A stretch of 61,954 bases of DNA, from contig JALHOE010000027.1 of NCBI GenBank assembly GCA_022843175.1, positions 1-61,954 of the forward strand, read 5' to 3'. Source of the DNA: Deltaproteobacteria bacterium (GTDB lineage: Bacteria > Myxococcota_A > Polyangia > Polyangiales > JADJMO01). The position numbers and the translations under genes are program-made. This document shows positions 1 through 61,954 of this stretch, one piece after another (position 1 is the first letter of the stretch; the number at the start of each line of letters is the position of its first letter). The notes under the pieces were generated by a model. The model saw nothing but the letters and a program-made list of their open reading frames with translations. It had not been told where the DNA came from and ran no database searches.

Positions 1-211
1 GCTCGATTGGGGCGCCCCCCAGGATCTGGCGATGAGGGCTGCGTTTCTCTCCGTGCGCCTGCTCGATGGTTTCGAGACCACCCGTGATAACGCGCACGGA
101 CATGTGCCCCGGCTCATGAGCGAGGCGGGCTTCTGCGATGTCGAGGTCGTCGAGCGGAGGCGCACCGTGTTCGGCACAATTGCATTCCATCGTGCGAGAC
201 ATCGTGCGTGA
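1..211 (+). CDS. C-terminal end of a SAM-dependent methyltransferase (5' part outside window)
   Basis: Reading frame 2 is open from the window edge to the TGA at 209-211, giving about 69 residues. The end resembles the C-terminus of class I (Methyltransf_11/UbiE-like) methyltransferases, with a helix containing LLDGFETTRDN, then LPxLM-like PRLMSEAGF and a final strand ending FGTIAFHRA. The SAM-binding part lies outside the window, so substrate and start cannot be judged. The stop codon overlaps the first copy of the palindromic operator at 208. Family assignment rests only on this C-terminal pattern. Confidence 0.6.
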   Translation, partial: LDWGAPQDLAMRAAFLSVRLLDGFETTRDNAHGHVPRLMSEAGFCDVEVVERRRTVFGTIAFHRARHRA

Positions 212-224
212 CGGAACCGGTCAC
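208..224. promoter_or_regulatory. 17-bp palindromic operator, copy 1
   Basis: GTGACGGAACCGGTCAC. This matches the GTGAC-N7-GTCAC palindrome repeated through the island. A further half-site (GTGACCCG) starts at 228. It lies 57 bp upstream of the lipoprotein gene at 281. I find no well-spaced -24/-12 element between the two. Confidence 0.7.
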
Positions 225-280
225 ACTGTGACCCGCGGGGCGACTTGCTCGGTCGGCACGGGATGCGGGACGCTCGAATC

Positions 281-787
281 ATGTTTCGTTGCCGTCCGGC
301 CGTTGCGCTCGCCGCAGTCCTCGCAGTCGGCTGCGACCGACGCGACGGGAGCATCGCGAACACTCCGGAGGGCGACACCGGCGCATCCGCTGCAGTCGCG
401 GCGGCCTCCGTCGCGCCAAGTGCTTCTTCCGCGGCACCGGCGAGTACCTGGGCTGACCATGCGCACGACACCGCGCACGGCGGGCGGGTGCGCACGGCGA
501 TCGGTGGCGGGCATCTGGAATTGAAGCTGACCACGGCGGGCCTCATCACCGTGTGGCTGCTCGACGAGAAGGGCCTGGCGCGCACGGCCAAGGGTGCCAC
601 GGCCACCGCCCGCGTCACGGGCCGTCCGGCCGACGTACGCCTCCACTATGACGCCGCCGCGGATGCGCTATCGGCCAACATCCCCCCCGTCCACCCGGGC
701 GTCACGGTCGTCGTCGACGTGCGAGTCGAGACCGCACCGAGCACCTCGGTTTCCGCCCGCTTCAATGTAATGCCGACGGAGGATTGA
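281..787 (+). CDS. Small lipoprotein with CzcB-associated heavy-metal domain
   Basis: Predicted 168-aa lipoprotein. The signal peptide ends in a lipobox (LAVGC, Cys about residue 18) and is followed by an Ala/Ser-rich linker. The folded part begins around residue 65 with a His-rich stretch (ADHAHDTAHGG), then GGHLELKL and WLLDEKG. This small beta domain is often found beside or fused to the N-terminus of CzcB/CusB-type adaptors, so a periplasmic metal-related role is inferred. The ATG at 281 was chosen because it directly begins the signal peptide; upstream in-frame TTG (245) and ATG (263) would spoil it. The palindromic operator lies just upstream, and the kinase gene at 880 follows on the same strand. 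Confidence 0.7.
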   Translation: MFRCRPAVALAAVLAVGCDRRDGSIANTPEGDTGASAAVAAASVAPSASSAAPASTWADHAHDTAHGGRVRTAIGGGHLELKLTTAGLITVWLLDEKGLARTAKGATATARVTGRPADVRLHYDAAADALSANIPPVHPGVTVVVDVRVETAPSTSVSARFNVMPTED

Positions 788-879
788 AGCACCCACACCA
801 ACGCGTCGCTCTCACGCGCGCGGCGGGCTCGCTTCTCGCGCCTCCGAGGTACGATCGGCCCGGGCGAAAGCGAGGGGGG

Positions 880-2001
880 ATGGATCATCAGACCGTGGTC
901 TTCGTGCACATGGTCGCCGACGTCATCCTCGGGCTGGCGTATATCGCGATCGCGAGCGTCCTCGTAGCGCTGGTGCGTCGGGTCCGTGAAATCCCCTTTC
1001 CCGGCGCGTTCATCGCGTTCGCGGCGTTCATCGTCACTTGCGGCCTCGTGCATCTAGGAGAGGCGGCGACCCATTGGTCCCCGTTGTCGTGGTCAGTCGC
1101 GGTCCTCAAGCTGTTGTGCGCCGTCGCGTCGGTCGGAACGGCTGTTGCGCTGGTTCCGCTGCTCCCGCGCGCGGTCTCGCTTGCAACAACGCGAGCTCTG
1201 CTCCAAACGGAGCTCGCCTCGCGAGAACAGAGCATCGAGTCGCTCACCCACGAGCTCATCGAGCGTCGCCGCGAAGCCGAGCGCGCGAACCGCGCGAAGG
1301 GAGATTTTCTCGCGTTGATCACGCATGAGGTGCGGACGCCGGTCACGTCCATCCAGCTTCAACTCGAGCGTCTGCGGCGCGGTCGCGGCGTCCCAGAAGT
1401 GCTGCCGGACATGTCGATGGCGACGCGGCGTCTGGTCGACATCGTCGAGACGTTGATCACGTACGCCGATCTCCGCGCCGCGCGGGCGGTTCCTCGTCGC
1501 GAGCGCATGGACGTCCGCGCAACGTGCGCGGCCTTGATCGAGGAACGACAGGGCGAGGCTTCTCGCAGGCTCGTCGAGCTACGGTTCGGTTCTCGCTCGG
1601 CGGGCGCGGAGACGTCTGTTGATCCAACGCTCTTTGAGTTGGCGCTTCGTCACCTGCTCGACAACGCGATCGAGCACAGTCCGAGAGGAGTGGTCGAGCT
1701 CTCACTCGAGGCGCGCAATGACCGCATTGCAGTCGTCGTACGCGACACCGGGCCGGGCATCCCGGAAACCATTCGCGACGCTATGTTCGAGCCCTTCGTG
1801 CATGGTGAGGCGATCAACACGAAGCACGCACCGGGCCTCGGTCTCGGTCTCACCATCGTTCGCGAGGCAGTGCAGATCCTCGAAGGGACCCTTGAGATCG
1901 AAACAAGCGCGGCGGGAACCAGGGTGGCGATCGTGCTCCCTCGAGCGGTGGACGGCGGTCGTCAGACGCGCTCCCTCGGCATCAACCGGACCCGTGCATG
2001 A
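880..2001 (+). CDS. Sensor histidine kinase with ethylene-receptor-like copper-binding membrane domain
   Basis: Predicted 373-aa membrane kinase. Residues 1-100 form three hydrophobic helices that align without gaps (offset 11) to the Arabidopsis ETR1 ethylene-binding domain. D14, Y21, I24, I51, C54 and H58 match ETR1 D25, Y32, I35, I62, C65 and H69; only ETR1 P36 is replaced (A25). In ETR1 the Cys/His pair in helix 2 coordinates Cu(I). A helical linker follows, then a HisKA H-box (LITHEVRTP, H149), an N-box (LLDNAIEHSP), a G1-box (DTGPGIP) and a G2-box (GLGLGL). There is no receiver domain and no adjacent response regulator. The start at 880 follows a GAGGGGGG ribosome site; a TTG at 784 is less likely. 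Its place in a copper island suggests copper or ethylene sensing, which is inference. Confidence 0.8.
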   Translation: MDHQTVVFVHMVADVILGLAYIAIASVLVALVRRVREIPFPGAFIAFAAFIVTCGLVHLGEAATHWSPLSWSVAVLKLLCAVASVGTAVALVPLLPRAVSLATTRALLQTELASREQSIESLTHELIERRREAERANRAKGDFLALITHEVRTPVTSIQLQLERLRRGRGVPEVLPDMSMATRRLVDIVETLITYADLRAARAVPRRERMDVRATCAALIEERQGEASRRLVELRFGSRSAGAETSVDPTLFELALRHLLDNAIEHSPRGVVELSLEARNDRIAVVVRDTGPGIPETIRDAMFEPFVHGEAINTKHAPGLGLGLTIVREAVQILEGTLEIETSAAGTRVAIVLPRAVDGGRQTRSLGINRTRA

Positions 2002-2007
2002 GCGCCG

Positions 2008-3051
2008 TCACGGCATTCCCCCCGCCTTCGTCCAGACGCTGATGCCGTTGGGCTTCTTTCCGACCTTCGTCCGAGCCACCACCTTGTTCGTCGTGAGGTC
2101 GATCGCCGTGACCGTGTCGTCGCCGATCGCGGTGACGTACGCGCGGTCGTCGTGCGCGACGACGCCATGGGCGCCCGCTCCGACCTCGATCGTCGCCGAG
2201 ACCGACAGCCGTTCGATGTCCAACACGTACAGTTTGTTCGAGGCCGGACGCCCCGCGAGGATCCCCTGGTCGGCGACGAGCATCGATCGACCGTCGGCCG
2301 CCGGATACAGCTGCACCGGCCCCTGCGACTCGGGCGGAAGCGGCACGTAGCTCACAGCGCGCGATGCGAGGTCGATGCGCGCGACCTTCTTGGTGTCGTA
2401 CTGCGAGGCGAAGGCGAACCGACCGTCGAGCGAGACCGCCATTTGAACGGCCTGCCCTTCGAGATCGACATGTTCCTGCTTGCCGGAGGTGAGGTCGACG
2501 CGCGCCGCGCACTTGCCATCGATCTCGGCGGCCCAGAGCGCGGCGCCGTCGACCGAGATCCGCGCGCCGTGAACGCCAGAGCCATGGCCCAGCACGATGC
2601 GATCGAGGATCTTTCGCGATGCCGCGTCGATGCGAATGACCTCGTTCTTTTCGGCGCCGGTCACGAGGACCGTCTTCGAGTCCGGTGTAACGACGACGTG
2701 CGCGGGGTGGACCTCGGCGCCGAGGTCGATGCGCGCGACGATCTCGTCCGTCGTCGGATCGATCTGGACGAGCTGGTCCTGCATGCCCATGCCCTCCATC
2801 GCGACGTTCGCGGACCAAACCGACTTACCGTCGGGGGCGACCTGCACGTTGTGCGGCATGTACTCGGGGAGCGCGATCTCCTTGAGAGTCCGGAGATCGC
2901 GTCCATCGAGCACGGCGATAGCCGCACCCTCCTCGACGGCCACGTAGATCTTGACCACGTCGGCGGTCGACGTTGCCGGCTTCGCGGGATCCTCGGTCGA
3001 TCCGCACGCGGCGAGAGTGATGACGGCGGAGGCGAGCAGAGCGTTCTTCAT
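2008..3051 (-). CDS. YVTN-type beta-propeller lipoprotein
   Basis: Predicted 347-aa lipoprotein; the signal peptide ends in the lipobox LAACG. The rest is a chain of about seven repeats of the YVTN/NHL beta-propeller type (for example NVQVAPDGKSVWSAN, HVVVTPDSKTVLVTG, GVVAHDDRAYVTAIGDD), so it is a surface or periplasmic propeller. One loop carries a short Met-rich stretch (MEGMGM), compatible with copper binding but not proof of it. The gene is convergent with the kinase, with 6 bp between their stops, and divergent from the efflux operon; two operator copies lie in the divergent gap. ATG 3051 follows an AAGAAAGG ribosome site. Function unknown. Confidence 0.75.
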   Translation of the reverse strand: MKNALLASAVITLAACGSTEDPAKPATSTADVVKIYVAVEEGAAIAVLDGRDLRTLKEIALPEYMPHNVQVAPDGKSVWSANVAMEGMGMQDQLVQIDPTTDEIVARIDLGAEVHPAHVVVTPDSKTVLVTGAEKNEVIRIDAASRKILDRIVLGHGSGVHGARISVDGAALWAAEIDGKCAARVDLTSGKQEHVDLEGQAVQMAVSLDGRFAFASQYDTKKVARIDLASRAVSYVPLPPESQGPVQLYPAADGRSMLVADQGILAGRPASNKLYVLDIERLSVSATIEVGAGAHGVVAHDDRAYVTAIGDDTVTAIDLTTNKVVARTKVGKKPNGISVWTKAGGMP

Positions 3052-3140
3052 GGCGGGCCTTTCTTCGAGCGCGACTTGCGCCACGCACGGACACTAGGCC
3101 GCGAGCTCGCGGTGAACCGTGAGCGATGTCATCGCAGGCT

Positions 3141-3157
3141 GTGACCGTTGCAGACAC
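3141..3157. promoter_or_regulatory. Palindromic operator, copy 2 (one imperfect half)
   Basis: GTGACCGTTGCAGACAC: the left half is perfect, the right half has GACAC for GTCAC. It lies in the divergent gap between the propeller lipoprotein and the efflux operon, 39 bp from copy 3. Confidence 0.6.
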
Positions 3158-3195
3158 GGTGCAAACCGCGCGCGTTTGGATCGTCGGACAAACGT

Positions 3196-3212
3196 GTGTC
3201 CGCACAGGTCAC
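3196..3212. promoter_or_regulatory. Palindromic operator, copy 3 (one imperfect half)
   Basis: GTGTCCGCACAGGTCAC: the right half is perfect, the left half has GTGTC. Downstream at 3292-3306 is a -24/-12-like element (GGCCTGCACATTGCT, GG-N10-GC spacing correct). Its predicted start, about 3317, falls 2 nt before the chosen ATG at 3319, so this promoter is only a candidate. Confidence 0.6.
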
Positions 3213-3318
3213 TCGCAAAACCTGCATCGCCGCGCACGCGATTCGCGTCGAGAAAACCGCTCGCGATCGAGGGACGCCGCAAGTCTCGCGCGGCCTGCAC
3301 ATTGCTGTTGAAGTCGGC

Positions 3319-4590
3319 ATGCGCTCTCGCCGACCTCATTGGCTCCCGCTCCTCGCCGTCGCCGCCTCCATCGCACTCGGCGCAACGAACGCACGCGCAC
3401 AGGCACCGGCGGCGCTCCCATCGCCGCTCCACCCGGACGATGTGGTCGCGTGGGCGAAGACTCACCGAGCGGAGATCTCCGCGGCGAAAGCGAAGGCAGG
3501 CGCGCTCTCTGAGACGCCGAAGGTCGTCTCCGCGCTGCCCGATCCGATGGTCATGGTCTCCATGGATCACTTGCCCCTCAAGCTGACCGGTGTCGACGCG
3601 ACGCTGCTCGTGCAGCAGGACTTTCCATTGTCGGGCGTCCTCGGGAACAAGAAGGCCTCCGCCGAGGCCGACGCTCGCGCGGCGGGTGCAGACGTCGCTC
3701 GCGTGGCTCTCGACGTCGAAGTGGAAGCGTTGGTCGCTTACCTGATGGTCGTCGAGCGCGAGCGGATGCAGGGGGTACTCGACGAACAGATCGCGACGTC
3801 GAAGGCGATCGTGGAGGCGACGCTCGCCCGGCTCGAGGGTGGGAGCGGTAGCGCCGGCGATGTCGTGCGCGCCCGACTCGACGTCGCGCGGCTGACGGGA
3901 GAGCGCACCGCCGTGGATGCGGAGCTGGTCGCGGCCAAGGGCATGCTCAACGCGACGCTCGCGCGGGCGGTCGATGCGAAGGTTCCGGAGACCTCGCTCA
4001 CGGTTCCGACGAGCGAGCCGCCGGACAACCCGAAGCTCGTGACGCTCGCCATCGCCAAGCGACCCGAACTGACCGTCATGAAGTTCAAGCTCGAGAAGGC
4101 CCAGGCTGACGTCGCCGTGATGAAGTCCATGTACAACCCGATGGCCTTCGTACGGACCGGGCCGTCGTACACCATGGCGGACGGCCCGGGTGTAATGCTG
4201 ATGGTCGGCGTCAGCGTGCCGATCTGGCGGGAGAAGCTCGGCGCGGGAGTGGCGGAGGCGACGCAGATGTCGACGATGGTTGATGCGGAGACTGCGGCCA
4301 TACGGAAGATGATCGAGGGCGAGGTGGCAACCGCGCGCGGCGCGGTCGTCGCCGCCAAGATCCGCTTCGAAACGACGCGCGACAAGCTGGTGCCGATCTC
4401 GCGACAGGCGGTCTCACTCCAGCTGGCGAGCTATGCGTCGGGACAGGCGCCCCTCGTGTCCGTGCTCGACTCGCTCGCGATGCTGCGAATGACTCGCATG
4501 GAGCAGGTCGTGTCGGAGATTCGACTGGCGATCACCTGGGTGAAGCTCGGGCGCGCCGTTGGCGCCCCGCGCGTCGCGGTGCCCTCATGA
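3319..4590 (+). CDS. Outer-membrane factor of the heavy-metal RND efflux system (CusC/CzcC-like)
   Basis: Predicted 423-aa TolC-family protein, first gene of a three-gene operon. The signal peptide covers about residues 1-31 and ends ARA-QA. The two halves of the TolC fold are visible as long Ala/Glu/Arg-rich helical stretches (from about residues 120 and 320) separated by beta segments. The family mark LPDPMVMVSMDHLP is near residue 75. It would form the outer-membrane duct that receives Cu/Ag ions from the adaptor and the inner-membrane pump. I chose ATG 3319 because it starts the signal peptide; an in-frame upstream start at 3148 has no secretory character. The stop overlaps the next gene by ATGA, indicating translational coupling. 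Confidence 0.85.
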   Translation: MRSRRPHWLPLLAVAASIALGATNARAQAPAALPSPLHPDDVVAWAKTHRAEISAAKAKAGALSETPKVVSALPDPMVMVSMDHLPLKLTGVDATLLVQQDFPLSGVLGNKKASAEADARAAGADVARVALDVEVEALVAYLMVVERERMQGVLDEQIATSKAIVEATLARLEGGSGSAGDVVRARLDVARLTGERTAVDAELVAAKGMLNATLARAVDAKVPETSLTVPTSEPPDNPKLVTLAIAKRPELTVMKFKLEKAQADVAVMKSMYNPMAFVRTGPSYTMADGPGVMLMVGVSVPIWREKLGAGVAEATQMSTMVDAETAAIRKMIEGEVATARGAVVAAKIRFETTRDKLVPISRQAVSLQLASYASGQAPLVSVLDSLAMLRMTRMEQVVSEIRLAITWVKLGRAVGAPRVAVPS

Positions 4591-5795
4591 CGACGCGCGC
4601 GCTGACCGCGATCGTCGCTGCGCTCGCGGCGGTCGGCCTCGGCGGGCAGTGCGCGCAGGGCACGGATCACGCCGGCCATGGCACACAGCCCGCGCCCGCG
4701 CCGTCCGCGTCGGCTTCCGGCGGTGCGCACACCGATCACGTACCGTCCTCTCCGAGCGGCTACGTACCGATCACGATCGATGCGTCGCGCGTGGGACCGC
4801 TCGGGCTCGCCACGACCAAGGTGGAGGAGCGAGACTTCACCAGGAATCTCCGCACGGTCGGAATCGTCGCCCTCGACGAGCGGCGCACCGCACACGTCCA
4901 CGCAAAGGTGAAAGGCTTCATCGAGGCGCTGCCCGCCGACTTCGTAGGAAAGACGGTGAAGAAGGGTGAGGTGCTCGCCGCCATCTACAGCCAACCGGTC
5001 TACGCGGCGCAGCTCGAGTACCTTGCGTTCCTGAAGCAGCCACGACTCTCGCTCGGCGATCCCGCCGCCGACGACGCCGAGAGCAAGTCGCACGAGAAGA
5101 TTCTCGAGGCCTCGCGCCGCAGGCTGCTCCTGTGGGACGTCCCCCGCGCGCAGATCGAGCGCCTGGAGAAGACCCTGCAGCCGCAACGCACCTACGCCAT
5201 CGTGTCGCCGCGAGGGGGGGTGCTCGTGGCGAAGCAGGCGGTGTTCGGCAACTACGTGGAGCCGGGCGCGGAGCTCTTCACCGTCTCGGACCTGGCGAAC
5301 CTGTGGATGCTCGTCGACGTCTACGAGGCCGACGTTCCACACGTAGCCCTCGGACAGACAGCTCGACTCACCGTGGCGGGAATCGCAGACCCGCTCAGTG
5401 CCAAGGTCACCTTCATCGCACCCGTGATCGACGAAGCGACGCGCACGCTCAAGGTTCGTCTCGACGTGCCGAACGCATCCGGGACGTTGAAGCCGGGCGC
5501 GTTCGCGACGGCCGAGCTGGATCTCCCCCTTGGTCGCGGCCTCGGTCTGCCCGACAACGCGGTGGTCCACACCGGTACGCGGAACATCGTGTTCGTCGTG
5601 CACCGCGCCGCCGACGGCTCCGCGCACGTCGTGCCGCGCGAAGTCAAGCTCGGTCCGCACGTCGGGGGTTACTACCGCGTGACGAGCGGTCTCGCTGCGG
5701 GAGATGCCGTCGCGACCAGCGCGCAATTCCTGATCGACTCGGAGAGCCGGCTGCGCGCGACGGCGGGCGGTCCGGGAGGTCACAGTGGCCACTGA
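4587..5795 (+). CDS. Periplasmic adaptor (membrane fusion protein) of the heavy-metal efflux system (CusB/CzcB-like)
   Basis: Predicted 402-aa adaptor linking the RND pump to the outer-membrane factor. An N-terminal hydrophobic segment is followed by a His-containing linker (DHAGHG, AHTDH). Then come the CusB-type start VPITIDASRVGPLGL, the barrel-sandwich pieces (VKGFIEALPADFVGKTVKKGE; IVSPRGGVLVAKQAVFG), a helical hairpin around residues 145-195 and the beta-barrel with VSDLANLWMLVDVYE. The C-terminus ends in a short His tail (GGHSGH). It starts with the ATGA overlap from the gene before and overlaps the pump gene by 11 bp. Cu/Ag specificity is inferred from the pump and from the island. 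Confidence 0.88.
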   Translation: MTTRALTAIVAALAAVGLGGQCAQGTDHAGHGTQPAPAPSASASGGAHTDHVPSSPSGYVPITIDASRVGPLGLATTKVEERDFTRNLRTVGIVALDERRTAHVHAKVKGFIEALPADFVGKTVKKGEVLAAIYSQPVYAAQLEYLAFLKQPRLSLGDPAADDAESKSHEKILEASRRRLLLWDVPRAQIERLEKTLQPQRTYAIVSPRGGVLVAKQAVFGNYVEPGAELFTVSDLANLWMLVDVYEADVPHVALGQTARLTVAGIADPLSAKVTFIAPVIDEATRTLKVRLDVPNASGTLKPGAFATAELDLPLGRGLGLPDNAVVHTGTRNIVFVVHRAADGSAHVVPREVKLGPHVGGYYRVTSGLAAGDAVATSAQFLIDSESRLRATAGGPGGHSGH

Positions 5796-8700
5796 GGGGC
5801 AGGCTCGCCTCGGCGTCATCGCTCGGCTCATCGACTTCTCCGGGCGTCATCGCATCATGGTGGTGCTCGCAGCACTCGCGCTCACGCTCTTTGGTGTGTG
5901 GTCGGCGCGCAACACGCCCCTCGACGCGCTGCCCGATCTCTCGGACACGCAGGTGATCGTGGCGACCGAGTGGATGGGACGAAACCCGACGGTCATCGAG
6001 GATCAGGTCACCTACCCGATTGCGACCACATTCCTGGGCGCGCCGAACGTGAAGACCGTCCGCGGCTTCACCATGTTCGGGATGTCCTTCGTCTACGTCA
6101 TTTTCAAGGATGGAACGGACATCTATTGGGCGCGGTCGCGCGTCCTCGAGTACCTCTCGAAGGTCCGCGAAAAGCTGCCGCCGGGCGTGAACCCGCAGCT
6201 CGGCCCCGACGCGACGAGCGTCGGTTGGGTGTTCCAGTACGCGCTCGTCGACGAGAGCGGAAAGAACGATCTGCAGCAGCTGCGCTCGTTCCAGGACTGG
6301 TACCTGCGTTACTGGCTGCAGAGCGTCGAAGGAGTGGCCGAGGTCGCCAGCGTCGGGGGCTTCGAGAAGGAATACCAAGTCGAGATGGATCCCGTCCGCA
6401 TGAAGGCGTTCGGGATCACTGTCGCACAGGTCGCCGGCGCGATTCGTGGATCGAACGACGAGGTCGGCGGTCGCGTGGTCGAGCTGGCGCAGCACGAATA
6501 CGCCGTTCGCGGTCGCGGATACGTGCAGGACAAGCGCGCCATCGAACTCGCGGTCATCACGACGAAAGCGGACGGGACGCCCATCCGCATTCAGGACGTC
6601 GCGAACGTCGTCGTCGGCGGCAACATTCGTCGGGGGCTCGTCGACCTCGACGGGCGCGGCGAGGTGGTCGGTGGAATCGTGGTGATGCGGTACGGCGAGA
6701 ACGCGCTCGACGTAATTAGGCGCGTCAAAGCGAAGCTAGCTGAGGTTCAGGGCTCGCTTCCACCGGGCGTGAAGGTCGTGGCGGTCTACGACCGCAGCCA
6801 GCTAATCAACGAGTCGGTGAAGACGCTCGGCGTCAACGTCGCGCAGATCATCGGCGTCGTGCTGATCGTGATCGCGATCTTCCTCTTCCACATTCGATCG
6901 TCGCTCGTCAGCGTCATCACGCTGATCGTCGCCACGATCGGCTCGTTCATAGCGTTCTGGGCGCTCAACATGACGATCAACATCATGTCGCTGGCGGGGG
7001 TGATCCTCGCGCTCGGCGACATGGTCGACTCGGCTGTCGTGCTCGTCGAGAACGCCCACAAGAAAATCGAGGAGGCAGAGCGAGAAGGCTCTAAGGTCGA
7101 ACGGCAGGAGCTCGTGATCTGCGCCGCGCGCGAGCTCGGTCCGTCAATGTTCGGCGCGCTGCTCGTGCTCACGATCGCTTTCCTTCCCGTGTTCGTGCTC
7201 CAGGGCGAGGAGGGGCGCCTCTTCCGGCCGCTCGCTCTCGCGAAGACGGCATCGATGGCGATCGCGTCCCTACTCGCCGTCACGCTCGTCCCGGCCTTGA
7301 TGGTGTGGTTTCTCCGCGGGAAGATCCGGCCCGAGGCGCGGAACCCGATCAATCGCTTCTGTGTCGCGGCCTACCGACCGCTGCTGCGTGCATGCCTGCG
7401 CGGACGATGGGCCGTCCTCCTCGCAGCCATCGTGCTGAGCATCGGTACCGCGTGGCCATTCGTGCGACTGGGATCGGAGTTCATGCCGCCGCTCTACGAG
7501 GGCGACCTGCTCTACATGCCGATCACAGTGCCTTCGATCCCGATCGAGGAGGCACGCCGACTGCTCCGGTGGCAGGACGCCCAGATCAAGAGCGTGCCGG
7601 AGGTCGCACAGGTGTTCGGCAAGCTCGGTCGCGCGGAGACCGCGCTCGATCCGGCGCCGCTATCGATGTTCGAGACCGTCGTACGACTCAAGCCGCGCGA
7701 GCAGTGGCGCACCAAAGTGACGATGGAGAAGGTGATCGCCGAGCTCGAGGCGAAGGCCTCGCTCCCCGGCGTGCAGGGTGCGTGGACGATGCCGATCAAG
7801 GCGCGTATCGACATGCTCTCGACCGGCATCCGTACGCCGATCGGCGTGAAGGTGTTCGGTCCCGCGCTCGAGGGGATCGTCGCGGTCAACGATCAGATCG
7901 AGACCGCGCTGCGCAAGGTACCGGGTACCCGCAGTGTTTATGCGGAGCGGGAGCTTGGTGGGTTCTTCCTCGACATCACACCGGATCGCGAGGCGATCGC
8001 GCGCTACGGAGTGACCGTGCGCGACGTTCTCGACGTCGTAGAGAGCGCTGTCGGCGGCATGGACGTGAGCACGACGATCGAGGGGCGCGAGCGGTACCGG
8101 ATCAACGTGCGATATCCGCGTGACCTGCGACAGGATCTGGGCTCGCTGCGCGAGGTCCTCGTCCCCGTGCGCACCACCCCCGCGAAGCGTCCGCTCAATG
8201 CAGTGTGGAGTTCGAAGGCGGTGGTCAGCGGCAGCACGGGTGGTGGTGACGAGATGGCGTCGGGCGGCGCGATGGGCGACGGCTCGGCAGGCGCGGAGGA
8301 CGATGCGATGGGGTCGGGGATGTCAACCGCTGCGTCGGCGTCGCCGGCGAGACCCGCCGCGTTCATCCCGCTCGGTCAGCTCGCGAAGATCGAGACGGTG
8401 ATGGGACCCCCGATGATCAAGAGCGAGATGGGTCAGCTCACCGGATGGATCTACGTCGATCTCGAGGGGCGTGACGTTGGTGGATACGTCGCCGACGCGA
8501 AGGAAGTCGTCGCACGCGAGGTGAAGCTGCCGCCCGGATATACGGTGAAGTGGACCGGCCAATACGAGCTCCTCGAGCGCGTCCGCGAGCGAATGGCGTA
8601 CGTCATCCCGCTGACGCTCGGCATCGTCTTCCTCATCCTCTATTTGAACTTCCGCGGCGTCCCACAGACGCTGCTCGTCATGACCGCCGTGCCCTTCGCC

Positions 8701-9129
8701 GCTGTCGGCGCGATTTGGACTCTGTGGGTCGCGAAGTTCAACACGTCGATCGCCGTGTGGGTTGGCATGATCGCGCTGCTCGGTGTCGCCGCGGAGACCG
8801 CGAGCGTGATGGTCGTCTACCTCGACGAGGCGTGGGATGCGCGCGGCGGTGCGAAGGGCTTCCGGGGAACCGCTGAGCTCCTGGACGCGGCGGTGGAGGC
8901 AGGGAGTAAGCGCGTGCGCCCGCTGTTGATGACCGTGATGACGAACATCTTCGGCTTGCTACCGATCCTGCTCGACGACGGCGTCGGCGCGGACGTGGCC
9001 AAACGAATCGCGGCGCCGATGTGGGGCGGCCTCGTGTCGCTCACGATCTTGACCTTGCTCGTGATCCCGGCCGGGTGGGTTGTGTGGCGCACGCGACAGC
9101 TTCGCAAGGCGGCGAACGAGCCAACTTGA
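5785..9129 (+). CDS. Heavy-metal efflux RND pump (CusA/CzcA family)
   Basis: Predicted 1114-aa inner-membrane proton antiporter, the usual length for HME-RND pumps. The N-terminus shows TPLDALPDLSDTQVIV, and the proton-relay helix 4 reads LGDMVDSAVVLVENAHKK, closer to the Cu/Ag-type (HME4) pattern than to CzcA. Twelve membrane segments and two large periplasmic loops are visible. The second loop carries a low-complexity insert at about residues 820-850 (EMASGGAMGD..., with M-rich spacing ending SGMSTAAS) absent from typical family members; its methionines could bind Cu(I). The GTG start at 5785 overlaps the adaptor gene by 11 bp. The Cu/Ag assignment is supported by three multicopper oxidases in the same island. 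Confidence 0.88.
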   Translation: MATEGQARLGVIARLIDFSGRHRIMVVLAALALTLFGVWSARNTPLDALPDLSDTQVIVATEWMGRNPTVIEDQVTYPIATTFLGAPNVKTVRGFTMFGMSFVYVIFKDGTDIYWARSRVLEYLSKVREKLPPGVNPQLGPDATSVGWVFQYALVDESGKNDLQQLRSFQDWYLRYWLQSVEGVAEVASVGGFEKEYQVEMDPVRMKAFGITVAQVAGAIRGSNDEVGGRVVELAQHEYAVRGRGYVQDKRAIELAVITTKADGTPIRIQDVANVVVGGNIRRGLVDLDGRGEVVGGIVVMRYGENALDVIRRVKAKLAEVQGSLPPGVKVVAVYDRSQLINESVKTLGVNVAQIIGVVLIVIAIFLFHIRSSLVSVITLIVATIGSFIAFWALNMTINIMSLAGVILALGDMVDSAVVLVENAHKKIEEAEREGSKVERQELVICAARELGPSMFGALLVLTIAFLPVFVLQGEEGRLFRPLALAKTASMAIASLLAVTLVPALMVWFLRGKIRPEARNPINRFCVAAYRPLLRACLRGRWAVLLAAIVLSIGTAWPFVRLGSEFMPPLYEGDLLYMPITVPSIPIEEARRLLRWQDAQIKSVPEVAQVFGKLGRAETALDPAPLSMFETVVRLKPREQWRTKVTMEKVIAELEAKASLPGVQGAWTMPIKARIDMLSTGIRTPIGVKVFGPALEGIVAVNDQIETALRKVPGTRSVYAERELGGFFLDITPDREAIARYGVTVRDVLDVVESAVGGMDVSTTIEGRERYRINVRYPRDLRQDLGSLREVLVPVRTTPAKRPLNAVWSSKAVVSGSTGGGDEMASGGAMGDGSAGAEDDAMGSGMSTAASASPARPAAFIPLGQLAKIETVMGPPMIKSEMGQLTGWIYVDLEGRDVGGYVADAKEVVAREVKLPPGYTVKWTGQYELLERVRERMAYVIPLTLGIVFLILYLNFRGVPQTLLVMTAVPFAAVGAIWTLWVAKFNTSIAVWVGMIALLGVAAETASVMVVYLDEAWDARGGAKGFRGTAELLDAAVEAGSKRVRPLLMTVMTNIFGLLPILLDDGVGADVAKRIAAPMWGGLVSLTILTLLVIPAGWVVWRTRQLRKAANEPT

Positions 9130-9199
9130 ATTGACCGGCCGAGAGAGCGAGGGCTCTCGCCGCCGCGTCGTTCCCCGGCGACGAGCGCCTGCTTGTGAA

Positions 9200-9850
9200 T
9201 CAGCGGCGCGCGTACACCCAGATCTGCTTCTGCGTCTGTGGCCATAGGAACCGCGCGAGAGGTATCCGCGTGCGCGGCCAACCGAGGACGCGGTAATCGA
9301 TTCGGTGACGAGCGCGAATCACAAGCCCGTGCTGCACCGCCGTGTCCTCGAGCGCAGCGCAGTCGTCGGCGCCGAAGTAGCCGGAACCGATGGCGACCGA
9401 CGTGAAAAGCAGGCCCCCGGGGGCAAGCAGCACGCTCAGGCGAGCCAGCGCGGTTCGGTAGTCCGCGCTGTAGTACAGGACGTCGGACGCCAACACGAGG
9501 TCAAATCGGTCGTCGAAGACCTCATGCACGGCTGACATCGCGCAGCACTCCAGCCTGTCGTAGAGGCCTGTGCGCTTCGCACGCGCGAGCGCGCCGTGCG
9601 CGATGTCGAGGCCCGCGACGTATGGAAACCGCAGGCCCATTCGCTCACACAGCAGCTGGAGGAAGTCGCCGCCGCCGCAGCCAACGTCGAGGACGCGCTG
9701 CGCATGAGTCGCGTGGGGGGCGAGCAGCTCGAGCTTCTCGCGCTCCACGGTGCAGCGGTGCACGTCCCACGGCGGCGTATCCGGATCGCCCCACAACTTG
9801 CGAAAACGTGACGTCGCCTTGGCGTCGTCGAAAAGGCGGTCGCGACCCAT
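9200..9850 (-). CDS. Class I SAM-dependent methyltransferase
   Basis: Predicted 216-aa cytoplasmic enzyme. Motif I is clear (VLDVGCGGGDF, about residues 54-64), followed by the acidic motif II (VAGLDIA), motif III-like region FDLVLASDVLYY and LAPGGLLFTS. This is the NodS/Methyltransf_25-like fold; the substrate is unknown. It is transcribed away from the Met-rich lipoprotein gene, and two operator copies lie in the divergent gap. ATG 9850 starts a plausible N-terminus (MGRDRLFDDAKATSRFRKLWG). Because of its place in the regulon it could modify one of the small peptides nearby, but nothing in the sequence proves this. Confidence 0.75.
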   Translation of the reverse strand: MGRDRLFDDAKATSRFRKLWGDPDTPPWDVHRCTVEREKLELLAPHATHAQRVLDVGCGGGDFLQLLCERMGLRFPYVAGLDIAHGALARAKRTGLYDRLECCAMSAVHEVFDDRFDLVLASDVLYYSADYRTALARLSVLLAPGGLLFTSVAIGSGYFGADDCAALEDTAVQHGLVIRARHRIDYRVLGWPRTRIPLARFLWPQTQKQIWVYARR

Positions 9851-9884
9851 AGCGTCTCTTAACCGCGCGGCGGCAGCGGCGCTT

Positions 9885-9901
9885 GTGACACTGGCGGTCA
9901 C
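9885..9901. promoter_or_regulatory. Palindromic operator, copy 4
   Basis: GTGACACTGGCGGTCAC: both five-base arms are perfect. It lies 35 bp upstream of the methyltransferase start (minus strand) and about 155 bp upstream of the -24/-12 promoter at 10056. Confidence 0.7.
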
Positions 9902-9949
9902 GATGTCTGTTGCCGCCGACAAGATCGGTGTCGTTGACCGCGTGCACGA

Positions 9950-9966
9950 GTGACCGCCCGAGACAC
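9950..9966. promoter_or_regulatory. Palindromic operator, copy 5 (one imperfect half)
   Basis: GTGACCGCCCGAGACAC: same imperfect right arm (GACAC) as copy 2. It is about 90 bp upstream of the sigma-54 promoter at 10056, a usual enhancer distance. Confidence 0.6.
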
Positions 9967-10055
9967 GGTCGAACGCGCTGCGCGATCGGCGCAAAGCGCT
10001 CGCGTGGTCGCGGCTCGGCACGCGCATCCGCGCGACGCGGCCGACACCGCCGGTG

Positions 10056-10071
10056 TGGAACGCCGGATGCA
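10056..10071 (+). promoter_or_regulatory. Sigma-54 (-24/-12) promoter of the Met-rich lipoprotein gene
   Basis: TGGAACGCCGGATGCA fits TGGCACG-N4-TTGCA with the required GG-N10-GC spacing (GG 10057-10058, GC 10069-10070). The predicted transcription start near 10082 leaves a 26-nt leader that contains the GGAGG ribosome site at 10098. Two operator copies are upstream at 9885 and 9950. Confidence 0.7.
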
Positions 10072-10107
10072 GAAGGTCGCTACGTACCGACCACTATGGA
10101 GGATCCC

Positions 10108-10611
10108 ATGAAGAAGACCCCGGCCTCTCGAAGCTTTGCAGCAGGACTCGTCGCGATGGCGGTCGTCATCGCTGGTTGCGGCAGCGACAGCAAGGACTCG
10201 GGCGGCCCTGAGCTCCGGAGCGGAATGGACAAGTCGCGCTCGGCGCTCGTCGTCGTCGACCGCGGCATCGCGGCGTTCCGCGCGGGCGACCGGAGCACCG
10301 CGATGGCCGAAATGGAGAAGGGCATGTCGATGATGACCGAGAGCATGGGCGAGATGCGGGCCGGCCTCGGCATGATGTCGATGGAGATGATGAACGGCTG
10401 TGGCGGCACTCGGGACGGGATGATGCGGCCGCTCGAGGGCGGCGTCGCCGAGATGCGCGCGGGTCACTCAATGATGATCGACGACGACGCCGCCAATGAC
10501 GGTGCGGCGCTGGCCCGTATGGAGAAGGGCCGGAAGGGCACCGAGGACGCGATGAACGCCATGGGCGGGACGATGTCGTGCATGGGCCACGGCTCCATGG
10601 GCATGATGTGA
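10108..10611 (+). CDS. Methionine-rich lipoprotein, probable periplasmic copper-binding protein
   Basis: Predicted 167-aa lipoprotein with lipobox VIAGCG (Cys at about residue 24). The mature part carries about 26 methionines, many in MxxM, MM and MxM patterns (for example MAEMEKGMSMM, GMMSMEMM, MGHGSMGMM), plus two Cys and two His. Such Met/His arrays bind Cu(I) in CopC/PcoE-like and CusF-like proteins. It has no recognisable domain beyond helical heptad-like spacing. The ATG is preceded by GGAGG and by a good sigma-54 promoter, and two operators lie upstream. A copper sponge or chaperone role at the envelope is inferred. Confidence 0.8.
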   Translation: MKKTPASRSFAAGLVAMAVVIAGCGSDSKDSGGPELRSGMDKSRSALVVVDRGIAAFRAGDRSTAMAEMEKGMSMMTESMGEMRAGLGMMSMEMMNGCGGTRDGMMRPLEGGVAEMRAGHSMMIDDDAANDGAALARMEKGRKGTEDAMNAMGGTMSCMGHGSMGMM

Positions 10612-10673
10612 TCGGTCGCTATCATCTTGACGGTCCACGAGCGTGGCGGACGAACGTCCGTGCGTCGTCGCAC

Positions 10674-10690
10674 GTGACCCGAAGGGTCAC
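10674..10690. promoter_or_regulatory. Palindromic operator, copy 6
   Basis: GTGACCCGAAGGGTCAC, perfect six-base arms. It sits between the Met-rich gene and the terminator of the minus-strand peptide gene. It is about 260 bp downstream of that peptide's -24/-12 promoter and 340 bp upstream of the oxidoreductase at 11029; sigma-54 activators can work from either side. Confidence 0.75.
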
Positions 10691-10693
10691 AGT

Positions 10694-10739
10694 CCGAACA
10701 AGAGAAACCCTCGCCGGCGAGAGATCGCACCGGCGAGGG
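10694..10739 (-). terminator. Intrinsic terminator of the 46-aa peptide gene
   Basis: A ten-base-pair GC stem (CCCTCGCCGG / CCGGCGAGGG, 10708-10739) is followed on the minus strand by a T-rich tract (TTTCTCTTGTT). It lies 14 bp after the stop codon of the 46-aa peptide gene, which supports that gene as a real transcription unit. Confidence 0.8.
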
Positions 10740-10752
10740 TCTCGGGTCGTGG

Positions 10753-10893
10753 CTAACGACCTACGCTATGACGAGCGATCGAGTCGCCGCAGTGGCGAAC
10801 TGCCGGGGAATCGCCGCAGTGGCTGCCCCGGACCTTCGCCGAACGTCGGCGGACCTTCACGTTCTTCAACTGGATGGAACCGAGTCTCTTCAT
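10753..10893 (-). CDS. 46-aa peptide with RHCGDS repeats (novel peptide family, locus 1)
   Basis: Short gene not matching any family I know. The leader is basic (residues 1-23, with NVKVR at 11-15 and AK at 19-20). The C-terminal half has two copies of HCGDS (H25-S29 and H34-S38) with a 9-residue period and a degenerate third copy (RHSVG, 41-45). The leader and repeat are shared with the 50-aa peptide at 21621-21773. There is no signal peptide, so the product is cytoplasmic at first. Support for a real gene: a GAGG ribosome site 5 nt before ATG 10893, a well-matched sigma-54 promoter at 10945-10960, and a strong terminator directly after the stop. Either a Cys/His copper ligand or a precursor peptide that is modified and exported. 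Confidence 0.75.
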   Translation of the reverse strand: MKRLGSIQLKNVKVRRRSAKVRGSHCGDSPAVRHCGDSIARHSVGR

Positions 10894-10911
10894 GCGTGCC
10901 TCGCTTTCTCA

Positions 10912-10932
10912 CCCACGGCGAACCGCCGTGGC
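10912..10932 (-). other. Hairpin at the 5' end of the peptide-1 mRNA
   Basis: CCACGGCG and CGCCGTGG pair around a 3-base loop. The predicted sigma-54 transcript starts near 10934, so the mRNA would begin with this hairpin. It could stabilise the short message or control translation; this is inference. Confidence 0.5.
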
Positions 10933-10944
10933 CCTGGGCTCGGA

Positions 10945-10960
10945 AGCAAGTGTAATGCCC
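10945..10960 (-). promoter_or_regulatory. Sigma-54 (-24/-12) promoter of the 46-aa peptide gene
   Basis: On the minus strand GGGCATTACACTTGCT fits GGCAC-N5-TTGCT with correct GG-N10-GC spacing (GG at 10959-10958, GC at 10947-10946). The predicted start near 10934 leaves a 41-nt leader before ATG 10893. Confidence 0.7.
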
Positions 10961-11028
10961 GCCCATCGGGACGACACCCCGCCCGATGATCGAAGTCACG
11001 TGGCGCACCGGGATTGGGAGAGCGCGCG

Positions 11029-12387
11029 ATGAGCGCTTGGGATGTCCTCGTCGTCGGGGCTGGCCCGGCGGGCACGATCGCGGCGGAGCGTCTGATGGCG
11101 CTCGGCCATCGCGTGCTCTTGCTCGATGCGGGCCCGCGGCTGCGCGAGGGGGAGCGCACGCCCGAGGTGGATCGACGCGCGTGGGCGTATCGCGCGGTCG
11201 GAGGCTCGTTCGATTGGTACCGCGTGCGCGCCGTGGGTGGCCGGGCGCATCTCTGGGGAGGATGGTCGTATCGCTTTCCGGATGTCGTGTTCCGGCGCGG
11301 CGGGTGGCCCTACGGCGCGTCCGCTCTTGCTCCCTATTACGCGGACGTGGAACGAACGTTGGGCGTCGTCGAGGGCGAGATCGACGATCGGTATCGCCGG
11401 GCGGCGCGCGCGCTCGGCATCCGCTTCGCCGCGAAACGTGGCGCGTTCCGAATTGGCACGAAGACCCGCCGCCTGTGGACCCCGCTTGCTCAGCGAGCCG
11501 CGCGTAAGGCGCTTTGCTACCGTGCGGCGCTGCACCTCGAACACTCCGCGCGACGTGCCGACGCGGTTGCCGTGCTCGACCTCAGGCGCGAGGTTCAAAG
11601 AAGCCTTCGCGCACGTGCGTTCGTGCTCGCGGCCTCGCCGGTGGAGACAGCCCGCATTCTCCTGGACAGCGACGTGGGACCCCGCGGTCGACGCATCGGT
11701 CACGGGCTCGTCGATCACATGGTGGCGAGCTGGCTGTTGCTCGAACCTTCGCCGGTCCCTGCCGCGACAGCGGAGAGAGGGCCGTTTCCCGGCTCGGTTC
11801 TGGCGCACGGTCTGGTGAACACCGGCCCGGACGATCGGGAGTCGTATCCGGGCGGCGTCTCGATCGAGGTCAGCGGGCCGCTGCCATTGGAGCCGCTCGG
11901 GGTCGAACGGATGGTCCCCAGCGGCGAGGTCGACCGCTGGTCGGCGACGCAAATACATGCGATCGGCGAGATGTTCCCGTACGCAAAGCGCTACGTCGAT
12001 CTCGATCCCGCCGAACGCGATGCGCTCGGTCGGCGCATCCCGCGGATCCACCTTGCGTGGTCTGCAGCCGAACGGCGGATGGCGGCCGACATGCGCCGCG
12101 CGTGCGTGGCGCTCGCGGACGCGATCGCGGTCCCGGGCAGTAGGCTCGTTCCCTTCCTCGATCCACTGCAGCCGGGAGCAGGACATGAGGCAGGTACCTG
12201 CGCGATGGGGCTCGACGAAGCGTCGGTGTGCGACGCCTTCGGACGATTGCGCGCGCTCGAGAACGTGTGGATCGCCGACGCGTCGGTGATGCCCACGGCC
12301 GGCGATCGGCACCCGACGCTCACGTTGCTCGCCCACGCGCTGCGCGCCGCCGACAACGTCGGTCGCTATCTCGCGCGGGGCGGTTGA
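11029..12387 (+). CDS. GMC-type FAD-dependent oxidoreductase
   Basis: Predicted 452-aa enzyme. The N-terminal FAD dinucleotide fold is clear (DVLVVGAGPAGTIAAERL, residues 4-21), followed by GGRAHLWGG, a usual site of GMC enzymes. The C-terminal domain has AGHEAGTCAMG and VWIADASVMPTAGDRHPTLT, holding the usual catalytic His region. There is no signal peptide. It is shorter than most GMC oxidases (500-600 aa). The substrate is unknown. The gene starts 135 bp from the 46-aa peptide gene on the opposite strand, which makes a role in oxidising that peptide conceivable but unproven. ATG 11029 follows GGGAG; an in-frame ATG at 11014 is also possible. Confidence 0.75.
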   Translation: MSAWDVLVVGAGPAGTIAAERLMALGHRVLLLDAGPRLREGERTPEVDRRAWAYRAVGGSFDWYRVRAVGGRAHLWGGWSYRFPDVVFRRGGWPYGASALAPYYADVERTLGVVEGEIDDRYRRAARALGIRFAAKRGAFRIGTKTRRLWTPLAQRAARKALCYRAALHLEHSARRADAVAVLDLRREVQRSLRARAFVLAASPVETARILLDSDVGPRGRRIGHGLVDHMVASWLLLEPSPVPAATAERGPFPGSVLAHGLVNTGPDDRESYPGGVSIEVSGPLPLEPLGVERMVPSGEVDRWSATQIHAIGEMFPYAKRYVDLDPAERDALGRRIPRIHLAWSAAERRMAADMRRACVALADAIAVPGSRLVPFLDPLQPGAGHEAGTCAMGLDEASVCDAFGRLRALENVWIADASVMPTAGDRHPTLTLLAHALRAADNVGRYLARGG

Positions 12388-12471
12388 GCTGCAACGCGCG
12401 ACTACGTGCGCGTTCGCTTGGCCTTTTGCCTGCGAGCACCCGAATCCTGCGGGCACGACGCACGATGAAGC

Positions 12472-12488
12472 GTGACCGTCTCGGTCAC
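12472..12488. promoter_or_regulatory. Palindromic operator, copy 7
   Basis: GTGACCGTCTCGGTCAC, perfect six-base arms, 71 bp upstream of the multicopper oxidase start at 12559. Confidence 0.75.
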
Positions 12489-12499
12489 ACGCATTGCGG

Positions 12500-12527
12500 T
12501 TGACCTCCGATGCGTCGGAGGTATGAA
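12500..12527 (+). promoter_or_regulatory. Sigma-70-like promoter with an embedded perfect dyad, upstream of the first multicopper oxidase
   Basis: TTGACC (12500-12505) and TATGAA (12522-12527) are separated by 16 bp. The spacer is a perfect inverted repeat, ACCTCCGA-TGCG-TCGGAGGT. A dyad between -35 and -10 recalls MerR/CueR-type promoters, but those usually have 19-20 bp spacing and a 7-7-7 layout, so the resemblance is partial. Confidence 0.45.
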
Positions 12528-12558
12528 GCCGCGGTTCGCCGTGGGAGGGCTCCGTCCA

Positions 12559-14004
12559 ATGGTTCGATTCGCGGGTCTCGTCTGTATCGCGTTCACCGGT
12601 GTCTTCGTCGCGTGCTCCGCCAAGCACGACGAGACGCAAGTTCCGGCGCAGAGCGCGCCACCGCCTTACGCGATGCCGGCGGTGCTTGGTGTCGATGCGT
12701 TGGAGGATCAGGACCCGGATCCGAACATCGTGGAGGTCTCGATCGTTGCGAGCAGGACGAGGGCCGAGTTCAAGGCGGGCTCGCCGACGACCGTATGGGC
12801 GTACAACGGCACGCTGCCCGGCCCTCTGCTCAAGGCCAAGGTCGGCGACGACGTCGTCGTCCACTTCAAGAACGATCTCGCCGAGCCCACGACCATCCAC
12901 TGGCACGGTCTCCGGATCTCCGATCAGATGGACGGCTCGCCGCGCATCCAGAACCCCGTCAAGCCCGGCGAGGAGTTCACGTATCGCTTCAGGGTGCCCG
13001 ACGCGGGATCGTACTGGTACCACCCGCACGTGAAGACGGACGTACAAGTCGAGAAGGGCCTCTACGGACCGCTCGTCGTCTTCGACCCGAAGGACCCGGT
13101 CTACGACGGCGAACGCTTCCTCGTCATCGACGACATCCGCCTCGAGAGCAGTGGTTCGATCTCGCCGTTGAACGGTATGGACTACACGATGGGCGGCCGC
13201 TTCGGGAACACGCTCCTCACGAACGGACGTCCGGCCAACGAGGCCAAGGCAGCCGTCGAGCAGGGCACCGTCGAGCGCTGGCGCATCGTCAATCCGGCAA
13301 ACGCGCGTACGATGGTGCTCGGCGTCGAGGGCGCGAGCTTCCGTATCATCGCCACGGACGGCGGCCTCTTGCCGGAGCCCTACACCACGAGCCGCGTCAC
13401 GGTCGCCGTCGGTCAGCGCTACGATCTCGAGGTCACATACGACCAGCCGGGGCAAGCGAAGCTCATCAACTACGTCTTGTCTCAGGACTCTGCCGGCAAA
13501 GTGAAGGAGGTCCCGGTACCGTCCTTCGTTGTCGACGTGGCGGGGAGCGCCCGCGCGCCTCGCGCGATCGCCTGGCCGAAGGTGAAGCAGCCCGATCGCC
13601 CGGCCGACACGAACGCGACGATGACCCTGAATCTGCAGCAAGACGCGGACGGCAATCCCGTGTGGACCATCAATGGCAAAGCCATGGCGATGGACCCGCT
13701 CTTCACGTGGGCGCAGGGCTCGACGGTCCTGCTCACGATCGTCAACAAGATCAAGACGGAGCACCCGTTCCATCTGCACGGGCAGTTCTTCGAGATCCTC
13801 GACGACGCGAGTCAACCAGGCCTCAAGGACGTCGTGCTCGTGCCGTCGGGCGGCACCGTGAAGTTCCGTGCGTACATGGACAATCCCGGCCGATGGATGG
13901 CGCACTGCCACATCCTCGAGCACGCCGAGATCGGAATGATGGGCGAGATCGTCGTCTCGCCAACGCCCGGCGCGCCCGGTCCAGACAACGCCCCGCACGG
14001 ATAA
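12559..14004 (+). CDS. Three-domain multicopper oxidase lipoprotein (CueO/laccase-like)
   Basis: Predicted 481-aa lipoprotein; the signal peptide ends in the lipobox VFVACS. All four copper motifs are present in order: HWHGLRI (about residue 115), YWYHPHVK (about 155), HPFHLHGQFF (about 400) and HCHILEHAEIGM (about 455). It should bind type 1, 2 and 3 coppers and oxidise Cu(I) to Cu(II) at the envelope. There is no large Met-rich insert as in E. coli CueO. ATG 12559 starts the signal peptide with GGAGGG 13 nt upstream; longer in-frame starts exist at 12472 and 12523. Operator copy 7 and a dyad promoter lie upstream. Confidence 0.88.
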   Translation: MVRFAGLVCIAFTGVFVACSAKHDETQVPAQSAPPPYAMPAVLGVDALEDQDPDPNIVEVSIVASRTRAEFKAGSPTTVWAYNGTLPGPLLKAKVGDDVVVHFKNDLAEPTTIHWHGLRISDQMDGSPRIQNPVKPGEEFTYRFRVPDAGSYWYHPHVKTDVQVEKGLYGPLVVFDPKDPVYDGERFLVIDDIRLESSGSISPLNGMDYTMGGRFGNTLLTNGRPANEAKAAVEQGTVERWRIVNPANARTMVLGVEGASFRIIATDGGLLPEPYTTSRVTVAVGQRYDLEVTYDQPGQAKLINYVLSQDSAGKVKEVPVPSFVVDVAGSARAPRAIAWPKVKQPDRPADTNATMTLNLQQDADGNPVWTINGKAMAMDPLFTWAQGSTVLLTIVNKIKTEHPFHLHGQFFEILDDASQPGLKDVVLVPSGGTVKFRAYMDNPGRWMAHCHILEHAEIGMMGEIVVSPTPGAPGPDNAPHG

Positions 14005-14219
14005 CGTCGGCTCGCGCGTTTCCTGATCGTTCTCGTCTCGCTTCAGCTGTCGGGCGCGATGGACTTGCTCGGTGACTTCGCTCGCTGAGGACTACTTCAA
14101 CGACATCGCGACAACGACGACGAGCCCATCGTCGCGATGGTCTTTGTTGTCCTCCGCGTGCTCGCGCGCGAGGACTTCACGGGCGCCAATCAGATCGGGC
14201 CGGGCGGTGGCTGCATTCT

Positions 14220-15083
14220 CTAGGGTGTAAACCGCAGCGCCCGCCCCGTCGGCGCGGCCCCGGTCGTGTTCAACGAGATCTGCACGCCCGCCGTGCCCGC
14301 GAGGTTCTGCAGCCCGATGGTCGCGGAGGAGCCGGTCGCACGCGCGTTGCCGTCGGGCGCCATCGCGCAGTAGTGGAACTCGATCACGTTCGTCGTCTCG
14401 AAGAACTTTGCTTGGAACGTCAGACGGGTCGAGGTCTCGCCCTTGATCGTCCAGTGGACCCAGGAGATGACGAACCTGCGATTCGGCGCGGTCCCGAGCG
14501 CGCCGGCGCGAGCCTCGCTGAACTGCGGGACGAGATCGTCCCAGAACGGCGCGACCATGCCGCTCGGCGCCCCGCTCGCGGGAATCGCGATGTTGTCGGG
14601 GGTCTTGCTGGGGGAACCGCTTGGTGCGTCCCACAGTTGCGCGAAGCCGTTCGACGCCATCGAGTACTGGGTCACCGGAACGCCGAAGTACTTGAAGGCG
14701 AACGGAAGTGCGAGCTTGGCCGATGACTCGTCGTCGCCGTTCGCGCCCGCGACGTTGGTGCCGTCGCCGAGCGTGTCGCAAGCAGCGGTCAGCGTTGTCT
14801 GCGCGTAGGGCCCCGACGGCGCGCTGTCGGCGTCGGCAGAGACCGCGTCCGCCACCGCGCCGGTGTCGATGCTCGCCGCGCCGGTGTCCTCGGCGAGAGT
14901 CTCTCCGGCCGCAGCATCGCTCTCGGCACAGAGGTTCGCGACGCACGCGAGCCCGGCGTTGCAGGTGTTGTTCGGGTAGCACGGCCCGCCGCGCGTGCCC
15001 TCGGCGGCCTGATCGTCGAGCAAGGAGCTCGTTGCGCCGCCGCAGCCGATCGAGACGACCACGGCCCACGGAAGGTGTTTCAT
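14220..15083 (-). CDS. Secreted lipoprotein with a nidogen-like beta domain
   Basis: Predicted 287-aa lipoprotein with a short signal peptide and Cys near residue 14 (SIGCGG). A small four-Cys segment (CYPNNTCNAGLACVANLC) is followed by an Asp/Ala-rich linker. The C-terminal domain (about residues 120-287) has FKYFGVPVTQYSMASNGF, GMVAPFWDDL and FVISWVHW, a pattern of secreted nidogen-like or similar beta-sandwich domains in Myxococcota. Function unknown. It is divergent from the 15661 operon. Two operator copies lie 50-110 bp upstream of its ATG, so it appears to belong to the regulon. A GAAGGAG ribosome site precedes ATG 15083. Confidence 0.7.
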   Translation of the reverse strand: MKHLPWAVVVSIGCGGATSSLLDDQAAEGTRGGPCYPNNTCNAGLACVANLCAESDAAAGETLAEDTGAASIDTGAVADAVSADADSAPSGPYAQTTLTAACDTLGDGTNVAGANGDDESSAKLALPFAFKYFGVPVTQYSMASNGFAQLWDAPSGSPSKTPDNIAIPASGAPSGMVAPFWDDLVPQFSEARAGALGTAPNRRFVISWVHWTIKGETSTRLTFQAKFFETTNVIEFHYCAMAPDGNARATGSSATIGLQNLAGTAGVQISLNTTGAAPTGRALRFTP

Positions 15084-15133
15084 CGTTATCGCTCCTTCAG
15101 CGCGGCGCGCCTGCCTGAAGCCGCGCGTGGCTC

Positions 15134-15150
15134 TCGACCCCTTGGGTCAC
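15134..15150. promoter_or_regulatory. Degenerate palindromic operator, copy 8
   Basis: TCGACCCCTTGGGTCAC: right arm perfect, left arm TCGAC. It is 50 bp upstream of the nidogen-like lipoprotein gene. Confidence 0.4.
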
Positions 15151-15175
15151 CGTAGCAGCGCATTGCGCTTTGTCT

Positions 15176-15192
15176 GTGACCGCTCGGGCCAC
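15176..15192. promoter_or_regulatory. Palindromic operator, copy 9 (one mismatch)
   Basis: GTGACCGCTCGGGCCAC; GCCAC replaces GTCAC. Same imperfect arm as copy 12 at 21971. Confidence 0.55.
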
Positions 15193-15475
15193 TCCGCGAG
15201 CTCTTTGCGTGAACGGGAAGAGCGCCGACGGCGAGTACCCGCGCGCCGACCACCAAGTCGCGATGGGCGCGGTGATCCCGGACATGACATTCGACGCCAC
15301 GCCCGACGAGGGAAGCGCGCTCGGGATCGCATCGTTGCTCGCGAGCGAGTTCTGCGGCGACGGCCCGTTCAGCGACGCGCCGGCCGCGGCGCCATTGCTT
15401 GCGGCGCTCAAGCCCGGCCCGGCGAGAGCGAGCCATGGGTCGGCCGGTTCGTCGAGGGCCACATCGTCGAGTTGA
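15176..15475 (+). pseudogene. Possible remnant of a thioredoxin-like secreted protein
   Basis: This 577-bp gap between genes holds an open frame with the segment EYPRADHQVAMGAVIPDMTF. It resembles the N-terminal part of the thioredoxin-like lipoproteins at 19545 (YPEGPYGLKVGETFPNFSF) and 17252. No signal peptide or CxxC motif is present in the same frame and the frame ends early, so I read it as a decayed paralogue. The rest of the gap (15480-15660) holds only operator copy 10 and the upstream region of the next operon. Confidence 0.35.
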
Positions 15476-15543
15476 CGACGTTCGTGAAGGTCCTCACGGC
15501 CGTGCCAGAGTGAGTGACGTCCTGCGACCAGTTCGCACGGTCT

Positions 15544-15560
15544 GTGACCGGAGCGGTCAC
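15544..15560. promoter_or_regulatory. Palindromic operator, copy 10
   Basis: GTGACCGGAGCGGTCAC, perfect arms, 100 bp upstream of the lipoprotein/multicopper oxidase/selenoprotein operon. No convincing -24/-12 element is seen in between. Confidence 0.75.
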
Positions 15561-15660
15561 ACGCAAACCGAAGGGTTGCGCGTGCGGGAAGCGATCGGCA
15601 TAACGAGCGTCCCGCTCCGTCTCGATCGGCTCACAGGTCGAGCTACAGAAGGTGGTTGCC

Positions 15661-16116
15661 ATGCTCAGGTACGGGACGCTGATGGTGTTGGTCGCAGCAA
15701 CGGGTTGCTCGAGCACGCATGACCCCTCGACCGAGGGTCACGACGCCGCGCACGACGACGCTCTCGTGGATGGGGGCACGGACTCTCCGAGCGACGACAC
15801 CGGCACGGTGCCGGACACCGGCGGACCGTCGGACGCCCCCTCGGGGAAGCCGGCGACGCCCACGATCACGAACGTGATGCCGATGGCAGGCGCATGGCAC
15901 GTCACGTTTACTGCGAACGACTCCGGGCTCACGAAGATCGAGCTGTGGCGCAGCAACGACGGTGCGGCGGCGACGCTGGTGAAGACCTTCGCAGGGACCG
16001 CAAAAGACTGGCATGACGCCGCCGCGCCCGGGACGACGGTTAAGTACTGCTGGACTGTAAAGACCTTCCGCGGCACCGACGCGTCGGAACCGTCCGCGGA
16101 GAAGTGCAACAAGTGA
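15661..16116 (+). CDS. Small lipoprotein with fibronectin type III-like domain
   Basis: Predicted 151-aa lipoprotein; lipobox VAATGC with Cys at about residue 17. An Asp/Gly/Pro-rich linker runs to about residue 60. A single beta domain follows (TPTITNVMPMAGAWHVTF... ELWRSNDGAAATLVKTF... YCWTVKTFRGTDASEPS), typical of fibronectin III-like folds. The first gene of an operon with the two-domain multicopper oxidase, whose ATG overlaps its TGA (TGATG at 16114-16118). The exact role is unknown. ATG 15661 was preferred over GTG 15652 for its AGAAGG ribosome site and position at the signal peptide. Confidence 0.7.
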   Translation: MLRYGTLMVLVAATGCSSTHDPSTEGHDAAHDDALVDGGTDSPSDDTGTVPDTGGPSDAPSGKPATPTITNVMPMAGAWHVTFTANDSGLTKIELWRSNDGAAATLVKTFAGTAKDWHDAAAPGTTVKYCWTVKTFRGTDASEPSAEKCNK

Positions 16117-17039
16117 TGCGACGCGCCCTCGTCTTCGCGTGTCTCGTTGCGCTCTCGGCTTGCAACGGCGAGAAGGAATCGGCCTCGGTCCCGGGAAGCG
16201 GCGTTCGCACGAACATAAAGCGCTATCCGTCGACGGGCGTGACCAAGAAGTTCGAGCTGACGATCTCCGAGTTCGACTGGGAGGTCGCCCCCGGCGCCAT
16301 CTACCAAGCGATTGGCTACAACAAGCGCATCCCCGGCCCCGTGCTTGAGGTGACGGCGGGCGACCGCGTCGAGCTCACGCTCGTCAACGAGACCAAGGAA
16401 CCGCACTCGGCGCACACGCACATCGTCGAGTTCGATACGAACAGCGATGGGGTCAAGGGCGGCGTCGCGCCCCCCGGTGGCCGCGTCACGGTCGTGTGGA
16501 ACGCTTCGTTCGCGGGAACGTTCCCGTACCACGATCACGCAGGCGGCAGCGAGGGCGAGTCCGGCGGGCTGACCGCGGGGCTCGTCGGCGCGCTCGTCGT
16601 CCATCCGCCGGACGACAAACCAGACGTGTTCCACGCAGTCGTGCTCATGGACATGGACCTGACTCGCTACAAGTCCATCCCTGGCACCGCCGACGACGCG
16701 GGCACGATCACCGACGGTGAGTTCCGGGGCGGTCACGGCTTCATGCACACGCTGAACGGTCGCGCTTACGAGGAATGGGTGCCGCCCTTCACCGCGAAGG
16801 TTGGCCAGAAGGTTCGCTGGGGTGTCGTGAGCATCGGTCGCGAGTTCCACACATTCCACGTCCACGGTCATCGTTGGATCGGGAACGACGGGGTCATGAC
16901 AGACAACATCAACCTCGGCCCCGGAACGTTCTCGTCGTTCGAGTGGATCGAGGACAACCCCGGTACATGGCTGGTGCACTGCCACGTGCCAGACCATATG
17001 GAGGGCGGAATGATCGGCCACTACGAAGTGAGCCGGTGA
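16116..17039 (+). CDS. Two-domain multicopper oxidase lipoprotein (small-laccase type)
   Basis: Predicted 307-aa lipoprotein (lipobox LSACN), the length of two-domain multicopper oxidases, which act as trimers with copper sites between subunits. Copper motifs: HSAHTHIVEF (about residue 95), FPYHDHAG (about 135), EFHTFHVHGHRW (about 250) and HCHVPDHMEGGMIGHY at the end. The domain order resembles small laccases and nitrite-reductase-related oxidases. The ATG overlaps the stop of the preceding lipoprotein gene. After its TGA the same frame stays open for 85 codons and encodes a Cys-rich stretch; see findings. Expected to work with the other two oxidases in periplasmic Cu(I) oxidation. Confidence 0.85.
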   Translation: MRRALVFACLVALSACNGEKESASVPGSGVRTNIKRYPSTGVTKKFELTISEFDWEVAPGAIYQAIGYNKRIPGPVLEVTAGDRVELTLVNETKEPHSAHTHIVEFDTNSDGVKGGVAPPGGRVTVVWNASFAGTFPYHDHAGGSEGESGGLTAGLVGALVVHPPDDKPDVFHAVVLMDMDLTRYKSIPGTADDAGTITDGEFRGGHGFMHTLNGRAYEEWVPPFTAKVGQKVRWGVVSIGREFHTFHVHGHRWIGNDGVMTDNINLGPGTFSSFEWIEDNPGTWLVHCHVPDHMEGGMIGHYEVSR

Positions 17040-17212
17040 GCGGCGCGGGAGCGCGAGGACTGTGCCCCGGCGGTCATTGTCAGCGAGTGCAACTGTGCGA
17101 CGAAGACGTATGCGTGCGGCAGCTGCCGTCGCGCGATGCTTCGGTTCAGCAAGGTCCCCATCAGCGGCGCGGCACCCTGCTCACGTGGATCGGTGTTCGG
17201 CCGAAGCCCTGA
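17036..17212 (+). CDS. Doubtful 58-aa cysteine-containing ORF
   Basis: A GTG at 17036 overlaps the multicopper oxidase stop (GTGA) and opens a 58-codon frame with four Cys in LCPGGHCQRVQLCDEDVC. In the frame continuing from the oxidase the same DNA encodes another Cys-rich stretch (ECNCATKTYACGSC). Only one of these, or neither, can be real. There is no ribosome site that decides. Listed because it fills the gap before the selenoprotein gene. Confidence 0.25.
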   Translation: MSGAGARGLCPGGHCQRVQLCDEDVCVRQLPSRDASVQQGPHQRRGTLLTWIGVRPKP

Positions 17213-17251
17213 CGAATGGCACATCAACAGTAATCGCGATAAGGACTCATC

Positions 17252-17947
17252 ATGCGTCGTCTCCTCCTCTCACTGTGCCTCACGCCGCTCATGAGCTGCG
17301 GCACGAGCTCGTCGATCCCGACGGCGGCCGACTCCGGCGTCGCCTCTGACGACACCGCGCCCACCGGGGACGCCGGGACGGATGAGACGCGGGCTTCGTG
17401 CGGAATCAACGTCGGCGACATCCTCTGCGATCTCCCGCTCGAGGGTTACGTGCGCGACGGCGTGGCGACCGGCCTCGCCACGGAAGCACCGTACGTCTCG
17501 GCGAAGCTGTCCGACATCGTCGCGCAGGGCACGCAAAAATATGCCTTCATCTGGACGTCTGCGCATTGGTGAGGCATCTGCCGCAACGCCACCAGTTCGG
17601 TGGCGCACGGTAGTGATCCGACGACCGGCGAGACGTTGACTTCGGGTGCGCAGCAGTATGCGGAACTGATGGGCAAGGCGATGTTCATCAGCCTGCTGCT
17701 CGAGGGCACGACGCCGGACAACCCCACCACGAAGACCCAGGTCTCTGGTTGGGTGAATGGCCTTAGGCTTCCCTTCACGGTCGTCCGCGATCCGGACGGT
17801 GCCGACTTCAACGCCAAGAAGACTCTCGGCGTGAAGATGACGACCTATATCGTCGAGCGCGCGACGATGAAGATCGTCGCCAAGGGGAAGCCGCCGAGCA
17901 TCACGGAGCGGGAGATGATCCCCAAGCTCAAGGCCTTGCCGGACTGA
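17252..17947 (+). CDS. Candidate selenoprotein: thioredoxin-like lipoprotein with a UGIC redox motif
   Basis: Predicted 231-aa secreted lipoprotein with an in-frame TGA at 17570-17572 (codon 107). The signal peptide ends in lipobox LMSCG. The two flanking open frames are in phase and together form one thioredoxin-like protein. The TGA falls exactly where the first redox Cys belongs: IWTSAHW-U-GICRN, compared with WVVSAQWCPPCREE in the paralogue at 19545. A 7-bp hairpin (CGCCACC / GGTGGCG, loop AGTTC, 17587-17605) starts 14 nt after the TGA, in line with bacterial SECIS rules. The C-terminal part keeps LPFTVVRDPDG and TTYIVERATMKI of redoxins. The gene ends the operon 15661-17947. If TGA is not recoded it is a broken gene. 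Confidence 0.7.
17587..17605 (+). promoter_or_regulatory. SECIS-like hairpin after the in-frame TGA
   Basis: Perfect 7-bp stem, 5-nt loop AGTTC with G as second loop base; the loop starts 21 nt after the TGA. Bacterial SECIS elements sit about 16-37 nt downstream of UGA with a G in the first two loop positions. It lies fully inside the coding region. Confidence 0.6.
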
Positions 17948-17951
17948 CTGC

Positions 17952-19472
17952 TTACTTCACGACGCGGATCTCGGACATCATCCCGCGCTCCGAGTGCTCG
18001 GGGATGTGGCAGTGGTACATCCAGCGCCCCGGCTCCTCGTCGAATCGCGCCACGACGGTGACGCTGAACCCGCTGCGGACCGTGACCGAGTCCTTCTGCG
18101 CCTGCGCCATCAGCTCGCGACGGAGCGCGAACGGCTTCTTCACCGGATCGAACAGGTCGTCGCTGTCGACGATTTGAAAGAAGAAGCCATGCAGATGGAA
18201 CACGTGGATCTGATGGCTGACGTTGTGGATCTTGAACGCCCTCGTCTCCCCGAGCTTGACCTCGATGGGCGGGATGTCGCCCCCGGCCTTCTTGTTGATC
18301 ACGAAGATCGGGTCGCCGTCCTTGCCGACGATCGGATCGTGCTCTTCCGGCGGTAGCGTGTACCCCTCGGGGCCGCCCTGCGTGCCCTGATCGAACTCGA
18401 TCAACGTGGGCTCACCGGCGGGCACAGGGATCCGGGGGATCGCCACGCCCGGCAGCGTGTCCGGCAGCGCGCGACCCGACACGCTCGAACCGATCTTCAT
18501 CTTCAACACGGTCACGGCGGGCTGCGGCGCGTCGTCCTCGGCGCGCTCGAAGGCATCGCTGGTGAGCGGTAGCTCCTTGCCCACGGCACCGTTGGGAATG
18601 AGCAGCGCGTCGTAGCGCTCGGACGGCCCGATGAGAATGTGCGTCGCTTCGTACGGCTTCTCGAACAAGCTGCCGTCGGTCCCGATGACCCGGAACGTAT
18701 GGCCCCGCACCGTCAGGTTGAAGTAGCGCAGGTTCGCGGTGTTGAGGAGCCGAAAGCGATGGATCGCCCCCGACTGCACGACGAGCGAACGATCGGTTCG
18801 TCCATTCACGAGCAACGTGTCGCTCCATCGTCCGTGCAACTTGAGGTCGAGCGGGAGCTGCGCGTAATCGTCGAGATCGGGCGGGAGCGCGCCGTCGGCC
18901 TGCAGCCTCACGTCGTCGAGCACGAGGACGTGCTCGTGATCGACGCGGGGCTCGCCGGGTCCGCGCACGCGGATCACGCCATAGAGGCCGCGCTCGATCT
19001 GTGTGTCGGAACGGTGGTGTGGATGGAACCAGAAGAGGCCGGGATCGCGGACGACGAACGAGTACTCGAACGTCCCGCCGGGCATCACCGGGTTCTGCAC
19101 GACGAGCGCGCCGTCCATCGAGTTCGGGAGCCGCAGCCCGTGCCAGTGGATCGTCGTCGCCTGCGGGAGCTCGTTCTTGAAGTGGATGACGAGGCGCGTA
19201 CCGACGGCGACGTCGATGAACGGGCCGGGGACTGTACCGTTGTAGGTCCAAGCCGCGGTTTTCTTGCCGGGCGTGAGCTCCACCGTCGCGACCTTGGCCA
19301 CGAGGTCCATCTCGAACACCCCCGGGTCGGGATCCTTGTCGGTCGCAGACGTGATTCCCGGGTTGTCGTCGAGCACCGGCGCCTGCTCGGGTTCGCGGGC
19401 GGTGCAGCTCGACGCCATGACGACGACGAGCGAGACGAGCAGAGCGACGACCCGAAGCCACATCAGCCGCAT
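17952..19472 (-). CDS. Three-domain multicopper oxidase lipoprotein (second three-domain copy)
   Basis: Predicted 506-aa lipoprotein (lipobox ASSCT). Copper motifs are HWHGLRLPNSMDG (about residue 110), FWFHPHHRSDTQIERGLYG (about 145), HVFHLHGFFFQI (about 425) and HCHIPEHSERGMM near the end. The domain layout equals that at 12559 but the sequence differs clearly, so they are paralogues and not a recent copy. It is probably co-transcribed with the thioredoxin-like gene at 19545-20300 (72 bp gap) under operator copy 11. It converges on the selenoprotein gene with 4 bp between stops. ATG 19472 or ATG 19463 may be the start. Confidence 0.87.
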   Translation of the reverse strand: MRLMWLRVVALLVSLVVVMASSCTAREPEQAPVLDDNPGITSATDKDPDPGVFEMDLVAKVATVELTPGKKTAAWTYNGTVPGPFIDVAVGTRLVIHFKNELPQATTIHWHGLRLPNSMDGALVVQNPVMPGGTFEYSFVVRDPGLFWFHPHHRSDTQIERGLYGVIRVRGPGEPRVDHEHVLVLDDVRLQADGALPPDLDDYAQLPLDLKLHGRWSDTLLVNGRTDRSLVVQSGAIHRFRLLNTANLRYFNLTVRGHTFRVIGTDGSLFEKPYEATHILIGPSERYDALLIPNGAVGKELPLTSDAFERAEDDAPQPAVTVLKMKIGSSVSGRALPDTLPGVAIPRIPVPAGEPTLIEFDQGTQGGPEGYTLPPEEHDPIVGKDGDPIFVINKKAGGDIPPIEVKLGETRAFKIHNVSHQIHVFHLHGFFFQIVDSDDLFDPVKKPFALRRELMAQAQKDSVTVRSGFSVTVVARFDEEPGRWMYHCHIPEHSERGMMSEIRVVK

Positions 19473-19544
19473 TGCCCGATTCTGACACGCCGGCAGCGCC
19501 GCCGCCGAGTGACAGTGCGGAGCGAATCAGTAGCGCACGGTGGC

Positions 19545-20300
19545 TCAGTCCGCGGCGGCGTCGGCCGGTGCCGCCCCCGCGTCCGTCGCCATTCCGCTGT
19601 CCGTCGAGGTTCCCACATCGGCGCTCGTCCCCGCGTCCGTCGCCAGCGGCGGCGCTCCGTTCTTGGTCAGCATCGAGCTCAGAGCGGGGATCGTCGTCGC
19701 ATCGGGGTTCACGCCCTGAATGATGCGATAGACCTTCATGTCGCGCGGGTTGATCACGTAGTTGTAGGGCAAGCCGACGCTACCGCTCGATGGTAGCGTC
19801 TGCGGCTCGTCATCGAGGACGATGTCGAAGTTGAGCTTGTAGGCGGTGAGCCACTGGTCGACCGTGAGCTGCGTCGCGGGGTTTCGCTTGTTGTCCTGAA
19901 TCATCGCGGTCGCGAATCGCGCACCGCGCGGGCGATAGAGGCGGTCGAGCATCCCCGGCAGGATCTTCGCCTCCTCGCGGCAAGGCGGGCACCACTGGGC
20001 GGACACGACCCAGTAGATGCCGTTGATCCCGCGCGTGCCGTCGGGATCGTAGTAGTCGATCATCGAGATGTCGGTCCACTCGCCCTTGCCGTCCTTGTAC
20101 CCCTTGAACGAGAAGTTCGGGAACGTCTCGCCCACCTTCAGCCCGTAGGGGCCCTCCGGATACGTGAGCCACGGCGCGGTGTCCTCGACGGGCGCGGTGT
20201 CCTCGACGGGCGCGGCGGAGTCGGCAGCGACGGCTGCGTCCTTGGGTGAGCTACACGCGTTGAGCACGAACATGCAGCCGACAGCAGCGAGACGTTTCAT
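19545..20300 (-). CDS. TlpA-like thioredoxin-fold lipoprotein
   Basis: Predicted 251-aa lipoprotein (lipobox LNACSS). Redoxin domain with VGETFPNFSFKGY, then the active site VSAQWCPPCREEAK (Cys pair near residue 108) and a later cis-Pro region (GLPYNYVINP). A low-complexity Asp/Ala/Thr tail follows from about residue 215. It probably reduces or isomerises disulfides, or protects Cys of envelope copper proteins. It is the Cys-containing relative of the candidate selenoprotein at 17252. ATG 20300 follows a GGAGGAG ribosome site. Operator copy 11 is 93 bp upstream. Confidence 0.82.
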   Translation of the reverse strand: MKRLAAVGCMFVLNACSSPKDAAVAADSAAPVEDTAPVEDTAPWLTYPEGPYGLKVGETFPNFSFKGYKDGKGEWTDISMIDYYDPDGTRGINGIYWVVSAQWCPPCREEAKILPGMLDRLYRPRGARFATAMIQDNKRNPATQLTVDQWLTAYKLNFDIVLDDEPQTLPSSGSVGLPYNYVINPRDMKVYRIIQGVNPDATTIPALSSMLTKNGAPPLATDAGTSADVGTSTDSGMATDAGAAPADAAAD

Positions 20301-20392
20301 GAGAGCTCCTCCGCGACGCGTCGTTCGTCCCACGAATCACCACGTTCGTCCAGCCGCGCCTCGTCGGCAGGTTCAAGTTCCCGGGGAGCACC

Positions 20393-20409
20393 GTGACCCG
20401 CGCGGTCAC
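20393..20409. promoter_or_regulatory. Palindromic operator, copy 11
   Basis: GTGACCCGCGCGGTCAC, nearly perfect. It is in the 303-bp divergent gap between the TlpA-like gene (minus) and the Lgt-like gene (plus). A -24/-12-like string on the minus strand at 20318-20332 is unlikely to be used because its start would cut off the ribosome site. Confidence 0.75.
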
Positions 20410-20603
20410 GCGGATTCCGGGAAACCTCGGCGGTGAGTGCCAGTGCACGCAAGGACGAGCCAGTCTCTTCCATACGTGACGTGTAATGGCCGACGGGGCG
20501 CTACGTCTTCTCCATCGAGCGGCCACGCCCACCGGCTTGCCGAATCGTCGATCGATACCGCGTGTCTTTGTGGACGTACCCCGTAGAAGGAGATCGCAGT
20601 CGA

Positions 20604-21377
20604 ATGCTCCCGTACATCGCTCAGCCGCAGATCGTTCTCGGACCGCTCACGATCTACGCCTTCGGCGTACTCGTCGCGATCGCGGTGCTCGTTGGAACAG
20701 AGGTGGCGCGACGCCGCGCAGCGCGCATCGGGCTCGCCGCCGGTGAGATCGACCGCATGCTGACCTGGGTCGTGGTCGGGGGCTTCCTCGGCGGGCACGT
20801 GCTCGATCTGCTGCTCTACGAACCGCGAGCGCTCCTCACCGATCCCTTCCGACTGCTTCGGCTCTGGGATGGGCTTGGATCCTTCGGCGGCTTCGTCGGC
20901 GCAGTGGCGGGCGCGGGGCTCTTCATCTGGCGTCGGCAGCCGGTGCGCCCCTGGCGTCACGTCGACGCGATCGCCTACGCCTTTCCTTTCGGCTGGATCT
21001 TCGGTCGAATCGGCTGCGCGCTCGCGTTCGATCACGTCGGGCGGCCCACCGACTTCGTGCTCGGTCAGGAATATGTCGACGGCGTCGTTCGGCACAACCT
21101 CGGACTCGAAGAGGCTCTGTACACGATCGGCATCGCCACGCTCTTCGCGGTTCTCGGTCGTCGTCGGCGTCCCGCCGGCTTCTTCACTGGACTCCTCGCG
21201 CTGCTCTACGCGCCGGTACGCTTCGCACTCGATGCGCTTCGCGTCGGCGATGCTCGATACCTGGGCTTGACACCAGCGCAGTACGGCAGCGTGTTGCTCG
21301 CGGTCGTGGGCGCGGTCCTGCTCATCGCGAGCGGTCGTCGCGGAGGGGACGACCGCAGCTCGCTCGCGCCGGCATGA
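20604..21377 (+). CDS. Prolipoprotein diacylglyceryl transferase-like membrane enzyme
   Basis: Predicted 257-aa protein with about seven membrane helices. It carries the Lgt signature GRIGCALAFDHVGRPTD (about residues 134-150), PLTIYAFGVLVA at the first helix and GLEEALYTIG. Lgt attaches diacylglycerol to the lipobox Cys of lipoproteins. The island encodes about ten lipoproteins, so a dedicated second Lgt is plausible; the genome should have its main lgt elsewhere. The start ATG 20604 follows AGAAGGAG; an ATG at 20562 is further upstream. Operator copy 11 lies about 195 bp upstream. Confidence 0.8.
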   Translation: MLPYIAQPQIVLGPLTIYAFGVLVAIAVLVGTEVARRRAARIGLAAGEIDRMLTWVVVGGFLGGHVLDLLLYEPRALLTDPFRLLRLWDGLGSFGGFVGAVAGAGLFIWRRQPVRPWRHVDAIAYAFPFGWIFGRIGCALAFDHVGRPTDFVLGQEYVDGVVRHNLGLEEALYTIGIATLFAVLGRRRRPAGFFTGLLALLYAPVRFALDALRVGDARYLGLTPAQYGSVLLAVVGAVLLIASGRRGGDDRSSLAPA

Positions 21378-21560
21378 CCCGGGCGCACGCTGCACTCCGC
21401 GAGATCGACGAGCGAAGGCCGGGCATGCTTTTCATTCGGGCCCGGGTAGCGATGGCGCTCCCCCGGGCCTGGTGCGACGCGCATGGTCGCTCGATTACTG
21501 GGCAACGAATGGCGACTGATTCGGCCGTAATGGCGTCTCTGACGCTGCGTCGGCGACGTT

Positions 21561-21606
21561 GAACGAAAAGACGATGCCCCCGTTCCTTTCGGTGCGGGGG
21601 CATCGT
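21561..21606 (-). terminator. Intrinsic terminator of the two-peptide operon
   Basis: On the minus strand a 12-bp stem (ACGATGCCCCCG / CGGGGGCATCGT, 21571-21606) is followed by CTTTTCGTT. It starts 14 bp after the stop of the 50-aa peptide gene. The remaining gap back to the Lgt-like gene (21378-21560) shows nothing else. Confidence 0.85.
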
Positions 21607-21620
21607 GCAAGGGCCGCTTG

Positions 21621-21773
21621 TCAGCCGCGAGCCGGCGAATCGCCGCAATGCCGAAGCATCGGCGCATCACCGCAGTGGCGCATCGTGGGAGAATCGCCGC
21701 AGTGACGCAGACGCGTCTTCGCTGCAGGACGAACCTTCACGTTCGTGATCTTCGTCGTACGGAGAGCTTTCAT
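21621..21773 (-). CDS. 50-aa peptide with three RHCGD(S/A)P repeats (novel peptide family, locus 2)
   Basis: Second gene of a two-peptide operon. Residues 1-23 form a basic leader (KIT-NVKVR at 8-15, AK at 18-19). Residues 23-47 hold three copies of RHCGDSP or RHCGDAP with an exact 9-residue period (Cys 25, 34, 43; His 24, 33, 42), then PARG. Leader and repeats match the 46-aa peptide at 10753. No signal peptide or known domain. Support for reality: shared repeat and leader, coupling to the upstream peptide gene (14-nt gap), a strong terminator after it and a near-perfect sigma-54 promoter in front of the operon. Cys/His pairs next to Asp suit soft-metal binding or post-translational modification. 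Confidence 0.78.
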   Translation of the reverse strand: MKALRTTKITNVKVRPAAKTRLRHCGDSPTMRHCGDAPMLRHCGDSPARG

Positions 21774-21787
21774 GGGGGTGTTTCCGA

Positions 21788-21865
21788 TCAGCAGTTGCAG
21801 AAGAACCCGCAGGCTCCGCCGCAGAACTTGCAGTTGGTCTCACGGATACGGACACGAATCTTCAT
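21788..21865 (-). CDS. 25-aa five-cysteine peptide
   Basis: First gene of the two-peptide operon. The basic leader KIRVRIRETN is followed by a glycine/phenylalanine core with Cys at 12, 15, 19, 23 and 25 (CxxC, CGFFCNC). It has a very strong ribosome site (GAGGAGG, 21873-21879) 7 nt before ATG 21865 and a sigma-54 promoter at 21931. No secretion signal. The size and Cys density recall tiny metallothionein-like Cu(I) ligands or a RiPP precursor. I know no named family for it. Confidence 0.72.
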   Translation of the reverse strand: MKIRVRIRETNCKFCGGACGFFCNC

Positions 21866-21930
21866 CTGCGAACCTCCTCGGCAGCGAGTCTAACAGGGCC
21901 GCGGCGAAGTGCCGTGGCGGCGCACGCATC

Positions 21931-21946
21931 TGCAAGGCGAGTGCCC
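21931..21946 (-). promoter_or_regulatory. Sigma-54 (-24/-12) promoter of the two-peptide operon
   Basis: On the minus strand GGGCACTCGCCTTGCA is an almost exact match to TGGCAC-N5-TTGCA (GG 21946-21945, GC 21933-21932). The predicted start near 21920 leaves a 55-nt leader. Operators lie directly upstream at 21971-21987 and 22076-22092; a further half-site GGTCAC (21951-21956) abuts the promoter. Confidence 0.8.
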
Positions 21947-21970
21947 GCGCGGTCACCTCGACGTTGCGCC

Positions 21971-21987
21971 GTGACCGCGCCGGCCAC
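21971..21987. promoter_or_regulatory. Palindromic operator, copy 12 (one mismatch)
   Basis: GTGACCGCGCCGGCCAC, 25 bp upstream of the -24 element of the two-peptide operon. Confidence 0.6.
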
Positions 21988-22075
21988 AGTCCGGATATCG
22001 CGGCGAGTGCGTTGCGCTGCACCCCGGAGCGATCTTCGCTCGAGTGGCCGGGAGAGCGACTAACAGGCGGCTCGT

Positions 22076-22092
22076 GTGACCGTTTCAGTCAC
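22076..22092. promoter_or_regulatory. Palindromic operator, copy 13
   Basis: GTGACCGTTTCAGTCAC, about 130 bp upstream of the two-peptide promoter. The stretch 22093-22315 between copies 13 and 14 has open frames on both strands but no ribosome site or recognisable protein; I call no gene there. Confidence 0.7.
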
Positions 22093-22315
22093 CCAAGGAC
22101 CTGTGGCTCGCACCAGCGCGGTGAACGGCCAACCCCGGCGACCCAAACGCTCTCGCTCGGGAGGTCGAGCCGGAAGAGGAAGCGGCGATGTCCGGGCGCT
22201 GCGGGCGCTGAGCTTCGGCGGGCGAGCGTTGTCCCTCGATGCCGGAGGTCTGCGTGCCATCCGTGCGCTCGAGACGCTCGCGCACTCCCATTTCGGTGCT
22301 CGACGTGTTTCAACC

Positions 22316-22332
22316 GTGACTCGGTCGGTCAC
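22316..22332. promoter_or_regulatory. Palindromic operator, copy 14
   Basis: GTGACTCGGTCGGTCAC, 60 bp upstream of the NHL-propeller lipoprotein gene at 22392. Confidence 0.7.
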
Positions 22333-22391
22333 TCCTGTAGCGGTCGCGGGTCGTTGCGATCGTCGGTCGCGCATGGCAAGACCTGGGGCGC

Positions 22392-23549
22392 ATGAACAGC
22401 TCTGCCCTCGCGATTCTGATCTCGGTGTGTTCCGTGATGCCGGTGGCTTGCGGCGGGACCGCACAGACGCCGCCGACCGGCGGCAACAACGTGACCGCGG
22501 ACGCCGCACCGATTCGCGCGCCGCAGCTCGGCGACGGAACTCTCGGGTCCGTGACGCTAACGGAGATCGTGGGCCCATCGGCGCGACTCCTGACGCCTCG
22601 CGATCTCGCCTTCAATCCCTTGCGCCCGAACGAATTGTGGGTCGTGAACTTCGCCGACGACAGCATGGTGATCGCCTTCGACGTCCTCGCCGATCCGATC
22701 GCGACCGAGCGCCGCAAGGACGCAGCGGCCAATCACTTCATGGCGAAACCGTCGTCGCTCGCCTTCGGTGCGCCGGAGACAACCTTCGGCATCCCTGGCA
22801 CGTTCGCGACCTGCCAGGAATCGCGGAACACCTACGATGACAAGGCCGCGCCGAACGACTTCATGGGACCGGCGCTGTGGTCCTCGGATCTGTCGGTCTT
22901 CGCGAAGAAGAACCCGAACGGGCTGGGTTCCCACCTCGACATGCTGCACAACAGCCCGTTGTGCGTTGGCATCGCGCACGAGAGCGCGAACATCTATTGG
23001 ACGTTCGCCGGCCGAACGAACTCGATCGTCAAGTACGACTTCGGCAAGGACAACGACATTGGCCTGGACGACCACTCCGATGGTTCGTCGTGGCGATACG
23101 GCTACGGCCTCTTCAAGTACGAACCCGGCGTTCCCGGTCATCTCGTGTTCGACGCGACCGACGCGATGCTCTACATCGCCGACACGGGCAACGGCCGGAT
23201 CGCGAAGCTCGACACCAAGAGCGGCACGGTCGGGCGCAAGCTTTCACTGAAAGAGGAGAACGCGCTGTACGTCGAGATGACCGGCGCAACGATCACCGAC
23301 GTCGTGCCGGGAGGCGGTGACCTGCAAAAGCCGTCCGGCCTCGAGCTCCGCGACGGCTACCTGTTCGTCTCCGACAGCGCCACGTCGAAGATCACGGCGT
23401 TTACTCCAAGCGGAGAGCGCGTCAACCAGCTCGACACCGGCCTCGAGCCCGGCTCGCTCGCCGGAATTGCCTTCGGTCCCGGCGGAAAGCTGTACTTCGT
23501 TGACGTGAAGGGCAACCGAGTCTTTCGCGTCGACGTGACACCGCGCTGA
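22392..23549 (+). CDS. NHL/beta-propeller lipoprotein
   Basis: Predicted 385-aa lipoprotein with lipobox PVACGG. The body is a beta-propeller of NHL/six-bladed type, with blades such as PRDLAFNPLRPNELWVVN, GHLVFDATDAMLYIADTGN and LAGIAFGPGGKLYFVDVKGN. It also has two long insertions and a Cys pair (TFATCQES and SPLCVG). This is the second propeller lipoprotein of the island, unrelated in detail to that at 2008. Function unknown; it may hold a periplasmic metal or redox partner. Operator copy 14 lies 60 bp upstream. Confidence 0.72.
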   Translation: MNSSALAILISVCSVMPVACGGTAQTPPTGGNNVTADAAPIRAPQLGDGTLGSVTLTEIVGPSARLLTPRDLAFNPLRPNELWVVNFADDSMVIAFDVLADPIATERRKDAAANHFMAKPSSLAFGAPETTFGIPGTFATCQESRNTYDDKAAPNDFMGPALWSSDLSVFAKKNPNGLGSHLDMLHNSPLCVGIAHESANIYWTFAGRTNSIVKYDFGKDNDIGLDDHSDGSSWRYGYGLFKYEPGVPGHLVFDATDAMLYIADTGNGRIAKLDTKSGTVGRKLSLKEENALYVEMTGATITDVVPGGGDLQKPSGLELRDGYLFVSDSATSKITAFTPSGERVNQLDTGLEPGSLAGIAFGPGGKLYFVDVKGNRVFRVDVTPR

Positions 23550-23695
23550 CGGCTTCTACGGAACGCCGGCGCGCATCGTTTGCCCGAGTATCTGGCGGCA
23601 CCGCCGGCACTCAGCGCCCGTTCAACATCCTGCGTCCGTGCAGAGCGGCGTGCTGCTGCGGTTCACGCCGCGGCAACGTCCGACATGCGCGCACT

Positions 23696-23712
23696 GTGAC
23701 CATCGCGGTCAC
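23696..23712. promoter_or_regulatory. Palindromic operator, copy 15
   Basis: GTGACCATCGCGGTCAC, perfect arms, 47 bp upstream of the cyclase GTG start. Confidence 0.75.
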
Positions 23713-23758
23713 AACGCGTGCGGTTGCGACCGCGGAGAGGCGCGTCCACGCTGCCTCC

Positions 23759-24403
23759 GTGACCACTGTCGAACGGGCGTTCGTGTTCGCCGATCTCTCT
23801 GGGTACACGGCGCTCACCGAGGCGCATGGAGACAAGGACGCCGCGGCAGTCTCGGGACGCTTCGCGGGCCTCGCGCGCATCGCGACCGATGGTTCGGGGG
23901 AGCTCGTGAAGACGATCGGCGACGCCGTCATGCTCGCGCTTTACGATGCTGCCTCTGCCATACGGACGGCATGTATGCTGCGCGAGCTCGCGCACAGTGA
24001 GCATCGCTTTCCCGGACTGCGGATCGGAATGCATTGCGGTACCGCCGTGGAACAGAATGGCGACTACTTCGGGGCTACGGTCAATCTCGCTGCGCGCGTT
24101 GCCGCCCACGCGAAGGTCGGACAGGTGCTCTGCACCGAGAGCGTCATCGCCGGCAGCACGAACCTGATCGGCGTCGAGTATCGCCCCGTCGGCGACGCCC
24201 TTTTCAAGAACGTCTCCATGCCCGTAGGCGTCTTCGAGTTGTTGCTCCCCGACGCCCGCGCCGCCGCGATCGACCCGGTCTGTCGCATGCGCGTCGACGA
24301 TGCAAATGCATTCACCGTCGAAGTCGACGGTCGTCGCGTCGCCTTCTGCTCCGAGGGGTGCTCGCGATTGTTCCTCGACGCACCGGAGCGCTACCGTCGA
24401 TGA
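23759..24403 (+). CDS. Class III nucleotidyl cyclase fused to a YHS metal-binding domain
   Basis: Predicted 214-aa cytoplasmic protein. Residues 1-155 are a class III cyclase catalytic domain: FADLSGYTALTE with the metal-binding Asp, KTIGDAVM with the second Asp, and GDYFGATVNLAARVA with the transition-state Asn/Arg. Residues about 170-214 form a YHS domain (DPVCRMRV... VAFCSEGCSRLFLDAPERY), a small Cys-containing domain common on copper ATPases and other metal proteins. The fusion suggests metal-dependent cAMP or cGMP synthesis, which is inference. GTG 23759 gives the normal cyclase start. The gene overlaps the FHA gene by ATGA. Operator copy 15 lies just upstream. Confidence 0.8.
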   Translation: MTTVERAFVFADLSGYTALTEAHGDKDAAAVSGRFAGLARIATDGSGELVKTIGDAVMLALYDAASAIRTACMLRELAHSEHRFPGLRIGMHCGTAVEQNGDYFGATVNLAARVAAHAKVGQVLCTESVIAGSTNLIGVEYRPVGDALFKNVSMPVGVFELLLPDARAAAIDPVCRMRVDDANAFTVEVDGRRVAFCSEGCSRLFLDAPERYRR

Positions 24404-24939
24404 AGGTCCCGCCGCCGCGCGTACCGGTTCCGGCCGACCTCGCAGTTGTAGCGGCAGCATTGTCGATGACGGCCGAGGCGTTCGCGGCCGCGCATCGCGG
24501 GTTGTTCCTCGTTCACGCGCGCATCGTCGCGACGGATGGACACGCGACCGCGCGCGCCACTCCGAGCACGCGGAGCGCGGCCGACGAGACCGCGCCGTGG
24601 GTGGGGCCGGACGAAGCATCGCGGTGCGTCGCTCTCCCTGGTGCATCCGCTGTTGCGCGCCTGCCGCTCTCGCTCGGTCGTTCGCCGGAGGCCGATCTCG
24701 TGTTGCTGCACCCCACAGTCTCGCGGCGCCACGCCGCGGTGTGGCCGGGAGAAGGATTCATCGAGGTCTGCGACCTCGGTTCGCAGCATGGTACGTACGC
24801 CGGCTCGAGACGGCTCGATCGCGGTGAGCGAGCCGTGATCTCGTTGGGCGAGCGGGTTCGGTTCGCGGACGTAGAACTGACGCTCACCGACGCGGGAACC
24901 GTGTGGCGCGCTCTCCATCGAGAGCCGGCACGGGAGTGA
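24400..24939 (+). CDS. FHA-domain protein
   Basis: Predicted 179-aa cytoplasmic protein. The C-terminal part (about residues 85-170) is a forkhead-associated domain: LSLGRSPEADLVLLHPTVSRRHAAV, then DLGSQHGTYAG and GERVRFADVELTL, with the conserved Gly-Arg, Ser-x-x-His and Asn/His-Gly-Thr positions. It binds phosphothreonine peptides in known cases. The N-terminal 80 residues have no known domain. It starts by ATGA overlap with the cyclase-YHS gene, so the two products probably act in one signalling step. 24940-25052 holds no gene. Confidence 0.78.
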   Translation: MKVPPPRVPVPADLAVVAAALSMTAEAFAAAHRGLFLVHARIVATDGHATARATPSTRSAADETAPWVGPDEASRCVALPGASAVARLPLSLGRSPEADLVLLHPTVSRRHAAVWPGEGFIEVCDLGSQHGTYAGSRRLDRGERAVISLGERVRFADVELTLTDAGTVWRALHREPARE

Positions 24940-25052
24940 CCCATCCGGCCGCGTCGCAACCGAACGGGATCGTCGTTCACGAGCAACGAGCTCGGCGCTG
25001 CCCGCATCGAGCGTGACGAGCTCATGCCCGCGCGGCTCGCGACCCCACTACC

Positions 25053-26279
25053 CTACGGGGACACCGGTCGCGTCCGCCAGAGCCACGGAAACAGGATGGC
25101 CGCGCCTGCAGCGATCGCGGCGTAGAGCGCCGCAGACATCGCGATGGCGTAGCCGAAGTGCCCCCCGCCTGCGGCGAGCAGCGGTCCGGCCAGCCAGGTT
25201 CCCGCCGCCCAGGTGATCGAGCTCCCAACGATGCCCAGTCCGGCGACTGCCTCGCCGTCACGGTCGAACGAGACCTCTTGGAAGAAGGCGTTGAGCAGCG
25301 GCGACGAGGTCGCCGACAACGTGTACCTCGCGACGAACGCCGCCGCGGCGAAGTAGATGTTCGTCGCGCGCGCCAGTTCGACGAAGAAGGGCAGCGTCAG
25401 GAGTTGTAGCAGCACGATGGTTCGCGGCAGACCGAATCGACGCGACGCCCACGGGACGATGGCAAACGCGACCGTTCCGATGGCCATCATGGCGGCGTAG
25501 AGAAACGCGATGCCTTGCAGGGGCACGCCGAACGTGACCTTGAAGTAGAGTTGCAGGAAGGGAATCGTGATCCCTGCGGCGAGCCCGACAAGCCCCTGAA
25601 ACGCGACGCAGATCGCGACACGCCGCGGCCGAGCGACGCGACCGGTGCGCCGTCGCGACTGCACTGGTCCTCCGCGGGAAGCCGCGAACGCGACGGCGGC
25701 GAGCGCACTGATCACGGCGGCAAGCACCAGCGCGATGCGGTGCCCGAGCAACTGCGCGCCCAACAGCGCCGTGACACCCCAGATCGCGACCGCCCCAGCA
25801 AGCCCCGCGACCGGGGTGAGCGCGATGGCATGCAGAGCGAACACGGGTACCCGCTCGTCGTCTCGAGTCAGCGCCTTGAGCGCAGGCGGGGCGATTGCGG
25901 TGTTCAGCTGAATCGCGAGGCCAGCGACCCCCGCGCCGATGAAGAACGCCGCTGGCGCATGGGAGAACGCTTGCATCGCGAAACCGACCGCTTGCACGGC
26001 GGCACACGTCGCAAAAGCCACATGCATCGACGTGCGCGGAACGATGAGGGTCGCGAAGACCCCGGAGAGGACGCCCGCGATGGCGCCGGTCGCCTGCACG
26101 GCGGGGATCGACGCCGTTCGCCACCCGAGCTCGGCGAGGAACGGGTTGCGCGCGACGACGAACATCTGCTGCCCGGCGCCGAGGAGGAGCGTTGCGATGA
26201 GTAGCGCACGGACCGGGCTGGACGTGCTTCGAAGTACGCGAAGGAGCTGCGCCAACGAACCGACGCGTAGCACGCGCAC
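25053..26279 (-). CDS. Major facilitator superfamily transporter
   Basis: Predicted 408-aa membrane protein with about 12 hydrophobic helices. The loop between helices 2 and 3 reads GVFATLIVPRTS, and the overall Ala/Val/Leu-rich pattern fits MFS_1. No substrate-specific motif is visible. It follows the PepSY gene on the same strand with a 100-bp gap that holds two operator-like palindromes, so it seems separately controlled by the same regulator. GTG 26279 was chosen as the start because it leaves a short basic N-terminus; longer in-frame frames run through the operator. A peptide or siderophore-like substrate is conceivable given the small peptides, without direct proof. Confidence 0.75.
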   Translation of the reverse strand: MRVLRVGSLAQLLRVLRSTSSPVRALLIATLLLGAGQQMFVVARNPFLAELGWRTASIPAVQATGAIAGVLSGVFATLIVPRTSMHVAFATCAAVQAVGFAMQAFSHAPAAFFIGAGVAGLAIQLNTAIAPPALKALTRDDERVPVFALHAIALTPVAGLAGAVAIWGVTALLGAQLLGHRIALVLAAVISALAAVAFAASRGGPVQSRRRTGRVARPRRVAICVAFQGLVGLAAGITIPFLQLYFKVTFGVPLQGIAFLYAAMMAIGTVAFAIVPWASRRFGLPRTIVLLQLLTLPFFVELARATNIYFAAAAFVARYTLSATSSPLLNAFFQEVSFDRDGEAVAGLGIVGSSITWAAGTWLAGPLLAAGGGHFGYAIAMSAALYAAIAAGAAILFPWLWRTRPVSP

Positions 26280-26307
26280 CGGCCGACCACTCGCTCGAGA
26301 TCGCTGA

Positions 26308-26324
26308 GTGACCGCGCCGGTCAC
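26308..26324. promoter_or_regulatory. Palindromic operator, copy 16
   Basis: GTGACCGCGCCGGTCAC, perfect arms, 29 bp upstream of the MFS start. A degenerate copy (GTGACCGAACCAGGCAC) is at 26348-26364. Confidence 0.7.
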
Positions 26325-26382
26325 CTTTTCGCGAGGCTCGGGTGGCAGTGACCGAACCAGGCACGCCCCCGACAAGAGCCGC

Positions 26383-27138
26383 CTACGAGGCGTCGGCGGA
26401 AGGCGACGACCGTCGTGCCTGCCGGTTGCCCAGGCGGAACACTTGCAGGATGAGGCCCGTAAGTGCCGTCGCGATCGCCAGCGCGCTCGCGGCAGTGATC
26501 AGCGAGTGGTTGTAGCTCTCGCGCTGTCTGTAGTCCATCACGTGGAGCATCCAAAAGAAGTCGTGAAGCCTCCACCGCGCGTTCCGGCGAGCAGTGATCT
26601 CGCCTGTGGAGGCGGCAAGATAAATGTGCGGCGCCTTTGCGTGGTTGAACGACACCTGGAATACGGGCAGCGGCTTGCCGCGATACTCGAGCGGCGGATC
26701 GCGATCGATGCGCCGCACCGACGCGACAGCGGCAGCTGGACTGAAGTCGAGCCTTGCGAGTGCGACGGCCTCGTCCTCCGTGATCTCCTTCCGAACCGCA
26801 CCGGTCGCTGCATCGACGGCGCAGAGTGGCTTGTCCTTCGCGTCGTAGAGATCGTAGACCGCGTGCCCGAGGCGCAGCTGTAGAACGACGCGTGCCGCCT
26901 CGCCGCCGCACTGAGCTCCGCGCGCGAGCGCTTCGCGCGCCTCGATCCCGACATCCGTCGTTCGGAGGATCGGCCGGGGCTCGCGAAGACGCTCTCGTTC
27001 GCCGCGGACGTCATCCAGCGAGAGGAGGCTGAACGCGAATCCGCCGACGCTCCATGCCAGCAACTGAACACTGATGACGAGGCCGATCCAGCGGTGCGCG
27101 AGGTAGAACCACGCGCGCAGCGTTCGCCGTCGACTCAC
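26383..27138 (-). CDS. PepSY-domain membrane protein
   Basis: Predicted 251-aa inner-membrane protein. An N-terminal helix (FYLAHRWIGLVISVQLLAWSVGG) and a C-terminal helix (around ITAASALAIATALTGLIL) bracket a periplasmic part with PepSY-like repeats (AVYDLYDAKDKPLCAVDAATG... EALARLDF). WRLHDFFWMLHVMDY before the last helix is typical of PepSY_TM proteins, which include ferric or cupric reductase-like relatives; its His residues could bind haem. GTG 27138 overlaps the regulator stop (GTGA). It ends the operon cupredoxin - kinase - regulator - PepSY. Confidence 0.78.
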   Translation of the reverse strand: MSRRRTLRAWFYLAHRWIGLVISVQLLAWSVGGFAFSLLSLDDVRGERERLREPRPILRTTDVGIEAREALARGAQCGGEAARVVLQLRLGHAVYDLYDAKDKPLCAVDAATGAVRKEITEDEAVALARLDFSPAAAVASVRRIDRDPPLEYRGKPLPVFQVSFNHAKAPHIYLAASTGEITARRNARWRLHDFFWMLHVMDYRQRESYNHSLITAASALAIATALTGLILQVFRLGNRQARRSSPSADAS

Positions 27139-28508
27139 GGCTTCCCCCGGTACTCGCCCGGGTTGATCCCGTGCTTGCGACACAGCCGATAGAAGCTCTC
27201 GCGCTCCACGTCGGCATGCTCCGCTGCGGCCACGACGTTACCGCCGAAACGCGCCAACAGCGCCTCGAGGTACCGCTTGATCCCGTCGGCACGCACATGC
27301 TCGAGTGCCTCGCGGTAGGTCAACGCCGCAGGATCGATCGGCGGCTCCACGTGCTCGGGAGCGAGGCCCGTGATCTCCGCGGGAAGATCCGCGCGCACGA
27401 TGACGCCGTTCTCGGCGAGGATGGCCGCTCTCTCGATCGCCCCCTTGAGCTCGCGGACGTTGCCCGGCCACCGATGCTGGGTCAACGCGGCCAGGGCGTC
27501 CGGCGCAACGCGATAGGTAACGTCGTTCGACGAGCTACGTTCAGCAAGGAAGTGCTCGACGAGCACGGGCAGCTCGTCGATACGCTCCCGCAACGCGGGC
27601 ACCCGCACGACACACGTATTCAGGCGGTAGAAGAGGTCTTCGCGGAATGCTCCCTGCGCGACGAGCGATGGAAGGTCGCGGTGCGTCGCTGCCACGACAC
27701 GGACGTCGACCGGACGCTCATGACTCTCGCCGACGCGACGAACAGCACGAGCCTCGAGCGCGCGGGTCAGCTTGGCCTGTAGGGCCCGGCGCATCTCTCC
27801 GATTTCGTCGAGAAACAACGTGCCTCCATGAGCCTCCTCGAAGAGTCCCGCGCGCTGCGCGGCCGCACCCGTGAATGCGCCCCGTGCGTGGCCGAACAAC
27901 TCCGCCTCCATCAGCGAGCCTGGAATCGCGGCGCAATTCACCGCGACGAAGGGCCTCGTACGGCGCGCGCTGATGTCGTGGATGGCGCGTGCGAGAAGCT
28001 CCTTGCCGGTACCGCTCTCGCCAAGAATCAGCACCGTCGCCTCGGTCGGGGCAACCTTCTCCACCAACCGGATCACATCGAGTATCGGTGGGGAGCGGCC
28101 GACGATCCCATGCCAAGCGGCGCCCTCGGGAGTCACGATGCGCGGTGCGTGCTTGGCGAAAGCACGTTGGACGACCTCGCGGAGCTGATCCGGATCGAAC
28201 GGCTTTCGCACATAGTCGAAGGCTCCGTCGCGGAGGGCCTCGATCGCGCTATCCATGCTTCCGAACGCGGTCGTTAGAACGACCTCCGGCGGGCGGTCGA
28301 GCTTACGTGCCACGCGGAGCACCTCGTGACCGTCGACGTCTGGCATTTTGATGTCGGTGACGACGACGTGAAATCTCATTTCGGCCAGGAGCTCCACGGC
28401 GCGGCGGCCGCCCTCAGCCTGCACCACCTCGCCAAGGTCTTGCAGCGTCGTTCCCATCAGCCGCCGCATGTTGGGCTTGTCGTCGACGACCAAGATTCTC
28501 CGATTCAT
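27135..28508 (-). CDS. Sigma-54-dependent response regulator (NtrC family)
   Basis: Predicted 457-aa transcription factor. Receiver domain (residues 1-120) with LVVDD, the phospho-acceptor in [12 protein letters not shown] and conserved Lys in YVRKPF. AAA+ domain (about 140-380) with Walker A GESGTGKE, the sigma-54 contact loop GAFTGA and Walker [13 protein letters not shown]. Fis-type helix-turn-helix at the C-terminus ([24 protein letters not shown]). It starts by ATGA overlap with the kinase gene, so they form a two-component pair. It is the only sigma-54 activator in the window and the best candidate to bind the 17-bp palindromes (fitting size and symmetry for a Fis-HTH dimer). No operator copy lies directly upstream of its own operon. 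Confidence 0.9.
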
Positions 28509-29995
28509 GACAATGCTCCTGCATGAGGTAGCCGGACCACGACCGACGTGCCGGCGCCGCGGGTGCTGTCGATCTCGATCGAGCCACCGTGCGTGCGCAC
28601 AATTCCTTGCGACACGGCGAGTCCGAGCCCGGTGCCACCCGAGCGGCGTGAATAAAATGGCTCGAAGACATGAGCGAGATCGGCGGCGTCGATGCCCGCG
28701 CCGTGGTCGCGAACGACGATGCACACGTTTTCGGCGTCGGCGCTCACCGAGACGTCGATGCTCTCGTCGCGCGGCGAAGCGAGAACCGCGTTGAGCACGA
28801 GGTTGCGAACGACCTGCGCGATCCGTGTGGGATCGACCTGCGCGTGGACATCCGTCTGCGCGCTGACCTCGACGGCGTGTCCCTCCACCTCCGGAATGGA
28901 GCGCATGCGCTCGCAGACGTCGCGAACCAACGCGCCGACGTCGGCGTCCACCTTCTCGAGGCGTGGCTCCCGCGCGAACGTCACCAGGTCCTCGACGATC
29001 CGCCGGCACTGCTGGGCCTCGTCGTCGACGATCTGGATCTCCTCGGCGATTTCGCCTTCTAGCGAGTGCCTTCGCAGTCGTTTCAGGTAACCAAGGATGA
29101 CGCCCAGCGGGTTGTTCAACTCGTGCGCGACACCCGCCGCGATGGCGCCCACGGTCGCCAGGCGCTCGGCTTGGAGCACGCGTCCCTCGCGTTCGCGTAG
29201 GCGCTCCGCCATCTGCCGCAGACCGCGCCCGAGTTGGTCGAACTCCCAGGTTCCGAGACGCGACACCGTAGCGCTGAAGTCGCCATGACCGATGCGCGCC
29301 GCCGCCGCGTTCAGAGCTCGAACCGGCGTGACGATCTGCCCGGCGAAACCGATAGCGAGAAGCAGCGCGACGACACCGGCGATCGATGTCGCGATCGCCG
29401 CGACCATGACCGCGCGACGAACGCGTATGGTCGCCGCCGATGAAGCTTCCCGCGTGCGCATCGAGAGCTGCGCGACCGACGCGTCGGACGCGCTGATCAT
29501 CGCCTCAACGCGAATCTCGGCTGCGACGTGCGCCTTCCGCATGCGCACGTCGTCCTTCGAGAGCGCTGCGGGCAATATCTCGTCTGCGAAGACCTTGCTC
29601 AGTGCGACGCTGTCCGACTGAATCGTTTCGAGGCGCTGGCGCTCGGGCCCGTTCACGAGCGGCCGCAGGTGCTCGATATGCTGCGAGAGCATCTCGGCCC
29701 AATGCCGCTCGTGCCCGAGGTGTTTGACGTCGCGGAGGAGCACACCGTGCGAATCGTGCATGTACTGCTCGCGAGCCGCGACGCCGATGGCGACTGCGTG
29801 CCGTTCCGCCGCCGCGAGCGCCGACGTGTGTTCGATGGCGCGGTACGCGCTGACGAGCGCGCTGATGCAGAGTCCGACGGCAAGAGCCAGCACCGCGAAC
29901 AGAGCGCCTATGCCGAGCCAGATTCGAACCGCCAGACGCTCGCGGGCGCGAACGGGCCACCCTGACAACGGCGCGGGCGCGTCGACGACGCTCAC
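28505..29995 (-). CDS. Sensor histidine kinase with His-rich extracytoplasmic domain
   Basis: Predicted 496-aa inner-membrane kinase. TM1 at about residues 28-50 and TM2 at about 192-215 enclose a periplasmic domain whose first half is His-rich (YMHDSHG, VKHLGHERHW, HIEHLRPL), suited to metal sensing as in ZraS-like kinases. A HAMP linker, HisKA (AAGVAHELNNPLGVILGY) and HATPase follow (N-box VRNLVLNAVLAS, G1 DHGAGID, FEPFYSRRSGGTGLGLAV). GTG 29995 overlaps the cupredoxin stop, and its own TGA overlaps the regulator ATG. Expected to phosphorylate the sigma-54 regulator in response to copper or a similar ion; the ion itself is inferred from the island. Confidence 0.88.
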   Translation of the reverse strand: MSVVDAPAPLSGWPVRARERLAVRIWLGIGALFAVLALAVGLCISALVSAYRAIEHTSALAAAERHAVAIGVAAREQYMHDSHGVLLRDVKHLGHERHWAEMLSQHIEHLRPLVNGPERQRLETIQSDSVALSKVFADEILPAALSKDDVRMRKAHVAAEIRVEAMISASDASVAQLSMRTREASSAATIRVRRAVMVAAIATSIAGVVALLLAIGFAGQIVTPVRALNAAAARIGHGDFSATVSRLGTWEFDQLGRGLRQMAERLREREGRVLQAERLATVGAIAAGVAHELNNPLGVILGYLKRLRRHSLEGEIAEEIQIVDDEAQQCRRIVEDLVTFAREPRLEKVDADVGALVRDVCERMRSIPEVEGHAVEVSAQTDVHAQVDPTRIAQVVRNLVLNAVLASPRDESIDVSVSADAENVCIVVRDHGAGIDAADLAHVFEPFYSRRSGGTGLGLAVSQGIVRTHGGSIEIDSTRGAGTSVVVRLPHAGALS

Positions 29996-30387
29996 TGCAC
30001 GACGACCTTGCTCTTATACATTCCCATTCCGCACTGGAACGCCAGCGTCCGCGCCTCGCCGCTTGGAACCACGACGGCGACGGGCTGGTTGAGCGGGAGC
30101 GCCTTGGTGATCTTCAAGTCCGGAAAGTCGACGTCCTTCGCGCATGTCTTGTCCGTCGTCCGGGTGAAGACAAGCGTCGTCTGTTCGCCTTTCGCGACCT
30201 TCACTTCGTTCGGCGCGAACCCGTCCTCGCCGACCGTGATCGAGATCGGCTTCCCCGTCACGGAGGCCGAGGTTGCGGCCGCCGCAGGAGTCGGCTTGTC
30301 ATTCGCCGCGGCGGGCGCATCCGACGCCTTCCTGTCGCAGCCGGCAGCGAGAAGCGTGCTAAGGACGAGAGTAAAAGCGAATCGCAT
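29992..30387 (-). CDS. Cupredoxin-domain lipoprotein
   Basis: Predicted 131-aa lipoprotein (lipobox LAAGCD) with an Ala/Pro linker and one cupredoxin_1 domain (about residues 47-131). It includes ITVGEDGFAPNEVKVAKGE, DKTCAKDVDFPDLKI, LPLNQPVAV and FQCGMGMYKSKVVV. The Cys and CGMGM residues form a soft-metal site, as in the extra domain found on several copper ATPases. It is the first gene of the regulator operon (GTGA overlap with the kinase). It could hand copper to the kinase sensor or simply bind periplasmic copper. ATG 30387 follows AGGAG. Confidence 0.82.
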   Translation of the reverse strand: MRFAFTLVLSTLLAAGCDRKASDAPAAANDKPTPAAAATSASVTGKPISITVGEDGFAPNEVKVAKGEQTTLVFTRTTDKTCAKDVDFPDLKITKALPLNQPVAVVVPSGEARTLAFQCGMGMYKSKVVVQ

Positions 30388-30554
30388 GATGTGGCTCCTT
30401 TCTCGATTCGAGACGTTGCTGGCAGCGTCGTAACGAGCATGCGGCGCGGGTCGCCCAGTCGGTCGCGTGTGGGCACAGCGCGTTCTGCGGCCGATAGATC
30501 TTCCCGCGGACCGGGAAGTCGCGCATCGGCATCGCAAAGACGATCGAGAGGAAT

Positions 30555-30735
30555 CGCCGACGTGAGGATCACGAAGAGCTTCGTGCAAGCCATCGGGCGG
30601 GAGAGTCGCCCTACCTGTCCAGTCACCGTGAACACTGGCAGGATGGCGACCGTGATCGCCTCGATCAAGGTCTCGACATCGACCGTCGCCCTGAGCGCGA
30701 TCGCGATCCCACCGAAGCCCCTGATCGTCGAGCCC
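30555..30735 (-). pseudogene. Fragment of a CusA-type RND pump gene
   Basis: One minus-strand frame encodes GFGGIAIALRATVD followed closely by LIEAITVAILPVFTVTGQ and GRLSRPMACTKLFVIL. The second part matches the intact pump at 7165-7250 (IAFLPVFVLQGEEGRLFRPLALAK), and the first resembles helix 4. The 50 or so residues that should separate them are missing and nothing else of the roughly 1,050-aa protein remains. A deletion relic. 30388-30554 holds no gene. Confidence 0.6.
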
Positions 30736-30870
30736 GCGAACCGTGTAGTGACCCTTGCTCGCCTCCTGCATCAACGCCTCCGCAGCCTTCACCTCGTCGG
30801 CCCGACGGCCATTCAGCCAGGGCAGGCTGAACTGGATCATCGCACCAATGTTGTGCAGGTGCGGAGCCAT
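30736..30870 (-). pseudogene. Fragment of a CusC-type outer-membrane factor gene
   Basis: The minus-strand frame reads MAPHLHNIGAMIQFSLPWL, then NGRRADEVKAAEALMQEAS. This is the mid-protein signature of CusC/CzcC factors (a hydrophobic strand ending SLPWLN before the second helical hairpin). The rest of the roughly 430-aa protein is absent and the frame runs into the CusA relic. Confidence 0.6.
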
Positions 30871-30879
30871 GCGAAACGC

Positions 30880-31205
30880 TCAGGTTGGCGGCGGTCGTTC
30901 GATGCGGAACTGCAGCGCTCGTCCGGGTAGCCCAGGGATGCCGTCGGGGTGACCCGCCAGCGCCGGCAGCGGGATGAGGTCGCCGCACCAAATTGCCGGG
31001 GCGAGCGAAGCAGCCGACGAGCGCCCGTCGGTCACGGGCTTGTCGCACTCATCGTGGCTACAGCAATGGGATGCTCGACCAACGTCGTCAGCATGCGGGC
31101 AGTGACACGTGGGGGCGGCCGTCGTAGAGGCGATGCCGGCGAGCGCCGGCGCGACAGCTCCCAGCGCTGCCCGCCCTCCGCTGGAACTCGTCGTACTCGT
31201 CGCAT
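30880..31205 (-). pseudogene. Remnant of a small Cys/His-rich exported protein
   Basis: A minus-strand frame encodes an Ala-rich segment like a signal peptide, then CHCPHADDVGRASHCCSHDECDKP and an end FRIERPPPT. Small exported Cys/His-rich proteins with such tails accompany Cus operons in Myxococcota, as far as I recall. No start codon lies in this frame after the preceding stop. ATG 31205 is in a shifted frame, so a frameshift is likely. Operator copy 17 lies 54 bp upstream in the right orientation for this relic operon. 31276-31539 shows no convincing gene. Confidence 0.5.
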
Positions 31206-31258
31206 CGCGTTCACCGAACTAGCTGACAAAGTAGCGGAGCGGCGGGAGTGTTTCGACA

Positions 31259-31275
31259 GTGACCGAGCGGGTCAC
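31259..31275. promoter_or_regulatory. Palindromic operator, copy 17 (upstream of relic operon)
   Basis: GTGACCGAGCGGGTCAC, perfect arms. It is the last copy of the island and stands in front of the decayed minus-strand Cus operon. Confidence 0.7.
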
Positions 31276-31539
31276 CAACGGGGTGTCGGAGCGTCGCTCA
31301 TCGGCGATCCAGCGTGCTACACGACGCGCTTCCATCGTGGGGGTACCCGTGCGCAGTCGTCTCTTCCGAGCCATCGTGGGTGTTGCGGTTTCGGTATCGC
31401 CGACGATGCCAGCAACCTCGCGTGACGGTGGCTCCGCCGCCCACCGACGCCGACGCGGAAGCCGGATGGCATCCCACGAAGGCGGAAACTGGCGGCAGTA
31501 TTGCGAGGGGGCCCCTGGGTAACAGCGCTACCATGAGGC

Positions 31540-31860
31540 ATGTTCGTCGAGGTCGACGTGGAGCCGGGGCCCGCCTCGGAGGACGGCGTGTCGCTGCGGT
31601 TCAAGCAGATCGACGAGCTCCGTGAGGTCTCCGAGGTCGACTACGAGACGCTCGACGGGGTCTCCGGCCGCTTCGCGGTGCTCGGCTGCGACGCGGGCGA
31701 GCAGACGATCCCGGCGCGCGCCGCCCACGTCGAGGACTCGAGCGACGGCGTCGTCTGGCTGGTCGTCGGAGGCTCCCACGGCCTGCTCCTCCGCCACCCC
31801 GGCGGCGCGACGGCGCGCGAGCCCTACCTCGTCCTCTCCCGAACGGCGCACGTCCGCTGA
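31540..31860 (+). CDS. Conserved-looking hypothetical protein, 106 aa
   Basis: Short soluble protein with no signal peptide or known motif. The composition (acidic start, VVWLVVGGSHGLLLRHPGG in the middle) and strong third-position GC resemble a real gene of the background genome. It lies just upstream of murA on the same strand (41 bp). I do not recognise its family. Confidence 0.55.
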   Translation: MFVEVDVEPGPASEDGVSLRFKQIDELREVSEVDYETLDGVSGRFAVLGCDAGEQTIPARAAHVEDSSDGVVWLVVGGSHGLLLRHPGGATAREPYLVLSRTAHVR

Positions 31861-31901
31861 GCATTCCGTCGCGCCCAAAGCTCCTGTAAGCGCGTGAGTC
31901 G

Positions 31902-33175
<1,274 letters not shown>

Positions 33176-33179
<4 letters not shown>

Positions 33180-34354
33180 GCGATCGGCCCTCGGGCAGAC
33201 TCGGCGCGATCTTCCTCACGGTCTTCCTCGACCTGCTCGGCTTCGGGCTCGTCATCCCGCTCCTGCCCCGATACGCGGAGACGCTCCACGCGAGCCCGAT
33301 GCAGATCGGGCTCATCGCCGCCTCGTACTCCGGCATGCAGTTTCTCTTCGTGCCGGTGTGGGGCGCGTTGTCCGACCGCGTCGGCCGGCGACCGATCCTG
33401 CTCCTGAGCATGCTCGCCACCGCGTGCTCGATGGCGATGCTCGGGTTCGCGTCGTCGCTCACCTGGCTGTTCGTTGCGCGGGCGTTCGGCGGGATCGCCA
33501 CCTCCAACCTGGCCGTCGCGCAGGCCTACATCGCGGACACCACCACCAAGGAGTCGCGCGCGAAGGGCATGGGCCTGATCGGCACCGCGTTCGGCCTCGG
33601 CTTCGTCCTCGGTCCGTTCTTCGGCGGGATGCTCTCCACCGTCTCGCTCGAGACGCCGGCCCGCGTCGCCGCGGGGTTGGCGCTCGCGAACTTCGCGTGG
33701 GCGTGGTTCGCGTTGCCCGAGTCGCTCCCGGCGGAGCTGCGCGGCCACGGACGCAAGGTGCGCATCGGCCCCGATTTCCTCGCCTTCCAGCGGGTGTTCA
33801 AGCTCCCCGGGTTGTCGGTCGCGATCCTGCTCTTCTTCGTCGTCGGCGCGTCGTTCGCCAACCTCGAGCAGACGTTCGCGCTCTACGCCCACGACGAGTT
33901 CAAGCTCGACGCCAAGCGCACCGGCTACATCCTCGGCATGGTGGGGGTCATCGCGATGGTGGTGCAGGGTGGCCTCATCGGCCGCCTCAACCGCCGCTTC
34001 GGCGAGATCCGCCTGATCCGCGCGGGCAACCTCCTCCAGGCCGCTGGGTTCGCGGGCGTCGCCCTCGCGGCGACGCGGGGCCTCGCTGTGCTCTACCTCG
34101 CGGTCGCGGTCCTCTCGGTCGGCAACGGCCTCGTGAACCCCTCGCTCTCCACGTTCGTCAGCCGCCGGGCACCGCCCGCGGCGCAGGGCGAATCGCTCGG
34201 CGTCATGCAGTCGATGGGCGCGCTCGCGCGCGTGCTCGGCCCCACGTGGGGCGGGTTCCTCTACGGCCACGGCCATCGCTGGCCCTACTTCAGCGGCGCG
34301 ATCGGCCTCGTGGTCGCGCTCCTCGTGGCGCTCACGCTGCACGACACCGAGTGA
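33176..34354 (+). CDS. MFS transporter (TetA/drug-H+ antiporter-like)
   Basis: Predicted 392-aa inner-membrane protein with 12 helices. It has the MFS motif A between helices 2 and 3 ([16 protein letters not shown]) and the motif C-like region in helix 5 ([18 protein letters not shown]). This fits the DHA1 drug-antiporter type. The TTG start overlaps the murA stop (TTGA), so the genes are translationally coupled. Confidence 0.85.
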
Positions 34355-34906
34355 TCAGGTGCAGGTCTTGCCGTCGTTGCAGAGGAGCGGCTTCGGGCAG
34401 TCTGCGTTCGAGGTGCAGGCGAACGCCGGGAGGTAGCACGCGCGCCGCGCGCCGCCGGAGATGACCAGGTTGTTGAGGTCCTGGCACTTGTACTCGATGC
34501 CGCCGCGGCAATCGCCGTCGATGGTGCAGGTCGCCCAGCATGCTTGCTTGCCACCGAGCTTCGCGCACACCGCGCCCATCGGGCACGGCTTGTCGGCGCT
34601 GCACGGCTCGACCGAGCAGTAGCCGTCGGGGAAGTCGCCCTCGAGGCAGGTCGCGCCCGCGACGCCGGTGCACGTCGCCGCGGTGCACGACTGGCCGAGC
34701 TTCGTGAACCGCACGCCCTTGCACGCGCCGTCGAGCGGATCGCAGATCAGGGGCGCGGCGCACTTCACCGTCGCGCACTTGTTGACCGGGCCGGTGTCGG
34801 CGGGCGCGTCGTCGACGGCGTCGGCGGCCGTGTCGGCGGGCGCCGGCGCGGGGGTGGACTCGGTGGAACCGCAGGCAACGAGCAGAAGGGCAAGCAGGGC
34901 ACGCAT
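34355..34906 (-). CDS. Cysteine-rich lipoprotein
   Basis: Predicted 183-aa lipoprotein (LLVACG lipobox), Asp/Ala/Pro linker, then about 16 Cys in short Cx(3-8)C spacings (KCATVKCAAPLICD, CSADKPCPMGAVC, CTSNADCPKPLLC). These are typical small disulfide knots of Myxococcota surface proteins (EGF- or Dickkopf-like). Function unknown. ATG 34906 starts the signal peptide. It ends 1 bp after the MFS stop on the other strand. Confidence 0.75.
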   Translation of the reverse strand: MRALLALLLVACGSTESTPAPAPADTAADAVDDAPADTGPVNKCATVKCAAPLICDPLDGACKGVRFTKLGQSCTAATCTGVAGATCLEGDFPDGYCSVEPCSADKPCPMGAVCAKLGGKQACWATCTIDGDCRGGIEYKCQDLNNLVISGGARRACYLPAFACTSNADCPKPLLCNDGKTCT

Positions 34907-34921
34907 CGAGCAGAGCATACG

Positions 34922-36292
34922 CTACGGCGAGTCCTTCTCGACGAGCGAGACGCGCGCGTCGACCTCGAGGCGAAACAGCCCGCGGCCCGCGCGCACCAGG
35001 CGCACGTCGGGGCAGCGCTCCTCGAGCCGACGCCGCAGCAGGATGAGCCGGCTCTCGAGGTTGTCCTTGAGCTCCGGCATCCCGAGGGAGGCGTCCATGC
35101 GGAGCTCACGGTTGCTGAAGTCGACGCGCTGCTCGTGCACGTGCGCGCGGAGGATCTTCCACAGGATCTTCCCCGGCACGTTGCGGATGAGGTACTCGCC
35201 GTCGACGAACATGCAGTCGTCGTTGCGGTAGTAGGTGAACGCGCGAACCCTCTCGCTCGCGGGCTGCGCCGAAGCGCGCGACGGGTGGGCGGGCTCCTCA
35301 CCGCGCTCGAGCATGCGGTCGATCGCCATCGCGACCTGGCTCGCGACGACGCCGAGGAACGCCTCGTGCCAGTCGTCGAACCCTGCCGGCTTGCGGCTCT
35401 CGAGCGCCAGCACGCCGACGAGCCGGTCGGCGGCGACCAGCGGGAGCGCGAGCTGGCTCTGCGCGTCGGGCAGCCCGGGCAGCGGGATCTCCGGGCTCGG
35501 CGTCAGCCCGGAGTCGCGCGCGGACCTGCGGATCGCGCGGCCGTAGCGCAGATCGGTGTGCACGTCGCCGATGCGGACGATGCGCCGCTCGCGCGCGACG
35601 GTGCCGAGGATGCCGTCACCCATCTCCACCTCGGCGCCGACGCCGCTCTCTCCGTAGCCGCGACTCGCGACCGCGAAGAGGCGCTTCCCGGTCTCGTCCG
35701 GGAGGAGGAGCATCGAGTGTTCGAACCCGTATGCCTCCTGCAACCCCTCGAGGAGCGACGAGAGCAGCGTGTCGAGGTCGACCGCGCGCGACACGCGCTG
35801 CGACAGGTGATGGAGGCCGCGCAGCTCGCCGCGCGGGCGAGCGATCGGGTCGAGCACCGAGGGGGGCGGGCTGTCGTCACGCTCCGGCTCCACGAGCATC
35901 TCGTCGATCTTGCGGGCGTCGAGCACCTCGTAGACGTCGGCCGAGAGGAGCCGGAACACCCCCTTCATGCCGGTCTGCGACGCGATCGCCTCGATCCGCG
36001 TGGCCATCGAGTCGAAGAGCGCGCCGCTCGTCTCGGACCGCACGTATTTCAGGTCGAGCTGGTAGGTGTCGCAGGTCAGCGCGTCGAGCAGGTTGACGCA
36101 GGCGTACGGGTTCTCCTCGACGTTGCGCCGCGTTTTGTTGAAGAACTGACACGACAGCGCGACGTGGCGTTCGTCGACGTAGTGGACCTGGCTGAGGTAC
36201 GTGGTGTTGGGGATGCCGGCGCGATCGCAGGTGACGATCTGCGAGGGGGTCACCCCCTGCAAGCATCGGTGGAGGCGCGAGAGCGGGATCAT
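34922..36292 (-). CDS. Flavin split-barrel / GAF / winged-helix protein
   Basis: Predicted 456-aa cytoplasmic protein. Residues 1-130 look like a pyridoxamine-phosphate-oxidase-type split barrel (GIPNTTYLSQVHYVDERHVAL, CQFFNKTRRNVEENP). Residues about 165-320 form a GAF domain (LDTLLSSLLEGLQEAYGFEH, GDGILGTVARERRIVRIGD, LALPLVAADRLVGVLALES). The C-terminal 110 residues resemble a winged-helix response-regulator effector (NVPGKILWKILRAHVHEQRVDFSNRELR). It starts by ATGA overlap with the small split-barrel gene upstream. The layout suggests a redox- or ligand-sensing regulator without a receiver. Partner unknown. Confidence 0.75.
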   Translation of the reverse strand: MIPLSRLHRCLQGVTPSQIVTCDRAGIPNTTYLSQVHYVDERHVALSCQFFNKTRRNVEENPYACVNLLDALTCDTYQLDLKYVRSETSGALFDSMATRIEAIASQTGMKGVFRLLSADVYEVLDARKIDEMLVEPERDDSPPPSVLDPIARPRGELRGLHHLSQRVSRAVDLDTLLSSLLEGLQEAYGFEHSMLLLPDETGKRLFAVASRGYGESGVGAEVEMGDGILGTVARERRIVRIGDVHTDLRYGRAIRRSARDSGLTPSPEIPLPGLPDAQSQLALPLVAADRLVGVLALESRKPAGFDDWHEAFLGVVASQVAMAIDRMLERGEEPAHPSRASAQPASERVRAFTYYRNDDCMFVDGEYLIRNVPGKILWKILRAHVHEQRVDFSNRELRMDASLGMPELKDNLESRLILLRRRLEERCPDVRLVRAGRGLFRLEVDARVSLVEKDSP

Positions 36293-36768
36293 CGCGCCGC
36301 TCCGAGGGCGTCGCCGGCGCCGGGACCCGGCGTCTGTTGGAAGAGCGCGTCGATCTCGATCTCGATCGCGACGCTCGGCCAGTACGCCCAGCGCTTGGAC
36401 GTGCTCCGCGCGACGCCGCACACGTGCAGCTGCTCGAACCAGGCCGCGCGATAGCGCTCCTGCGCGAAGCGGTCCTCGAGCGTCGCGGGCCGGCTCCCGA
36501 GGAACCGCCCCTTGAGCTGGATGCTCTGGTGATCGCTCGGCCGCGAGAACGTGACCGCGATCGCCCCGTTGTCCTCGAGGTTCGCGAGCGTACGCGTGCT
36601 CGTCGCCGCCGGGAGGAAGATGGTTAGCCGGCGGCGATCGGGCGACGCCGTCGCCCCCATGGCGCGCATGCCGTGGGGGCGCAGCTCCGCGTTGCGAGTC
36701 CCGACGAGGATCGAGACCCCGCTCTCGACGAAGTCGACGAGCTCCTCCGTGAGCAGCGCGGCCACCAT
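36289..36768 (-). CDS. Pyridoxamine 5'-phosphate oxidase-family protein
   Basis: Predicted 159-aa single split-barrel flavin-binding protein (VSILVGTRNAELRPHGMRAMG, LTIFLPAAT, IAVTFSRPSDHQSIQLKGRF). It lacks the catalytic and PLP residues one would demand for true PdxH. It overlaps the following GAF protein gene by ATGA, so the two probably work as a pair. Confidence 0.75.
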   Translation of the reverse strand: MVAALLTEELVDFVESGVSILVGTRNAELRPHGMRAMGATASPDRRRLTIFLPAATSTRTLANLEDNGAIAVTFSRPSDHQSIQLKGRFLGSRPATLEDRFAQERYRAAWFEQLHVCGVARSTSKRWAYWPSVAIEIEIDALFQQTPGPGAGDALGAAR

Positions 36769-36789
36769 GCGCCGCGCGACACTAGCGCG

Positions 36790-37464
36790 TCATGCGGCGC
36801 GCTGCGACGGCGGATCGAGGGCGTCCTCCAGCCGCGCGAGCTCGGCCGGAGGGAGCGTGCCGCGAGCGACGTCGAGGAGCGCAGAGACCACCGGCGGCGG
36901 CGCGCCCGCCGAGAGTCCGCGGAAGAACTGGACCCGCTCGGCGTGGTTCATCGCCGGGATCATGAAGCGCATCGTCGCGATCATCTCCGGCGGGGGGATG
37001 CTCGCGACCAGGCGCTGGTGCACCTCGCCGAGCGTCGCGTCGTCGCACGTCGCCCACAGCGCCGGCATGACGATCTCCTCCTCGTCGGCCATGTGCGACC
37101 ACAGCTCGGCGACGAGGCGCGAGAGCTCGAGGACGAACGCGTGACCGCGCGCGGTGGCGTCGGCCCCGCGGCAGTCGATCGCGAGCAGCGCGCTCCGCAG
37201 GGTGGCGAGCTGCTCGTCCTGGTCGTGGTGGGCGGTCTCGATCGCGCGAGCGACGTCTGGACGGCGCTCGGCGAGCAGCGGCCCGATGAACGCGTTCTCG
37301 TGGTGCGCGTGTCCGGCGAGGAGCCCGAAGGCCTCGTCCACCTTGGGGAGCAATCGCGCGAAGCTCTCGCGTTCGGTGAAGTCGGTCTGACCGACGGCGA
37401 TCGTGAGCTCGCCGAGCATGAGACGAATGGCCTTGTGGATGTCGCGGTAGAAGCTGTGACGCAT
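36790..37464 (-). CDS. Hemerythrin-like HHE-domain protein
   Basis: Predicted 224-aa helical protein. His-rich positions RDIHKAIR, AGHAHHENAFIGPLL, ETAHHDQDEQL and SHMADEEEIVMPAL fit the HHE cation-binding (hemerythrin) fold, which holds a di-iron site for oxygen or NO. It has a long C-terminal helical extension. No clear operon partner: the next minus-strand gene upstream (TetR) ends 98 bp away with a terminator. Confidence 0.8.
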   Translation of the reverse strand: MRHSFYRDIHKAIRLMLGELTIAVGQTDFTERESFARLLPKVDEAFGLLAGHAHHENAFIGPLLAERRPDVARAIETAHHDQDEQLATLRSALLAIDCRGADATARGHAFVLELSRLVAELWSHMADEEEIVMPALWATCDDATLGEVHQRLVASIPPPEMIATMRFMIPAMNHAERVQFFRGLSAGAPPPVVSALLDVARGTLPPAELARLEDALDPPSQRAA

Positions 37465-37538
37465 GATGATTCCCTCCGTTGCAGGAGAGGAACCTAGGCT
37501 TCTTGGCGAGGGGCGCTTCCTCAGAGTTTCCTAAGAGA

Positions 37539-37564
37539 AGGCGAAAAGGTCCTTCTTTTTGCCT
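37539..37564 (-). terminator. Terminator after the TetR gene
   Basis: Stem AGGC-AAAAGG / CCTT-TTTTGCCT at the 3' end of the TetR gene with T-rich arms. The hairpin overlaps the TAG stop of the TetR gene. Confidence 0.5.
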
Positions 37565-38189
37565 ATTTTCGGCGGGCCACGATCGCGTCGCGCAGCCAGC
37601 GCTCGGTGCGCGCGGCGTGCGCGCGGAGCGCGTCGCTCGTGGTCTTTCGGCCGTAGAGGAGCCGCTCCTCGATCATCATCAGGGCGATCGAGTTGACCGC
37701 GGTGCGGAGCAGCGTGAACCCGTCGTCGCGGTCGATCTCGCCACGCGCGACGAACGGCTCGAGGAACGCCGCCGCTGTCGCGTCGCCGCCGTGCGCGTAG
37801 AGCGACTGCATCGCATCGCGGAACTGCGCCTGCTCGACGGAGACCACGAACAGGAAGCGGACGAAGTCGGCGTAGAGCGGCTGGTCCCACACGAACATCA
37901 CGCCCGCGATCGCGAACCCCGGGACGTCGGCGAGATCGTCGGGCAGCGGCAGCTCCGCGGGCGCGGCGAGCATGTCGGCGCCGAGGTGGAGGATGATCTG
38001 CTCGACGAGCTGCTCTTTGGTCTCGAAGTAGTGATAGAGGCTCGGCTGCTGGACGCCGAGCCGCCGCGCGAGCTCGCGCAGCGACGCCCCGGCGTAGCCG
38101 CGTTCGGCGATCAGCTTCAGCGCAGCCCGCAGCACCTCGAGGTGGCGATCGGACGGGCGCTCGGCCCCGGCCGAGCCGCTCCGCAGCAA
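37563..38189 (-). CDS. TetR-family transcriptional regulator
   Basis: Predicted 208-aa repressor. The N-terminal helix-turn-helix is clear (LKLIAERGYAGASLRELARRLGVQQPSLYHYFETKEQLV). The C-terminal ligand domain has no known signature. The start is uncertain: TTG 38189 is used here; an upstream CTG at 38231 overlaps the stop of the preceding gene. Likely ligand-controlled repressor of its own operon: three CTATC-N4-GATAG palindromes lie upstream of the operon at 38547-38615. Confidence 0.85.
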   Translation of the reverse strand: MLRSGSAGAERPSDRHLEVLRAALKLIAERGYAGASLRELARRLGVQQPSLYHYFETKEQLVEQIILHLGADMLAAPAELPLPDDLADVPGFAIAGVMFVWDQPLYADFVRFLFVVSVEQAQFRDAMQSLYAHGGDATAAAFLEPFVARGEIDRDDGFTLLRTAVNSIALMMIEERLLYGRKTTSDALRAHAARTERWLRDAIVARRK

Positions 38190-38227
38190 CCGCGCGACGC
38201 TCGCGCGAAACTGTTTGTGGTGGTCGC

Positions 38228-38533
38228 TCAGGCGCGCAGGATCGTCGCCGGCTGCGCGGCGGGCAAGCGCTCTTCGACGGCCGCGCTGAAGCGGCGATGG
38301 CACACCGGGCAGGTGGCCGGCGCGAAGGCTGCGTCGATGAGCGGGCCGATGCCCATGCCCGCGGCCATCACCACCGGGATCACGAACGTCCAGAGGAACC
38401 CGAGGAACGGATACGCGAGGAGCATGGCGAGCAACGGCAGGAGCGCGGCAAAGAACGCGGTCTTGGCCGCGATCGACGGACGAACGGGTGCCACTCGCGC
38501 GCCGCAGCAGGCGCACGTCTCGAGATCAGCCAT
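38228..38533 (-). CDS. Small membrane protein with split zinc ribbon
   Basis: Predicted 101-aa protein. A CxxC pair near the N-terminus (CACC) and one near residue 75 (CPVC) flank two hydrophobic helices, so the Cys pairs could form a cytoplasmic zinc ribbon. First gene of a two-gene operon with the TetR regulator. ATG 38533 follows GGGAGGAGG. Function unknown; a transport or stress role under TetR control is possible. Confidence 0.65.
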   Translation of the reverse strand: MADLETCACCGARVAPVRPSIAAKTAFFAALLPLLAMLLAYPFLGFLWTFVIPVVMAAGMGIGPLIDAAFAPATCPVCHRRFSAAVEERLPAAQPATILRA

Positions 38534-38546
38534 CGGTGCCTCCTCC

Positions 38547-38615
38547 CTATCAAGTGATAGGCGACACCGAAGAGATAACCTATCGCGCGATAGTGTCAAC
38601 CCTATCGATCGATAG
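38547..38615 (-). promoter_or_regulatory. Promoter with three TetR-type operators
   Basis: Three 14-bp palindromes CTATC-N4-GATAG at 38547-38560, 38580-38593 and 38602-38615 (22- and 33-bp spacing, about two and three helical turns). On the minus strand TTGACA lies between the second and third, with the second operator filling the -35/-10 spacer and TTATCT as a possible -10. Ideal layout for steric repression by the TetR protein encoded by the same operon. Confidence 0.8.
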
Positions 38616-38625
38616 GGCCGGGCCC

Positions 38626-38656
38626 CAAAACAAAGCCGCGCGCCCTCGCGCGCGGC
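38626..38656 (-). terminator. Intrinsic terminator of the 38676 gene
   Basis: Minus-strand stem GCCGCGCGC / GCGCGCGGC followed by TTTGTTTTGG, 20 bp after the stop of the exported protein gene at 38676. Confidence 0.8.
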
Positions 38657-38675
38657 CCTTCGTGCCGGATCGCCG

Positions 38676-39392
38676 TCAGGGGCAGCGATACTCGGGGCCG
38701 GCGACGCCGACCGCGTCCTTGCCCGAGGCGTCCTTGAAGGTGGGGAGGCTGGAGCCCTCGGGGAGCAGGATCGAGATGCAGAAGTCGCCCGGGGCGTTGA
38801 AGTCCTGCGTGCTCGGCGCCGTGGCGCGGCCCTGAAGCTCGGCGCAGATGCGCTCCTTGCCGAGGATCTTTCCCTCGTAGACGACGTCCGCCATGACGAT
38901 GTCGCTGTCGCCGACGCGCTGCGACTTGCCGGGCACCGTCACCGCGCCGACCACCGCCTTGAAGCTGTTGTCGGGGCCGAGTGTGGCTTCCATGGAGCTG
39001 TGCGGCGTGCCGAGCGTCTGCGCCTTCATCAGCTTGGTCGCGTCCTCGCGGAGCGGATAGTTCGTCAGCGTCACCTTGCCGTTCGCGATGGTGTACTCGG
39101 TGAGGAAGAGGAACGACAGCTCCGGCGAGCCCGAGAAGGCCGCGGGCAGGCAGGTCGTGAAATAGGTCTGCTTGCCGGCGTCGAGGTCCGCGTCGCCCAC
39201 CTCGATGACCGGAGCGTCGGTCGCTCCGGTGTCGGGCGTTACCCCGCGCATCGTGTTGGTCCGCTCGATGTACGCCTCGAAGTCGCCCTTCGGATCGACG
39301 CAGGCGAACGCCAGCGTCGCAGAAGAGGACGCGAGCATGAGAGCCGCGGTCGCGCGCAGCACGGTAATCCCCCCCGTGCGTCGAATGATCAT
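38676..39392 (-). CDS. Exported protein of unknown function
   Basis: Predicted 238-aa protein with a signal peptide ending near LAFACVD (possible lipobox). The mature part has two Cys (CLPAAF, CISILLP) and many beta-like segments. No family recognised. ATG 39392 gives a rather long signal peptide; a later start is possible. Divergent from the FadL-like gene with a 70-bp gap. Confidence 0.6.
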   Translation of the reverse strand: MIIRRTGGITVLRATAALMLASSSATLAFACVDPKGDFEAYIERTNTMRGVTPDTGATDAPVIEVGDADLDAGKQTYFTTCLPAAFSGSPELSFLFLTEYTIANGKVTLTNYPLREDATKLMKAQTLGTPHSSMEATLGPDNSFKAVVGAVTVPGKSQRVGDSDIVMADVVYEGKILGKERICAELQGRATAPSTQDFNAPGDFCISILLPEGSSLPTFKDASGKDAVGVAGPEYRCP

Positions 39393-39462
39393 CGTGAGCG
39401 AACTGGTGACACGACTAAGGGGCTTGACGCAAGGTGCAATCGCGAGTCACTACCAACGTTCC

Positions 39463-40878
39463 ATGAGATTGACCCACCGGGGGGGTCTGATCGCGTTCTG
39501 TGTCGGAGCTACCGCTGCGCTTGCTTCAGGGCAAGCTTCCGCCAGCGGCTATCTGACCGCGCGCTTCGGCTCCGACCACGGCACCCCCGCCGCGCCCAAT
39601 CCGTACGCCGTCTACTTCAACCCTGCCGCCATCGCAGGCGTCACCGGCACGCAGATCACGGCCGACCTCTCCCTGGTCGTCCGCAGCGTGACCTACGACC
39701 GCTCGACGCAGGCCCTCACCCCGGCCTCGCCGGTCAGTCTCAACGACCCGAACTACGTTCGGTCGAACACGGGCAAGGGAACCCTGAGCAACGTCCTGCC
39801 GCTGCCGTTCCTCGGCGCGGTGAGCGATCTCGGGACCAAGAGGTTCCGCATCGGCTACGCGTTCTATGTCCCGTTCGGTGGCATGGCCACGTGGGGACGA
39901 CGCGACTCGTGGGCGGGCAACCAAGCAGCCCCCGGCGCGGTCGACGGCCCGCAGCGCTGGCACAACATCAGCGGCTCGATCCTCGCGATCTACAACACCG
40001 CGGCCCTTGCGTATCAAATAAGTCCGGAGTTCAGCGTCGGCGCCAACGTCAGCGCGATCTACCACCACGCCGAGACGACCCGCGCGCGAACCTTCGACAG
40101 CAGCGACGACATCCGCTCGCCGAACGGTGCCCTCAAAGAGGGTCGCAGCTACATCAACGTCTCGGGCTTCAACCTGTCCGCGGCGCTCGGCGTCTACTTC
40201 ACGCCGAACGAGAAGGTGAAGCTCGGGCTCTCGTACACGTCGCAGCCGGGCTTCGGCACGACGCGCATGAACGGCACCCTCGAGAACCAGTTCGGGAGCG
40301 ACCCGCAGCGGGCGCAGGCGACCAAGGTCGATCTGCTCCAGACCTACCCGGACATCATCCGGTTCGGCGCCGCCTTCCGCACCAGCAAGCGCTTCGAGAT
40401 CCGGTTCGACGCGGACTTCGTTCGCTGGTCGGTCTTCAAGAACCAGTGCCTCGTCAACGCCGGCGAGAAGTGCGAGCTCGACGCCAACGGCAACCAGACC
40501 AACGGGCAGGTCGTCCTCAACGTCCCCCGCGAGTGGAAGAACGCGATCGGCATTCGTCTCGGCGCCGCCTACTGGGCGACCGACGAGCTCGAGATCTTCG
40601 GCAGCGCCTCGCTGACGACGTCGGCGGTCCCGAAGACCACCATCGACGCGTCGACGATCGACTCCACCCGTATCTACGGCGCCCTCGGCGCGCGCTACGA
40701 GTTCTCGAAGACCTTCGCGCTCGCCGGCAGCTACATCCCGATCTACTTCCTGCCGGTCGACACGCAGGGCTCGAGCAAGCACGACAACTTCGGGCTGACC
40801 TCGCGTTCGCCGAGCGCCGACGGCAAGTACTCGTCGTTCATCCACATGTTCAACCTGAACGGGACTGTGTCGTTCTAG
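39463..40878 (+). CDS. FadL/OmpP1/TodX-family outer-membrane protein
   Basis: Predicted 471-aa outer-membrane beta-barrel with a signal peptide of about 27 residues. The family mark is NPYAVYFNPAAIAGVTGTQI just after the signal; FadL proteins start the hatch domain so. Alternating strands end with a C-terminal VSF, typical of BAM substrates. The family transports long-chain fatty acids or other hydrophobic compounds. The distant sequence does not let me choose the ligand. Confidence 0.8.
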   Translation: MRLTHRGGLIAFCVGATAALASGQASASGYLTARFGSDHGTPAAPNPYAVYFNPAAIAGVTGTQITADLSLVVRSVTYDRSTQALTPASPVSLNDPNYVRSNTGKGTLSNVLPLPFLGAVSDLGTKRFRIGYAFYVPFGGMATWGRRDSWAGNQAAPGAVDGPQRWHNISGSILAIYNTAALAYQISPEFSVGANVSAIYHHAETTRARTFDSSDDIRSPNGALKEGRSYINVSGFNLSAALGVYFTPNEKVKLGLSYTSQPGFGTTRMNGTLENQFGSDPQRAQATKVDLLQTYPDIIRFGAAFRTSKRFEIRFDADFVRWSVFKNQCLVNAGEKCELDANGNQTNGQVVLNVPREWKNAIGIRLGAAYWATDELEIFGSASLTTSAVPKTTIDASTIDSTRIYGALGARYEFSKTFALAGSYIPIYFLPVDTQGSSKHDNFGLTSRSPSADGKYSSFIHMFNLNGTVSF

Positions 40879-41046
40879 AGCTGCTCGTGCGGGTTGCGTC
40901 GTCTTCCGTGGAGGCACGGCCGAACAGGCGCGCGCGTTAGCGAGCGCCTATCGGTGCGATGGTGCGATCACCGAGGCGCTCGCTGACGCGCGCGCCTGTG
41001 GGTCGGCACGCGCGCTTGGCGCCCGGTATTTCTTGTCCCCGCGCGC

Positions 41047-44000
41047 TCAGGCGACGGCGTGCGTGGGCTTGGCCGCGATCTTCTTGTCGACCGTGGTGAG
41101 GTCGACGCTGGTGAGCGCCGAGATGCCCGGCTCGGGCATGGTGACGCCGTAGAGGACGTCGACCATCTGCATCGTGCGCTTGATGTGCGTGATGAGGATG
41201 AACTGCGAGCGGTCCGTCATGGTGCGGATCGCCTCGTTGTAGCGGGCGACGTTCGCTTCATCGAGGGGGGCGTCGACCTCGTCGAGGATGCAGAACGGCG
41301 AGGGCCGGATCTGGAACATCGCGAAGATGAGGGACACGGCGGTGAGCGCCTTCTCGCCGCCGGACATCAGCTCGATGTTGCCGATCTTCTTGCCGGGCGG
41401 CTGGGCGACGATCTCGATTCCGGTCTCCAGGAGGTCGTCCGGGTTCGTCATCGTGAGGTGCGCGCGACCGCCGCGGAACATCTTGGGGAACAGGAGCTGG
41501 AACCGCTCGTTGACCGCGTCGAACGTCTCCTTGAAGAGGCGCTTGGACTCGCGGTCCATCTGCTCGATCGCCTTCTGCAGATCGCTGAGCGCCTTGTCGA
41601 GATCGGCCTTCTGCTCGACGTAGTTCTTGTAGCGGCCCTCGCCCTCTTCGTACTCGCGCTTGGCGTCGAGGTTGACCGAGCCGAGGCGGTCGATGAGGCC
41701 GTGCAGCTCCTGAATGCGGGCGCGGTGCTCCTCGCCGGGGATGTCTCGCAGGTGGTAGTCGCCGACGACGCGCGCGAGCTCGAGGCCGCGGAATTTCTCG
41801 GCGACGACCTCGAGGAGATTGCGCATCTCGATGACCAGCTCGCGCAGGCGCATCTCGTGCGCCACGCGATGCTTCTCGGCTTGCTCGGCCGCGGCGCGGA
41901 GCGCCTTGAGGTCGCCCTCGTGGCTGAGCATGGCGGCGCGCGCCTCTTCGTGGGCCTGCTTGGCGGCGCCGAGCTCGTCGCGGCGCTGGTGGGCGTCGAC
42001 GACCGCGAGCTCGAGCTTCTCGCGCGAGGTGAAGAGCAGCCCGGCGAGCTCGCCCTGCCGGCGGGCGCCGGCGATGAGCTCCTCGTTGAGGCGACGCTCG
42101 CGCTCGATGAGCTCGTTGGCCGAGCGTGACAGGCGCTCGAGCGCACCCTCGATGCCGCGGGTCTTCTCCTTGGCGCGGGCGACCTGGATCTTGCGCTCCG
42201 TCGCCACCTGGCGGCGTGCATCGAGCTCCTCGCGCTGGGTGTCGGCGTCGCGCTGCGCGTCCTCGACCTCGCCCTCGCAGAGGAGCTGCTCCTCGCGCGA
42301 CGACTCGAGATCGGCGCGCGCCGTCGACTGCTCGCCCTCGGCCTCGGCCAAGCGCTCGGCCATGTCCTGCAGCTCGGCGACCAGCGACTCGAGCCGCGTG
42401 CGCGTGCGCTGCAGCTCGTTCTCGCCGGAGCGGAGGTCTTTCTCGGCGCCGACGAGCGCGATCTCTCCGCGGTGCTCGGCCTGCCGCGCGTGGTCGAGCG
42501 CGGTGCCCGTCTCGGCGATGCCGGCGCGGAGCGCCTGATGGCGCGCGACGAGCTCGCTCACGACGCCATCGAGGCGCGACACGACCTCGGACAGCTCGCG
42601 CGTCTCGCGTTTGCTCTCGAGCATGCCGGCGGCGAGCTGCTCGCGCTGACCGGCCGCGATGCGACCGTCGGCGTGGAAGACCTCGCCCTCGAGGGTGACG
42701 ATCGCGTGCGGCGGGCGTTCGCTGAGCCGCGCGGCGATGCGATGGGCCGCGTCGAAGTCGCGCGCGACGACGATGTCGCCGAGCACGGCGTGGACGATTT
42801 CTTCGTCCTCCGGGCGGAACCGGACGAGGTCGGCGAAGTAGCCGAGCGTGTCGTCGGCGAGGTCCGCCGGGAGCGCGGGGCGCGCGTTGCCGACGTGCTT
42901 GCCGTCGCGCGGCAGGAATACCGCGCGGCCCTTGTTCTCGTCGCGCAGCCAATGCGCGAGCTCGATGGCCTTGTGCTCGTCGGTGACGATGAGCGTCTGC
43001 AGGTGCTCGCCCATCGCGGCGGCGAGCGCCTGCGTGAGCTCCGGCGGCGGCTCGATCAAGTCTGCGAGCATGCCGAGGACGCCGGGATCGCGGCGGTGGA
43101 TGACGTTGCGCACGCCCTGCCCCACGCCCTCGAGCCGCGACTGCACCTCGAGGAGCGCGTGCATGCGCGACCGCGCGCGCGACAGCTCGTGCTTGTTGGT
43201 GTCGAGCTCCCTCTCGCTGCCGATGACCTCTCGCTTCAGCTCGGTGAGCTTCTGCTCGAGGATCTCGCGCTCGTCCTTCGAGGTGGTCTTTCCGCTGCGG
43301 AGATCCTCCACCATGCGGTGGAGCTCCTGCGTACGCGCGACGAGCTCCATTTGGCGCGCCTCGAGCTCCTCGCGCTCGCCATAGAGCTTCTCGCGGCGCT
43401 GCTCGACGTCGGAGCGGCGGCGGTCGAAGCCCTGGAGCGCGGCCTCGGCGCGGGCGATCCGCGCGGCGATCTCGCCGGTGCGGCGGCGGAGGTCGGCGAG
43501 GCGGCGATCGGCCTCTTGCGCGCGGGCCGTGGACTCCTGGAGGCGCTCCTCCTCGATCGCGAGCGCCTCGGCGGCGCCCTCTTCTTCTTCGCGATGGAGC
43601 TCGAGGTCCATCGCGAAGCGGGCCTGCTCGCCGGAGAGCGACTCGCGCTCGGCGCTGATCGACGACAGGTCGCGCGACGCGTCGAGCTCGCGGTCGCGGA
43701 GCGACTTGAGCTGGTCCTTGGCGCGCGCGATCTCGGCCTCGAGCGCGCGGACCTCGTTGTCGGCGGTGAAGTGGGCCGTCTGCGCGCCCTCGAGCACTCG
43801 CTCGGCCTCGAGCGCGTGGAGCCGCAGGCCCTCGAGCTCGGCCTCGCGGGCGACGAGCGCGGTGCGCCGCTCGTCGGACTCCTGCGTGGAGACGTTGAGC
43901 GCGTCGCTCACGTGCTTCTGCATCGCCACGATGCCGAGATACTTGTGGCTCGCCTCGTGGAGCACGAGGTCGTCGAGCTCGGCGCGGTAGGCGAGGTAGC

Positions 44001-44649
44001 GATCCGCCTTTTGCGCCTGGCGCTTGAGCGAGGCGAGCGACTTCTCGAGCTCGGTGATGATGTCGCCGACGCGCAGCAGGTTCTGCTGGGTGAGCTCCAT
44101 CTTGCGCTCGGCCTGCTTGCGCTTGCTCTTGTACTTGGTGATGCCGGCGGCCTCTTCGATGAGCATGCGCCGGTCCTCCGGCTTGCTCGACACGATGAGC
44201 CCGACCTTGCCCTGCTCGATGATCGCGTAGGCCTTGGTGCCCGCGCCGGTGCCGAGGAACAGGTCGGTCACGTCCTTGAGGCGGACCTGCGTCTTGTTGA
44301 TCAGGTATTCGCTGTTGCCGGTGCGGTCGAGGCGACGGGTGACCGCGATCTCGGGGTAGTCGCGGTACTCGACGGGCGCGTTGCCGTCGGTGTTCTCGAA
44401 CGTGAGGGTGACCTCGGCCATGCCGCCCGGCCCGCGGGTCTCGCTGCCGTTGAAGATGACGTCCTCCATGGCCCGGCCGCGGAGGTGCTTGGCGGACTGC
44501 TCGCCCATGCACCAGCGAATCGCGTCGACGATGTTGGATTTGCCGCACCCGTTCGGACCGACGATTCCGGTGACGTCGTGATCGAACTTGAGGACCGTGC
44601 GATCGACGAAGGACTTGAACCCGACGATCTCGAGCTTCTTCAGCTTCAT
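41047..44649 (-). CDS. smc: Chromosome segregation protein SMC
   Basis: Predicted 1200-aa ATPase. Walker A GPNGCGKSN (about residues 31-39), long coiled coils (about 170-500 and 680-1030), hinge in the middle (around GVGQGVRNVIHRRDPGVLG), signature motif MSGGEKALTAV and Walker B FCILDEVDAPLDEANV. Full bacterial Smc length. Works with ScpA/ScpB in chromosome organisation. The ATG 44649 start gives the usual MKLKKLEIVGFKSF N-terminus. Confidence 0.96.
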   Translation of the reverse strand: MKLKKLEIVGFKSFVDRTVLKFDHDVTGIVGPNGCGKSNIVDAIRWCMGEQSAKHLRGRAMEDVIFNGSETRGPGGMAEVTLTFENTDGNAPVEYRDYPEIAVTRRLDRTGNSEYLINKTQVRLKDVTDLFLGTGAGTKAYAIIEQGKVGLIVSSKPEDRRMLIEEAAGITKYKSKRKQAERKMELTQQNLLRVGDIITELEKSLASLKRQAQKADRYLAYRAELDDLVLHEASHKYLGIVAMQKHVSDALNVSTQESDERRTALVAREAELEGLRLHALEAERVLEGAQTAHFTADNEVRALEAEIARAKDQLKSLRDRELDASRDLSSISAERESLSGEQARFAMDLELHREEEEGAAEALAIEEERLQESTARAQEADRRLADLRRRTGEIAARIARAEAALQGFDRRRSDVEQRREKLYGEREELEARQMELVARTQELHRMVEDLRSGKTTSKDEREILEQKLTELKREVIGSERELDTNKHELSRARSRMHALLEVQSRLEGVGQGVRNVIHRRDPGVLGMLADLIEPPPELTQALAAAMGEHLQTLIVTDEHKAIELAHWLRDENKGRAVFLPRDGKHVGNARPALPADLADDTLGYFADLVRFRPEDEEIVHAVLGDIVVARDFDAAHRIAARLSERPPHAIVTLEGEVFHADGRIAAGQREQLAAGMLESKRETRELSEVVSRLDGVVSELVARHQALRAGIAETGTALDHARQAEHRGEIALVGAEKDLRSGENELQRTRTRLESLVAELQDMAERLAEAEGEQSTARADLESSREEQLLCEGEVEDAQRDADTQREELDARRQVATERKIQVARAKEKTRGIEGALERLSRSANELIERERRLNEELIAGARRQGELAGLLFTSREKLELAVVDAHQRRDELGAAKQAHEEARAAMLSHEGDLKALRAAAEQAEKHRVAHEMRLRELVIEMRNLLEVVAEKFRGLELARVVGDYHLRDIPGEEHRARIQELHGLIDRLGSVNLDAKREYEEGEGRYKNYVEQKADLDKALSDLQKAIEQMDRESKRLFKETFDAVNERFQLLFPKMFRGGRAHLTMTNPDDLLETGIEIVAQPPGKKIGNIELMSGGEKALTAVSLIFAMFQIRPSPFCILDEVDAPLDEANVARYNEAIRTMTDRSQFILITHIKRTMQMVDVLYGVTMPEPGISALTSVDLTTVDKKIAAKPTHAVA

Positions 44650-44910
44650 GTGCGCCCTAGCAGCCGGGTTGCGAAGTGCCCTTCTTCGTCCAGCATCGAG
44701 ACCGGCTCGGTGACTGGTGCCAAAGGACGAACCCAGTAGTGAACAGAGGAGTAGGGTGCCCAGCCGTGGGGTGCAAGCCTCGCTGCGGGACAGGCGGATT
44801 TTGGCGCGAAAACCGCGCTCGCGCAACGTGACCCCGATCCGCCGGTTCAGGCCTGAACACCCGCTCCGGGTGGCCGCCCGGCCGTGGTGGAACATCCTCT
44901 GGAGAAAGCC

Positions 44911-45456
44911 ATGCTGGAACCGTTCTTCGGATTGCTCGCCTGCCTCGTGATCTACTTCGGCGTGTGGGCCGCCCGAAAGCTGTCGAGTGAGTTCACCCGC
45001 GACACCTCGTTCGAGAAATGGTGCGCGTCGCAGCCGATGATTGTCGCGTTCCGTTGTCACGGCGAGGCCCGCGACACCCGGTTTCGGCTGCGGCAGGCGC
45101 TCGCCCCGCACGACGAGGTGGTGAACCTGCACGGCGGCGCGCCCTGGCAGTACTACCGCTTCGACGTCGAGGTCCGCGAGCTCTCCGAGTCGGTCGTCGC
45201 GGTGCACATCGCCTCGGCGATCCCCCAGCGCGGCGACTGGACGGAGCGCGCCGACGCGGCCGAGCTGGTGAAGCAGATCCTGCAAACGGCGCCGATCGCC
45301 GAGGTGTGGCTGCACGGACAGCTGCACCCGAGCGAGGCGCGCTCGCATTCGCGCGACCAACGCGGCTGGATCGGCCGCGTCGCGGAGGGCGGCGCCCTCG
45401 AGGTGACGCCGATGATCGGGAAGCCGGAGTGGGCGTCGCAGCCCGAGGCCGCATAG
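44911..45456 (+). CDS. Hypothetical membrane-anchored protein
   Basis: Predicted 181-aa protein with one N-terminal membrane helix (MLEPFFGLLACLVIYFGVWAA) and a soluble part without known motif. ATG 44911 follows GGAGAAAG. The gap to smc (44650-44910) holds its upstream region and nothing else clear. Followed 20 bp later by another small gene on the same strand. Confidence 0.6.
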   Translation: MLEPFFGLLACLVIYFGVWAARKLSSEFTRDTSFEKWCASQPMIVAFRCHGEARDTRFRLRQALAPHDEVVNLHGGAPWQYYRFDVEVRELSESVVAVHIASAIPQRGDWTERADAAELVKQILQTAPIAEVWLHGQLHPSEARSHSRDQRGWIGRVAEGGALEVTPMIGKPEWASQPEAA

Positions 45457-45476
45457 TTGCGCTACACTTTCTCGCA

Positions 45477-45854
45477 ATGGACGAAGCCGCAGACGCCGAG
45501 CGCCGCGCGATCCTCGATCACTGCAACGACGAGATCATCGCGCTCCTCAAGGAAGCGGCCGCCGACGGCGTCGACTTCAACGAGGCCGTCGTGCTCGTCG
45601 CCGACTCCCGCGACGATCTCGGCAAGCGCGTGGTCGATGCGTGCGCCGAGGTCGGCCAGCCGGTGAGCGGGGCCGACGTCTACGTCGTCGGCGTGCACGT
45701 CTCGCTCGGCCGCGAGATCCTCCGCCGCGTCGCCCCGGCGCACCTCGAGGACCTCGACGCGCAGCCGCCGCCGCACGCCGCGCACTTGCTGTGCTTCGCT
45801 GCGGGAGGGGTGCGCTCGACATTCGTCGCCGAGCGGCCCATCGCGCAGGCGTGA
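45477..45854 (+). CDS. Hypothetical protein, 125 aa
   Basis: Soluble acidic protein with a central segment EAVVLVADSRDDLGKRVVDAC; no family recognised. It lies between two other small genes on the same strand (20 bp and 1 bp gaps), probably an operon. Confidence 0.6.
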   Translation: MDEAADAERRAILDHCNDEIIALLKEAAADGVDFNEAVVLVADSRDDLGKRVVDACAEVGQPVSGADVYVVGVHVSLGREILRRVAPAHLEDLDAQPPPHAAHLLCFAAGGVRSTFVAERPIAQA

Positions 45855-45855
45855 G

Positions 45856-46335
45856 ATGACGGTCTCGATCCCCGCGTTTCCGCCCCCCGAGCCGGCCGAT
45901 CCCGACGAGGTGGGCTGGCCGATGTGCACCGCCGCGGCCTACTGGCGCCAGGGGCGCTACGCCGAGGCCATCAAGGAGGTCGAGGTCGCGGCCCGTGCGG
46001 CCGGCGAGCTCGGGCTCGTGGCGCGGCGCAACGAGCTCGCGATGGCCGGCGCCACCCTCGCCATGTACGTGCAGAGCGAGGACGCCGAGCCGTCGTCGGT
46101 CGTCGTGTCGCACGAGTATCCCTCGCTCGAGGTGATGGAGGAGCTCCTCAAGGAGACGACGGCGGCGCCGGAGGAGAAGGAGCTCGCGTCGATGCCGATC
46201 GCGACGACGCTGCCCTCCGGCATCTTCGGCGCGGGCGCGCGCAACCCGAAGATGCGCCGGCTGTTCCCGAAGCCCGAGCAGCCGCTGCAGCTCGACTTCG
46301 AGGGCTCGTTCTTGCGCAAGAAACCCACGAAGTAG
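45856..46335 (+). CDS. Hypothetical protein with one TPR-like segment
   Basis: Predicted 159-aa soluble protein. AAAYWRQGRYAEAIKEVEVAARAAGELG has the size and Ala/Gly/Tyr pattern of a single tetratricopeptide repeat. Last gene of the small operon 44911-46335. Confidence 0.6.
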   Translation: MTVSIPAFPPPEPADPDEVGWPMCTAAAYWRQGRYAEAIKEVEVAARAAGELGLVARRNELAMAGATLAMYVQSEDAEPSSVVVSHEYPSLEVMEELLKETTAAPEEKELASMPIATTLPSGIFGAGARNPKMRRLFPKPEQPLQLDFEGSFLRKKPTK

Positions 46336-46352
46336 GCGAGCGCAGCCGCACG

Positions 46353-47489
46353 CTACGCCACGTTGCGCGATGCGCTCGCGCACTCGAGCGCGCGCGTCGA
46401 GAGCTCGAAGAACTTGTACTGCGCGCGGATCGAGCCCATCCCGAAGTTCTTCGTCACCGCCAGCGAGAGGTTCAGATCGGGGTCCGCCCACGCGCCCGAG
46501 CCGCCGTAGCCATCATGGCCGAAGCCTCGCGGCGGTGGCTTCCTGCGCGCGGTGTGCAAACGCGCATAGCCGAGCCGCCACTCCGCGGGGACCAGGGTCA
46601 CGCGATCGCGTCCGTGGACGTGCTGGTCGATCGCGCGCTCCAGCGTGCGGCGGGACAGGAGGCGCACCCCGTCGAGCTCGCCGCCGTTGGCGAGCGCCGC
46701 GTACATCCGCGCGAGCGCGCGCGCCGTGAACACGCCGTTCGACGACGGAATACACGCCGCCATGACCTCGTCGCGCGAGACGTCGAAGTCGTACATGCCC
46801 GGCGGGAGCAACGCCTGCGCGAAGGGGATCGGCGGACGGAACCAACGCGGCGGGAAGTCGCGCTTCTCGGCCACGCTCGAGACGCACAAGCGCGCGGCGA
46901 TACGGCGCGCTGCCTCGGGCGTCTGCACGTAGAAGTGATCGAGCCCGAGCGGCTCGGCGATCTCGCGCTGCACGAACTGCTGCAAGCGCACGCCGGTGAC
47001 CTTCTCGACGATCCCCCCCGCGAGGAAGCCGAACGTGAGGCCGTGATAACTACTGCGCGGCCCACGGTCTTGCGGAGCGGCGCGTTCGAGGCGCGCGAGC
47101 ATTCCGTCCCAGTCGAGGAGATCGCGCGCGTGGCTGACCAGCCGTCGCACGTCGTAGAGACCCGCGCGATGGGTCAGGAGATCGCGCACGGTGACGTTTG
47201 CGGCGAAGCGCGGCCAGTAGTCGGCGATCGGGCGGTCGTACTCCACGAGCCCGCGATCGACGAGAATGTGGATCGCCGTCGCGACGACGCCCTTGGTGGT
47301 GCTGTATGCGACGCACGGCGTCTCACGCGCCCACGGCGTGCCGCTGCGATCGCGGGCGCCGATCCACACATCGACCACCGATTGGCCGTGCTGGTAGACG
47401 GCGAGCGCGCTGCCGGCTCCGCGTTGGTTGACGGTCGCCGCCCACTCGCGGACCAGCGGCTCGAACTGCGGCGCGTAGAGACCGTGCAT
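46353..47489 (-). CDS. Serine hydrolase (class C beta-lactamase / EstA family)
   Basis: Predicted 378-aa cytoplasmic esterase-type protein, no signal peptide. The nucleophile motif SxxK is in AYSTTKGVVATA (Ser about 68), the Tyr motif is SSYHGLTFG, and RDLLTHRAGL is typical of the family. The third motif region reads GHDGYGGSGAWAD. Most members hydrolyse esters rather than beta-lactams. Confidence 0.85.
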   Translation of the reverse strand: MHGLYAPQFEPLVREWAATVNQRGAGSALAVYQHGQSVVDVWIGARDRSGTPWARETPCVAYSTTKGVVATAIHILVDRGLVEYDRPIADYWPRFAANVTVRDLLTHRAGLYDVRRLVSHARDLLDWDGMLARLERAAPQDRGPRSSYHGLTFGFLAGGIVEKVTGVRLQQFVQREIAEPLGLDHFYVQTPEAARRIAARLCVSSVAEKRDFPPRWFRPPIPFAQALLPPGMYDFDVSRDEVMAACIPSSNGVFTARALARMYAALANGGELDGVRLLSRRTLERAIDQHVHGRDRVTLVPAEWRLGYARLHTARRKPPPRGFGHDGYGGSGAWADPDLNLSLAVTKNFGMGSIRAQYKFFELSTRALECASASRNVA

Positions 47490-47605
47490 GACTGCGATTC
47501 TACGCCCGCTCCTCCTCGGGGACCGGTCGGCTGCGGGATTCCAGCGACCACGGCCAGGGGGAGTGCTCGGGAACCCGAGACGGTGCGACGTGTCTGTCCG
47601 AGAAC

Positions 47606-49726
47606 ATGACGCGCTTCGCCCCTTCCGCGCTCGCTTCGCTCGCCCTCCTTGGTTGCCACGGGAGCCTGCCGGCCGCGGCTCCGACGATCCTCCCCCTACG
47701 CACGCTCCACCTCTACGAGACGGGCGTCGGCTACTTCGAACGCTCGGGCGAGCTCGGCTCGGCGTCGGCTGCGACGCTGCCGGTCCCCGGTGGACACCTC
47801 GACGACGCGCTGAAGACACTCGTCATCCTCAGCGCCGACGGGAAGGTGAGCGTGCAGGGCTTCGCGTTCGGGAGCAGCGTCAGCAAGGGCATGGCCCGCG
47901 CGCAGTCGGGCCTGCCGCTCGAGGCCGGGGCCCCGCTCACCTACCGCGCGCTCCTTCAATCGTTGAAGGGCGCCTCGGTGGAGGTCACGACCAAAGCGGG
48001 GCTCGTTCGCGGGCGCATCGTCGACGTGGTCGAAGACACCGAGACGAAGGAACCCGACGAGAAGAAGGCGGGCGACGAGAAGAAGACCGGTGCGAGCGAG
48101 TCCAAGGAGCTCACGGTGCTGCTCCTGTCCGACAAGGGCGAGATCGTCCGGATCCGTGCGGCGGACACGACCGCGGTTCGCCCCACCGATCCCGCGTACG
48201 CGCTGCGCCTCGGGTCATCGCTCGACGCGCTGTCGACCGCGAACGCCTCCACCGCGAGGCCGCTCACGCTGCTCGGCGGCGCCAAGGGCCCGGTGACGTT
48301 CGGCTACATCGCCGAGACCCCCGTCTGGCGCGCGTCGTACCGCCTCATCTTCTCGCCCGATCGCAGGTCGGCGGTGCTCCAGGGCTGGGCGCTCGTGCAC
48401 AACGACACCGACGAGCCGTGGCGCGGAGTGCAGGTCTCCCTCGTCAACGGACGCCCCGACTCGTTCCTCTTCCCGCTCGCGGCGCCTCGCTACGGCAAGC
48501 GCGCGCTCGTCACGCCGGAGAACGAGCTCTCCACGGTGCCGCAGCTGATGCAGAAGACCCCCGACGAGATCTGGGGCGATCACCTGGACCTCGCCGAGTC
48601 GGCCGGCGGCGGGTCGAGCACCTCGATGGGCTACGGGTCGGGGTCGGGCAGCGGCGTGGGGTATGGATCCGGCTCGGGCAAGATCACCGGCTACTCGGGC
48701 ACGATCACCGGCTCGAGCTCGCTCTTGTCGGTCGGCGACCTCGCGGGCGTCTCGTCCGCGACCGGAGTCGAGAGCGGCGCGCTCTTCACGTATGCGCTCG
48801 GCGACCGACTCGATCTCGGCGCGCATCACAGCGCGCTCGTCCCGTTCCTCTCGCAGAGCATCGGCGTCGAGGCGATCACCTGGATCGACGGCTCGTCGGC
48901 GCGCGCCGCGGCTCGGTTCGTGAACGAGACCAAGCAGACGTTGCCCGCGGGGACGATCGCGTTCTTCGCAGACGCGAAGAACGGCGCGTTCGTCGGCGAG
49001 TCGGCGCTCGATCGTCTCAAGCCCGGCGAGCGTCGCTTCATCGAGTTCGGCGCCGATCTCGACGTCGATCTCGAGCAGACGGTGACCTCGACGAAGGAGG
49101 AGACCAAGAAGGTGCGCTTCGTGAACGGCGCGCTCGAGGAGCATTTCTTGAGGACCAGCGTCGGCGAGTGGAAGCTCGAGAACCGGAGCGGCCAGGGACG
49201 CGACGTGTACGTGGTGCTCAAATACGATCGCAACACGAAGCTCACCGGCCCCGACAAGCAGGACTACGACACCGCGAGCAACCGCCCCGTGGGCGTGTTC
49301 CGTGTCGAGGCGAGCTCCAAGGTGACCAAGGCCGTCACCGCCGTCGAGGGCCTCTCGCGCAAGACGCAGCTGTCGTCCCTCAAAGCGGCGCGTCTCCTCG
49401 AGCTCGCCGCGTCGAAGAACCTCCTCGCCGACGAACGCGCTGCGCTCGGCGAAGCAGCGGCGAAGCAGAAGGATCTGGAGGAGACGCGCGCAGCCCTCGA
49501 CAAGGTGGGCCACGACATCACCACCACCGAGCAGGACATCGTGCGGCTCCGCGAGAACCTCAAGGCCGCGGCGGTCGAGAAGTCGAACGCGCCGAACCCG
49601 TTCGCCAAGCGCCTGCTCGACGCGGAGGACGCGCTCGCGTCGCATCGAAAGAAGCGCGAGGCGCTCGACAAGGAGCTCGGCGCGCGACGCGACGCCGTGA
49701 AGACCGCGCTCGAGAAGCTGAAGTGA
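47606..49726 (+). CDS. Large lipoprotein with DUF4139-like domain
   Basis: Predicted 706-aa exported protein (lipobox LLGCH). The middle region (about residues 225-500: TFGYIAETPVWRASYRLIF, LQGWALVHNDTDEPWRGVQ, VSLVNGRPDSF) matches DUF4139 / mucoidy-inhibitor-like proteins. A Gly/Ser-rich linker (GYGSGSGSGVGYGSGSG) lies near residue 345, and a coiled coil fills the last 100 residues. Function unknown. Confidence 0.75.
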   Translation: MTRFAPSALASLALLGCHGSLPAAAPTILPLRTLHLYETGVGYFERSGELGSASAATLPVPGGHLDDALKTLVILSADGKVSVQGFAFGSSVSKGMARAQSGLPLEAGAPLTYRALLQSLKGASVEVTTKAGLVRGRIVDVVEDTETKEPDEKKAGDEKKTGASESKELTVLLLSDKGEIVRIRAADTTAVRPTDPAYALRLGSSLDALSTANASTARPLTLLGGAKGPVTFGYIAETPVWRASYRLIFSPDRRSAVLQGWALVHNDTDEPWRGVQVSLVNGRPDSFLFPLAAPRYGKRALVTPENELSTVPQLMQKTPDEIWGDHLDLAESAGGGSSTSMGYGSGSGSGVGYGSGSGKITGYSGTITGSSSLLSVGDLAGVSSATGVESGALFTYALGDRLDLGAHHSALVPFLSQSIGVEAITWIDGSSARAAARFVNETKQTLPAGTIAFFADAKNGAFVGESALDRLKPGERRFIEFGADLDVDLEQTVTSTKEETKKVRFVNGALEEHFLRTSVGEWKLENRSGQGRDVYVVLKYDRNTKLTGPDKQDYDTASNRPVGVFRVEASSKVTKAVTAVEGLSRKTQLSSLKAARLLELAASKNLLADERAALGEAAAKQKDLEETRAALDKVGHDITTTEQDIVRLRENLKAAAVEKSNAPNPFAKRLLDAEDALASHRKKREALDKELGARRDAVKTALEKLK

Positions 49727-49757
49727 GAAGTGAATCCGCCGACGCCGGCGCCCGTTC

Positions 49758-51317
49758 TCAGAACTTGATCGGCGCCGGGGTCGTCTCGTCCTTGGTGCTG
49801 CCGGTGCCGAGCTGTCCGTAGGTGTTGTCGCCCCAGCAGTACCACTGCGACGACGCGCGCGCGCAGGTGTGGAGCCCGCCGGCGGAGAGCGCGGTCGGCG
49901 CGGTGAGGCCGAGCACCGTCGCCGGGGTGGAGCGGCTCGCGCCCGCGCCGAGGCCGCCGTCGCCGATCTGACCGCCCTCGTTGCTCCCCCAGCACTTCAC
50001 CACCCCGTCGTTCATGCGCGCGCACGCGTGCCATCCGCCGACGCTGAGCTCGACGACCGGCTTGGCGAGGCCGAGCACCGTCTTCGGCGTCGGCTCGTGC
50101 ACGGTGCTCGATTTGGTGCCGATCCCGATCTGGCCGAGCTCGTTACGGCCCCAGCACTTCACGGTCTGATCCTCGAGCAGCGCGCACACGTGCGCGAAGC
50201 CGACGCCGACGTACTTCACCTTCGACAGGCCGGGCACCAACGCGGGGATGGTCTGCGAGCCCCCGGTCATCCCCGTGCCCATCTGGCCATACGCGTTCGA
50301 GCCCCAGCACTTCACCGTCGCGTCGTCGAGGACTCCGCAGGTCTGGCCGAAGAGCGTGCCCGCGTCGGAGCCGTGGGTGGAGAGCTGAACGACCTTCGAG
50401 CCGAATAGCTTCACGTCGACCGGCTTGGTCTCCGCGTACGACACCGCGCCGTTCCCGAGCTGACCGGCCTCGTTCTCGCCCCAGCACTTCACCGCGCCGG
50501 TGGAGAGCAGCGCACAGGAATGGTTGGGCCCGAGGGCCAGCTGCGTGACCGAGGAGAGCGCCGGCACGGTCGTGGGTGACGCCCAGTTGCCGCTGCCGGT
50601 GCCGCCAGTGCCCAGGCCGAGCTCACCCTGATCGTTGCGGCCCCAACACTTCACCGTGGTGTCGACGAGTCGCGCGCAGGTGTGACCGCCGCCCGCCGCG
50701 ACCTCGGCGACGTTGCTGACGCCGTAGACCGAGGCGCCCGGGGCGGTGACCGTCCCGCTGATCCCGAGCTGGTGGAAGATGTTGCGACCCCAGCACTTCG
50801 CGGTGAGGTCGGACATGCGCGCGCAGGTGTGATCGGTCCCCGCGGAGAGGTCGAGGACCGAGAGCGGACCGGCGTCGCCGCTCGAGTCGCTCGCGATGCT
50901 GTCCGCCATCGCGGTATCCGCGGCCGCGGAGTCGGTCGTGGCCGAGTCGGTCGTGCCCGAGTCGGTCGTGCCCGAGTCGGTCGTGCCCGAGTCGGTCGTG
51001 CCCGAGTCGGTGGTGACCGAGTCGGTCGTGCCCGAGTCGGTGGTGCCCGAGTCGGTGGTGACCGAATCGGCGGCAATGGTATCGCTCGTCGAGGACGTGT
51101 CTCCCGCCGACGTGTCCCCGGGCGTCGTATCGTCGATCGCGTCGGCGGCGGCGCTGTCCGCGGTCGAGGTGTCATCCGCCCCGGAGTCGTCTCCGTTCCC
51201 GTCGTTCGGCGAGCTCGCGCCGGTGTCGGCCGGCGGCAGGTTCTCGTCGGACGTGGCCCCGCTCCCGCAGGCCGAGAGCAGGATCGGGAGAAGGACGAGC
51301 GCGACTCGGCGATTCAT
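49758..51317 (-). CDS. RCC1-repeat lipoprotein
   Basis: Predicted 519-aa lipoprotein (lipobox LSACGS). A Thr/Asp/Ser-rich linker (residues about 25-145) includes the pentapeptide TTDSG/V repeated many times. It is followed by seven RCC1-type repeats, each with a CWG-N-x-x-GQ-x-G core (CWGRNDQGELGLG, CWGENEAGQLGNG and so on). It is a secreted seven-bladed propeller of a kind common in Myxococcota. Role unknown. Confidence 0.82.
   Translation of the reverse strand: MNRRVALVLLPILLSACGSGATSDENLPPADTGASSPNDGNGDDSGADDTSTADSAAADAIDDTTPGDTSAGDTSSTSDTIAADSVTTDSGTTDSGTTDSVTTDSGTTDSGTTDSGTTDSGTTDSATTDSAAADTAMADSIASDSSGDAGPLSVLDLSAGTDHTCARMSDLTAKCWGRNIFHQLGISGTVTAPGASVYGVSNVAEVAAGGGHTCARLVDTTVKCWGRNDQGELGLGTGGTGSGNWASPTTVPALSSVTQLALGPNHSCALLSTGAVKCWGENEAGQLGNGAVSYAETKPVDVKLFGSKVVQLSTHGSDAGTLFGQTCGVLDDATVKCWGSNAYGQMGTGMTGGSQTIPALVPGLSKVKYVGVGFAHVCALLEDQTVKCWGRNELGQIGIGTKSSTVHEPTPKTVLGLAKPVVELSVGGWHACARMNDGVVKCWGSNEGGQIGDGGLGAGASRSTPATVLGLTAPTALSAGGLHTCARASSQWYCWGDNTYGQLGTGSTKDETTPAPIKF
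50929..51070. repeat. Minisatellite of 15-bp units inside the RCC1 lipoprotein gene
   Basis: Repeats of GAGTCGGTCGTGCCC (plus strand) encode the TTDSG linker of the lipoprotein. Most units are identical, some with one or two changes (GTGACC or GGTGGTGCC). The copy number is likely to vary between strains; it keeps the frame because the unit is a multiple of three. Confidence 0.85.
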
Positions 51318-51433
51318 CCCGCGAGGACATGGAGCCCATGGCCCGGCGGCGCAACGAACATCGATCGCTCGGCCACGCCATTCGACCGCACCCCCGCGCC
51401 ACGCGGACCGACCTCGTGGAAGGGCCGTCCGCC

Positions 51434-53038
51434 TCAGTGGCGGAAGTGACGCACTCCGGTGAGGATCATCGCGATCCCCGCGGCGTCGGCCGCGGCGATC
51501 ACGTCGGCGTCCTTCACGCTGCCGCCCGGCTGCGCGATGGCGGTGATGCCGCCCTTGGCCGCGGCCTCGACGCCGTCGGGGAACGGGAAGAACGCGTCGG
51601 AGCCGAGCACGCTGCCCCGCGCCTGCTCGCCGGCCTTCTTGAGCGCGATCTCCACCGAGATGACCCGCGACATCTGACCGGCGCCGACGCCCACGGTGCG
51701 GAGGACGTCGCCCTCGGCGCGCGCGAGGACGATCGCGTTCGACTTCACGTGCTTGGTCACGCGCCACGCAAAGGAGAGCGCGCGGAGCTCGTCGGCGGTG
51801 GGGGCTCGCTTGGTCGCGAGCTTGGCGTTCTCGATCTCGCCCGCGGCCGAGATATCGGCGCTCATCGCGACGAGACCTCCGCCGATTTTGCGGAAGTCGA
51901 CGCGGGTGTCCTCGCCGGCCGGACGCGCGCCGACCGCGAGGAGCCGGAGGTTCTTCTTGTTGCGGAGGATGTCGAGCGCGCCGGTGGAGAACGAGGGGGC
52001 GACGATGCACTCGAGGAAGATCTCGCTCATCGCCTTGGCCGTGGGCACGTCGACCTCGCGGTTGAGGGCGACGATTCCGCCGAACGCGCTCACCGGATCG
52101 GCGTCGCGCGCGACCGCGTAGGCCTGCTCGAGAGACGACGCGACCGCGGTGCCGCACGGGTTGGTGTGCTTCACGATCACGCACGCCGCGTGCTTGCTCG
52201 GATCGAACTCGCGGACGGCGTCGAGCGCGGCCTGCACGTCGACGAAGTTGTTGAACGAGAGCTCCTTGCCGCCGGCGCCGAGCGACTCGGCGCGCGCGAG
52301 CTCACCCTCGTGCGCCGACCGCTCGCGGTAGAACGCGCCGGTCTGGTGCGGGTTCTCGCCGTAGCGGAGCTTGTAGCCCTTCTCGAACGTGAGCGTGAGG
52401 TACTCGGGGTAGAGCGGGTCCTCGCCGCGGGAGAGGTAGGCGGCGATCGCGCCGTCGTACGCGGCGGTGTGCGCGAAGGCCTTGGCCGCGAGGCGCGCGC
52501 GCGTCGCGAGCGTGGTGCCCTTCTTCTCCTTGAGCTCGGCGATCACCACCGCGTAGTCGGCCGGGTCGACCAGGACCGCGACGCGCGGGTGCGACTTGGC
52601 GGCGGAGCGCACCATCGACGGGCCGCCGATGTCGATCTCCTCGATGATCTCCGGGTGGCTCGCGGTGCCCTTCGCGACCGTCTGCTCGAACGGGTAGAGG
52701 TTGACCACCACCATGTCGATCGGCTTGCCGCCGACCTTCTCGAGATCCGCGGTGTCGATGTCGCCCCGCATGAGGATGCCGCCGTGCACGCGGGGGTGGA
52801 GCGTCTTGACCCGTCCGCCCATGATCTCGGGAGAGCCCGTGTAGTCGCTGACCTGGGTGACCTTCACGCCGGCGTCGACGAGCGCCTTGGCGGTGCCGCC
52901 GGTGGAGAGGATCTCGACGTTGTGCGCGGCGAGCGCCTTCGCGAGCTCGACGATGCCCTTCTTGTCGGACACCGAGATGAGCGCGCGGCGGACCGGGGAG
53001 AGATCGGGGAGCGCGGGGGCGGCGGTCTTTTCGGACAT
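51434..53038 (-). CDS. purH: Bifunctional AICAR formyltransferase / IMP cyclohydrolase
   Basis: Predicted 534-aa purine biosynthesis enzyme catalysing the last two steps to IMP. The N-terminal cyclohydrolase is marked by ISVSDKKGIVELAKAL and GGRVKTLHPRVHGGIL. The formyltransferase part has VIVKHTNPCGTAV with the catalytic Lys-His pair and AFGGIVALNREVD. Normal length. The C-terminus ends GMRHFRH-like (GVRHFRH). Confidence 0.95.
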   Translation of the reverse strand: MSEKTAAPALPDLSPVRRALISVSDKKGIVELAKALAAHNVEILSTGGTAKALVDAGVKVTQVSDYTGSPEIMGGRVKTLHPRVHGGILMRGDIDTADLEKVGGKPIDMVVVNLYPFEQTVAKGTASHPEIIEEIDIGGPSMVRSAAKSHPRVAVLVDPADYAVVIAELKEKKGTTLATRARLAAKAFAHTAAYDGAIAAYLSRGEDPLYPEYLTLTFEKGYKLRYGENPHQTGAFYRERSAHEGELARAESLGAGGKELSFNNFVDVQAALDAVREFDPSKHAACVIVKHTNPCGTAVASSLEQAYAVARDADPVSAFGGIVALNREVDVPTAKAMSEIFLECIVAPSFSTGALDILRNKKNLRLLAVGARPAGEDTRVDFRKIGGGLVAMSADISAAGEIENAKLATKRAPTADELRALSFAWRVTKHVKSNAIVLARAEGDVLRTVGVGAGQMSRVISVEIALKKAGEQARGSVLGSDAFFPFPDGVEAAAKGGITAIAQPGGSVKDADVIAAADAAGIAMILTGVRHFRH

Positions 53039-53091
53039 GGCCGCTCGGTAACGAGACGGGGCCCGAGCAGCAAGTGGACAGGTGGGCGCAG

Positions 53092-53745
53092 TTATTTCGC
53101 CACGAGACGGCGGCGCTCGTCCGCGAAGGCGACCTCGATTTTGCCCTCGGCCTTGCTGAGGACGAGCCCCTCGCCGAACTTGGGGTGCTCGCAGCGGTCG
53201 CCGACGTCGAACTCGGTGGCCGGGGAGTACTTCTTGCGCGCGCCGGTGGCGACCACCTGCTGCGTGGGCTCGACGCGCTCGCCGAAGGGCCGACCGTCAC
53301 GCGTCTTCTCCTCGGCTTCGTCGAGCACGGCGGACGACAGCTTGCGGAGGGTGCGGCGCGCGATCCGCTCCTCGGGGAGCGGCGCGACGATCTTCTCGAG
53401 CGGCACGAGCGCGTCGCGCTCGCGGTCGCCGATCTCGACCGAGGCCATCGCCACGAGCGCGGCGAGCTCCGGCGACGCGCCGAACGTGTCGATCAGGTGC
53501 TTGAGCGCGCGCGCGACCACGGCGGCGTCCCGCGTGGCGTCGACGCCGTTGGCCTGGAGATCGGTGAACCACGCGAGGATGCGCAGGCGCGCGTCCGTCG
53601 GGTACCGGTCGGCGAGGATCATCCACGCCTCCTCGACCGGGAGATCGCCGATCTCGTTGCGGGTCTCGATGGTGTGAAAGAGCACGCGGTCGTCCGCGTC
53701 CCCGTCGACGGTGATGCCGTCGGTTTCGACGTCTTCGAATCTCAT
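53092..53745 (-). CDS. Hypothetical protein with a Tudor-like C-terminal segment
   Basis: Predicted 217-aa cytoplasmic protein. The end (FDVGDRCEHPKFGEGLVLSKAEGKIEVAFADERRRL) resembles the small Tudor-like domain at the C-terminus of PcrA/UvrD helicases. The rest is helical and unknown. Starts 1 bp after the stop of the lipoprotein gene upstream (minus strand). Confidence 0.6.
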   Translation of the reverse strand: MRFEDVETDGITVDGDADDRVLFHTIETRNEIGDLPVEEAWMILADRYPTDARLRILAWFTDLQANGVDATRDAAVVARALKHLIDTFGASPELAALVAMASVEIGDRERDALVPLEKIVAPLPEERIARRTLRKLSSAVLDEAEEKTRDGRPFGERVEPTQQVVATGARKKYSPATEFDVGDRCEHPKFGEGLVLSKAEGKIEVAFADERRRLVAK

Positions 53746-53746
53746 G

Positions 53747-55138
53747 TCAACGCTTGGTGGGTAGGGGCCAACGCACGATGCTCGTCTTCGCCTTCCAGCC
53801 GACCGCCGGGTAGACGGAGAGATGATAGAGATGCTGGTCGGGCGCAATCGTGATTCGTCCGAGGCGCGGGGGCGTCTGAAAGAGACGCTGTTCCTTGCCG
53901 TCCGGCGAGACCTCCAGGATTTGCGGCGGCGTCGTGGCCACCTCGGCGTAGACGCGTTGCGTGAACTTGTCTCGACGAAGGCTCGTCACGTGACCGGGGA
54001 GCTTCGCGAACGCGGTGCGCGAGCCCGTGGCCGCGTTGAGCAGATCGATCTGCCCGCCCTCGAGGGCGACCATCAAGCGGGTGATGTCGTAGATCGCGGC
54101 GGCGGTCACGCGGCTCGCGAACGTGGCGACCTTGGTGGTGGCCTTCGTCGCGAGGTCGACGCGCATGAAGTCGCCGTTGGCTTCGATGTTGCCGGCGTAG
54201 AGCGCGCGGTCGGCGCCCCAGGTGAGCGCGTACGGGCCGGTGTCGATGGCCGAATCGCCGAAGGGGCCCTTGCCGGTGGTCGGCTTGGCCGGCAGCACGT
54301 TGGGGAGCGGCCGGCTCGCGCTCGCACGGTCGAGCCGGACGACGCCGAGGCGACCGTCTTCTCCCGTCTCGATGCAGCCGCAGGTCGCGCAGCAGATGTA
54401 CGTCGCCGCGACGTCGCCGAGCTCCTTGAACTCGCCCGTCGGCACGCGGAGCACCGCGACCTGCCCCATGTTGAGGTTGGTGGTGCTCGTCCACGTCGTG
54501 AGCTTGCCGTCGGGCGTGAGCTGGCGGAGGTAGTCCGGGCCCGAGATCATCGTCACTGCATAGGCAGTGCATAGATCGTCGAAGTCGAGGTCGAACGCCC
54601 CCTCCGAGTCGCGGTCGTTGACCGGCGAGCCGACGAAGCCGGGCTGGTTGAGGTCTTCGAGGGAGGGCGCCGCACAGCGCGCCGCGGGCCGCTCGCAGGG
54701 GCACCCGGTGGCCCAGCTGCGGCCGTCGGCCTCGCCCTCCTGCGAGGTGCACCCGGAGCCGAGCGCGGAGACGCACTCGCCCTTGCCGTCGCACAACAAG
54801 CCGGGACCGCACGCCTTCATCGGAAAGGACGACGACGGACACGGCTCGAATGTTCCCGCGAGGAAGCACTCGCTCTTCGGGTCCTTGCACTTGCCGTCGG
54901 TGAAGTCGCACATAGCGCCGGACGCGCAGGCCGTCGCGCCGCGAAAGCGGCAGTCCGCAACGCACGCGTCGGCCCGACAGCTCGAGCCCGGTGCAGTGCA
55001 CGTCGCGGCGGTGCACGTCGCGACCTCGGGGACCACGGCCGTATCCACCGAGGAGGAGTCGGTCGGCTCGGCCGGCGTGGCTTCGGTGCTGCCGCCGCAG
55101 CCCGGGAGAGCGAGCATGGCCACGACCCAACGCCACAT
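53747..55138 (-). CDS. Cys-rich lipoprotein with propeller-like C-terminal part
   Basis: Predicted 463-aa lipoprotein (lipobox LPGCGG). Residues about 35-135 hold many Cys in short loops (TCTAATCTAPGSSCRADACVA); the later part (about 220-463) has repeats that look like beta-propeller blades (TGPYALTWGADRALYAGNIE, ITIAPDQHLYHLSV). Function unknown. ATG 55138 begins the signal peptide. Confidence 0.7.
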   Translation of the reverse strand: MWRWVVAMLALPGCGGSTEATPAEPTDSSSVDTAVVPEVATCTAATCTAPGSSCRADACVADCRFRGATACASGAMCDFTDGKCKDPKSECFLAGTFEPCPSSSFPMKACGPGLLCDGKGECVSALGSGCTSQEGEADGRSWATGCPCERPAARCAAPSLEDLNQPGFVGSPVNDRDSEGAFDLDFDDLCTAYAVTMISGPDYLRQLTPDGKLTTWTSTTNLNMGQVAVLRVPTGEFKELGDVAATYICCATCGCIETGEDGRLGVVRLDRASASRPLPNVLPAKPTTGKGPFGDSAIDTGPYALTWGADRALYAGNIEANGDFMRVDLATKATTKVATFASRVTAAAIYDITRLMVALEGGQIDLLNAATGSRTAFAKLPGHVTSLRRDKFTQRVYAEVATTPPQILEVSPDGKEQRLFQTPPRLGRITIAPDQHLYHLSVYPAVGWKAKTSIVRWPLPTKR

Positions 55139-55168
55139 GCGACGCAGCGTATCAGCTACACTCCCGCC

Positions 55169-56203
55169 GTGTCTTTTGCTGCGACGCTCGAGCAGCTCCT
55201 CGCGAAAACCGACCTTCTGGAGGCCGACGTCGAGGCCATCTTCGGCGCGCTGCTCGACGGACAGCTCACCCCGGCCCAGATCGCTGCGCTCGCGATCGCG
55301 CTCCGCGCCAAGGGCGAGACCCCGGTGGAGATCGCCGCCGCCGCCCGCGCCCTGCGGTCGCGCGCGGTGAAGATCGAGCCGCGGATCGCCGGCCCGATCC
55401 TCGACACCTGCGGCACCGGCGGCGACGGCGCGTCCACCTTCAACGTGTCCACGGCGACGGCGATCGTCGTCGCGTCGTGCGGCGTCGCGGTCGCCAAGCA
55501 CGGCAATCGCGCGATCTCCTCGCGCTCCGGCAGCGCCGACCTCGTCGAGGCGCTCGGCATCCCGATCAACGCGCCCGACGAGCTCCTCCGCGCGTGCATC
55601 GAAGAGGTCTCCATCACCTTCCTCTTCGCGCCGCACCATCACAGCGCGCTCCGGCACGCGGCCGCGGTGCGGCGCGAGCTCGGCGTGCGCACGATCTTCA
55701 ACCTCCTCGGTCCGCTCGCGAACCCCGGCGGGGCGACCCATCAGCTGCTCGGTCTGTTCGACGATCGACGGCGCGGCACGTTCGCCGAGGTGCTGAGGCT
55801 CCTCGGGACCGAGCGCGCGTGGGTCGTCCATGGCGAGCCGTGCGAGGGGGCGCCGCGCGGGCTCGACGAGGTCTCCCCGGCGGGCGTCACGCGGGTGACC
55901 GAGCTCGACCGCGGGCAGCTCCGGGAGCTCACCATTCACCCGAGCGATGCCGGCCTCGCGCCGATCACGATGGCCGAGCTCGCGGGCGGCGACGCCGGAG
56001 ACAACGCCAAGCTCCTCCTCGCGCTCCTCGCCGGAGAGCGCTCCGGCATCCGCACCGCGGTGGTGCTCAACACCGCGTGCGCGCTCGTCGTCGCCGAGGC
56101 CGCGCGCGATCTGCGCGAGGGCCGCGAGCGCGCCGAGGCCGCGCTCGACCGGGGCGACGCGATGAGCACGCTCGAGCGCTGGCGCGCGAGGATGCGCGGG
56201 TGA
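55169..56203 (+). CDS. trpD: Anthranilate phosphoribosyltransferase
   Basis: Predicted 344-aa tryptophan-pathway enzyme, standard length. PRPP-binding motif DTCGTGGDGASTFNVST (about residues 78-94) and KHGNRAISSRSGSADLVEALG (about 112-132). The GTG start at 55169 gives VSFAATLEQLL. The stop overlaps the trpC GTG (GTGA). Confidence 0.95.
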   Translation: MSFAATLEQLLAKTDLLEADVEAIFGALLDGQLTPAQIAALAIALRAKGETPVEIAAAARALRSRAVKIEPRIAGPILDTCGTGGDGASTFNVSTATAIVVASCGVAVAKHGNRAISSRSGSADLVEALGIPINAPDELLRACIEEVSITFLFAPHHHSALRHAAAVRRELGVRTIFNLLGPLANPGGATHQLLGLFDDRRRGTFAEVLRLLGTERAWVVHGEPCEGAPRGLDEVSPAGVTRVTELDRGQLRELTIHPSDAGLAPITMAELAGGDAGDNAKLLLALLAGERSGIRTAVVLNTACALVVAEAARDLREGRERAEAALDRGDAMSTLERWRARMRG

Positions 56204-56970
56204 CCGTCCTCGACGACATCCTCGAGGCGACGCACGCCGAGTGCGTGCGGCTGCGAACCGCGCTCCCCCCCGACGTCGGCCACGCCCCGATCGACGTCGC
56301 CGCGCGCTTGCGGCGCGGGGTCGGCCCGCTGCGCCTCATCGCCGAGATCAAGAAGCGCTCGCCGTCGGCCGGCGCGCTGTCCACGAAGCTGTCGGTCGAG
56401 GAGCGCGCGCGGCTCTACGCCGACGCGGGCGCGACGATGATCAGCGTACTCGTCGACGTCGCGCACTTCGCCGGCGGCTACCACGATCTGTCGGCCGCGC
56501 GGGGCGGAGCGCCGCTCGCGCCCCTTCTTGCGAAGGGGTTTGCGCTCGATCCGATCCAGGTCGAGGCCGCGCGACGCGCCGGCGCCGACGCGATCCTCCT
56601 CATCGTCCGCATCCTCGACGACGCCTCGCTCCGCGATCTCGTCGCCGCGTCGCGCGCCGCCGGGCTGTGCCCGATCGTCGAGGTCGTCGACGAGCACGAG
56701 CTGGAACGCGCGGTCGCCGTCGACGCCGAAGTGATCGGGGTCAACGCGCGCGACCTCTCGACGCTCATCATCGACCGCGACCGCGCGGCCCGCGTCCGCG
56801 CCGCGATCCCCGACGGGACCGTCTCGTTATGGTTCTCGGGCGTCGGCACGGCCGAGGAAGTACGGGCGATCGCGGCCACGAGCGCGGACGGCGCGCTGAT
56901 CGGCGAGGCGCTCATGCGGCGCGACGATCCGACCGAGCTGTTGCGGGCGATGGTCGCTGCGACGCGCTAG
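56200..56970 (+). CDS. trpC: Indole-3-glycerol-phosphate synthase
   Basis: Predicted 256-aa TIM-barrel enzyme. Catalytic residues lie in LIAEIKKRSPSAG (Glu, Lys; near residue 50), LIVRILDDASL, VEVVDEHELE and GVNARDL; FSGVGTAEEV is near the end. GTG start coupled to trpD. Converts carboxyphenylamino-deoxyribulose-phosphate to indole-glycerol phosphate. Confidence 0.94.
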   Translation: MTVLDDILEATHAECVRLRTALPPDVGHAPIDVAARLRRGVGPLRLIAEIKKRSPSAGALSTKLSVEERARLYADAGATMISVLVDVAHFAGGYHDLSAARGGAPLAPLLAKGFALDPIQVEAARRAGADAILLIVRILDDASLRDLVAASRAAGLCPIVEVVDEHELERAVAVDAEVIGVNARDLSTLIIDRDRAARVRAAIPDGTVSLWFSGVGTAEEVRAIAATSADGALIGEALMRRDDPTELLRAMVAATR

Positions 56971-56979
56971 GCTCATCGC

Positions 56980-58167
56980 GTGCGCCTCGCGGTGGCAACG
57001 ATCGGACTGCTCCTCGCGGCGTGTGGCGGCAAGGAGCGAGCGCCCGCGTTCTACGGCGACCCGCCCGAGACGGGCACGCAAGACGTCTCCGGCGCCAACT
57101 TCGACGCCCCCTCGGTCGACGTCTCGATCAACTGCTCGGCCGGCCCCGAGGCCGGCGTGTGCGCGTGCAGCGAGATCGGGCAGAAGCCGACCTCGCTCTA
57201 CGTCGTGCTCGATCGCTCGGGCTCGATGCTCGCGCGAGACGGCGGCAGCGACACGCGCTGGGACGTGACGACCCTCGCGCTCCTCCACGCCAAGCAGGGC
57301 GTGCTGCGTAAGCTCGGGAGCCGCGTCACCGTCGGGCTCGCGCTCTTCCCCGACACCGGCCCGAGCGCCGACGGGTGCCGCGCGGGCGCGGAGTTCCTCC
57401 CGCCCACGGTCGGCTCCGTCGCCACCTACGACAAGATCGTCGAAATCCTCCGCTACGCCGCCCCGAGCGTCGGCGCGACGCCGACCGCGCCCACGCTCAC
57501 CGCGCTCGCGAGCAAGCTCAAGGCGCTGCCGCAGCCGGCGTTCGTGCTGCTCGCGACCGACGGCGCGCCCAACTGCGGCACCGCCAGCTGCTCGATCGAC
57601 CGCTGCACCTACAACATCGAGCGCGCGCCGCTCGACGGCGGCCGCTTCTGCGACGACAAGATCAACTGCTGCGATCCCATGCAGGTGTCCGGCGGCATGG
57701 GCTGGGGCGCGTGCATCGACGCCGACGCGACGCGCGTCGCGGTGGCCGACCTGGCGAGCGCCGGGATCAAGACGTTCGTCTTCGGCGTGCCCGGCGTGGG
57801 CCCCTACTCCGCCGATCTCGACGCGCTCGCCAGGGCGGGCGGCACCGCGCGCGAGGACGCGAAGCCCGGCGAGGCCCTGTACTACGCGGCGAGCGCCACG
57901 ACCCAGGCGGCGTTCGTCGCCGCGCTCTCCGCCGTCGCCGCGAAGGTCGTCGACACCTGCACGATCACGCTCGAGAGCGTGCCGTCCGATCCCGGCATCA
58001 CCAACGTGCTCGTCGACGGCGTGCTGATCCCACAGGATCCGGTCGACGGCTGGGCCTGGACCGCCGAGGGCAAGGTCGAGCTCCGCGGCGCGACCTGCGC
58101 GAAGGTGAGGGCCGGCGACGTCGTGCGCGTGCAGGTGGCTGTCGGCTGCAAGACCGTTACGAAGTGA
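56980..58167 (+). CDS. VWA-domain lipoprotein
   Basis: Predicted 395-aa lipoprotein (lipobox LLAACGG). von Willebrand A domain from about residue 70 with the MIDAS motif VLDRSGSM and LLATDGAPNCG, interrupted by a Cys-rich segment (CGTASCSIDRC, CCDPMQ). A short beta domain follows. Common in Myxococcota; function unknown. GTG start at 56980 is 9 bp after the trpC stop. Confidence 0.82.
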   Translation: MRLAVATIGLLLAACGGKERAPAFYGDPPETGTQDVSGANFDAPSVDVSINCSAGPEAGVCACSEIGQKPTSLYVVLDRSGSMLARDGGSDTRWDVTTLALLHAKQGVLRKLGSRVTVGLALFPDTGPSADGCRAGAEFLPPTVGSVATYDKIVEILRYAAPSVGATPTAPTLTALASKLKALPQPAFVLLATDGAPNCGTASCSIDRCTYNIERAPLDGGRFCDDKINCCDPMQVSGGMGWGACIDADATRVAVADLASAGIKTFVFGVPGVGPYSADLDALARAGGTAREDAKPGEALYYAASATTQAAFVAALSAVAAKVVDTCTITLESVPSDPGITNVLVDGVLIPQDPVDGWAWTAEGKVELRGATCAKVRAGDVVRVQVAVGCKTVTK

Positions 58168-58675
58168 AGCGCGCGAACGGCGGCGGCGGCGCGGCGCGAA
58201 TCCGCGTCTCGGCGTCGGCGACCAGGGTGAGCTCGCCGTCGAACGCGGCCTCGCGCACCTGGCGCTCGAACTCGGGCACCGAGCCGATCGGACGCCAGCG
58301 ATCGTCACCCACGCGGCACACCATGCAGTCGACCGGGACGCGGGAGGACGCGAGCCCGCGCTGAACGCGATCGGTGTCGACCGGCCCGATCACCGGCGCG
58401 TCGCTCCGCGTGACGTACCAGAGCATCGTGATCTTGGTGGAGCGACTCGGCGTCAGGAGATCGGAGAGCGGGCGCCACTCCTGCTCGCCGGCGCGCAGCA
58501 CCAGCGCGGCAGCCGGCAGGAGGCCCGCGTCGATGCGCGCGCGCAGCGCGATGAACGAGATCCTGGTCGAGAGCGTGCGACCGTCGGGATCGGCGACGTC
58601 CCAGATCGGCGCCCGCTCGTCCTCGGTCATCGCGGGCGACGCGCCCACGTTGCCCGGATGGATGAACGACTTCAC
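58157..58675 (-). CDS. GYF-like domain protein
   Basis: Predicted 172-aa cytoplasmic protein. Two similar segments (residues about 22-70 and 85-140) end in EWRPLSDLL and RWRPIGSVPEF, and resemble GYF_2 domains (WYVTRSDAPVIGPVDTDRVQRGL). The GTG 58675 with GGGGGA in front was chosen; ATG 58630 is an alternative without ribosome site. Its 3' end overlaps the VWA gene by 11 bp on the other strand. Confidence 0.65.
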   Translation of the reverse strand: MKSFIHPGNVGASPAMTEDERAPIWDVADPDGRTLSTRISFIALRARIDAGLLPAAALVLRAGEQEWRPLSDLLTPSRSTKITMLWYVTRSDAPVIGPVDTDRVQRGLASSRVPVDCMVCRVGDDRWRPIGSVPEFERQVREAAFDGELTLVADAETRIRAAPPPPFARFTS

Positions 58676-58813
58676 TCGTCCCCCGCGCGGTTCATATCCC
58701 ACATTGGAGCAGGGACCGTGCCGCACAGGATTTCAGTGACTTACGGCTGTGACACCATGTCGGCGTCAATCCCACCCCGTTTCACCTGTCACGGGGATGT
58801 GACCCCGGGGTGG

Positions 58814-60115
58814 TCAGGGCGAGAGTCGGTTGAGCATGCGCGCGAAGGGGATCGTCTCGCGAACGTGGTGCAGACCGCACGTCCACGCGACGGTGCGCTC
58901 GATGCCGAGGCCGAAGCCGGCGTGGGGGAACGAGCCGTAGCGACGGAGATCGAGGTACCACTCGAACGCCTCCATCGGCAGCTTGTGGTGCTCGATCGCT
59001 CGCACGAGCGTGTCGAGGTCGTCCTCGCGCTGGCCGCCGCCGATGATCTCGCCGTAGCCCTCGGGCGCGAGCACGTCCATGTTGAGGGCGAGCGACGGGT
59101 TCGCCGGATCCTTCTTGAAGTAGAAGGCCTTGAGCTCCATCGGGTAGCGGTGGACGATCACCGGGCGATCGAACTTGTTGGAGATGACCGTCTCCTCGTC
59201 GCCGCCGAAGTCGTCGCCCACCTTCGCCTCGGGGTGGCCGTTCTCCTGCAGGATCTGGATCGCCTCGTGATAGGTGATGCGCGGAAACGGCGCGATGACC
59301 TTCTCGAGCTTGCTGGTGTCGCGCTCGAGGATCTTGAGCTCCTCGCCGCGGGTCTCGAGCACGCGCTGCGCGATGAACGCGAGGAAGTCCTCCGCGAGCT
59401 TCATGTCGCCCTCGAGGTCCATGAACGCGACCTCGGGCTCGACCATCCAGAACTCGGCGAGGTGGCGGCGGGTCTTGCTCTTCTCGGCGCGGAACGTGGG
59501 GCCGAAGCAGTACGCCTTGCCGACCGCGGCCGCGGCGGCCTCCATGTAGAGCTGGCCCGACTGCGTGAGGTAGGCCTTGTCGCCGTGGTAGTCGGTCTCG
59601 AACAGCGTGCTCGTGCCCTCGCACGCGTTCGGCGTGAAGATCGGCGCGTCGACCAGCGTGAAGCCGCGCCCGTCGAAGAAGTCGCGGACGGCGCGCACGA
59701 TGGTGGCGCGCACCTTGAGGATCGCGTTCTGGCGGGAGGAACGGAGCCAGAGGTGGCGGTTGTCCATCAGGAAGTCGACGCCGTGCTCCTTGGGCGAGAT
59801 CGGGTACTCGCGGGCGGGCGCTGCGTAGAGCTCGACCTCCTTGGCCTGGAGCTCGAAGACGCCGGGCTTCTTCGGGTTCTCGCTGACGGTGCCGCGCACG
59901 GTGACCGTCGCCTCCTGGGCGATGGTGCCGGCCTTCTCGAACGTCTCGGGGGTGACGCTGCCCTTGAAGACGACCGCCTGCACGGTGCCGGTGCCGTCGC
60001 GCACCTCGAGGAAGTGGAGCTTGCCGCTCGAACGCAGGTGGTTGCGCCAGCCGCGCACCTCGACGTCCTTGCCGACGTGCTCCCGAAGGTCCCCGATCCA
60101 GACATGCTCCGCCAT
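58814..60115 (-). CDS. asnS: Asparaginyl-tRNA synthetase
   Basis: Predicted 433-aa class IIb synthetase. OB-fold anticodon-binding domain at the N-terminus ([28 protein letters not shown]), motif 2 [21 protein letters not shown] and motif 3 [15 protein letters not shown]. Asn versus Asp is decided by the motif 2 pattern FWMVEPE and by the overall length (AspS is about 590). Downstream, 58770-58810, an imperfect hairpin (CCACCCCG / CGGGGTGG) may act as terminator. Confidence 0.92.
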
Positions 60116-60134
60116 GAATCCGCGATTAGCGCGG

Positions 60135-60761
60135 TCACGGAGCGACGTCGACCAGGTCCTCGCTCCAGATGCGCACCACCGCGTCGCTCCCGGCGGCCCG
60201 CGTCAAAGACCAGTAGGAGACCTGCCCGACGCCGGCGCACCAGCGGTTGTGCACGTCGACCTGACGGCCGTCGCCGTAGGTGGTCGTGCACTGTTCCTCG
60301 ATCCCGCCGGCGCACTTCTCGTAGGCGACCAGCTTGCACTTGCGGGTCGACGTCTGGGCACCGACGCGGTGCTCGGCCTCCCACGCGACTCCCGCGCGCG
60401 GGTCGCTCGGTAGCGAGAGGCGCGGCGGCGTGACCACTACGTCCCTTCCATTGTCGACGACGGAGATCTGGGCGAGGCCCGCGGGCAGGAGCGCGTACCG
60501 CGCGTGATAGGGCGGCGTCGGTCCGTCGACGTCGCTCGTGAGCACGTCCCACGTGTCCTTGCCGCGCGGCGTCCAGCGCTCCTCGCGCTTGCGCGACGAG
60601 ATCTGCCCGCCCCGATCGCGCCACTCGGTCCACCGCACGTGCGCGCGGATCGGATACCGGGCGATCAGCGCGCGGGGATCGCCGGCGTCGACCGACGGCG
60701 GAGCGCGATGACAGCCGGCGATGAGCAGCAGCTCAACGAGGAGGCTCGTGCGTAATCGCAC
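60135..60761 (-). CDS. Lipoprotein of unknown function
   Basis: Predicted 208-aa lipoprotein (lipobox LLIAGCH). The mature part has a Cys pair set ([25 protein letters not shown]) and no known motif. GTG 60761 overlaps the 3' end of the J-domain gene by 29 bp. Confidence 0.65.
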
Positions 60762-61954
60762 GGCGATACCTCTCGCGGCGGGTCGCGTCCTTGAGCACGT
60801 CGTAGGCCTCGTCGAGGACACCGAGTACCAGCTTGAGGTCGTCGGTGACATCGAGCAACGACGGACGCATCACCTTGCTCGGATCGAGCGCGCGGCGAAG
60901 GTCGAGGTAGGCGCGCTTGATCTCGTAGCCGGTGGAGTCGCGCGGGACGCCGAGGATCGCGAAATAGTCGCCGTCCTCGACCAGCGCGCGACGCGCTGTG
61001 ATGCGCGCCCGCACCGCGCCATCGTCGAGCTCGGCGTCGCGCAACGGATCGGCGACCTCGACCTCGGCCTGCGGCGCGCCCGAGGTCATGACGCCGGGAC
61101 GGATGCCCGCGAGCGACTGGAGCACCGAGAGCGTGACGAGGGCGTAGAGGAGCGGCGGCGCGTCCTCTCCGCGCTGGTCCATGATCTCGCGGAGCGACAC
61201 GCCCGAGGCGTGGCGCAACAGCGCGTCGTCCTGATCGTCGAGGCCGCACTCGTCGAGGAGCTTCAGGTGCTCGCCCGGCGTGAAGCGCACATCGAGCCCG
61301 CCGAGGCGCGCGATCGCCTCGTGCGGCGGCACCGCGCGACGCACGATCTCGAGCATCAGCGCGGGGCCGGGCGTGCCGCCGAACACCGGAGGCTCGCCGC
61401 GCAGGCGCTGCGGCGGTTCGGCCTCGTAGGCGACGCGACCGCGCGCGATGGCGATGGTGCGCGTGAGCAGCCACGCGGCGTGCGCCTGGAGCACGTCCCA
61501 CAGCTGGTCCTGGTGCAGATGACCGTGCGCGACGAGCGCCGCACCCGCGAGTCGGCCGAACGGCGGCACCCTGCCCTCGAGCCGCTTGGCGACGTCGGCC
61601 GGGAGATCGCCGCGGGACACGAGGTAGCCGAGCAGCGACTCGCCGTCGACGGAGGACGCCGCCGTCACCACGTCGCCGTCCTGCATGACGATGCGGCGGA
61701 TGCCGGCGGCCTCGTCGAAGCGCATCACGCCGGTCAAGCGGGTGGCGACCGCGGAGGAGAGCGCGCGCAACGCCTCGTCGCTCGACGTGATCGCGCGCGG
61801 CTGGGGGATGAGCTGCGGCAGCGGCGCCGCGGCCGGCATCGCGGGCGGGCGCGAGGTCTGCGGCGCGAGCGGCGGCGGATGATCCAGCGCCGGCAGCGGC
61901 GCGGCGTACTGCTGGGCGATCTGCGACTGCGCGCGCTCGACCTCCGGGTCGGGC
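60733..61954 (-). CDS. DUF4388 / J-domain protein (5' end outside window)
   Basis: The frame is open to the window edge, so at least 406 residues are seen and the start is missing. The middle part (GDVVTAASSVDGESLLGYLVSRGDL... LHQDQLWDVLQAHAAWLL) is the PATAN/DUF4388 type. A C-terminal J-like domain follows (YFAILGVPRDSTGYEIKRAYLDLRRALDP); the HPD tripeptide is replaced by LDP, so DnaK stimulation is doubtful. This combination is typical of Myxococcota. Confidence 0.8.
   Translation of the reverse strand, partial: PDPEVERAQSQIAQQYAAPLPALDHPPPLAPQTSRPPAMPAAAPLPQLIPQPRAITSSDEALRALSSAVATRLTGVMRFDEAAGIRRIVMQDGDVVTAASSVDGESLLGYLVSRGDLPADVAKRLEGRVPPFGRLAGAALVAHGHLHQDQLWDVLQAHAAWLLTRTIAIARGRVAYEAEPPQRLRGEPPVFGGTPGPALMLEIVRRAVPPHEAIARLGGLDVRFTPGEHLKLLDECGLDDQDDALLRHASGVSLREIMDQRGEDAPPLLYALVTLSVLQSLAGIRPGVMTSGAPQAEVEVADPLRDAELDDGAVRARITARRALVEDGDYFAILGVPRDSTGYEIKRAYLDLRRALDPSKVMRPSLLDVTDDLKLVLGVLDEAYDVLKDATRRERYRRAITHEPPR

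Follow-up and report, generated by a model that had tools for sequence, protein, structure and literature searches.

Selenoproteins with a thioredoxin-like fold and a UxxC motif, in which selenocysteine (Sec) takes the place of the first redox cysteine, are among the known systems closest to the gene analysed here. The May 2026 catalogue comprises 119 families or subfamilies of prokaryotic selenoproteins, among them several of the UxxC thioredoxin-like kind: a Prx-like thiol:disulfide oxidoreductase (PF00578), a thiol-disulfide isomerase-like protein (cd02966), a redoxin family protein (PF08534) and a thioredoxin-like protein with a HUIPC motif (NF047660) (PMC13188914). The bacterial SECIS element (bSECIS) is described there as a stem of 4-16 bp with an energy of -7.5 kcal/mol or lower, carrying a loop of 3-9 nt that lies 16-37 nt after the UGA and has a G in its first two positions (PMC13188914). 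Myxobacteria are little treated in the selenoprotein literature consulted, and a search of journals outside subscription found no paper on their selenoproteins. Yet the source genome of our window (the whole stretch of 61,954 nt that was analysed) carries at least seven members of one family with a TGA at the same column, the further homologues being located on contigs C1 (82% identity to the window protein), C8, C17 (two copies), C37 and C329.

The reading frame in the window contains a single internal TGA, with the flanks TSAHW-U-GICRNA in phase on either side (Table 1). The placement of the TGA at the first redox-Cys position (HW-TGA-GIC), as put forward in the original prediction, is thus confirmed. 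The ATG is preceded by a Shine-Dalgarno-like AAGGA, and the encoded protein runs from the signal peptide through a low-complexity linker to the domain that carries the in-frame TGA. Comparison with the C1 copy gives a dN/dS of 0.10 after the TGA and of 0.09 for the folded part that precedes it (dS about 0.55), a substitution pattern which indicates that the protein past the UGA has been kept intact by selection.

Table 1. Features of the window around the putative selenoprotein gene
Feature	Coordinates	Strand	Remarks
Cupredoxin/multicopper-oxidase-like neighbour	16104..17039	+	NCBIfam matches; copy with 94% identity next to the C1 duplicate
Remnant of deleted partner lipoprotein gene	17171..17209	+	Last ~12 codons, TLLTWIGVRPKP-stop; 11/11 identity to C1 partner residues 298-308
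Putative Sec-TlpA lipoprotein gene	17252..17947	+	231 aa via one TGA; stop 17945-17947; in phase both sides; homologues open with Cys
Signal peptide with lipobox LMSC	17252..17299	+	Read from sequence; lipobox in homologues too
TGA codon 107, putative selenocysteine, first redox position of UGIC	17570..17572	+	TGA in 48/48 readthrough homologues; Cys in others
Bacterial SECIS-like hairpin, 7 bp, 5-nt loop AGUUC	17587..17605	+	Stem 17587-17593 / 17599-17605, loop 17594-17598; loop starts 21 nt after TGA; fits PMC13188914 model
Multicopper oxidase neighbour, convergent with the Sec gene	17952..19472	-	NCBIfam; 89% copy at C1; 63% homologue near the G178 Sec gene
Distant Cys-type (QWCPPC) TlpA-like lipoprotein	19545..20333	-	AhpC-TSA 3.3e-6, ResA 1.1e-7

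Relatives turned up in 90 of the 289 genomes covered by a search across the class. From 60 stretches fetched from Polyangia-like genomes, a sample chosen towards TGA members, we recovered above 60 bits 48 members with TGA and 12 with Cys at one column; the internal stop is TGA in every one of the 48 and never TAA or TAG. The homologues therefore show Cys or TGA exactly at this position, which runs against the random nonsense change that the original prediction had considered as a possible refutation. The invariant columns of the alignment are one Gly, the U/C position and the second Cys. The named relatives, obtained with the C-terminal region of the UPGC subgroup as query, are genome bins of uncultured Myxococcales, Myxococcaceae or deltaproteobacteria. 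Five Sec/Cys changes are required to explain the tree, four of them forced by well-supported branches, and two Cys clades (G224, G258 and G275; G166, G174 and G255) are nested in Sec groups. Neither SelA nor tRNA-Sec was found above cut-off in any of these six genomes, some of which are incomplete drafts, and the nested clades fit a change from Sec to Cys upon loss of the Sec system. In a TlpA-like gene at L083:5970-6635 (G010:C705), the TGA immediately precedes CGPC and probably occupies the place of the usual Trp; this gene was left out of the Sec count.

As judged from sequence, the set needed for UGA decoding is present in the source genome (9.75 Mb, 470 contigs): SelB scores above the curated cut-off on contig C405, a tRNA-Sec with a UCA anticodon lies on C76, SelA on C455 and SelD on C44, the latter itself of the Sec type with the active site HGAGUACK encoded with a TGA. 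All four of selA, selB, selC and selD, whose absence (in the case of selB or selC) would have spoken against a selenoprotein, were thus found. The formate dehydrogenase alpha homologues of this genome (G000:C114:5839-7857) have no in-frame TGA despite the complete Sec machinery, so that the commonest bacterial selenoprotein is apparently not what maintains the Sec system here. Among the 25 genomes bearing TGA members, tRNA-Sec was detected in 23, SelA in 23 and at least one of the two in all, compared with SelA or tRNA-Sec in 8 of 28 Cys-only genomes (p = 1.6e-8).

The perfect 7-bp hairpin with a G in its loop that had been noticed downstream of the TGA is confirmed and agrees with the published bSECIS model. 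It starts 14 nt past the TGA (CGCCACC-AGUUC-GGUGGCG), and its loop distance (21 nt), loop length (5 nt), stem (7 bp), first loop nucleotides (AG) and stem energy (-12.5 kcal/mol) all lie within the model; the 51-nt folded stretch has a z of -3.0. No Rfam match was obtained at the window hairpin. About 11% of synonymous recodings of the window copy give seven pairs as well, so the window hairpin alone is weak evidence and the family-wide test is decisive. In this test, 71% of the Sec genes have a hairpin that fits the SECIS model, compared with 0 of 17 Cys control sequences, and the mean best hairpin energy is -9.5 kcal/mol for the Sec genes versus -2.0 kcal/mol for the Cys controls. When 44 Sec sequences are aligned without gaps, the covariation of helix 18-24/33-39 reaches 0.248 versus 0.150 in shuffled data (0 of 500 as high), with slid partners giving at most 0.088, and the helix shows 20 double-sided changes; hairpins of the window type have the same stem and a loop one codon shorter. 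Over the family, pairing averages 6.04 compared with 5.02 in synonymous recodings (sd 0.12; 0 of 2000 as high), pairing in this register being incomplete in several homologues. A chance hairpin was rejected on the basis of the Cys and synonymous-codon controls.

A pseudogene or sequencing error, in which a chance nonsense mutation has split a TlpA-like gene, would account for the single stop between two open halves, and the upstream partner gene of the window copy has clearly been deleted. However, the same TGA is shared by homologues in about 25 genomes, the low dN/dS continues past it and the Sec machinery tracks it; conservation already refutes a nonsense mutation, and with the selection and co-occurrence data the probability of this explanation is close to nil. 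Readthrough of UGA is known in some bacteria, and in principle the codon could be read as Trp or Cys, or a near-cognate tRNA could suppress it with no selenium involved. Against this, the homologues carry Cys and not Trp at the column, the genome encodes a true tRNA-Sec (UCA) together with SelA, SelB and SelD, and the covarying hairpin is present behind TGA codons but not behind Cys codons. Decoding as Trp was rejected on conservation, machinery co-occurrence and the Cys and synonymous-codon controls, and we consider any decoding of this UGA without selenium to be highly improbable. Taken together, the machinery, the TGA/Cys column, the hairpin covariation and the dN/dS give strong support to reading the gene as a selenoprotein.

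The window protein has no Pfam match and no NCBIfam match up to E = 1. Among 34 family members, Pfam AhpC-TSA matches weakly in 19 and NCBIfam ResA/StoA weakly in two, and no score lies above a curated selenoprotein family model. A family profile search placed Bacillus subtilis ResA best (6.6e-8), with the active sites aligned, followed by StoA and DsbE-like proteins. With the predicted model of the domain (pLDDT 66, moderate confidence; pTM 0.72), Foldseek retrieved peroxiredoxins, TlpA, ResA and Etrx lipoproteins, an archaeal peroxiredoxin being the top match and yeast Sco1 being included. In both the model and the profile alignment, the UxxC/CxxC motif opens the active-site helix of a thioredoxin fold. 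The expected lipoprotein with a thioredoxin-like fold and UxxC is supported in all three respects, and the protein is very probably a TlpA-like redox lipoprotein that contains Sec. Where classic TlpA/ResA have the cis-Pro loop (PTTF), most Sec members show RETTY or KMTTY in the ResA alignment, and the chemistry may therefore differ from that of ResA; LPY is kept in the Cys protein at 19545-20333 and in the C329 Sec protein.

This nearby QWCPPC protein, originally taken for a Cys-containing paralogue, is real but distant, with 28% identity to the window Sec protein and a separate branch in the tree; the far closer copy is that on C1 (82%), which has a TGA. The QWCPPC branch has a Sec version of its own (ALWUSVC; L101:638-1294, minus strand, G000:C329; 43% identity), representing a Sec/Cys exchange that occurred independently. 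Both the window copy and that on C1 belong to a duplicated multi-gene block (window ~15652-23549 and G000:C1:70001-86800, L097) with 82-95% protein identity, containing genes for an FN3 protein, a cupredoxin, Sec-TlpA, a multicopper oxidase (MCO), Cys-TlpA, an Lgt-like protein and an NHL protein. The last of these, a beta-propeller lipoprotein at 22392-23549 of the window, has relatives that recur next to TlpA genes of the Sec or Cys type in L074, L084 and L104.

An all-against-all comparison of neighbours yielded one recurrent gene, encoding a lipoprotein of about 300 aa that belongs to no Pfam family. It is predicted to consist of beta domains that weakly resemble carboxypeptidase-D accessory and ZU5 domains, and its residues C52, C63, C87-x3-C91 and HGRP are invariant or nearly so. 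Of the 57 loci sampled, 25 have this partner gene immediately upstream and in the same orientation, Cys versions included; many Sec copies, such as those on C8, C37 and C329, have no adjacent partner. The redoxin co-occurs in 56 of 69 partner-bearing genomes (p = 1e-23), an association that is explained in part by shared ancestry. At C1 an intact partner is found 40 nt upstream. Its deletion in the window makes the window copy an atypical member, the expression and use of which are less sure than those of the family. From gene order, we tentatively propose that the partner lipoprotein could be the client of Sec-TlpA, at somewhat less than even chances. A recurrent Ser/Thr kinase neighbour was set aside because such kinases are common in these genomes.

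With regard to function, activity as a peroxidase of the peroxiredoxin kind, in place of disulfide reduction, would suit the archaeal peroxiredoxin at the top of the Foldseek matches and the weak AhpC-TSA matches in over half of the members. Yet the family has its UxxC at the thioredoxin position and not the peroxidatic TxxC/TxxU of Prx (PMC13188914), the PxxxTxxU motif of Sec-type peroxiredoxins is absent from it, and the profile search leads to ResA, StoA and DsbE. We therefore regard a peroxidase as quite unlikely, and thiol-disulfide reductase or isomerase chemistry as fairly likely. The original prediction further assigned the gene to a copper regulon, where it might keep the thiols of MCOs or copper carriers reduced, as TlpA or Sco does with cytochrome oxidase. 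In support of this, the fold matches include Sco1, a CzcA-type efflux pump lies 8 kb from the gene, and the gene has MCOs on its flanks at three loci (the window, the C1 duplicate and G178). However, these three MCO-flanked loci are of the same family, and tblastn of the window neighbours against all fetched loci found no MCO neighbours at the others, so the arrangement may be local synteny of one family; moreover, the partner lipoprotein is a far more frequent neighbour. The copper regulon is accordingly not established and is best described as a local possibility, and a main role of Sec-TlpA within it seems doubtful.

The best reading is that these proteins probably form a new subfamily, with Sec, of the extracytoplasmic TlpA-like thiol-disulfide reductases and may serve a partner lipoprotein. 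UGA would be decoded as Sec by SelA, SelB, tRNA-Sec and SelD with the help of the SECIS-like hairpin, giving a lipoprotein that would face the outside or the periplasm and carry a thioredoxin domain of the ResA/TlpA kind, with Sec as its first redox residue (UGIC). After export, the Sec/Cys pair would make and break a selenenylsulfide, the protein thus serving as thiol-disulfide reductase or isomerase. Within the family, the adjacent partner lipoprotein would be the likeliest native client; the window copy, having lost its partner, would have to serve the C1 partner or another client, or be a spare. We give roughly even chances to the wider proposal that the family constitutes a two-lipoprotein redox system (Sec-TlpA and the CxxxC/HGRP partner) at the surface or in the periplasm of Polyangia-like myxobacteria, is a main user of Sec there and reverts to Cys in lineages where the machinery is lost. 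As standard gene callers cut at UGA, a whole redox family has been overlooked. Sec and Cys versions occurring with the same partner, with a change from Sec to Cys where Sec decoding was not found, amount to a natural experiment, which makes the question of why selenium is used rather than sulphur testable outside the cytoplasm.

The hairpin resembles the bacterial SECIS of the E. coli fdhF type in stem, loop G, spacing and energy, with the loop AGGUCU in some homologues, and differs from it in having no Rfam match. With the catalogued UxxC selenoproteins the family has in common the thioredoxin fold with UxxC and a bacterial SECIS (PMC13188914), whereas their NCBIfam models match 0 of 34 members, and it is apparently not named in current protein-family libraries. 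The cd02966 and PF08534 selenoproteins have no NCBIfam model and fall outside this sequence comparison, so that an overlap with them is possible; for this reason, the novelty originally claimed holds at the level of a Sec subfamily within a known kind of protein and not at that of a category. Finally, the family shares with the ResA/TlpA-type oxidoreductases, and with pneumococcal Etrx1 and Etrx2, the membrane anchor, the thioredoxin fold and an active site aligned to CxxC; it departs from them in the cis-Pro loop, which appears unconserved in most members, in the window protein lying outside the NCBIfam models, and in having Sec as the first residue of the motif.

Follow-up and report, generated by a model that had tools for sequence, protein, structure and literature searches.

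Short Cys/His-rich peptides of a bacterial copper island usually adjoin a GMC flavoenzyme and look like raw material for copper-binding peptides

We analyzed a 61,954-nt stretch of a Deltaproteobacteria genome (the window; GCA_022843175.1, contig JALHOE010000027.1), in which two short ORFs on the minus strand form a peptide operon (Table 1). The first encodes a 25-mer with Cys at positions 12, 15, 19, 23 and 25, and the second a 50-mer whose units begin at residues 23 (RHCGDSP), 32 (RHCGDAP) and 41 (RHCGDSP), a period of nine. Both ORFs had been proposed in the initial annotation, together with a ribosome-binding site, a sigma-54 promoter and a strong terminator, and each of these elements is confirmed here. 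The Shine-Dalgarno sequence CGAGGAGG lies immediately 5' of the first ATG of the operon, the promoter has the GG/GC spacing of 10 that is correct for sigma-54, and the hairpin 3' of the 50-mer folds at -31.4 kcal/mol (z -3.9), with no entry in the list of a simple terminator scan. The pattern GGCAYN5TTGCW occurs twice in the whole window, each time 5' of a family peptide gene, against 0.26 matches expected. Antisense ORFs that overlap the operon were discarded and attributed to GC-rich DNA, and an Rfam search of the window returned zero matches.

Table 1 Coordinates of the peptide genes, regulatory sites and neighboring genes in the window (G, genome; C, contig; C1a, a region of contig C1 in the same genome)
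Feature	Position	Strand	Remarks
CusC/CusB/CusA-type efflux system	3148..9129	+	CusA at 5785-9129
Met/His-rich lipoprotein	9910..10611	+	ends CMGHGSMGMM; start probably near 10105
Palindrome GTGACN7GTCAC	10674..10690		about 200 bp downstream of the start codon of the paralogue at 10753-10893
Paralogous peptide MKRLGSIQLKNVKVRRRSAKVRGSHCGDSPAVRHCGDSIARHSVGR	10753..10893	-	homologous to the 50-mer
Sigma-54 promoter of the paralogous peptide	10945..10960	-	matches GGCAYN5TTGCW
GMC (FAD) oxidoreductase	11029..12387	+	constant partner of the peptides
Multicopper oxidase	12472..14004	+	
Multicopper oxidase/cupredoxin-type protein	16104..17039	+	
Multicopper oxidase	17952..19472	-	
Redoxin (AhpC/TSA) lipoprotein	19545..20333	-	syntenic in C1a; found in G146
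lgt	20562..21377	+	converges on the peptide operon
Terminator hairpin	21571..21606	-	3' of the 50-mer
50-aa peptide MKALRTTKITNVKVRPAAKTRLRHCGDSPTMRHCGDAPMLRHCGDSPARG	21621..21773	-	three RHCGD(S/A)P units
25-aa peptide MKIRVRIRETNCKFCGGACGFFCNC	21788..21865	-	NC(K/R)FCGGxC motif
Sigma-54 -24/-12 promoter GGGCACTCGCCTTGCA	21931..21946	-	before the 25-mer/50-mer operon
Palindrome GTGACN7GTCAC	22076..22092		candidate enhancer for the response regulator; precedes the sigma-54 site by 130 bp
Second palindrome GTGACN7GTCAC	22316..22332		separates the operon from the divergent NHL lipoprotein gene
NHL/Vgb-like beta-propeller lipoprotein	22392..23549	+	divergent; syntenic in C1a; found in G260
MFS transporter	25053..26375	-	beside the two-component genes
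PepSY/PepSY-TM protein	26383..27183	-	
NtrC-type (sigma-54) response regulator, CorR-like	27135..28505	-	PF00158, PF00072, Fis-type domain
Sensor histidine kinase, CorS-like	28505..29995	-	HAMP/HisKA

The operon is embedded in an island of efflux, multicopper oxidase and lipoprotein genes. The best PDB match of its CusA component is CusA itself (1024 bits vs 458 for ZneA). Third-codon-position GC is about 0.72-0.90 in most genes of window positions 1-31300 vs mostly at least 0.9 elsewhere in the window, as if the island had a different history. Within the island we noticed no RRE domain, YcaO, MNIO, radical SAM enzyme or dedicated protease. An lgt gene lies near both 25-mer/50-mer operons of this genome, the second copy in the C1a region at about 75990-76770 of contig C1. 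Outside the island, at 50896-51462, the window holds an ORF with SVVPESVV tandem repeats.

The two peptides belong to a family that comprises at least 14 loci from eight genomes. The genome of the window (G000) has five genes of the 50-mer type, located in the focal operon, at 10753-10893 of the window, at C1:73670, at C1:118890 and at C229:10617, and two 25-mers. The C1:73670 peptide is 90% identical to the focal 50-mer and is likewise preceded by a 25-mer (C1:73577, 92% identical to the focal copy). A genome of the same genus (G001) adds three family genes, one of which encodes four RHCG units with a six-residue period. Every peptide pair points to purifying selection despite small counts: dN/dS is 0.22 between the two 25-mer copies, 0.26 between the two 50-mer copies and 0.16-0.28 over all pairs tested. 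Across an alignment of 15 rows the basic head (MKxLR...NVxV) is conserved, and the tail, built of RHCGxx and/or NC(K/R)FCGGxC units, varies in repeat number and spacing. This is the layout of a ribosomally made precursor with a conserved leader and a variable core, the head being the presumptive leader. Each peptide contains two to six Cys and two to five His residues, and no signal peptide was seen in any of them.

Homologues in two other genomes combine the two motifs. The G193 peptide (MKIETMLKVGARVKVLQVKGDLAQELRLRGIRHCGTDLRPVEPATNCRFCGGDCDGLH) carries an HCG motif and a full TNC(K/R)FCGGxC match in a single chain, and the G009 peptide (MSKIQSILAAGARVKVAAAKAGLVRELRARGLHHCGDLRPIDPSPVCRFCGEDCDGLH) unites the 50-mer's HCG motif with the 25-mer's C(K/R)FCGxxC motif; among all DNA fetched for the analysis, C[KR]FCGxxC is confined to family members. 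Because these chains fuse RHCG with NC(K/R)FCGGxC, the window operon may be read as the split form of a two-motif precursor, which would explain the 25-mer and the 50-mer as its halves.

Neither peptide matches a Pfam or NCBIfam family, curated metallothionein families included. Searches with peptide profiles alone recovered members at the genus level, with weak, short and partial matches in other genera; one profile match, in G199, proved spurious on checking. A DNA pattern for triple RHCG, run over the genome contigs, gave listed matches that were mostly out of frame or of low complexity, with one recognized family member among them. In G039 (C101) and G006 (C122), the last residues of a Cys-rich, SPASM-like ORF read ...VQIRRPGAKVAREEAVPVTPSARHCGD, which resembles the peptides' head plus RHCGD with a marginal score; the radical SAM link in these two genomes (ORF ending ...RRPGAKVAREEAVPVTPSARHCGD) is also marginal (E 0.002).

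The family's constant partner is a GMC oxidoreductase. The enzyme in the window belongs to this superfamily by both Pfam domains (GMC_oxred_N, 28.3 bits vs a cut-off of 23; GMC_oxred_C, 65.7 vs 24.6) and retains both catalytic-site His motifs (HEAGT and HPTLT). No signal peptide was seen in its sequence, and because that sequence starts directly at the FAD motif the enzyme is probably cytoplasmic, like the peptides. Three peptide genes of the genome adjoin a GMC gene. A search of 57 relatives found five close GMC homologues (three in the genome itself, one each in G001 and G004), all with a peptide no more than 1.3 kb away. We then extended the search class-wide to 318 genomes (E<1e-50 to 1e-60), which gave 13 loci, 11 of them informative once the two cut by contig ends (G020 and G002) were set aside. 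At 10 of these 11, a short HC-rich peptide is encoded within 1.3 kb of the GMC gene, usually as the next gene. Six loci in other genera were discovered with the enzyme as bait; because the peptide profiles had missed these members outside the genus, the association acted as a real prediction.

In G004, G146, G190, G260, G193 and G009, the peptide gene is directly followed by the GMC gene in the same orientation. The order in G004 is kinase, regulator, peptide (MKILSKKSARKVVVSSIAARLGARHRGHVRHCGVLRHCGAVRHCGQLG) and GMC enzyme; the peptides upstream of the enzyme in G146, G190 and G260 are MKLLTRKRLVNVTPANGPRLPARSTERLHCHRHCHRHCGRA, MKLLKSTKCKNVEVAPLRRAARPGHCRIQARVVRCCKIHCCK and MSTANLFPKPRIQVVSLKPELARTSSRLPCCGQLKHCGHLQHCGHLRNRAR, respectively. 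At the locus that does not fit, in G307, a different Cys peptide (MKKNASRK...GCNPCHTPHGP...) is encoded divergently from the GMC gene; this leader-like peptide (MKKNASRKANALNEKEVTDLKIKKLTIRSGVKAAAGCNPCHTPHGPL...) lies at about 2930-3150 of contig C72, plus strand. HC-rich short ORFs, as defined by a filter drawn up after the members were known, are rare: in 259 kb of fetched loci there are nine, all of them family members, and in 825 kb of background sequence that had been chosen for RHCG repeats there are 10. An adjacent GMC gene is absent from both 25-mer/50-mer operons (the focal one, whose island has its GMC gene about 9 kb off, and its C1 twin) and from G001 C12. The association holds for the one class in which we tested it; a draw of 379 genomes from the phylum gave no further loci, and plasmids yielded no homologue of the enzyme.

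Other neighbors recur as well. MFS homologues adjoin peptide and GMC genes in G001 C46, G260 and G193, and orthologues of the kinase and regulator adjoin peptides in G001 C210, a peptide locus that runs to the contig edge, G004 and G009. None of the genes within about 10 kb of the G190 locus is a copper gene. In G001 C12, a C-terminal fragment of a sigma-54 regulator (10126-10464) lies upstream of the peptide. A sigma-54 site with a score of 22 precedes five of the 14 peptide genes, with a P of about 0.002 (0.0023) for each per 140-nt upstream stretch; the remaining nine loci have no convincing site, G004 perhaps excepted. The palindrome GTGACN7GTCAC has 63 sites in the 9.75-Mb genome, 18 of them on contig C1 and 11 exact ones at window positions 208-31275, that is, in the 31-kb island; these palindromes would mark a copper regulon in the window island and on contig C1. 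Three peptide genes have one at a similar offset after the start codon (+203 for 10753-10893 in the window, +212 for C1b and +206 for G001 C210).

Several known systems resemble parts of this arrangement. In the CorSR/curA copper regulon of Myxococcus xanthus (PMC3707914), a cluster that includes multicopper oxidase and lipoprotein genes answers to a histidine kinase and its sigma-54 response regulator. The window island likewise joins a histidine kinase and a sigma-54 regulator, with sigma-54 sites before target genes, to multicopper oxidase and lipoprotein genes. Neither a Cys/His peptide nor a GMC enzyme is listed in the curA table passage of that paper, and the GTGACN7GTCAC palindrome of the window regulon may be a further difference. 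From the gene neighbors and the regulatory sites, we expect the peptides to be induced by copper. The initial annotation had suggested a new class of copper-induced Cys/His peptides; its novelty and copper link hold up well (no Pfam or NCBIfam match, repeat-bearing homologues in this and other genomes, promoters of the sigma-54 type, a location in a copper island, a regulator like CorSR), with induction itself still a prediction. It had not included the GMC partner, the homologues with both motifs fused, or the other paralogues, one of which lies in the window too.

Many copper-chelating ribosomal peptides described to date are MNIO products. The MNIO (DUF692) copper RiPPs, namely methanobactin, the bufferins and Buf_EGKCG/oxazolins (PMC12452194), share with our family short Cys-containing precursors, a link to copper stress that is predicted here, a repeated Cys motif (EGKCG theirs, RHCGxx here) and a gene for an oxidative enzyme next door. 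Unlike them, the peptide loci have no MNIO and a GMC flavoenzyme instead, the peptides have no signal peptide that we could see, and their motifs, RHCGxx and NC(K/R)FCGGxC, include no EGKCG or bufferin-type signature. Maturation by an MNIO was considered and rejected, the PF05114 genes of G000 (two) and G001 being on contigs other than those of the peptides. Within the genus, MNIO genes were seen at loci L039, L043, L034, L040 and L044, some beside CKGQ- or SCG-type Cys-rich proteins.

A GMC oxidoreductase is also tied to a ribosomal peptide in mycofactocin biology, where MftG re-oxidizes the finished cofactor (PMC11778925). MftG is the best NCBIfam match of the window enzyme (E 2.5e-20), at 72.9 bits, far below the family cut-off of 387.45, and among the fetched loci we noticed no gene of the mycofactocin system. 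With hydroxymethylfurfural oxidase (HMFO) and other GMC oxidases the window enzyme shares the superfamily and the His pair; its PDB matches are weak (best E 4.5e-16; HMFO 3.5e-9), and its candidate substrate is a peptide. HMFO can oxidize thiols (PMC8140971, citing Ewing 2014). Bacterial metallothioneins and the Csp copper storage proteins (PMC10612145, PMC5171941) are cytoplasmic Cys-rich metal ligands, a role that is predicted for our peptides; unlike those proteins, the family has HC dyads in tandem repeats, a GMC partner and no Pfam match, and its members are too short for the Csp four-helix bundle. The family is undescribed in Pfam, NCBIfam and the literature searched, which lies largely outside the subscription journals and does not describe the peptide/GMC pairing either.

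The sequences show a family under purifying selection, with strong sigma-54 sites at five of 14 loci, that is associated with GMC, MFS, Cus, multicopper oxidase and two-component genes. We slightly favor the reading that the peptides are copper-induced, RiPP-like precursors that would be modified by the GMC enzyme and then serve as a Cu(I) ligand, either in the cell or after export. The same peptides could instead serve unmodified, as a cytoplasmic Cu(I) buffer of Cys thiolates and His resembling a minimal metallothionein, with the GMC gene a mere neighbor in the regulon. We think this unlikely while giving it real weight: the Cys and His content, the lack of a visible signal peptide, the copper island, the stress promoter and the 25-mer/50-mer operons without a GMC neighbor are what it would predict, whereas a conserved head is superfluous for a simple chelator and the peptide adjoins the GMC gene at 10 of 11 loci in several genera, often as the next gene. 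The initial annotation had allowed for a direct buffer or a matured, exported peptide; the choice is tilted to maturation because the GMC flavoenzyme is a constant partner and the MFS transporter a frequent one.

Tight linkage, with the peptide first and the GMC enzyme second, would also suit a peptide that assists the enzyme (as a subunit responsive to metal or redox state, an inhibitor or an electron acceptor) rather than being its substrate, but stand-alone operons without GMC, multiple paralogues and the expansion and contraction of the repeats make this improbable. Still less probable is an exported antimicrobial or signaling peptide that came to be set in a metal island and binds metal incidentally; the precursor-like head and tail and the MFS transporter beside three loci are compatible with it, but the peptide genes share the palindrome and sigma-54 control with the copper genes, and CusA and multicopper oxidases adjoin peptides in several genera. 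As for chance ORFs in GC-rich DNA, a thought prompted by the tiny size and the overlapping antisense ORFs, we give it almost no credence: paralogues in the same genome, homologues in other genomes and even other families, and the dN/dS range place the peptide ORFs beyond chance as genuine genes, and promoters and terminators argue the same way. The GMC enzyme, finally, may have a different target within the same regulon.

For the favored reading, GMC-dependent maturation of a copper-binding peptide, we propose the following scheme. Under copper stress, the CorSR-like kinase and sigma-54 regulator, probably acting via GTGACN7GTCAC, would turn on the peptide genes. The products would be ribosomal precursors whose basic head is conserved and whose Cys/His tail varies, and a dedicated cytoplasmic GMC flavoenzyme would most likely oxidize tail residues, perhaps Cys thiols, for example to thiocarbonyl-derived groups. 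The modified tail would bind copper(I), either as a buffer in the cytoplasm or after leaving the cell, with the MFS transporter as candidate exporter. In this scheme the peptide is the inferred substrate of the enzyme, and we put modification by the enzyme, with copper binding as its purpose, at about an even chance. The modification chemistry, the bound metal and the peptide's destination are speculative; Cys oxidation by the enzyme is a guess, chemically possible because GMC oxidases can act on thiols (PMC8140971). A RiPP class in which a GMC maturase oxidizes Cys or its neighbors in RHCG and NC(K/R)FCGGxC cores, yielding copper ligands independently of MNIO, is possible, at somewhat less than an even chance.

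Because they usually lie in a copper-defense cluster beside one flavin enzyme, the peptides resemble starting material from which an enzyme would make a copper-binding peptide. No MNIO is encoded at the family's loci, its genes are too short for the size limits of gene finders, and following the flavoenzyme brought further members to light. If the GMC enzyme does modify the peptide, this would be a new route to metal-binding peptides, and the arrangement of a peptide gene directly followed by the GMC gene in six genomes offers a ready two-gene test system and a searchable marker.
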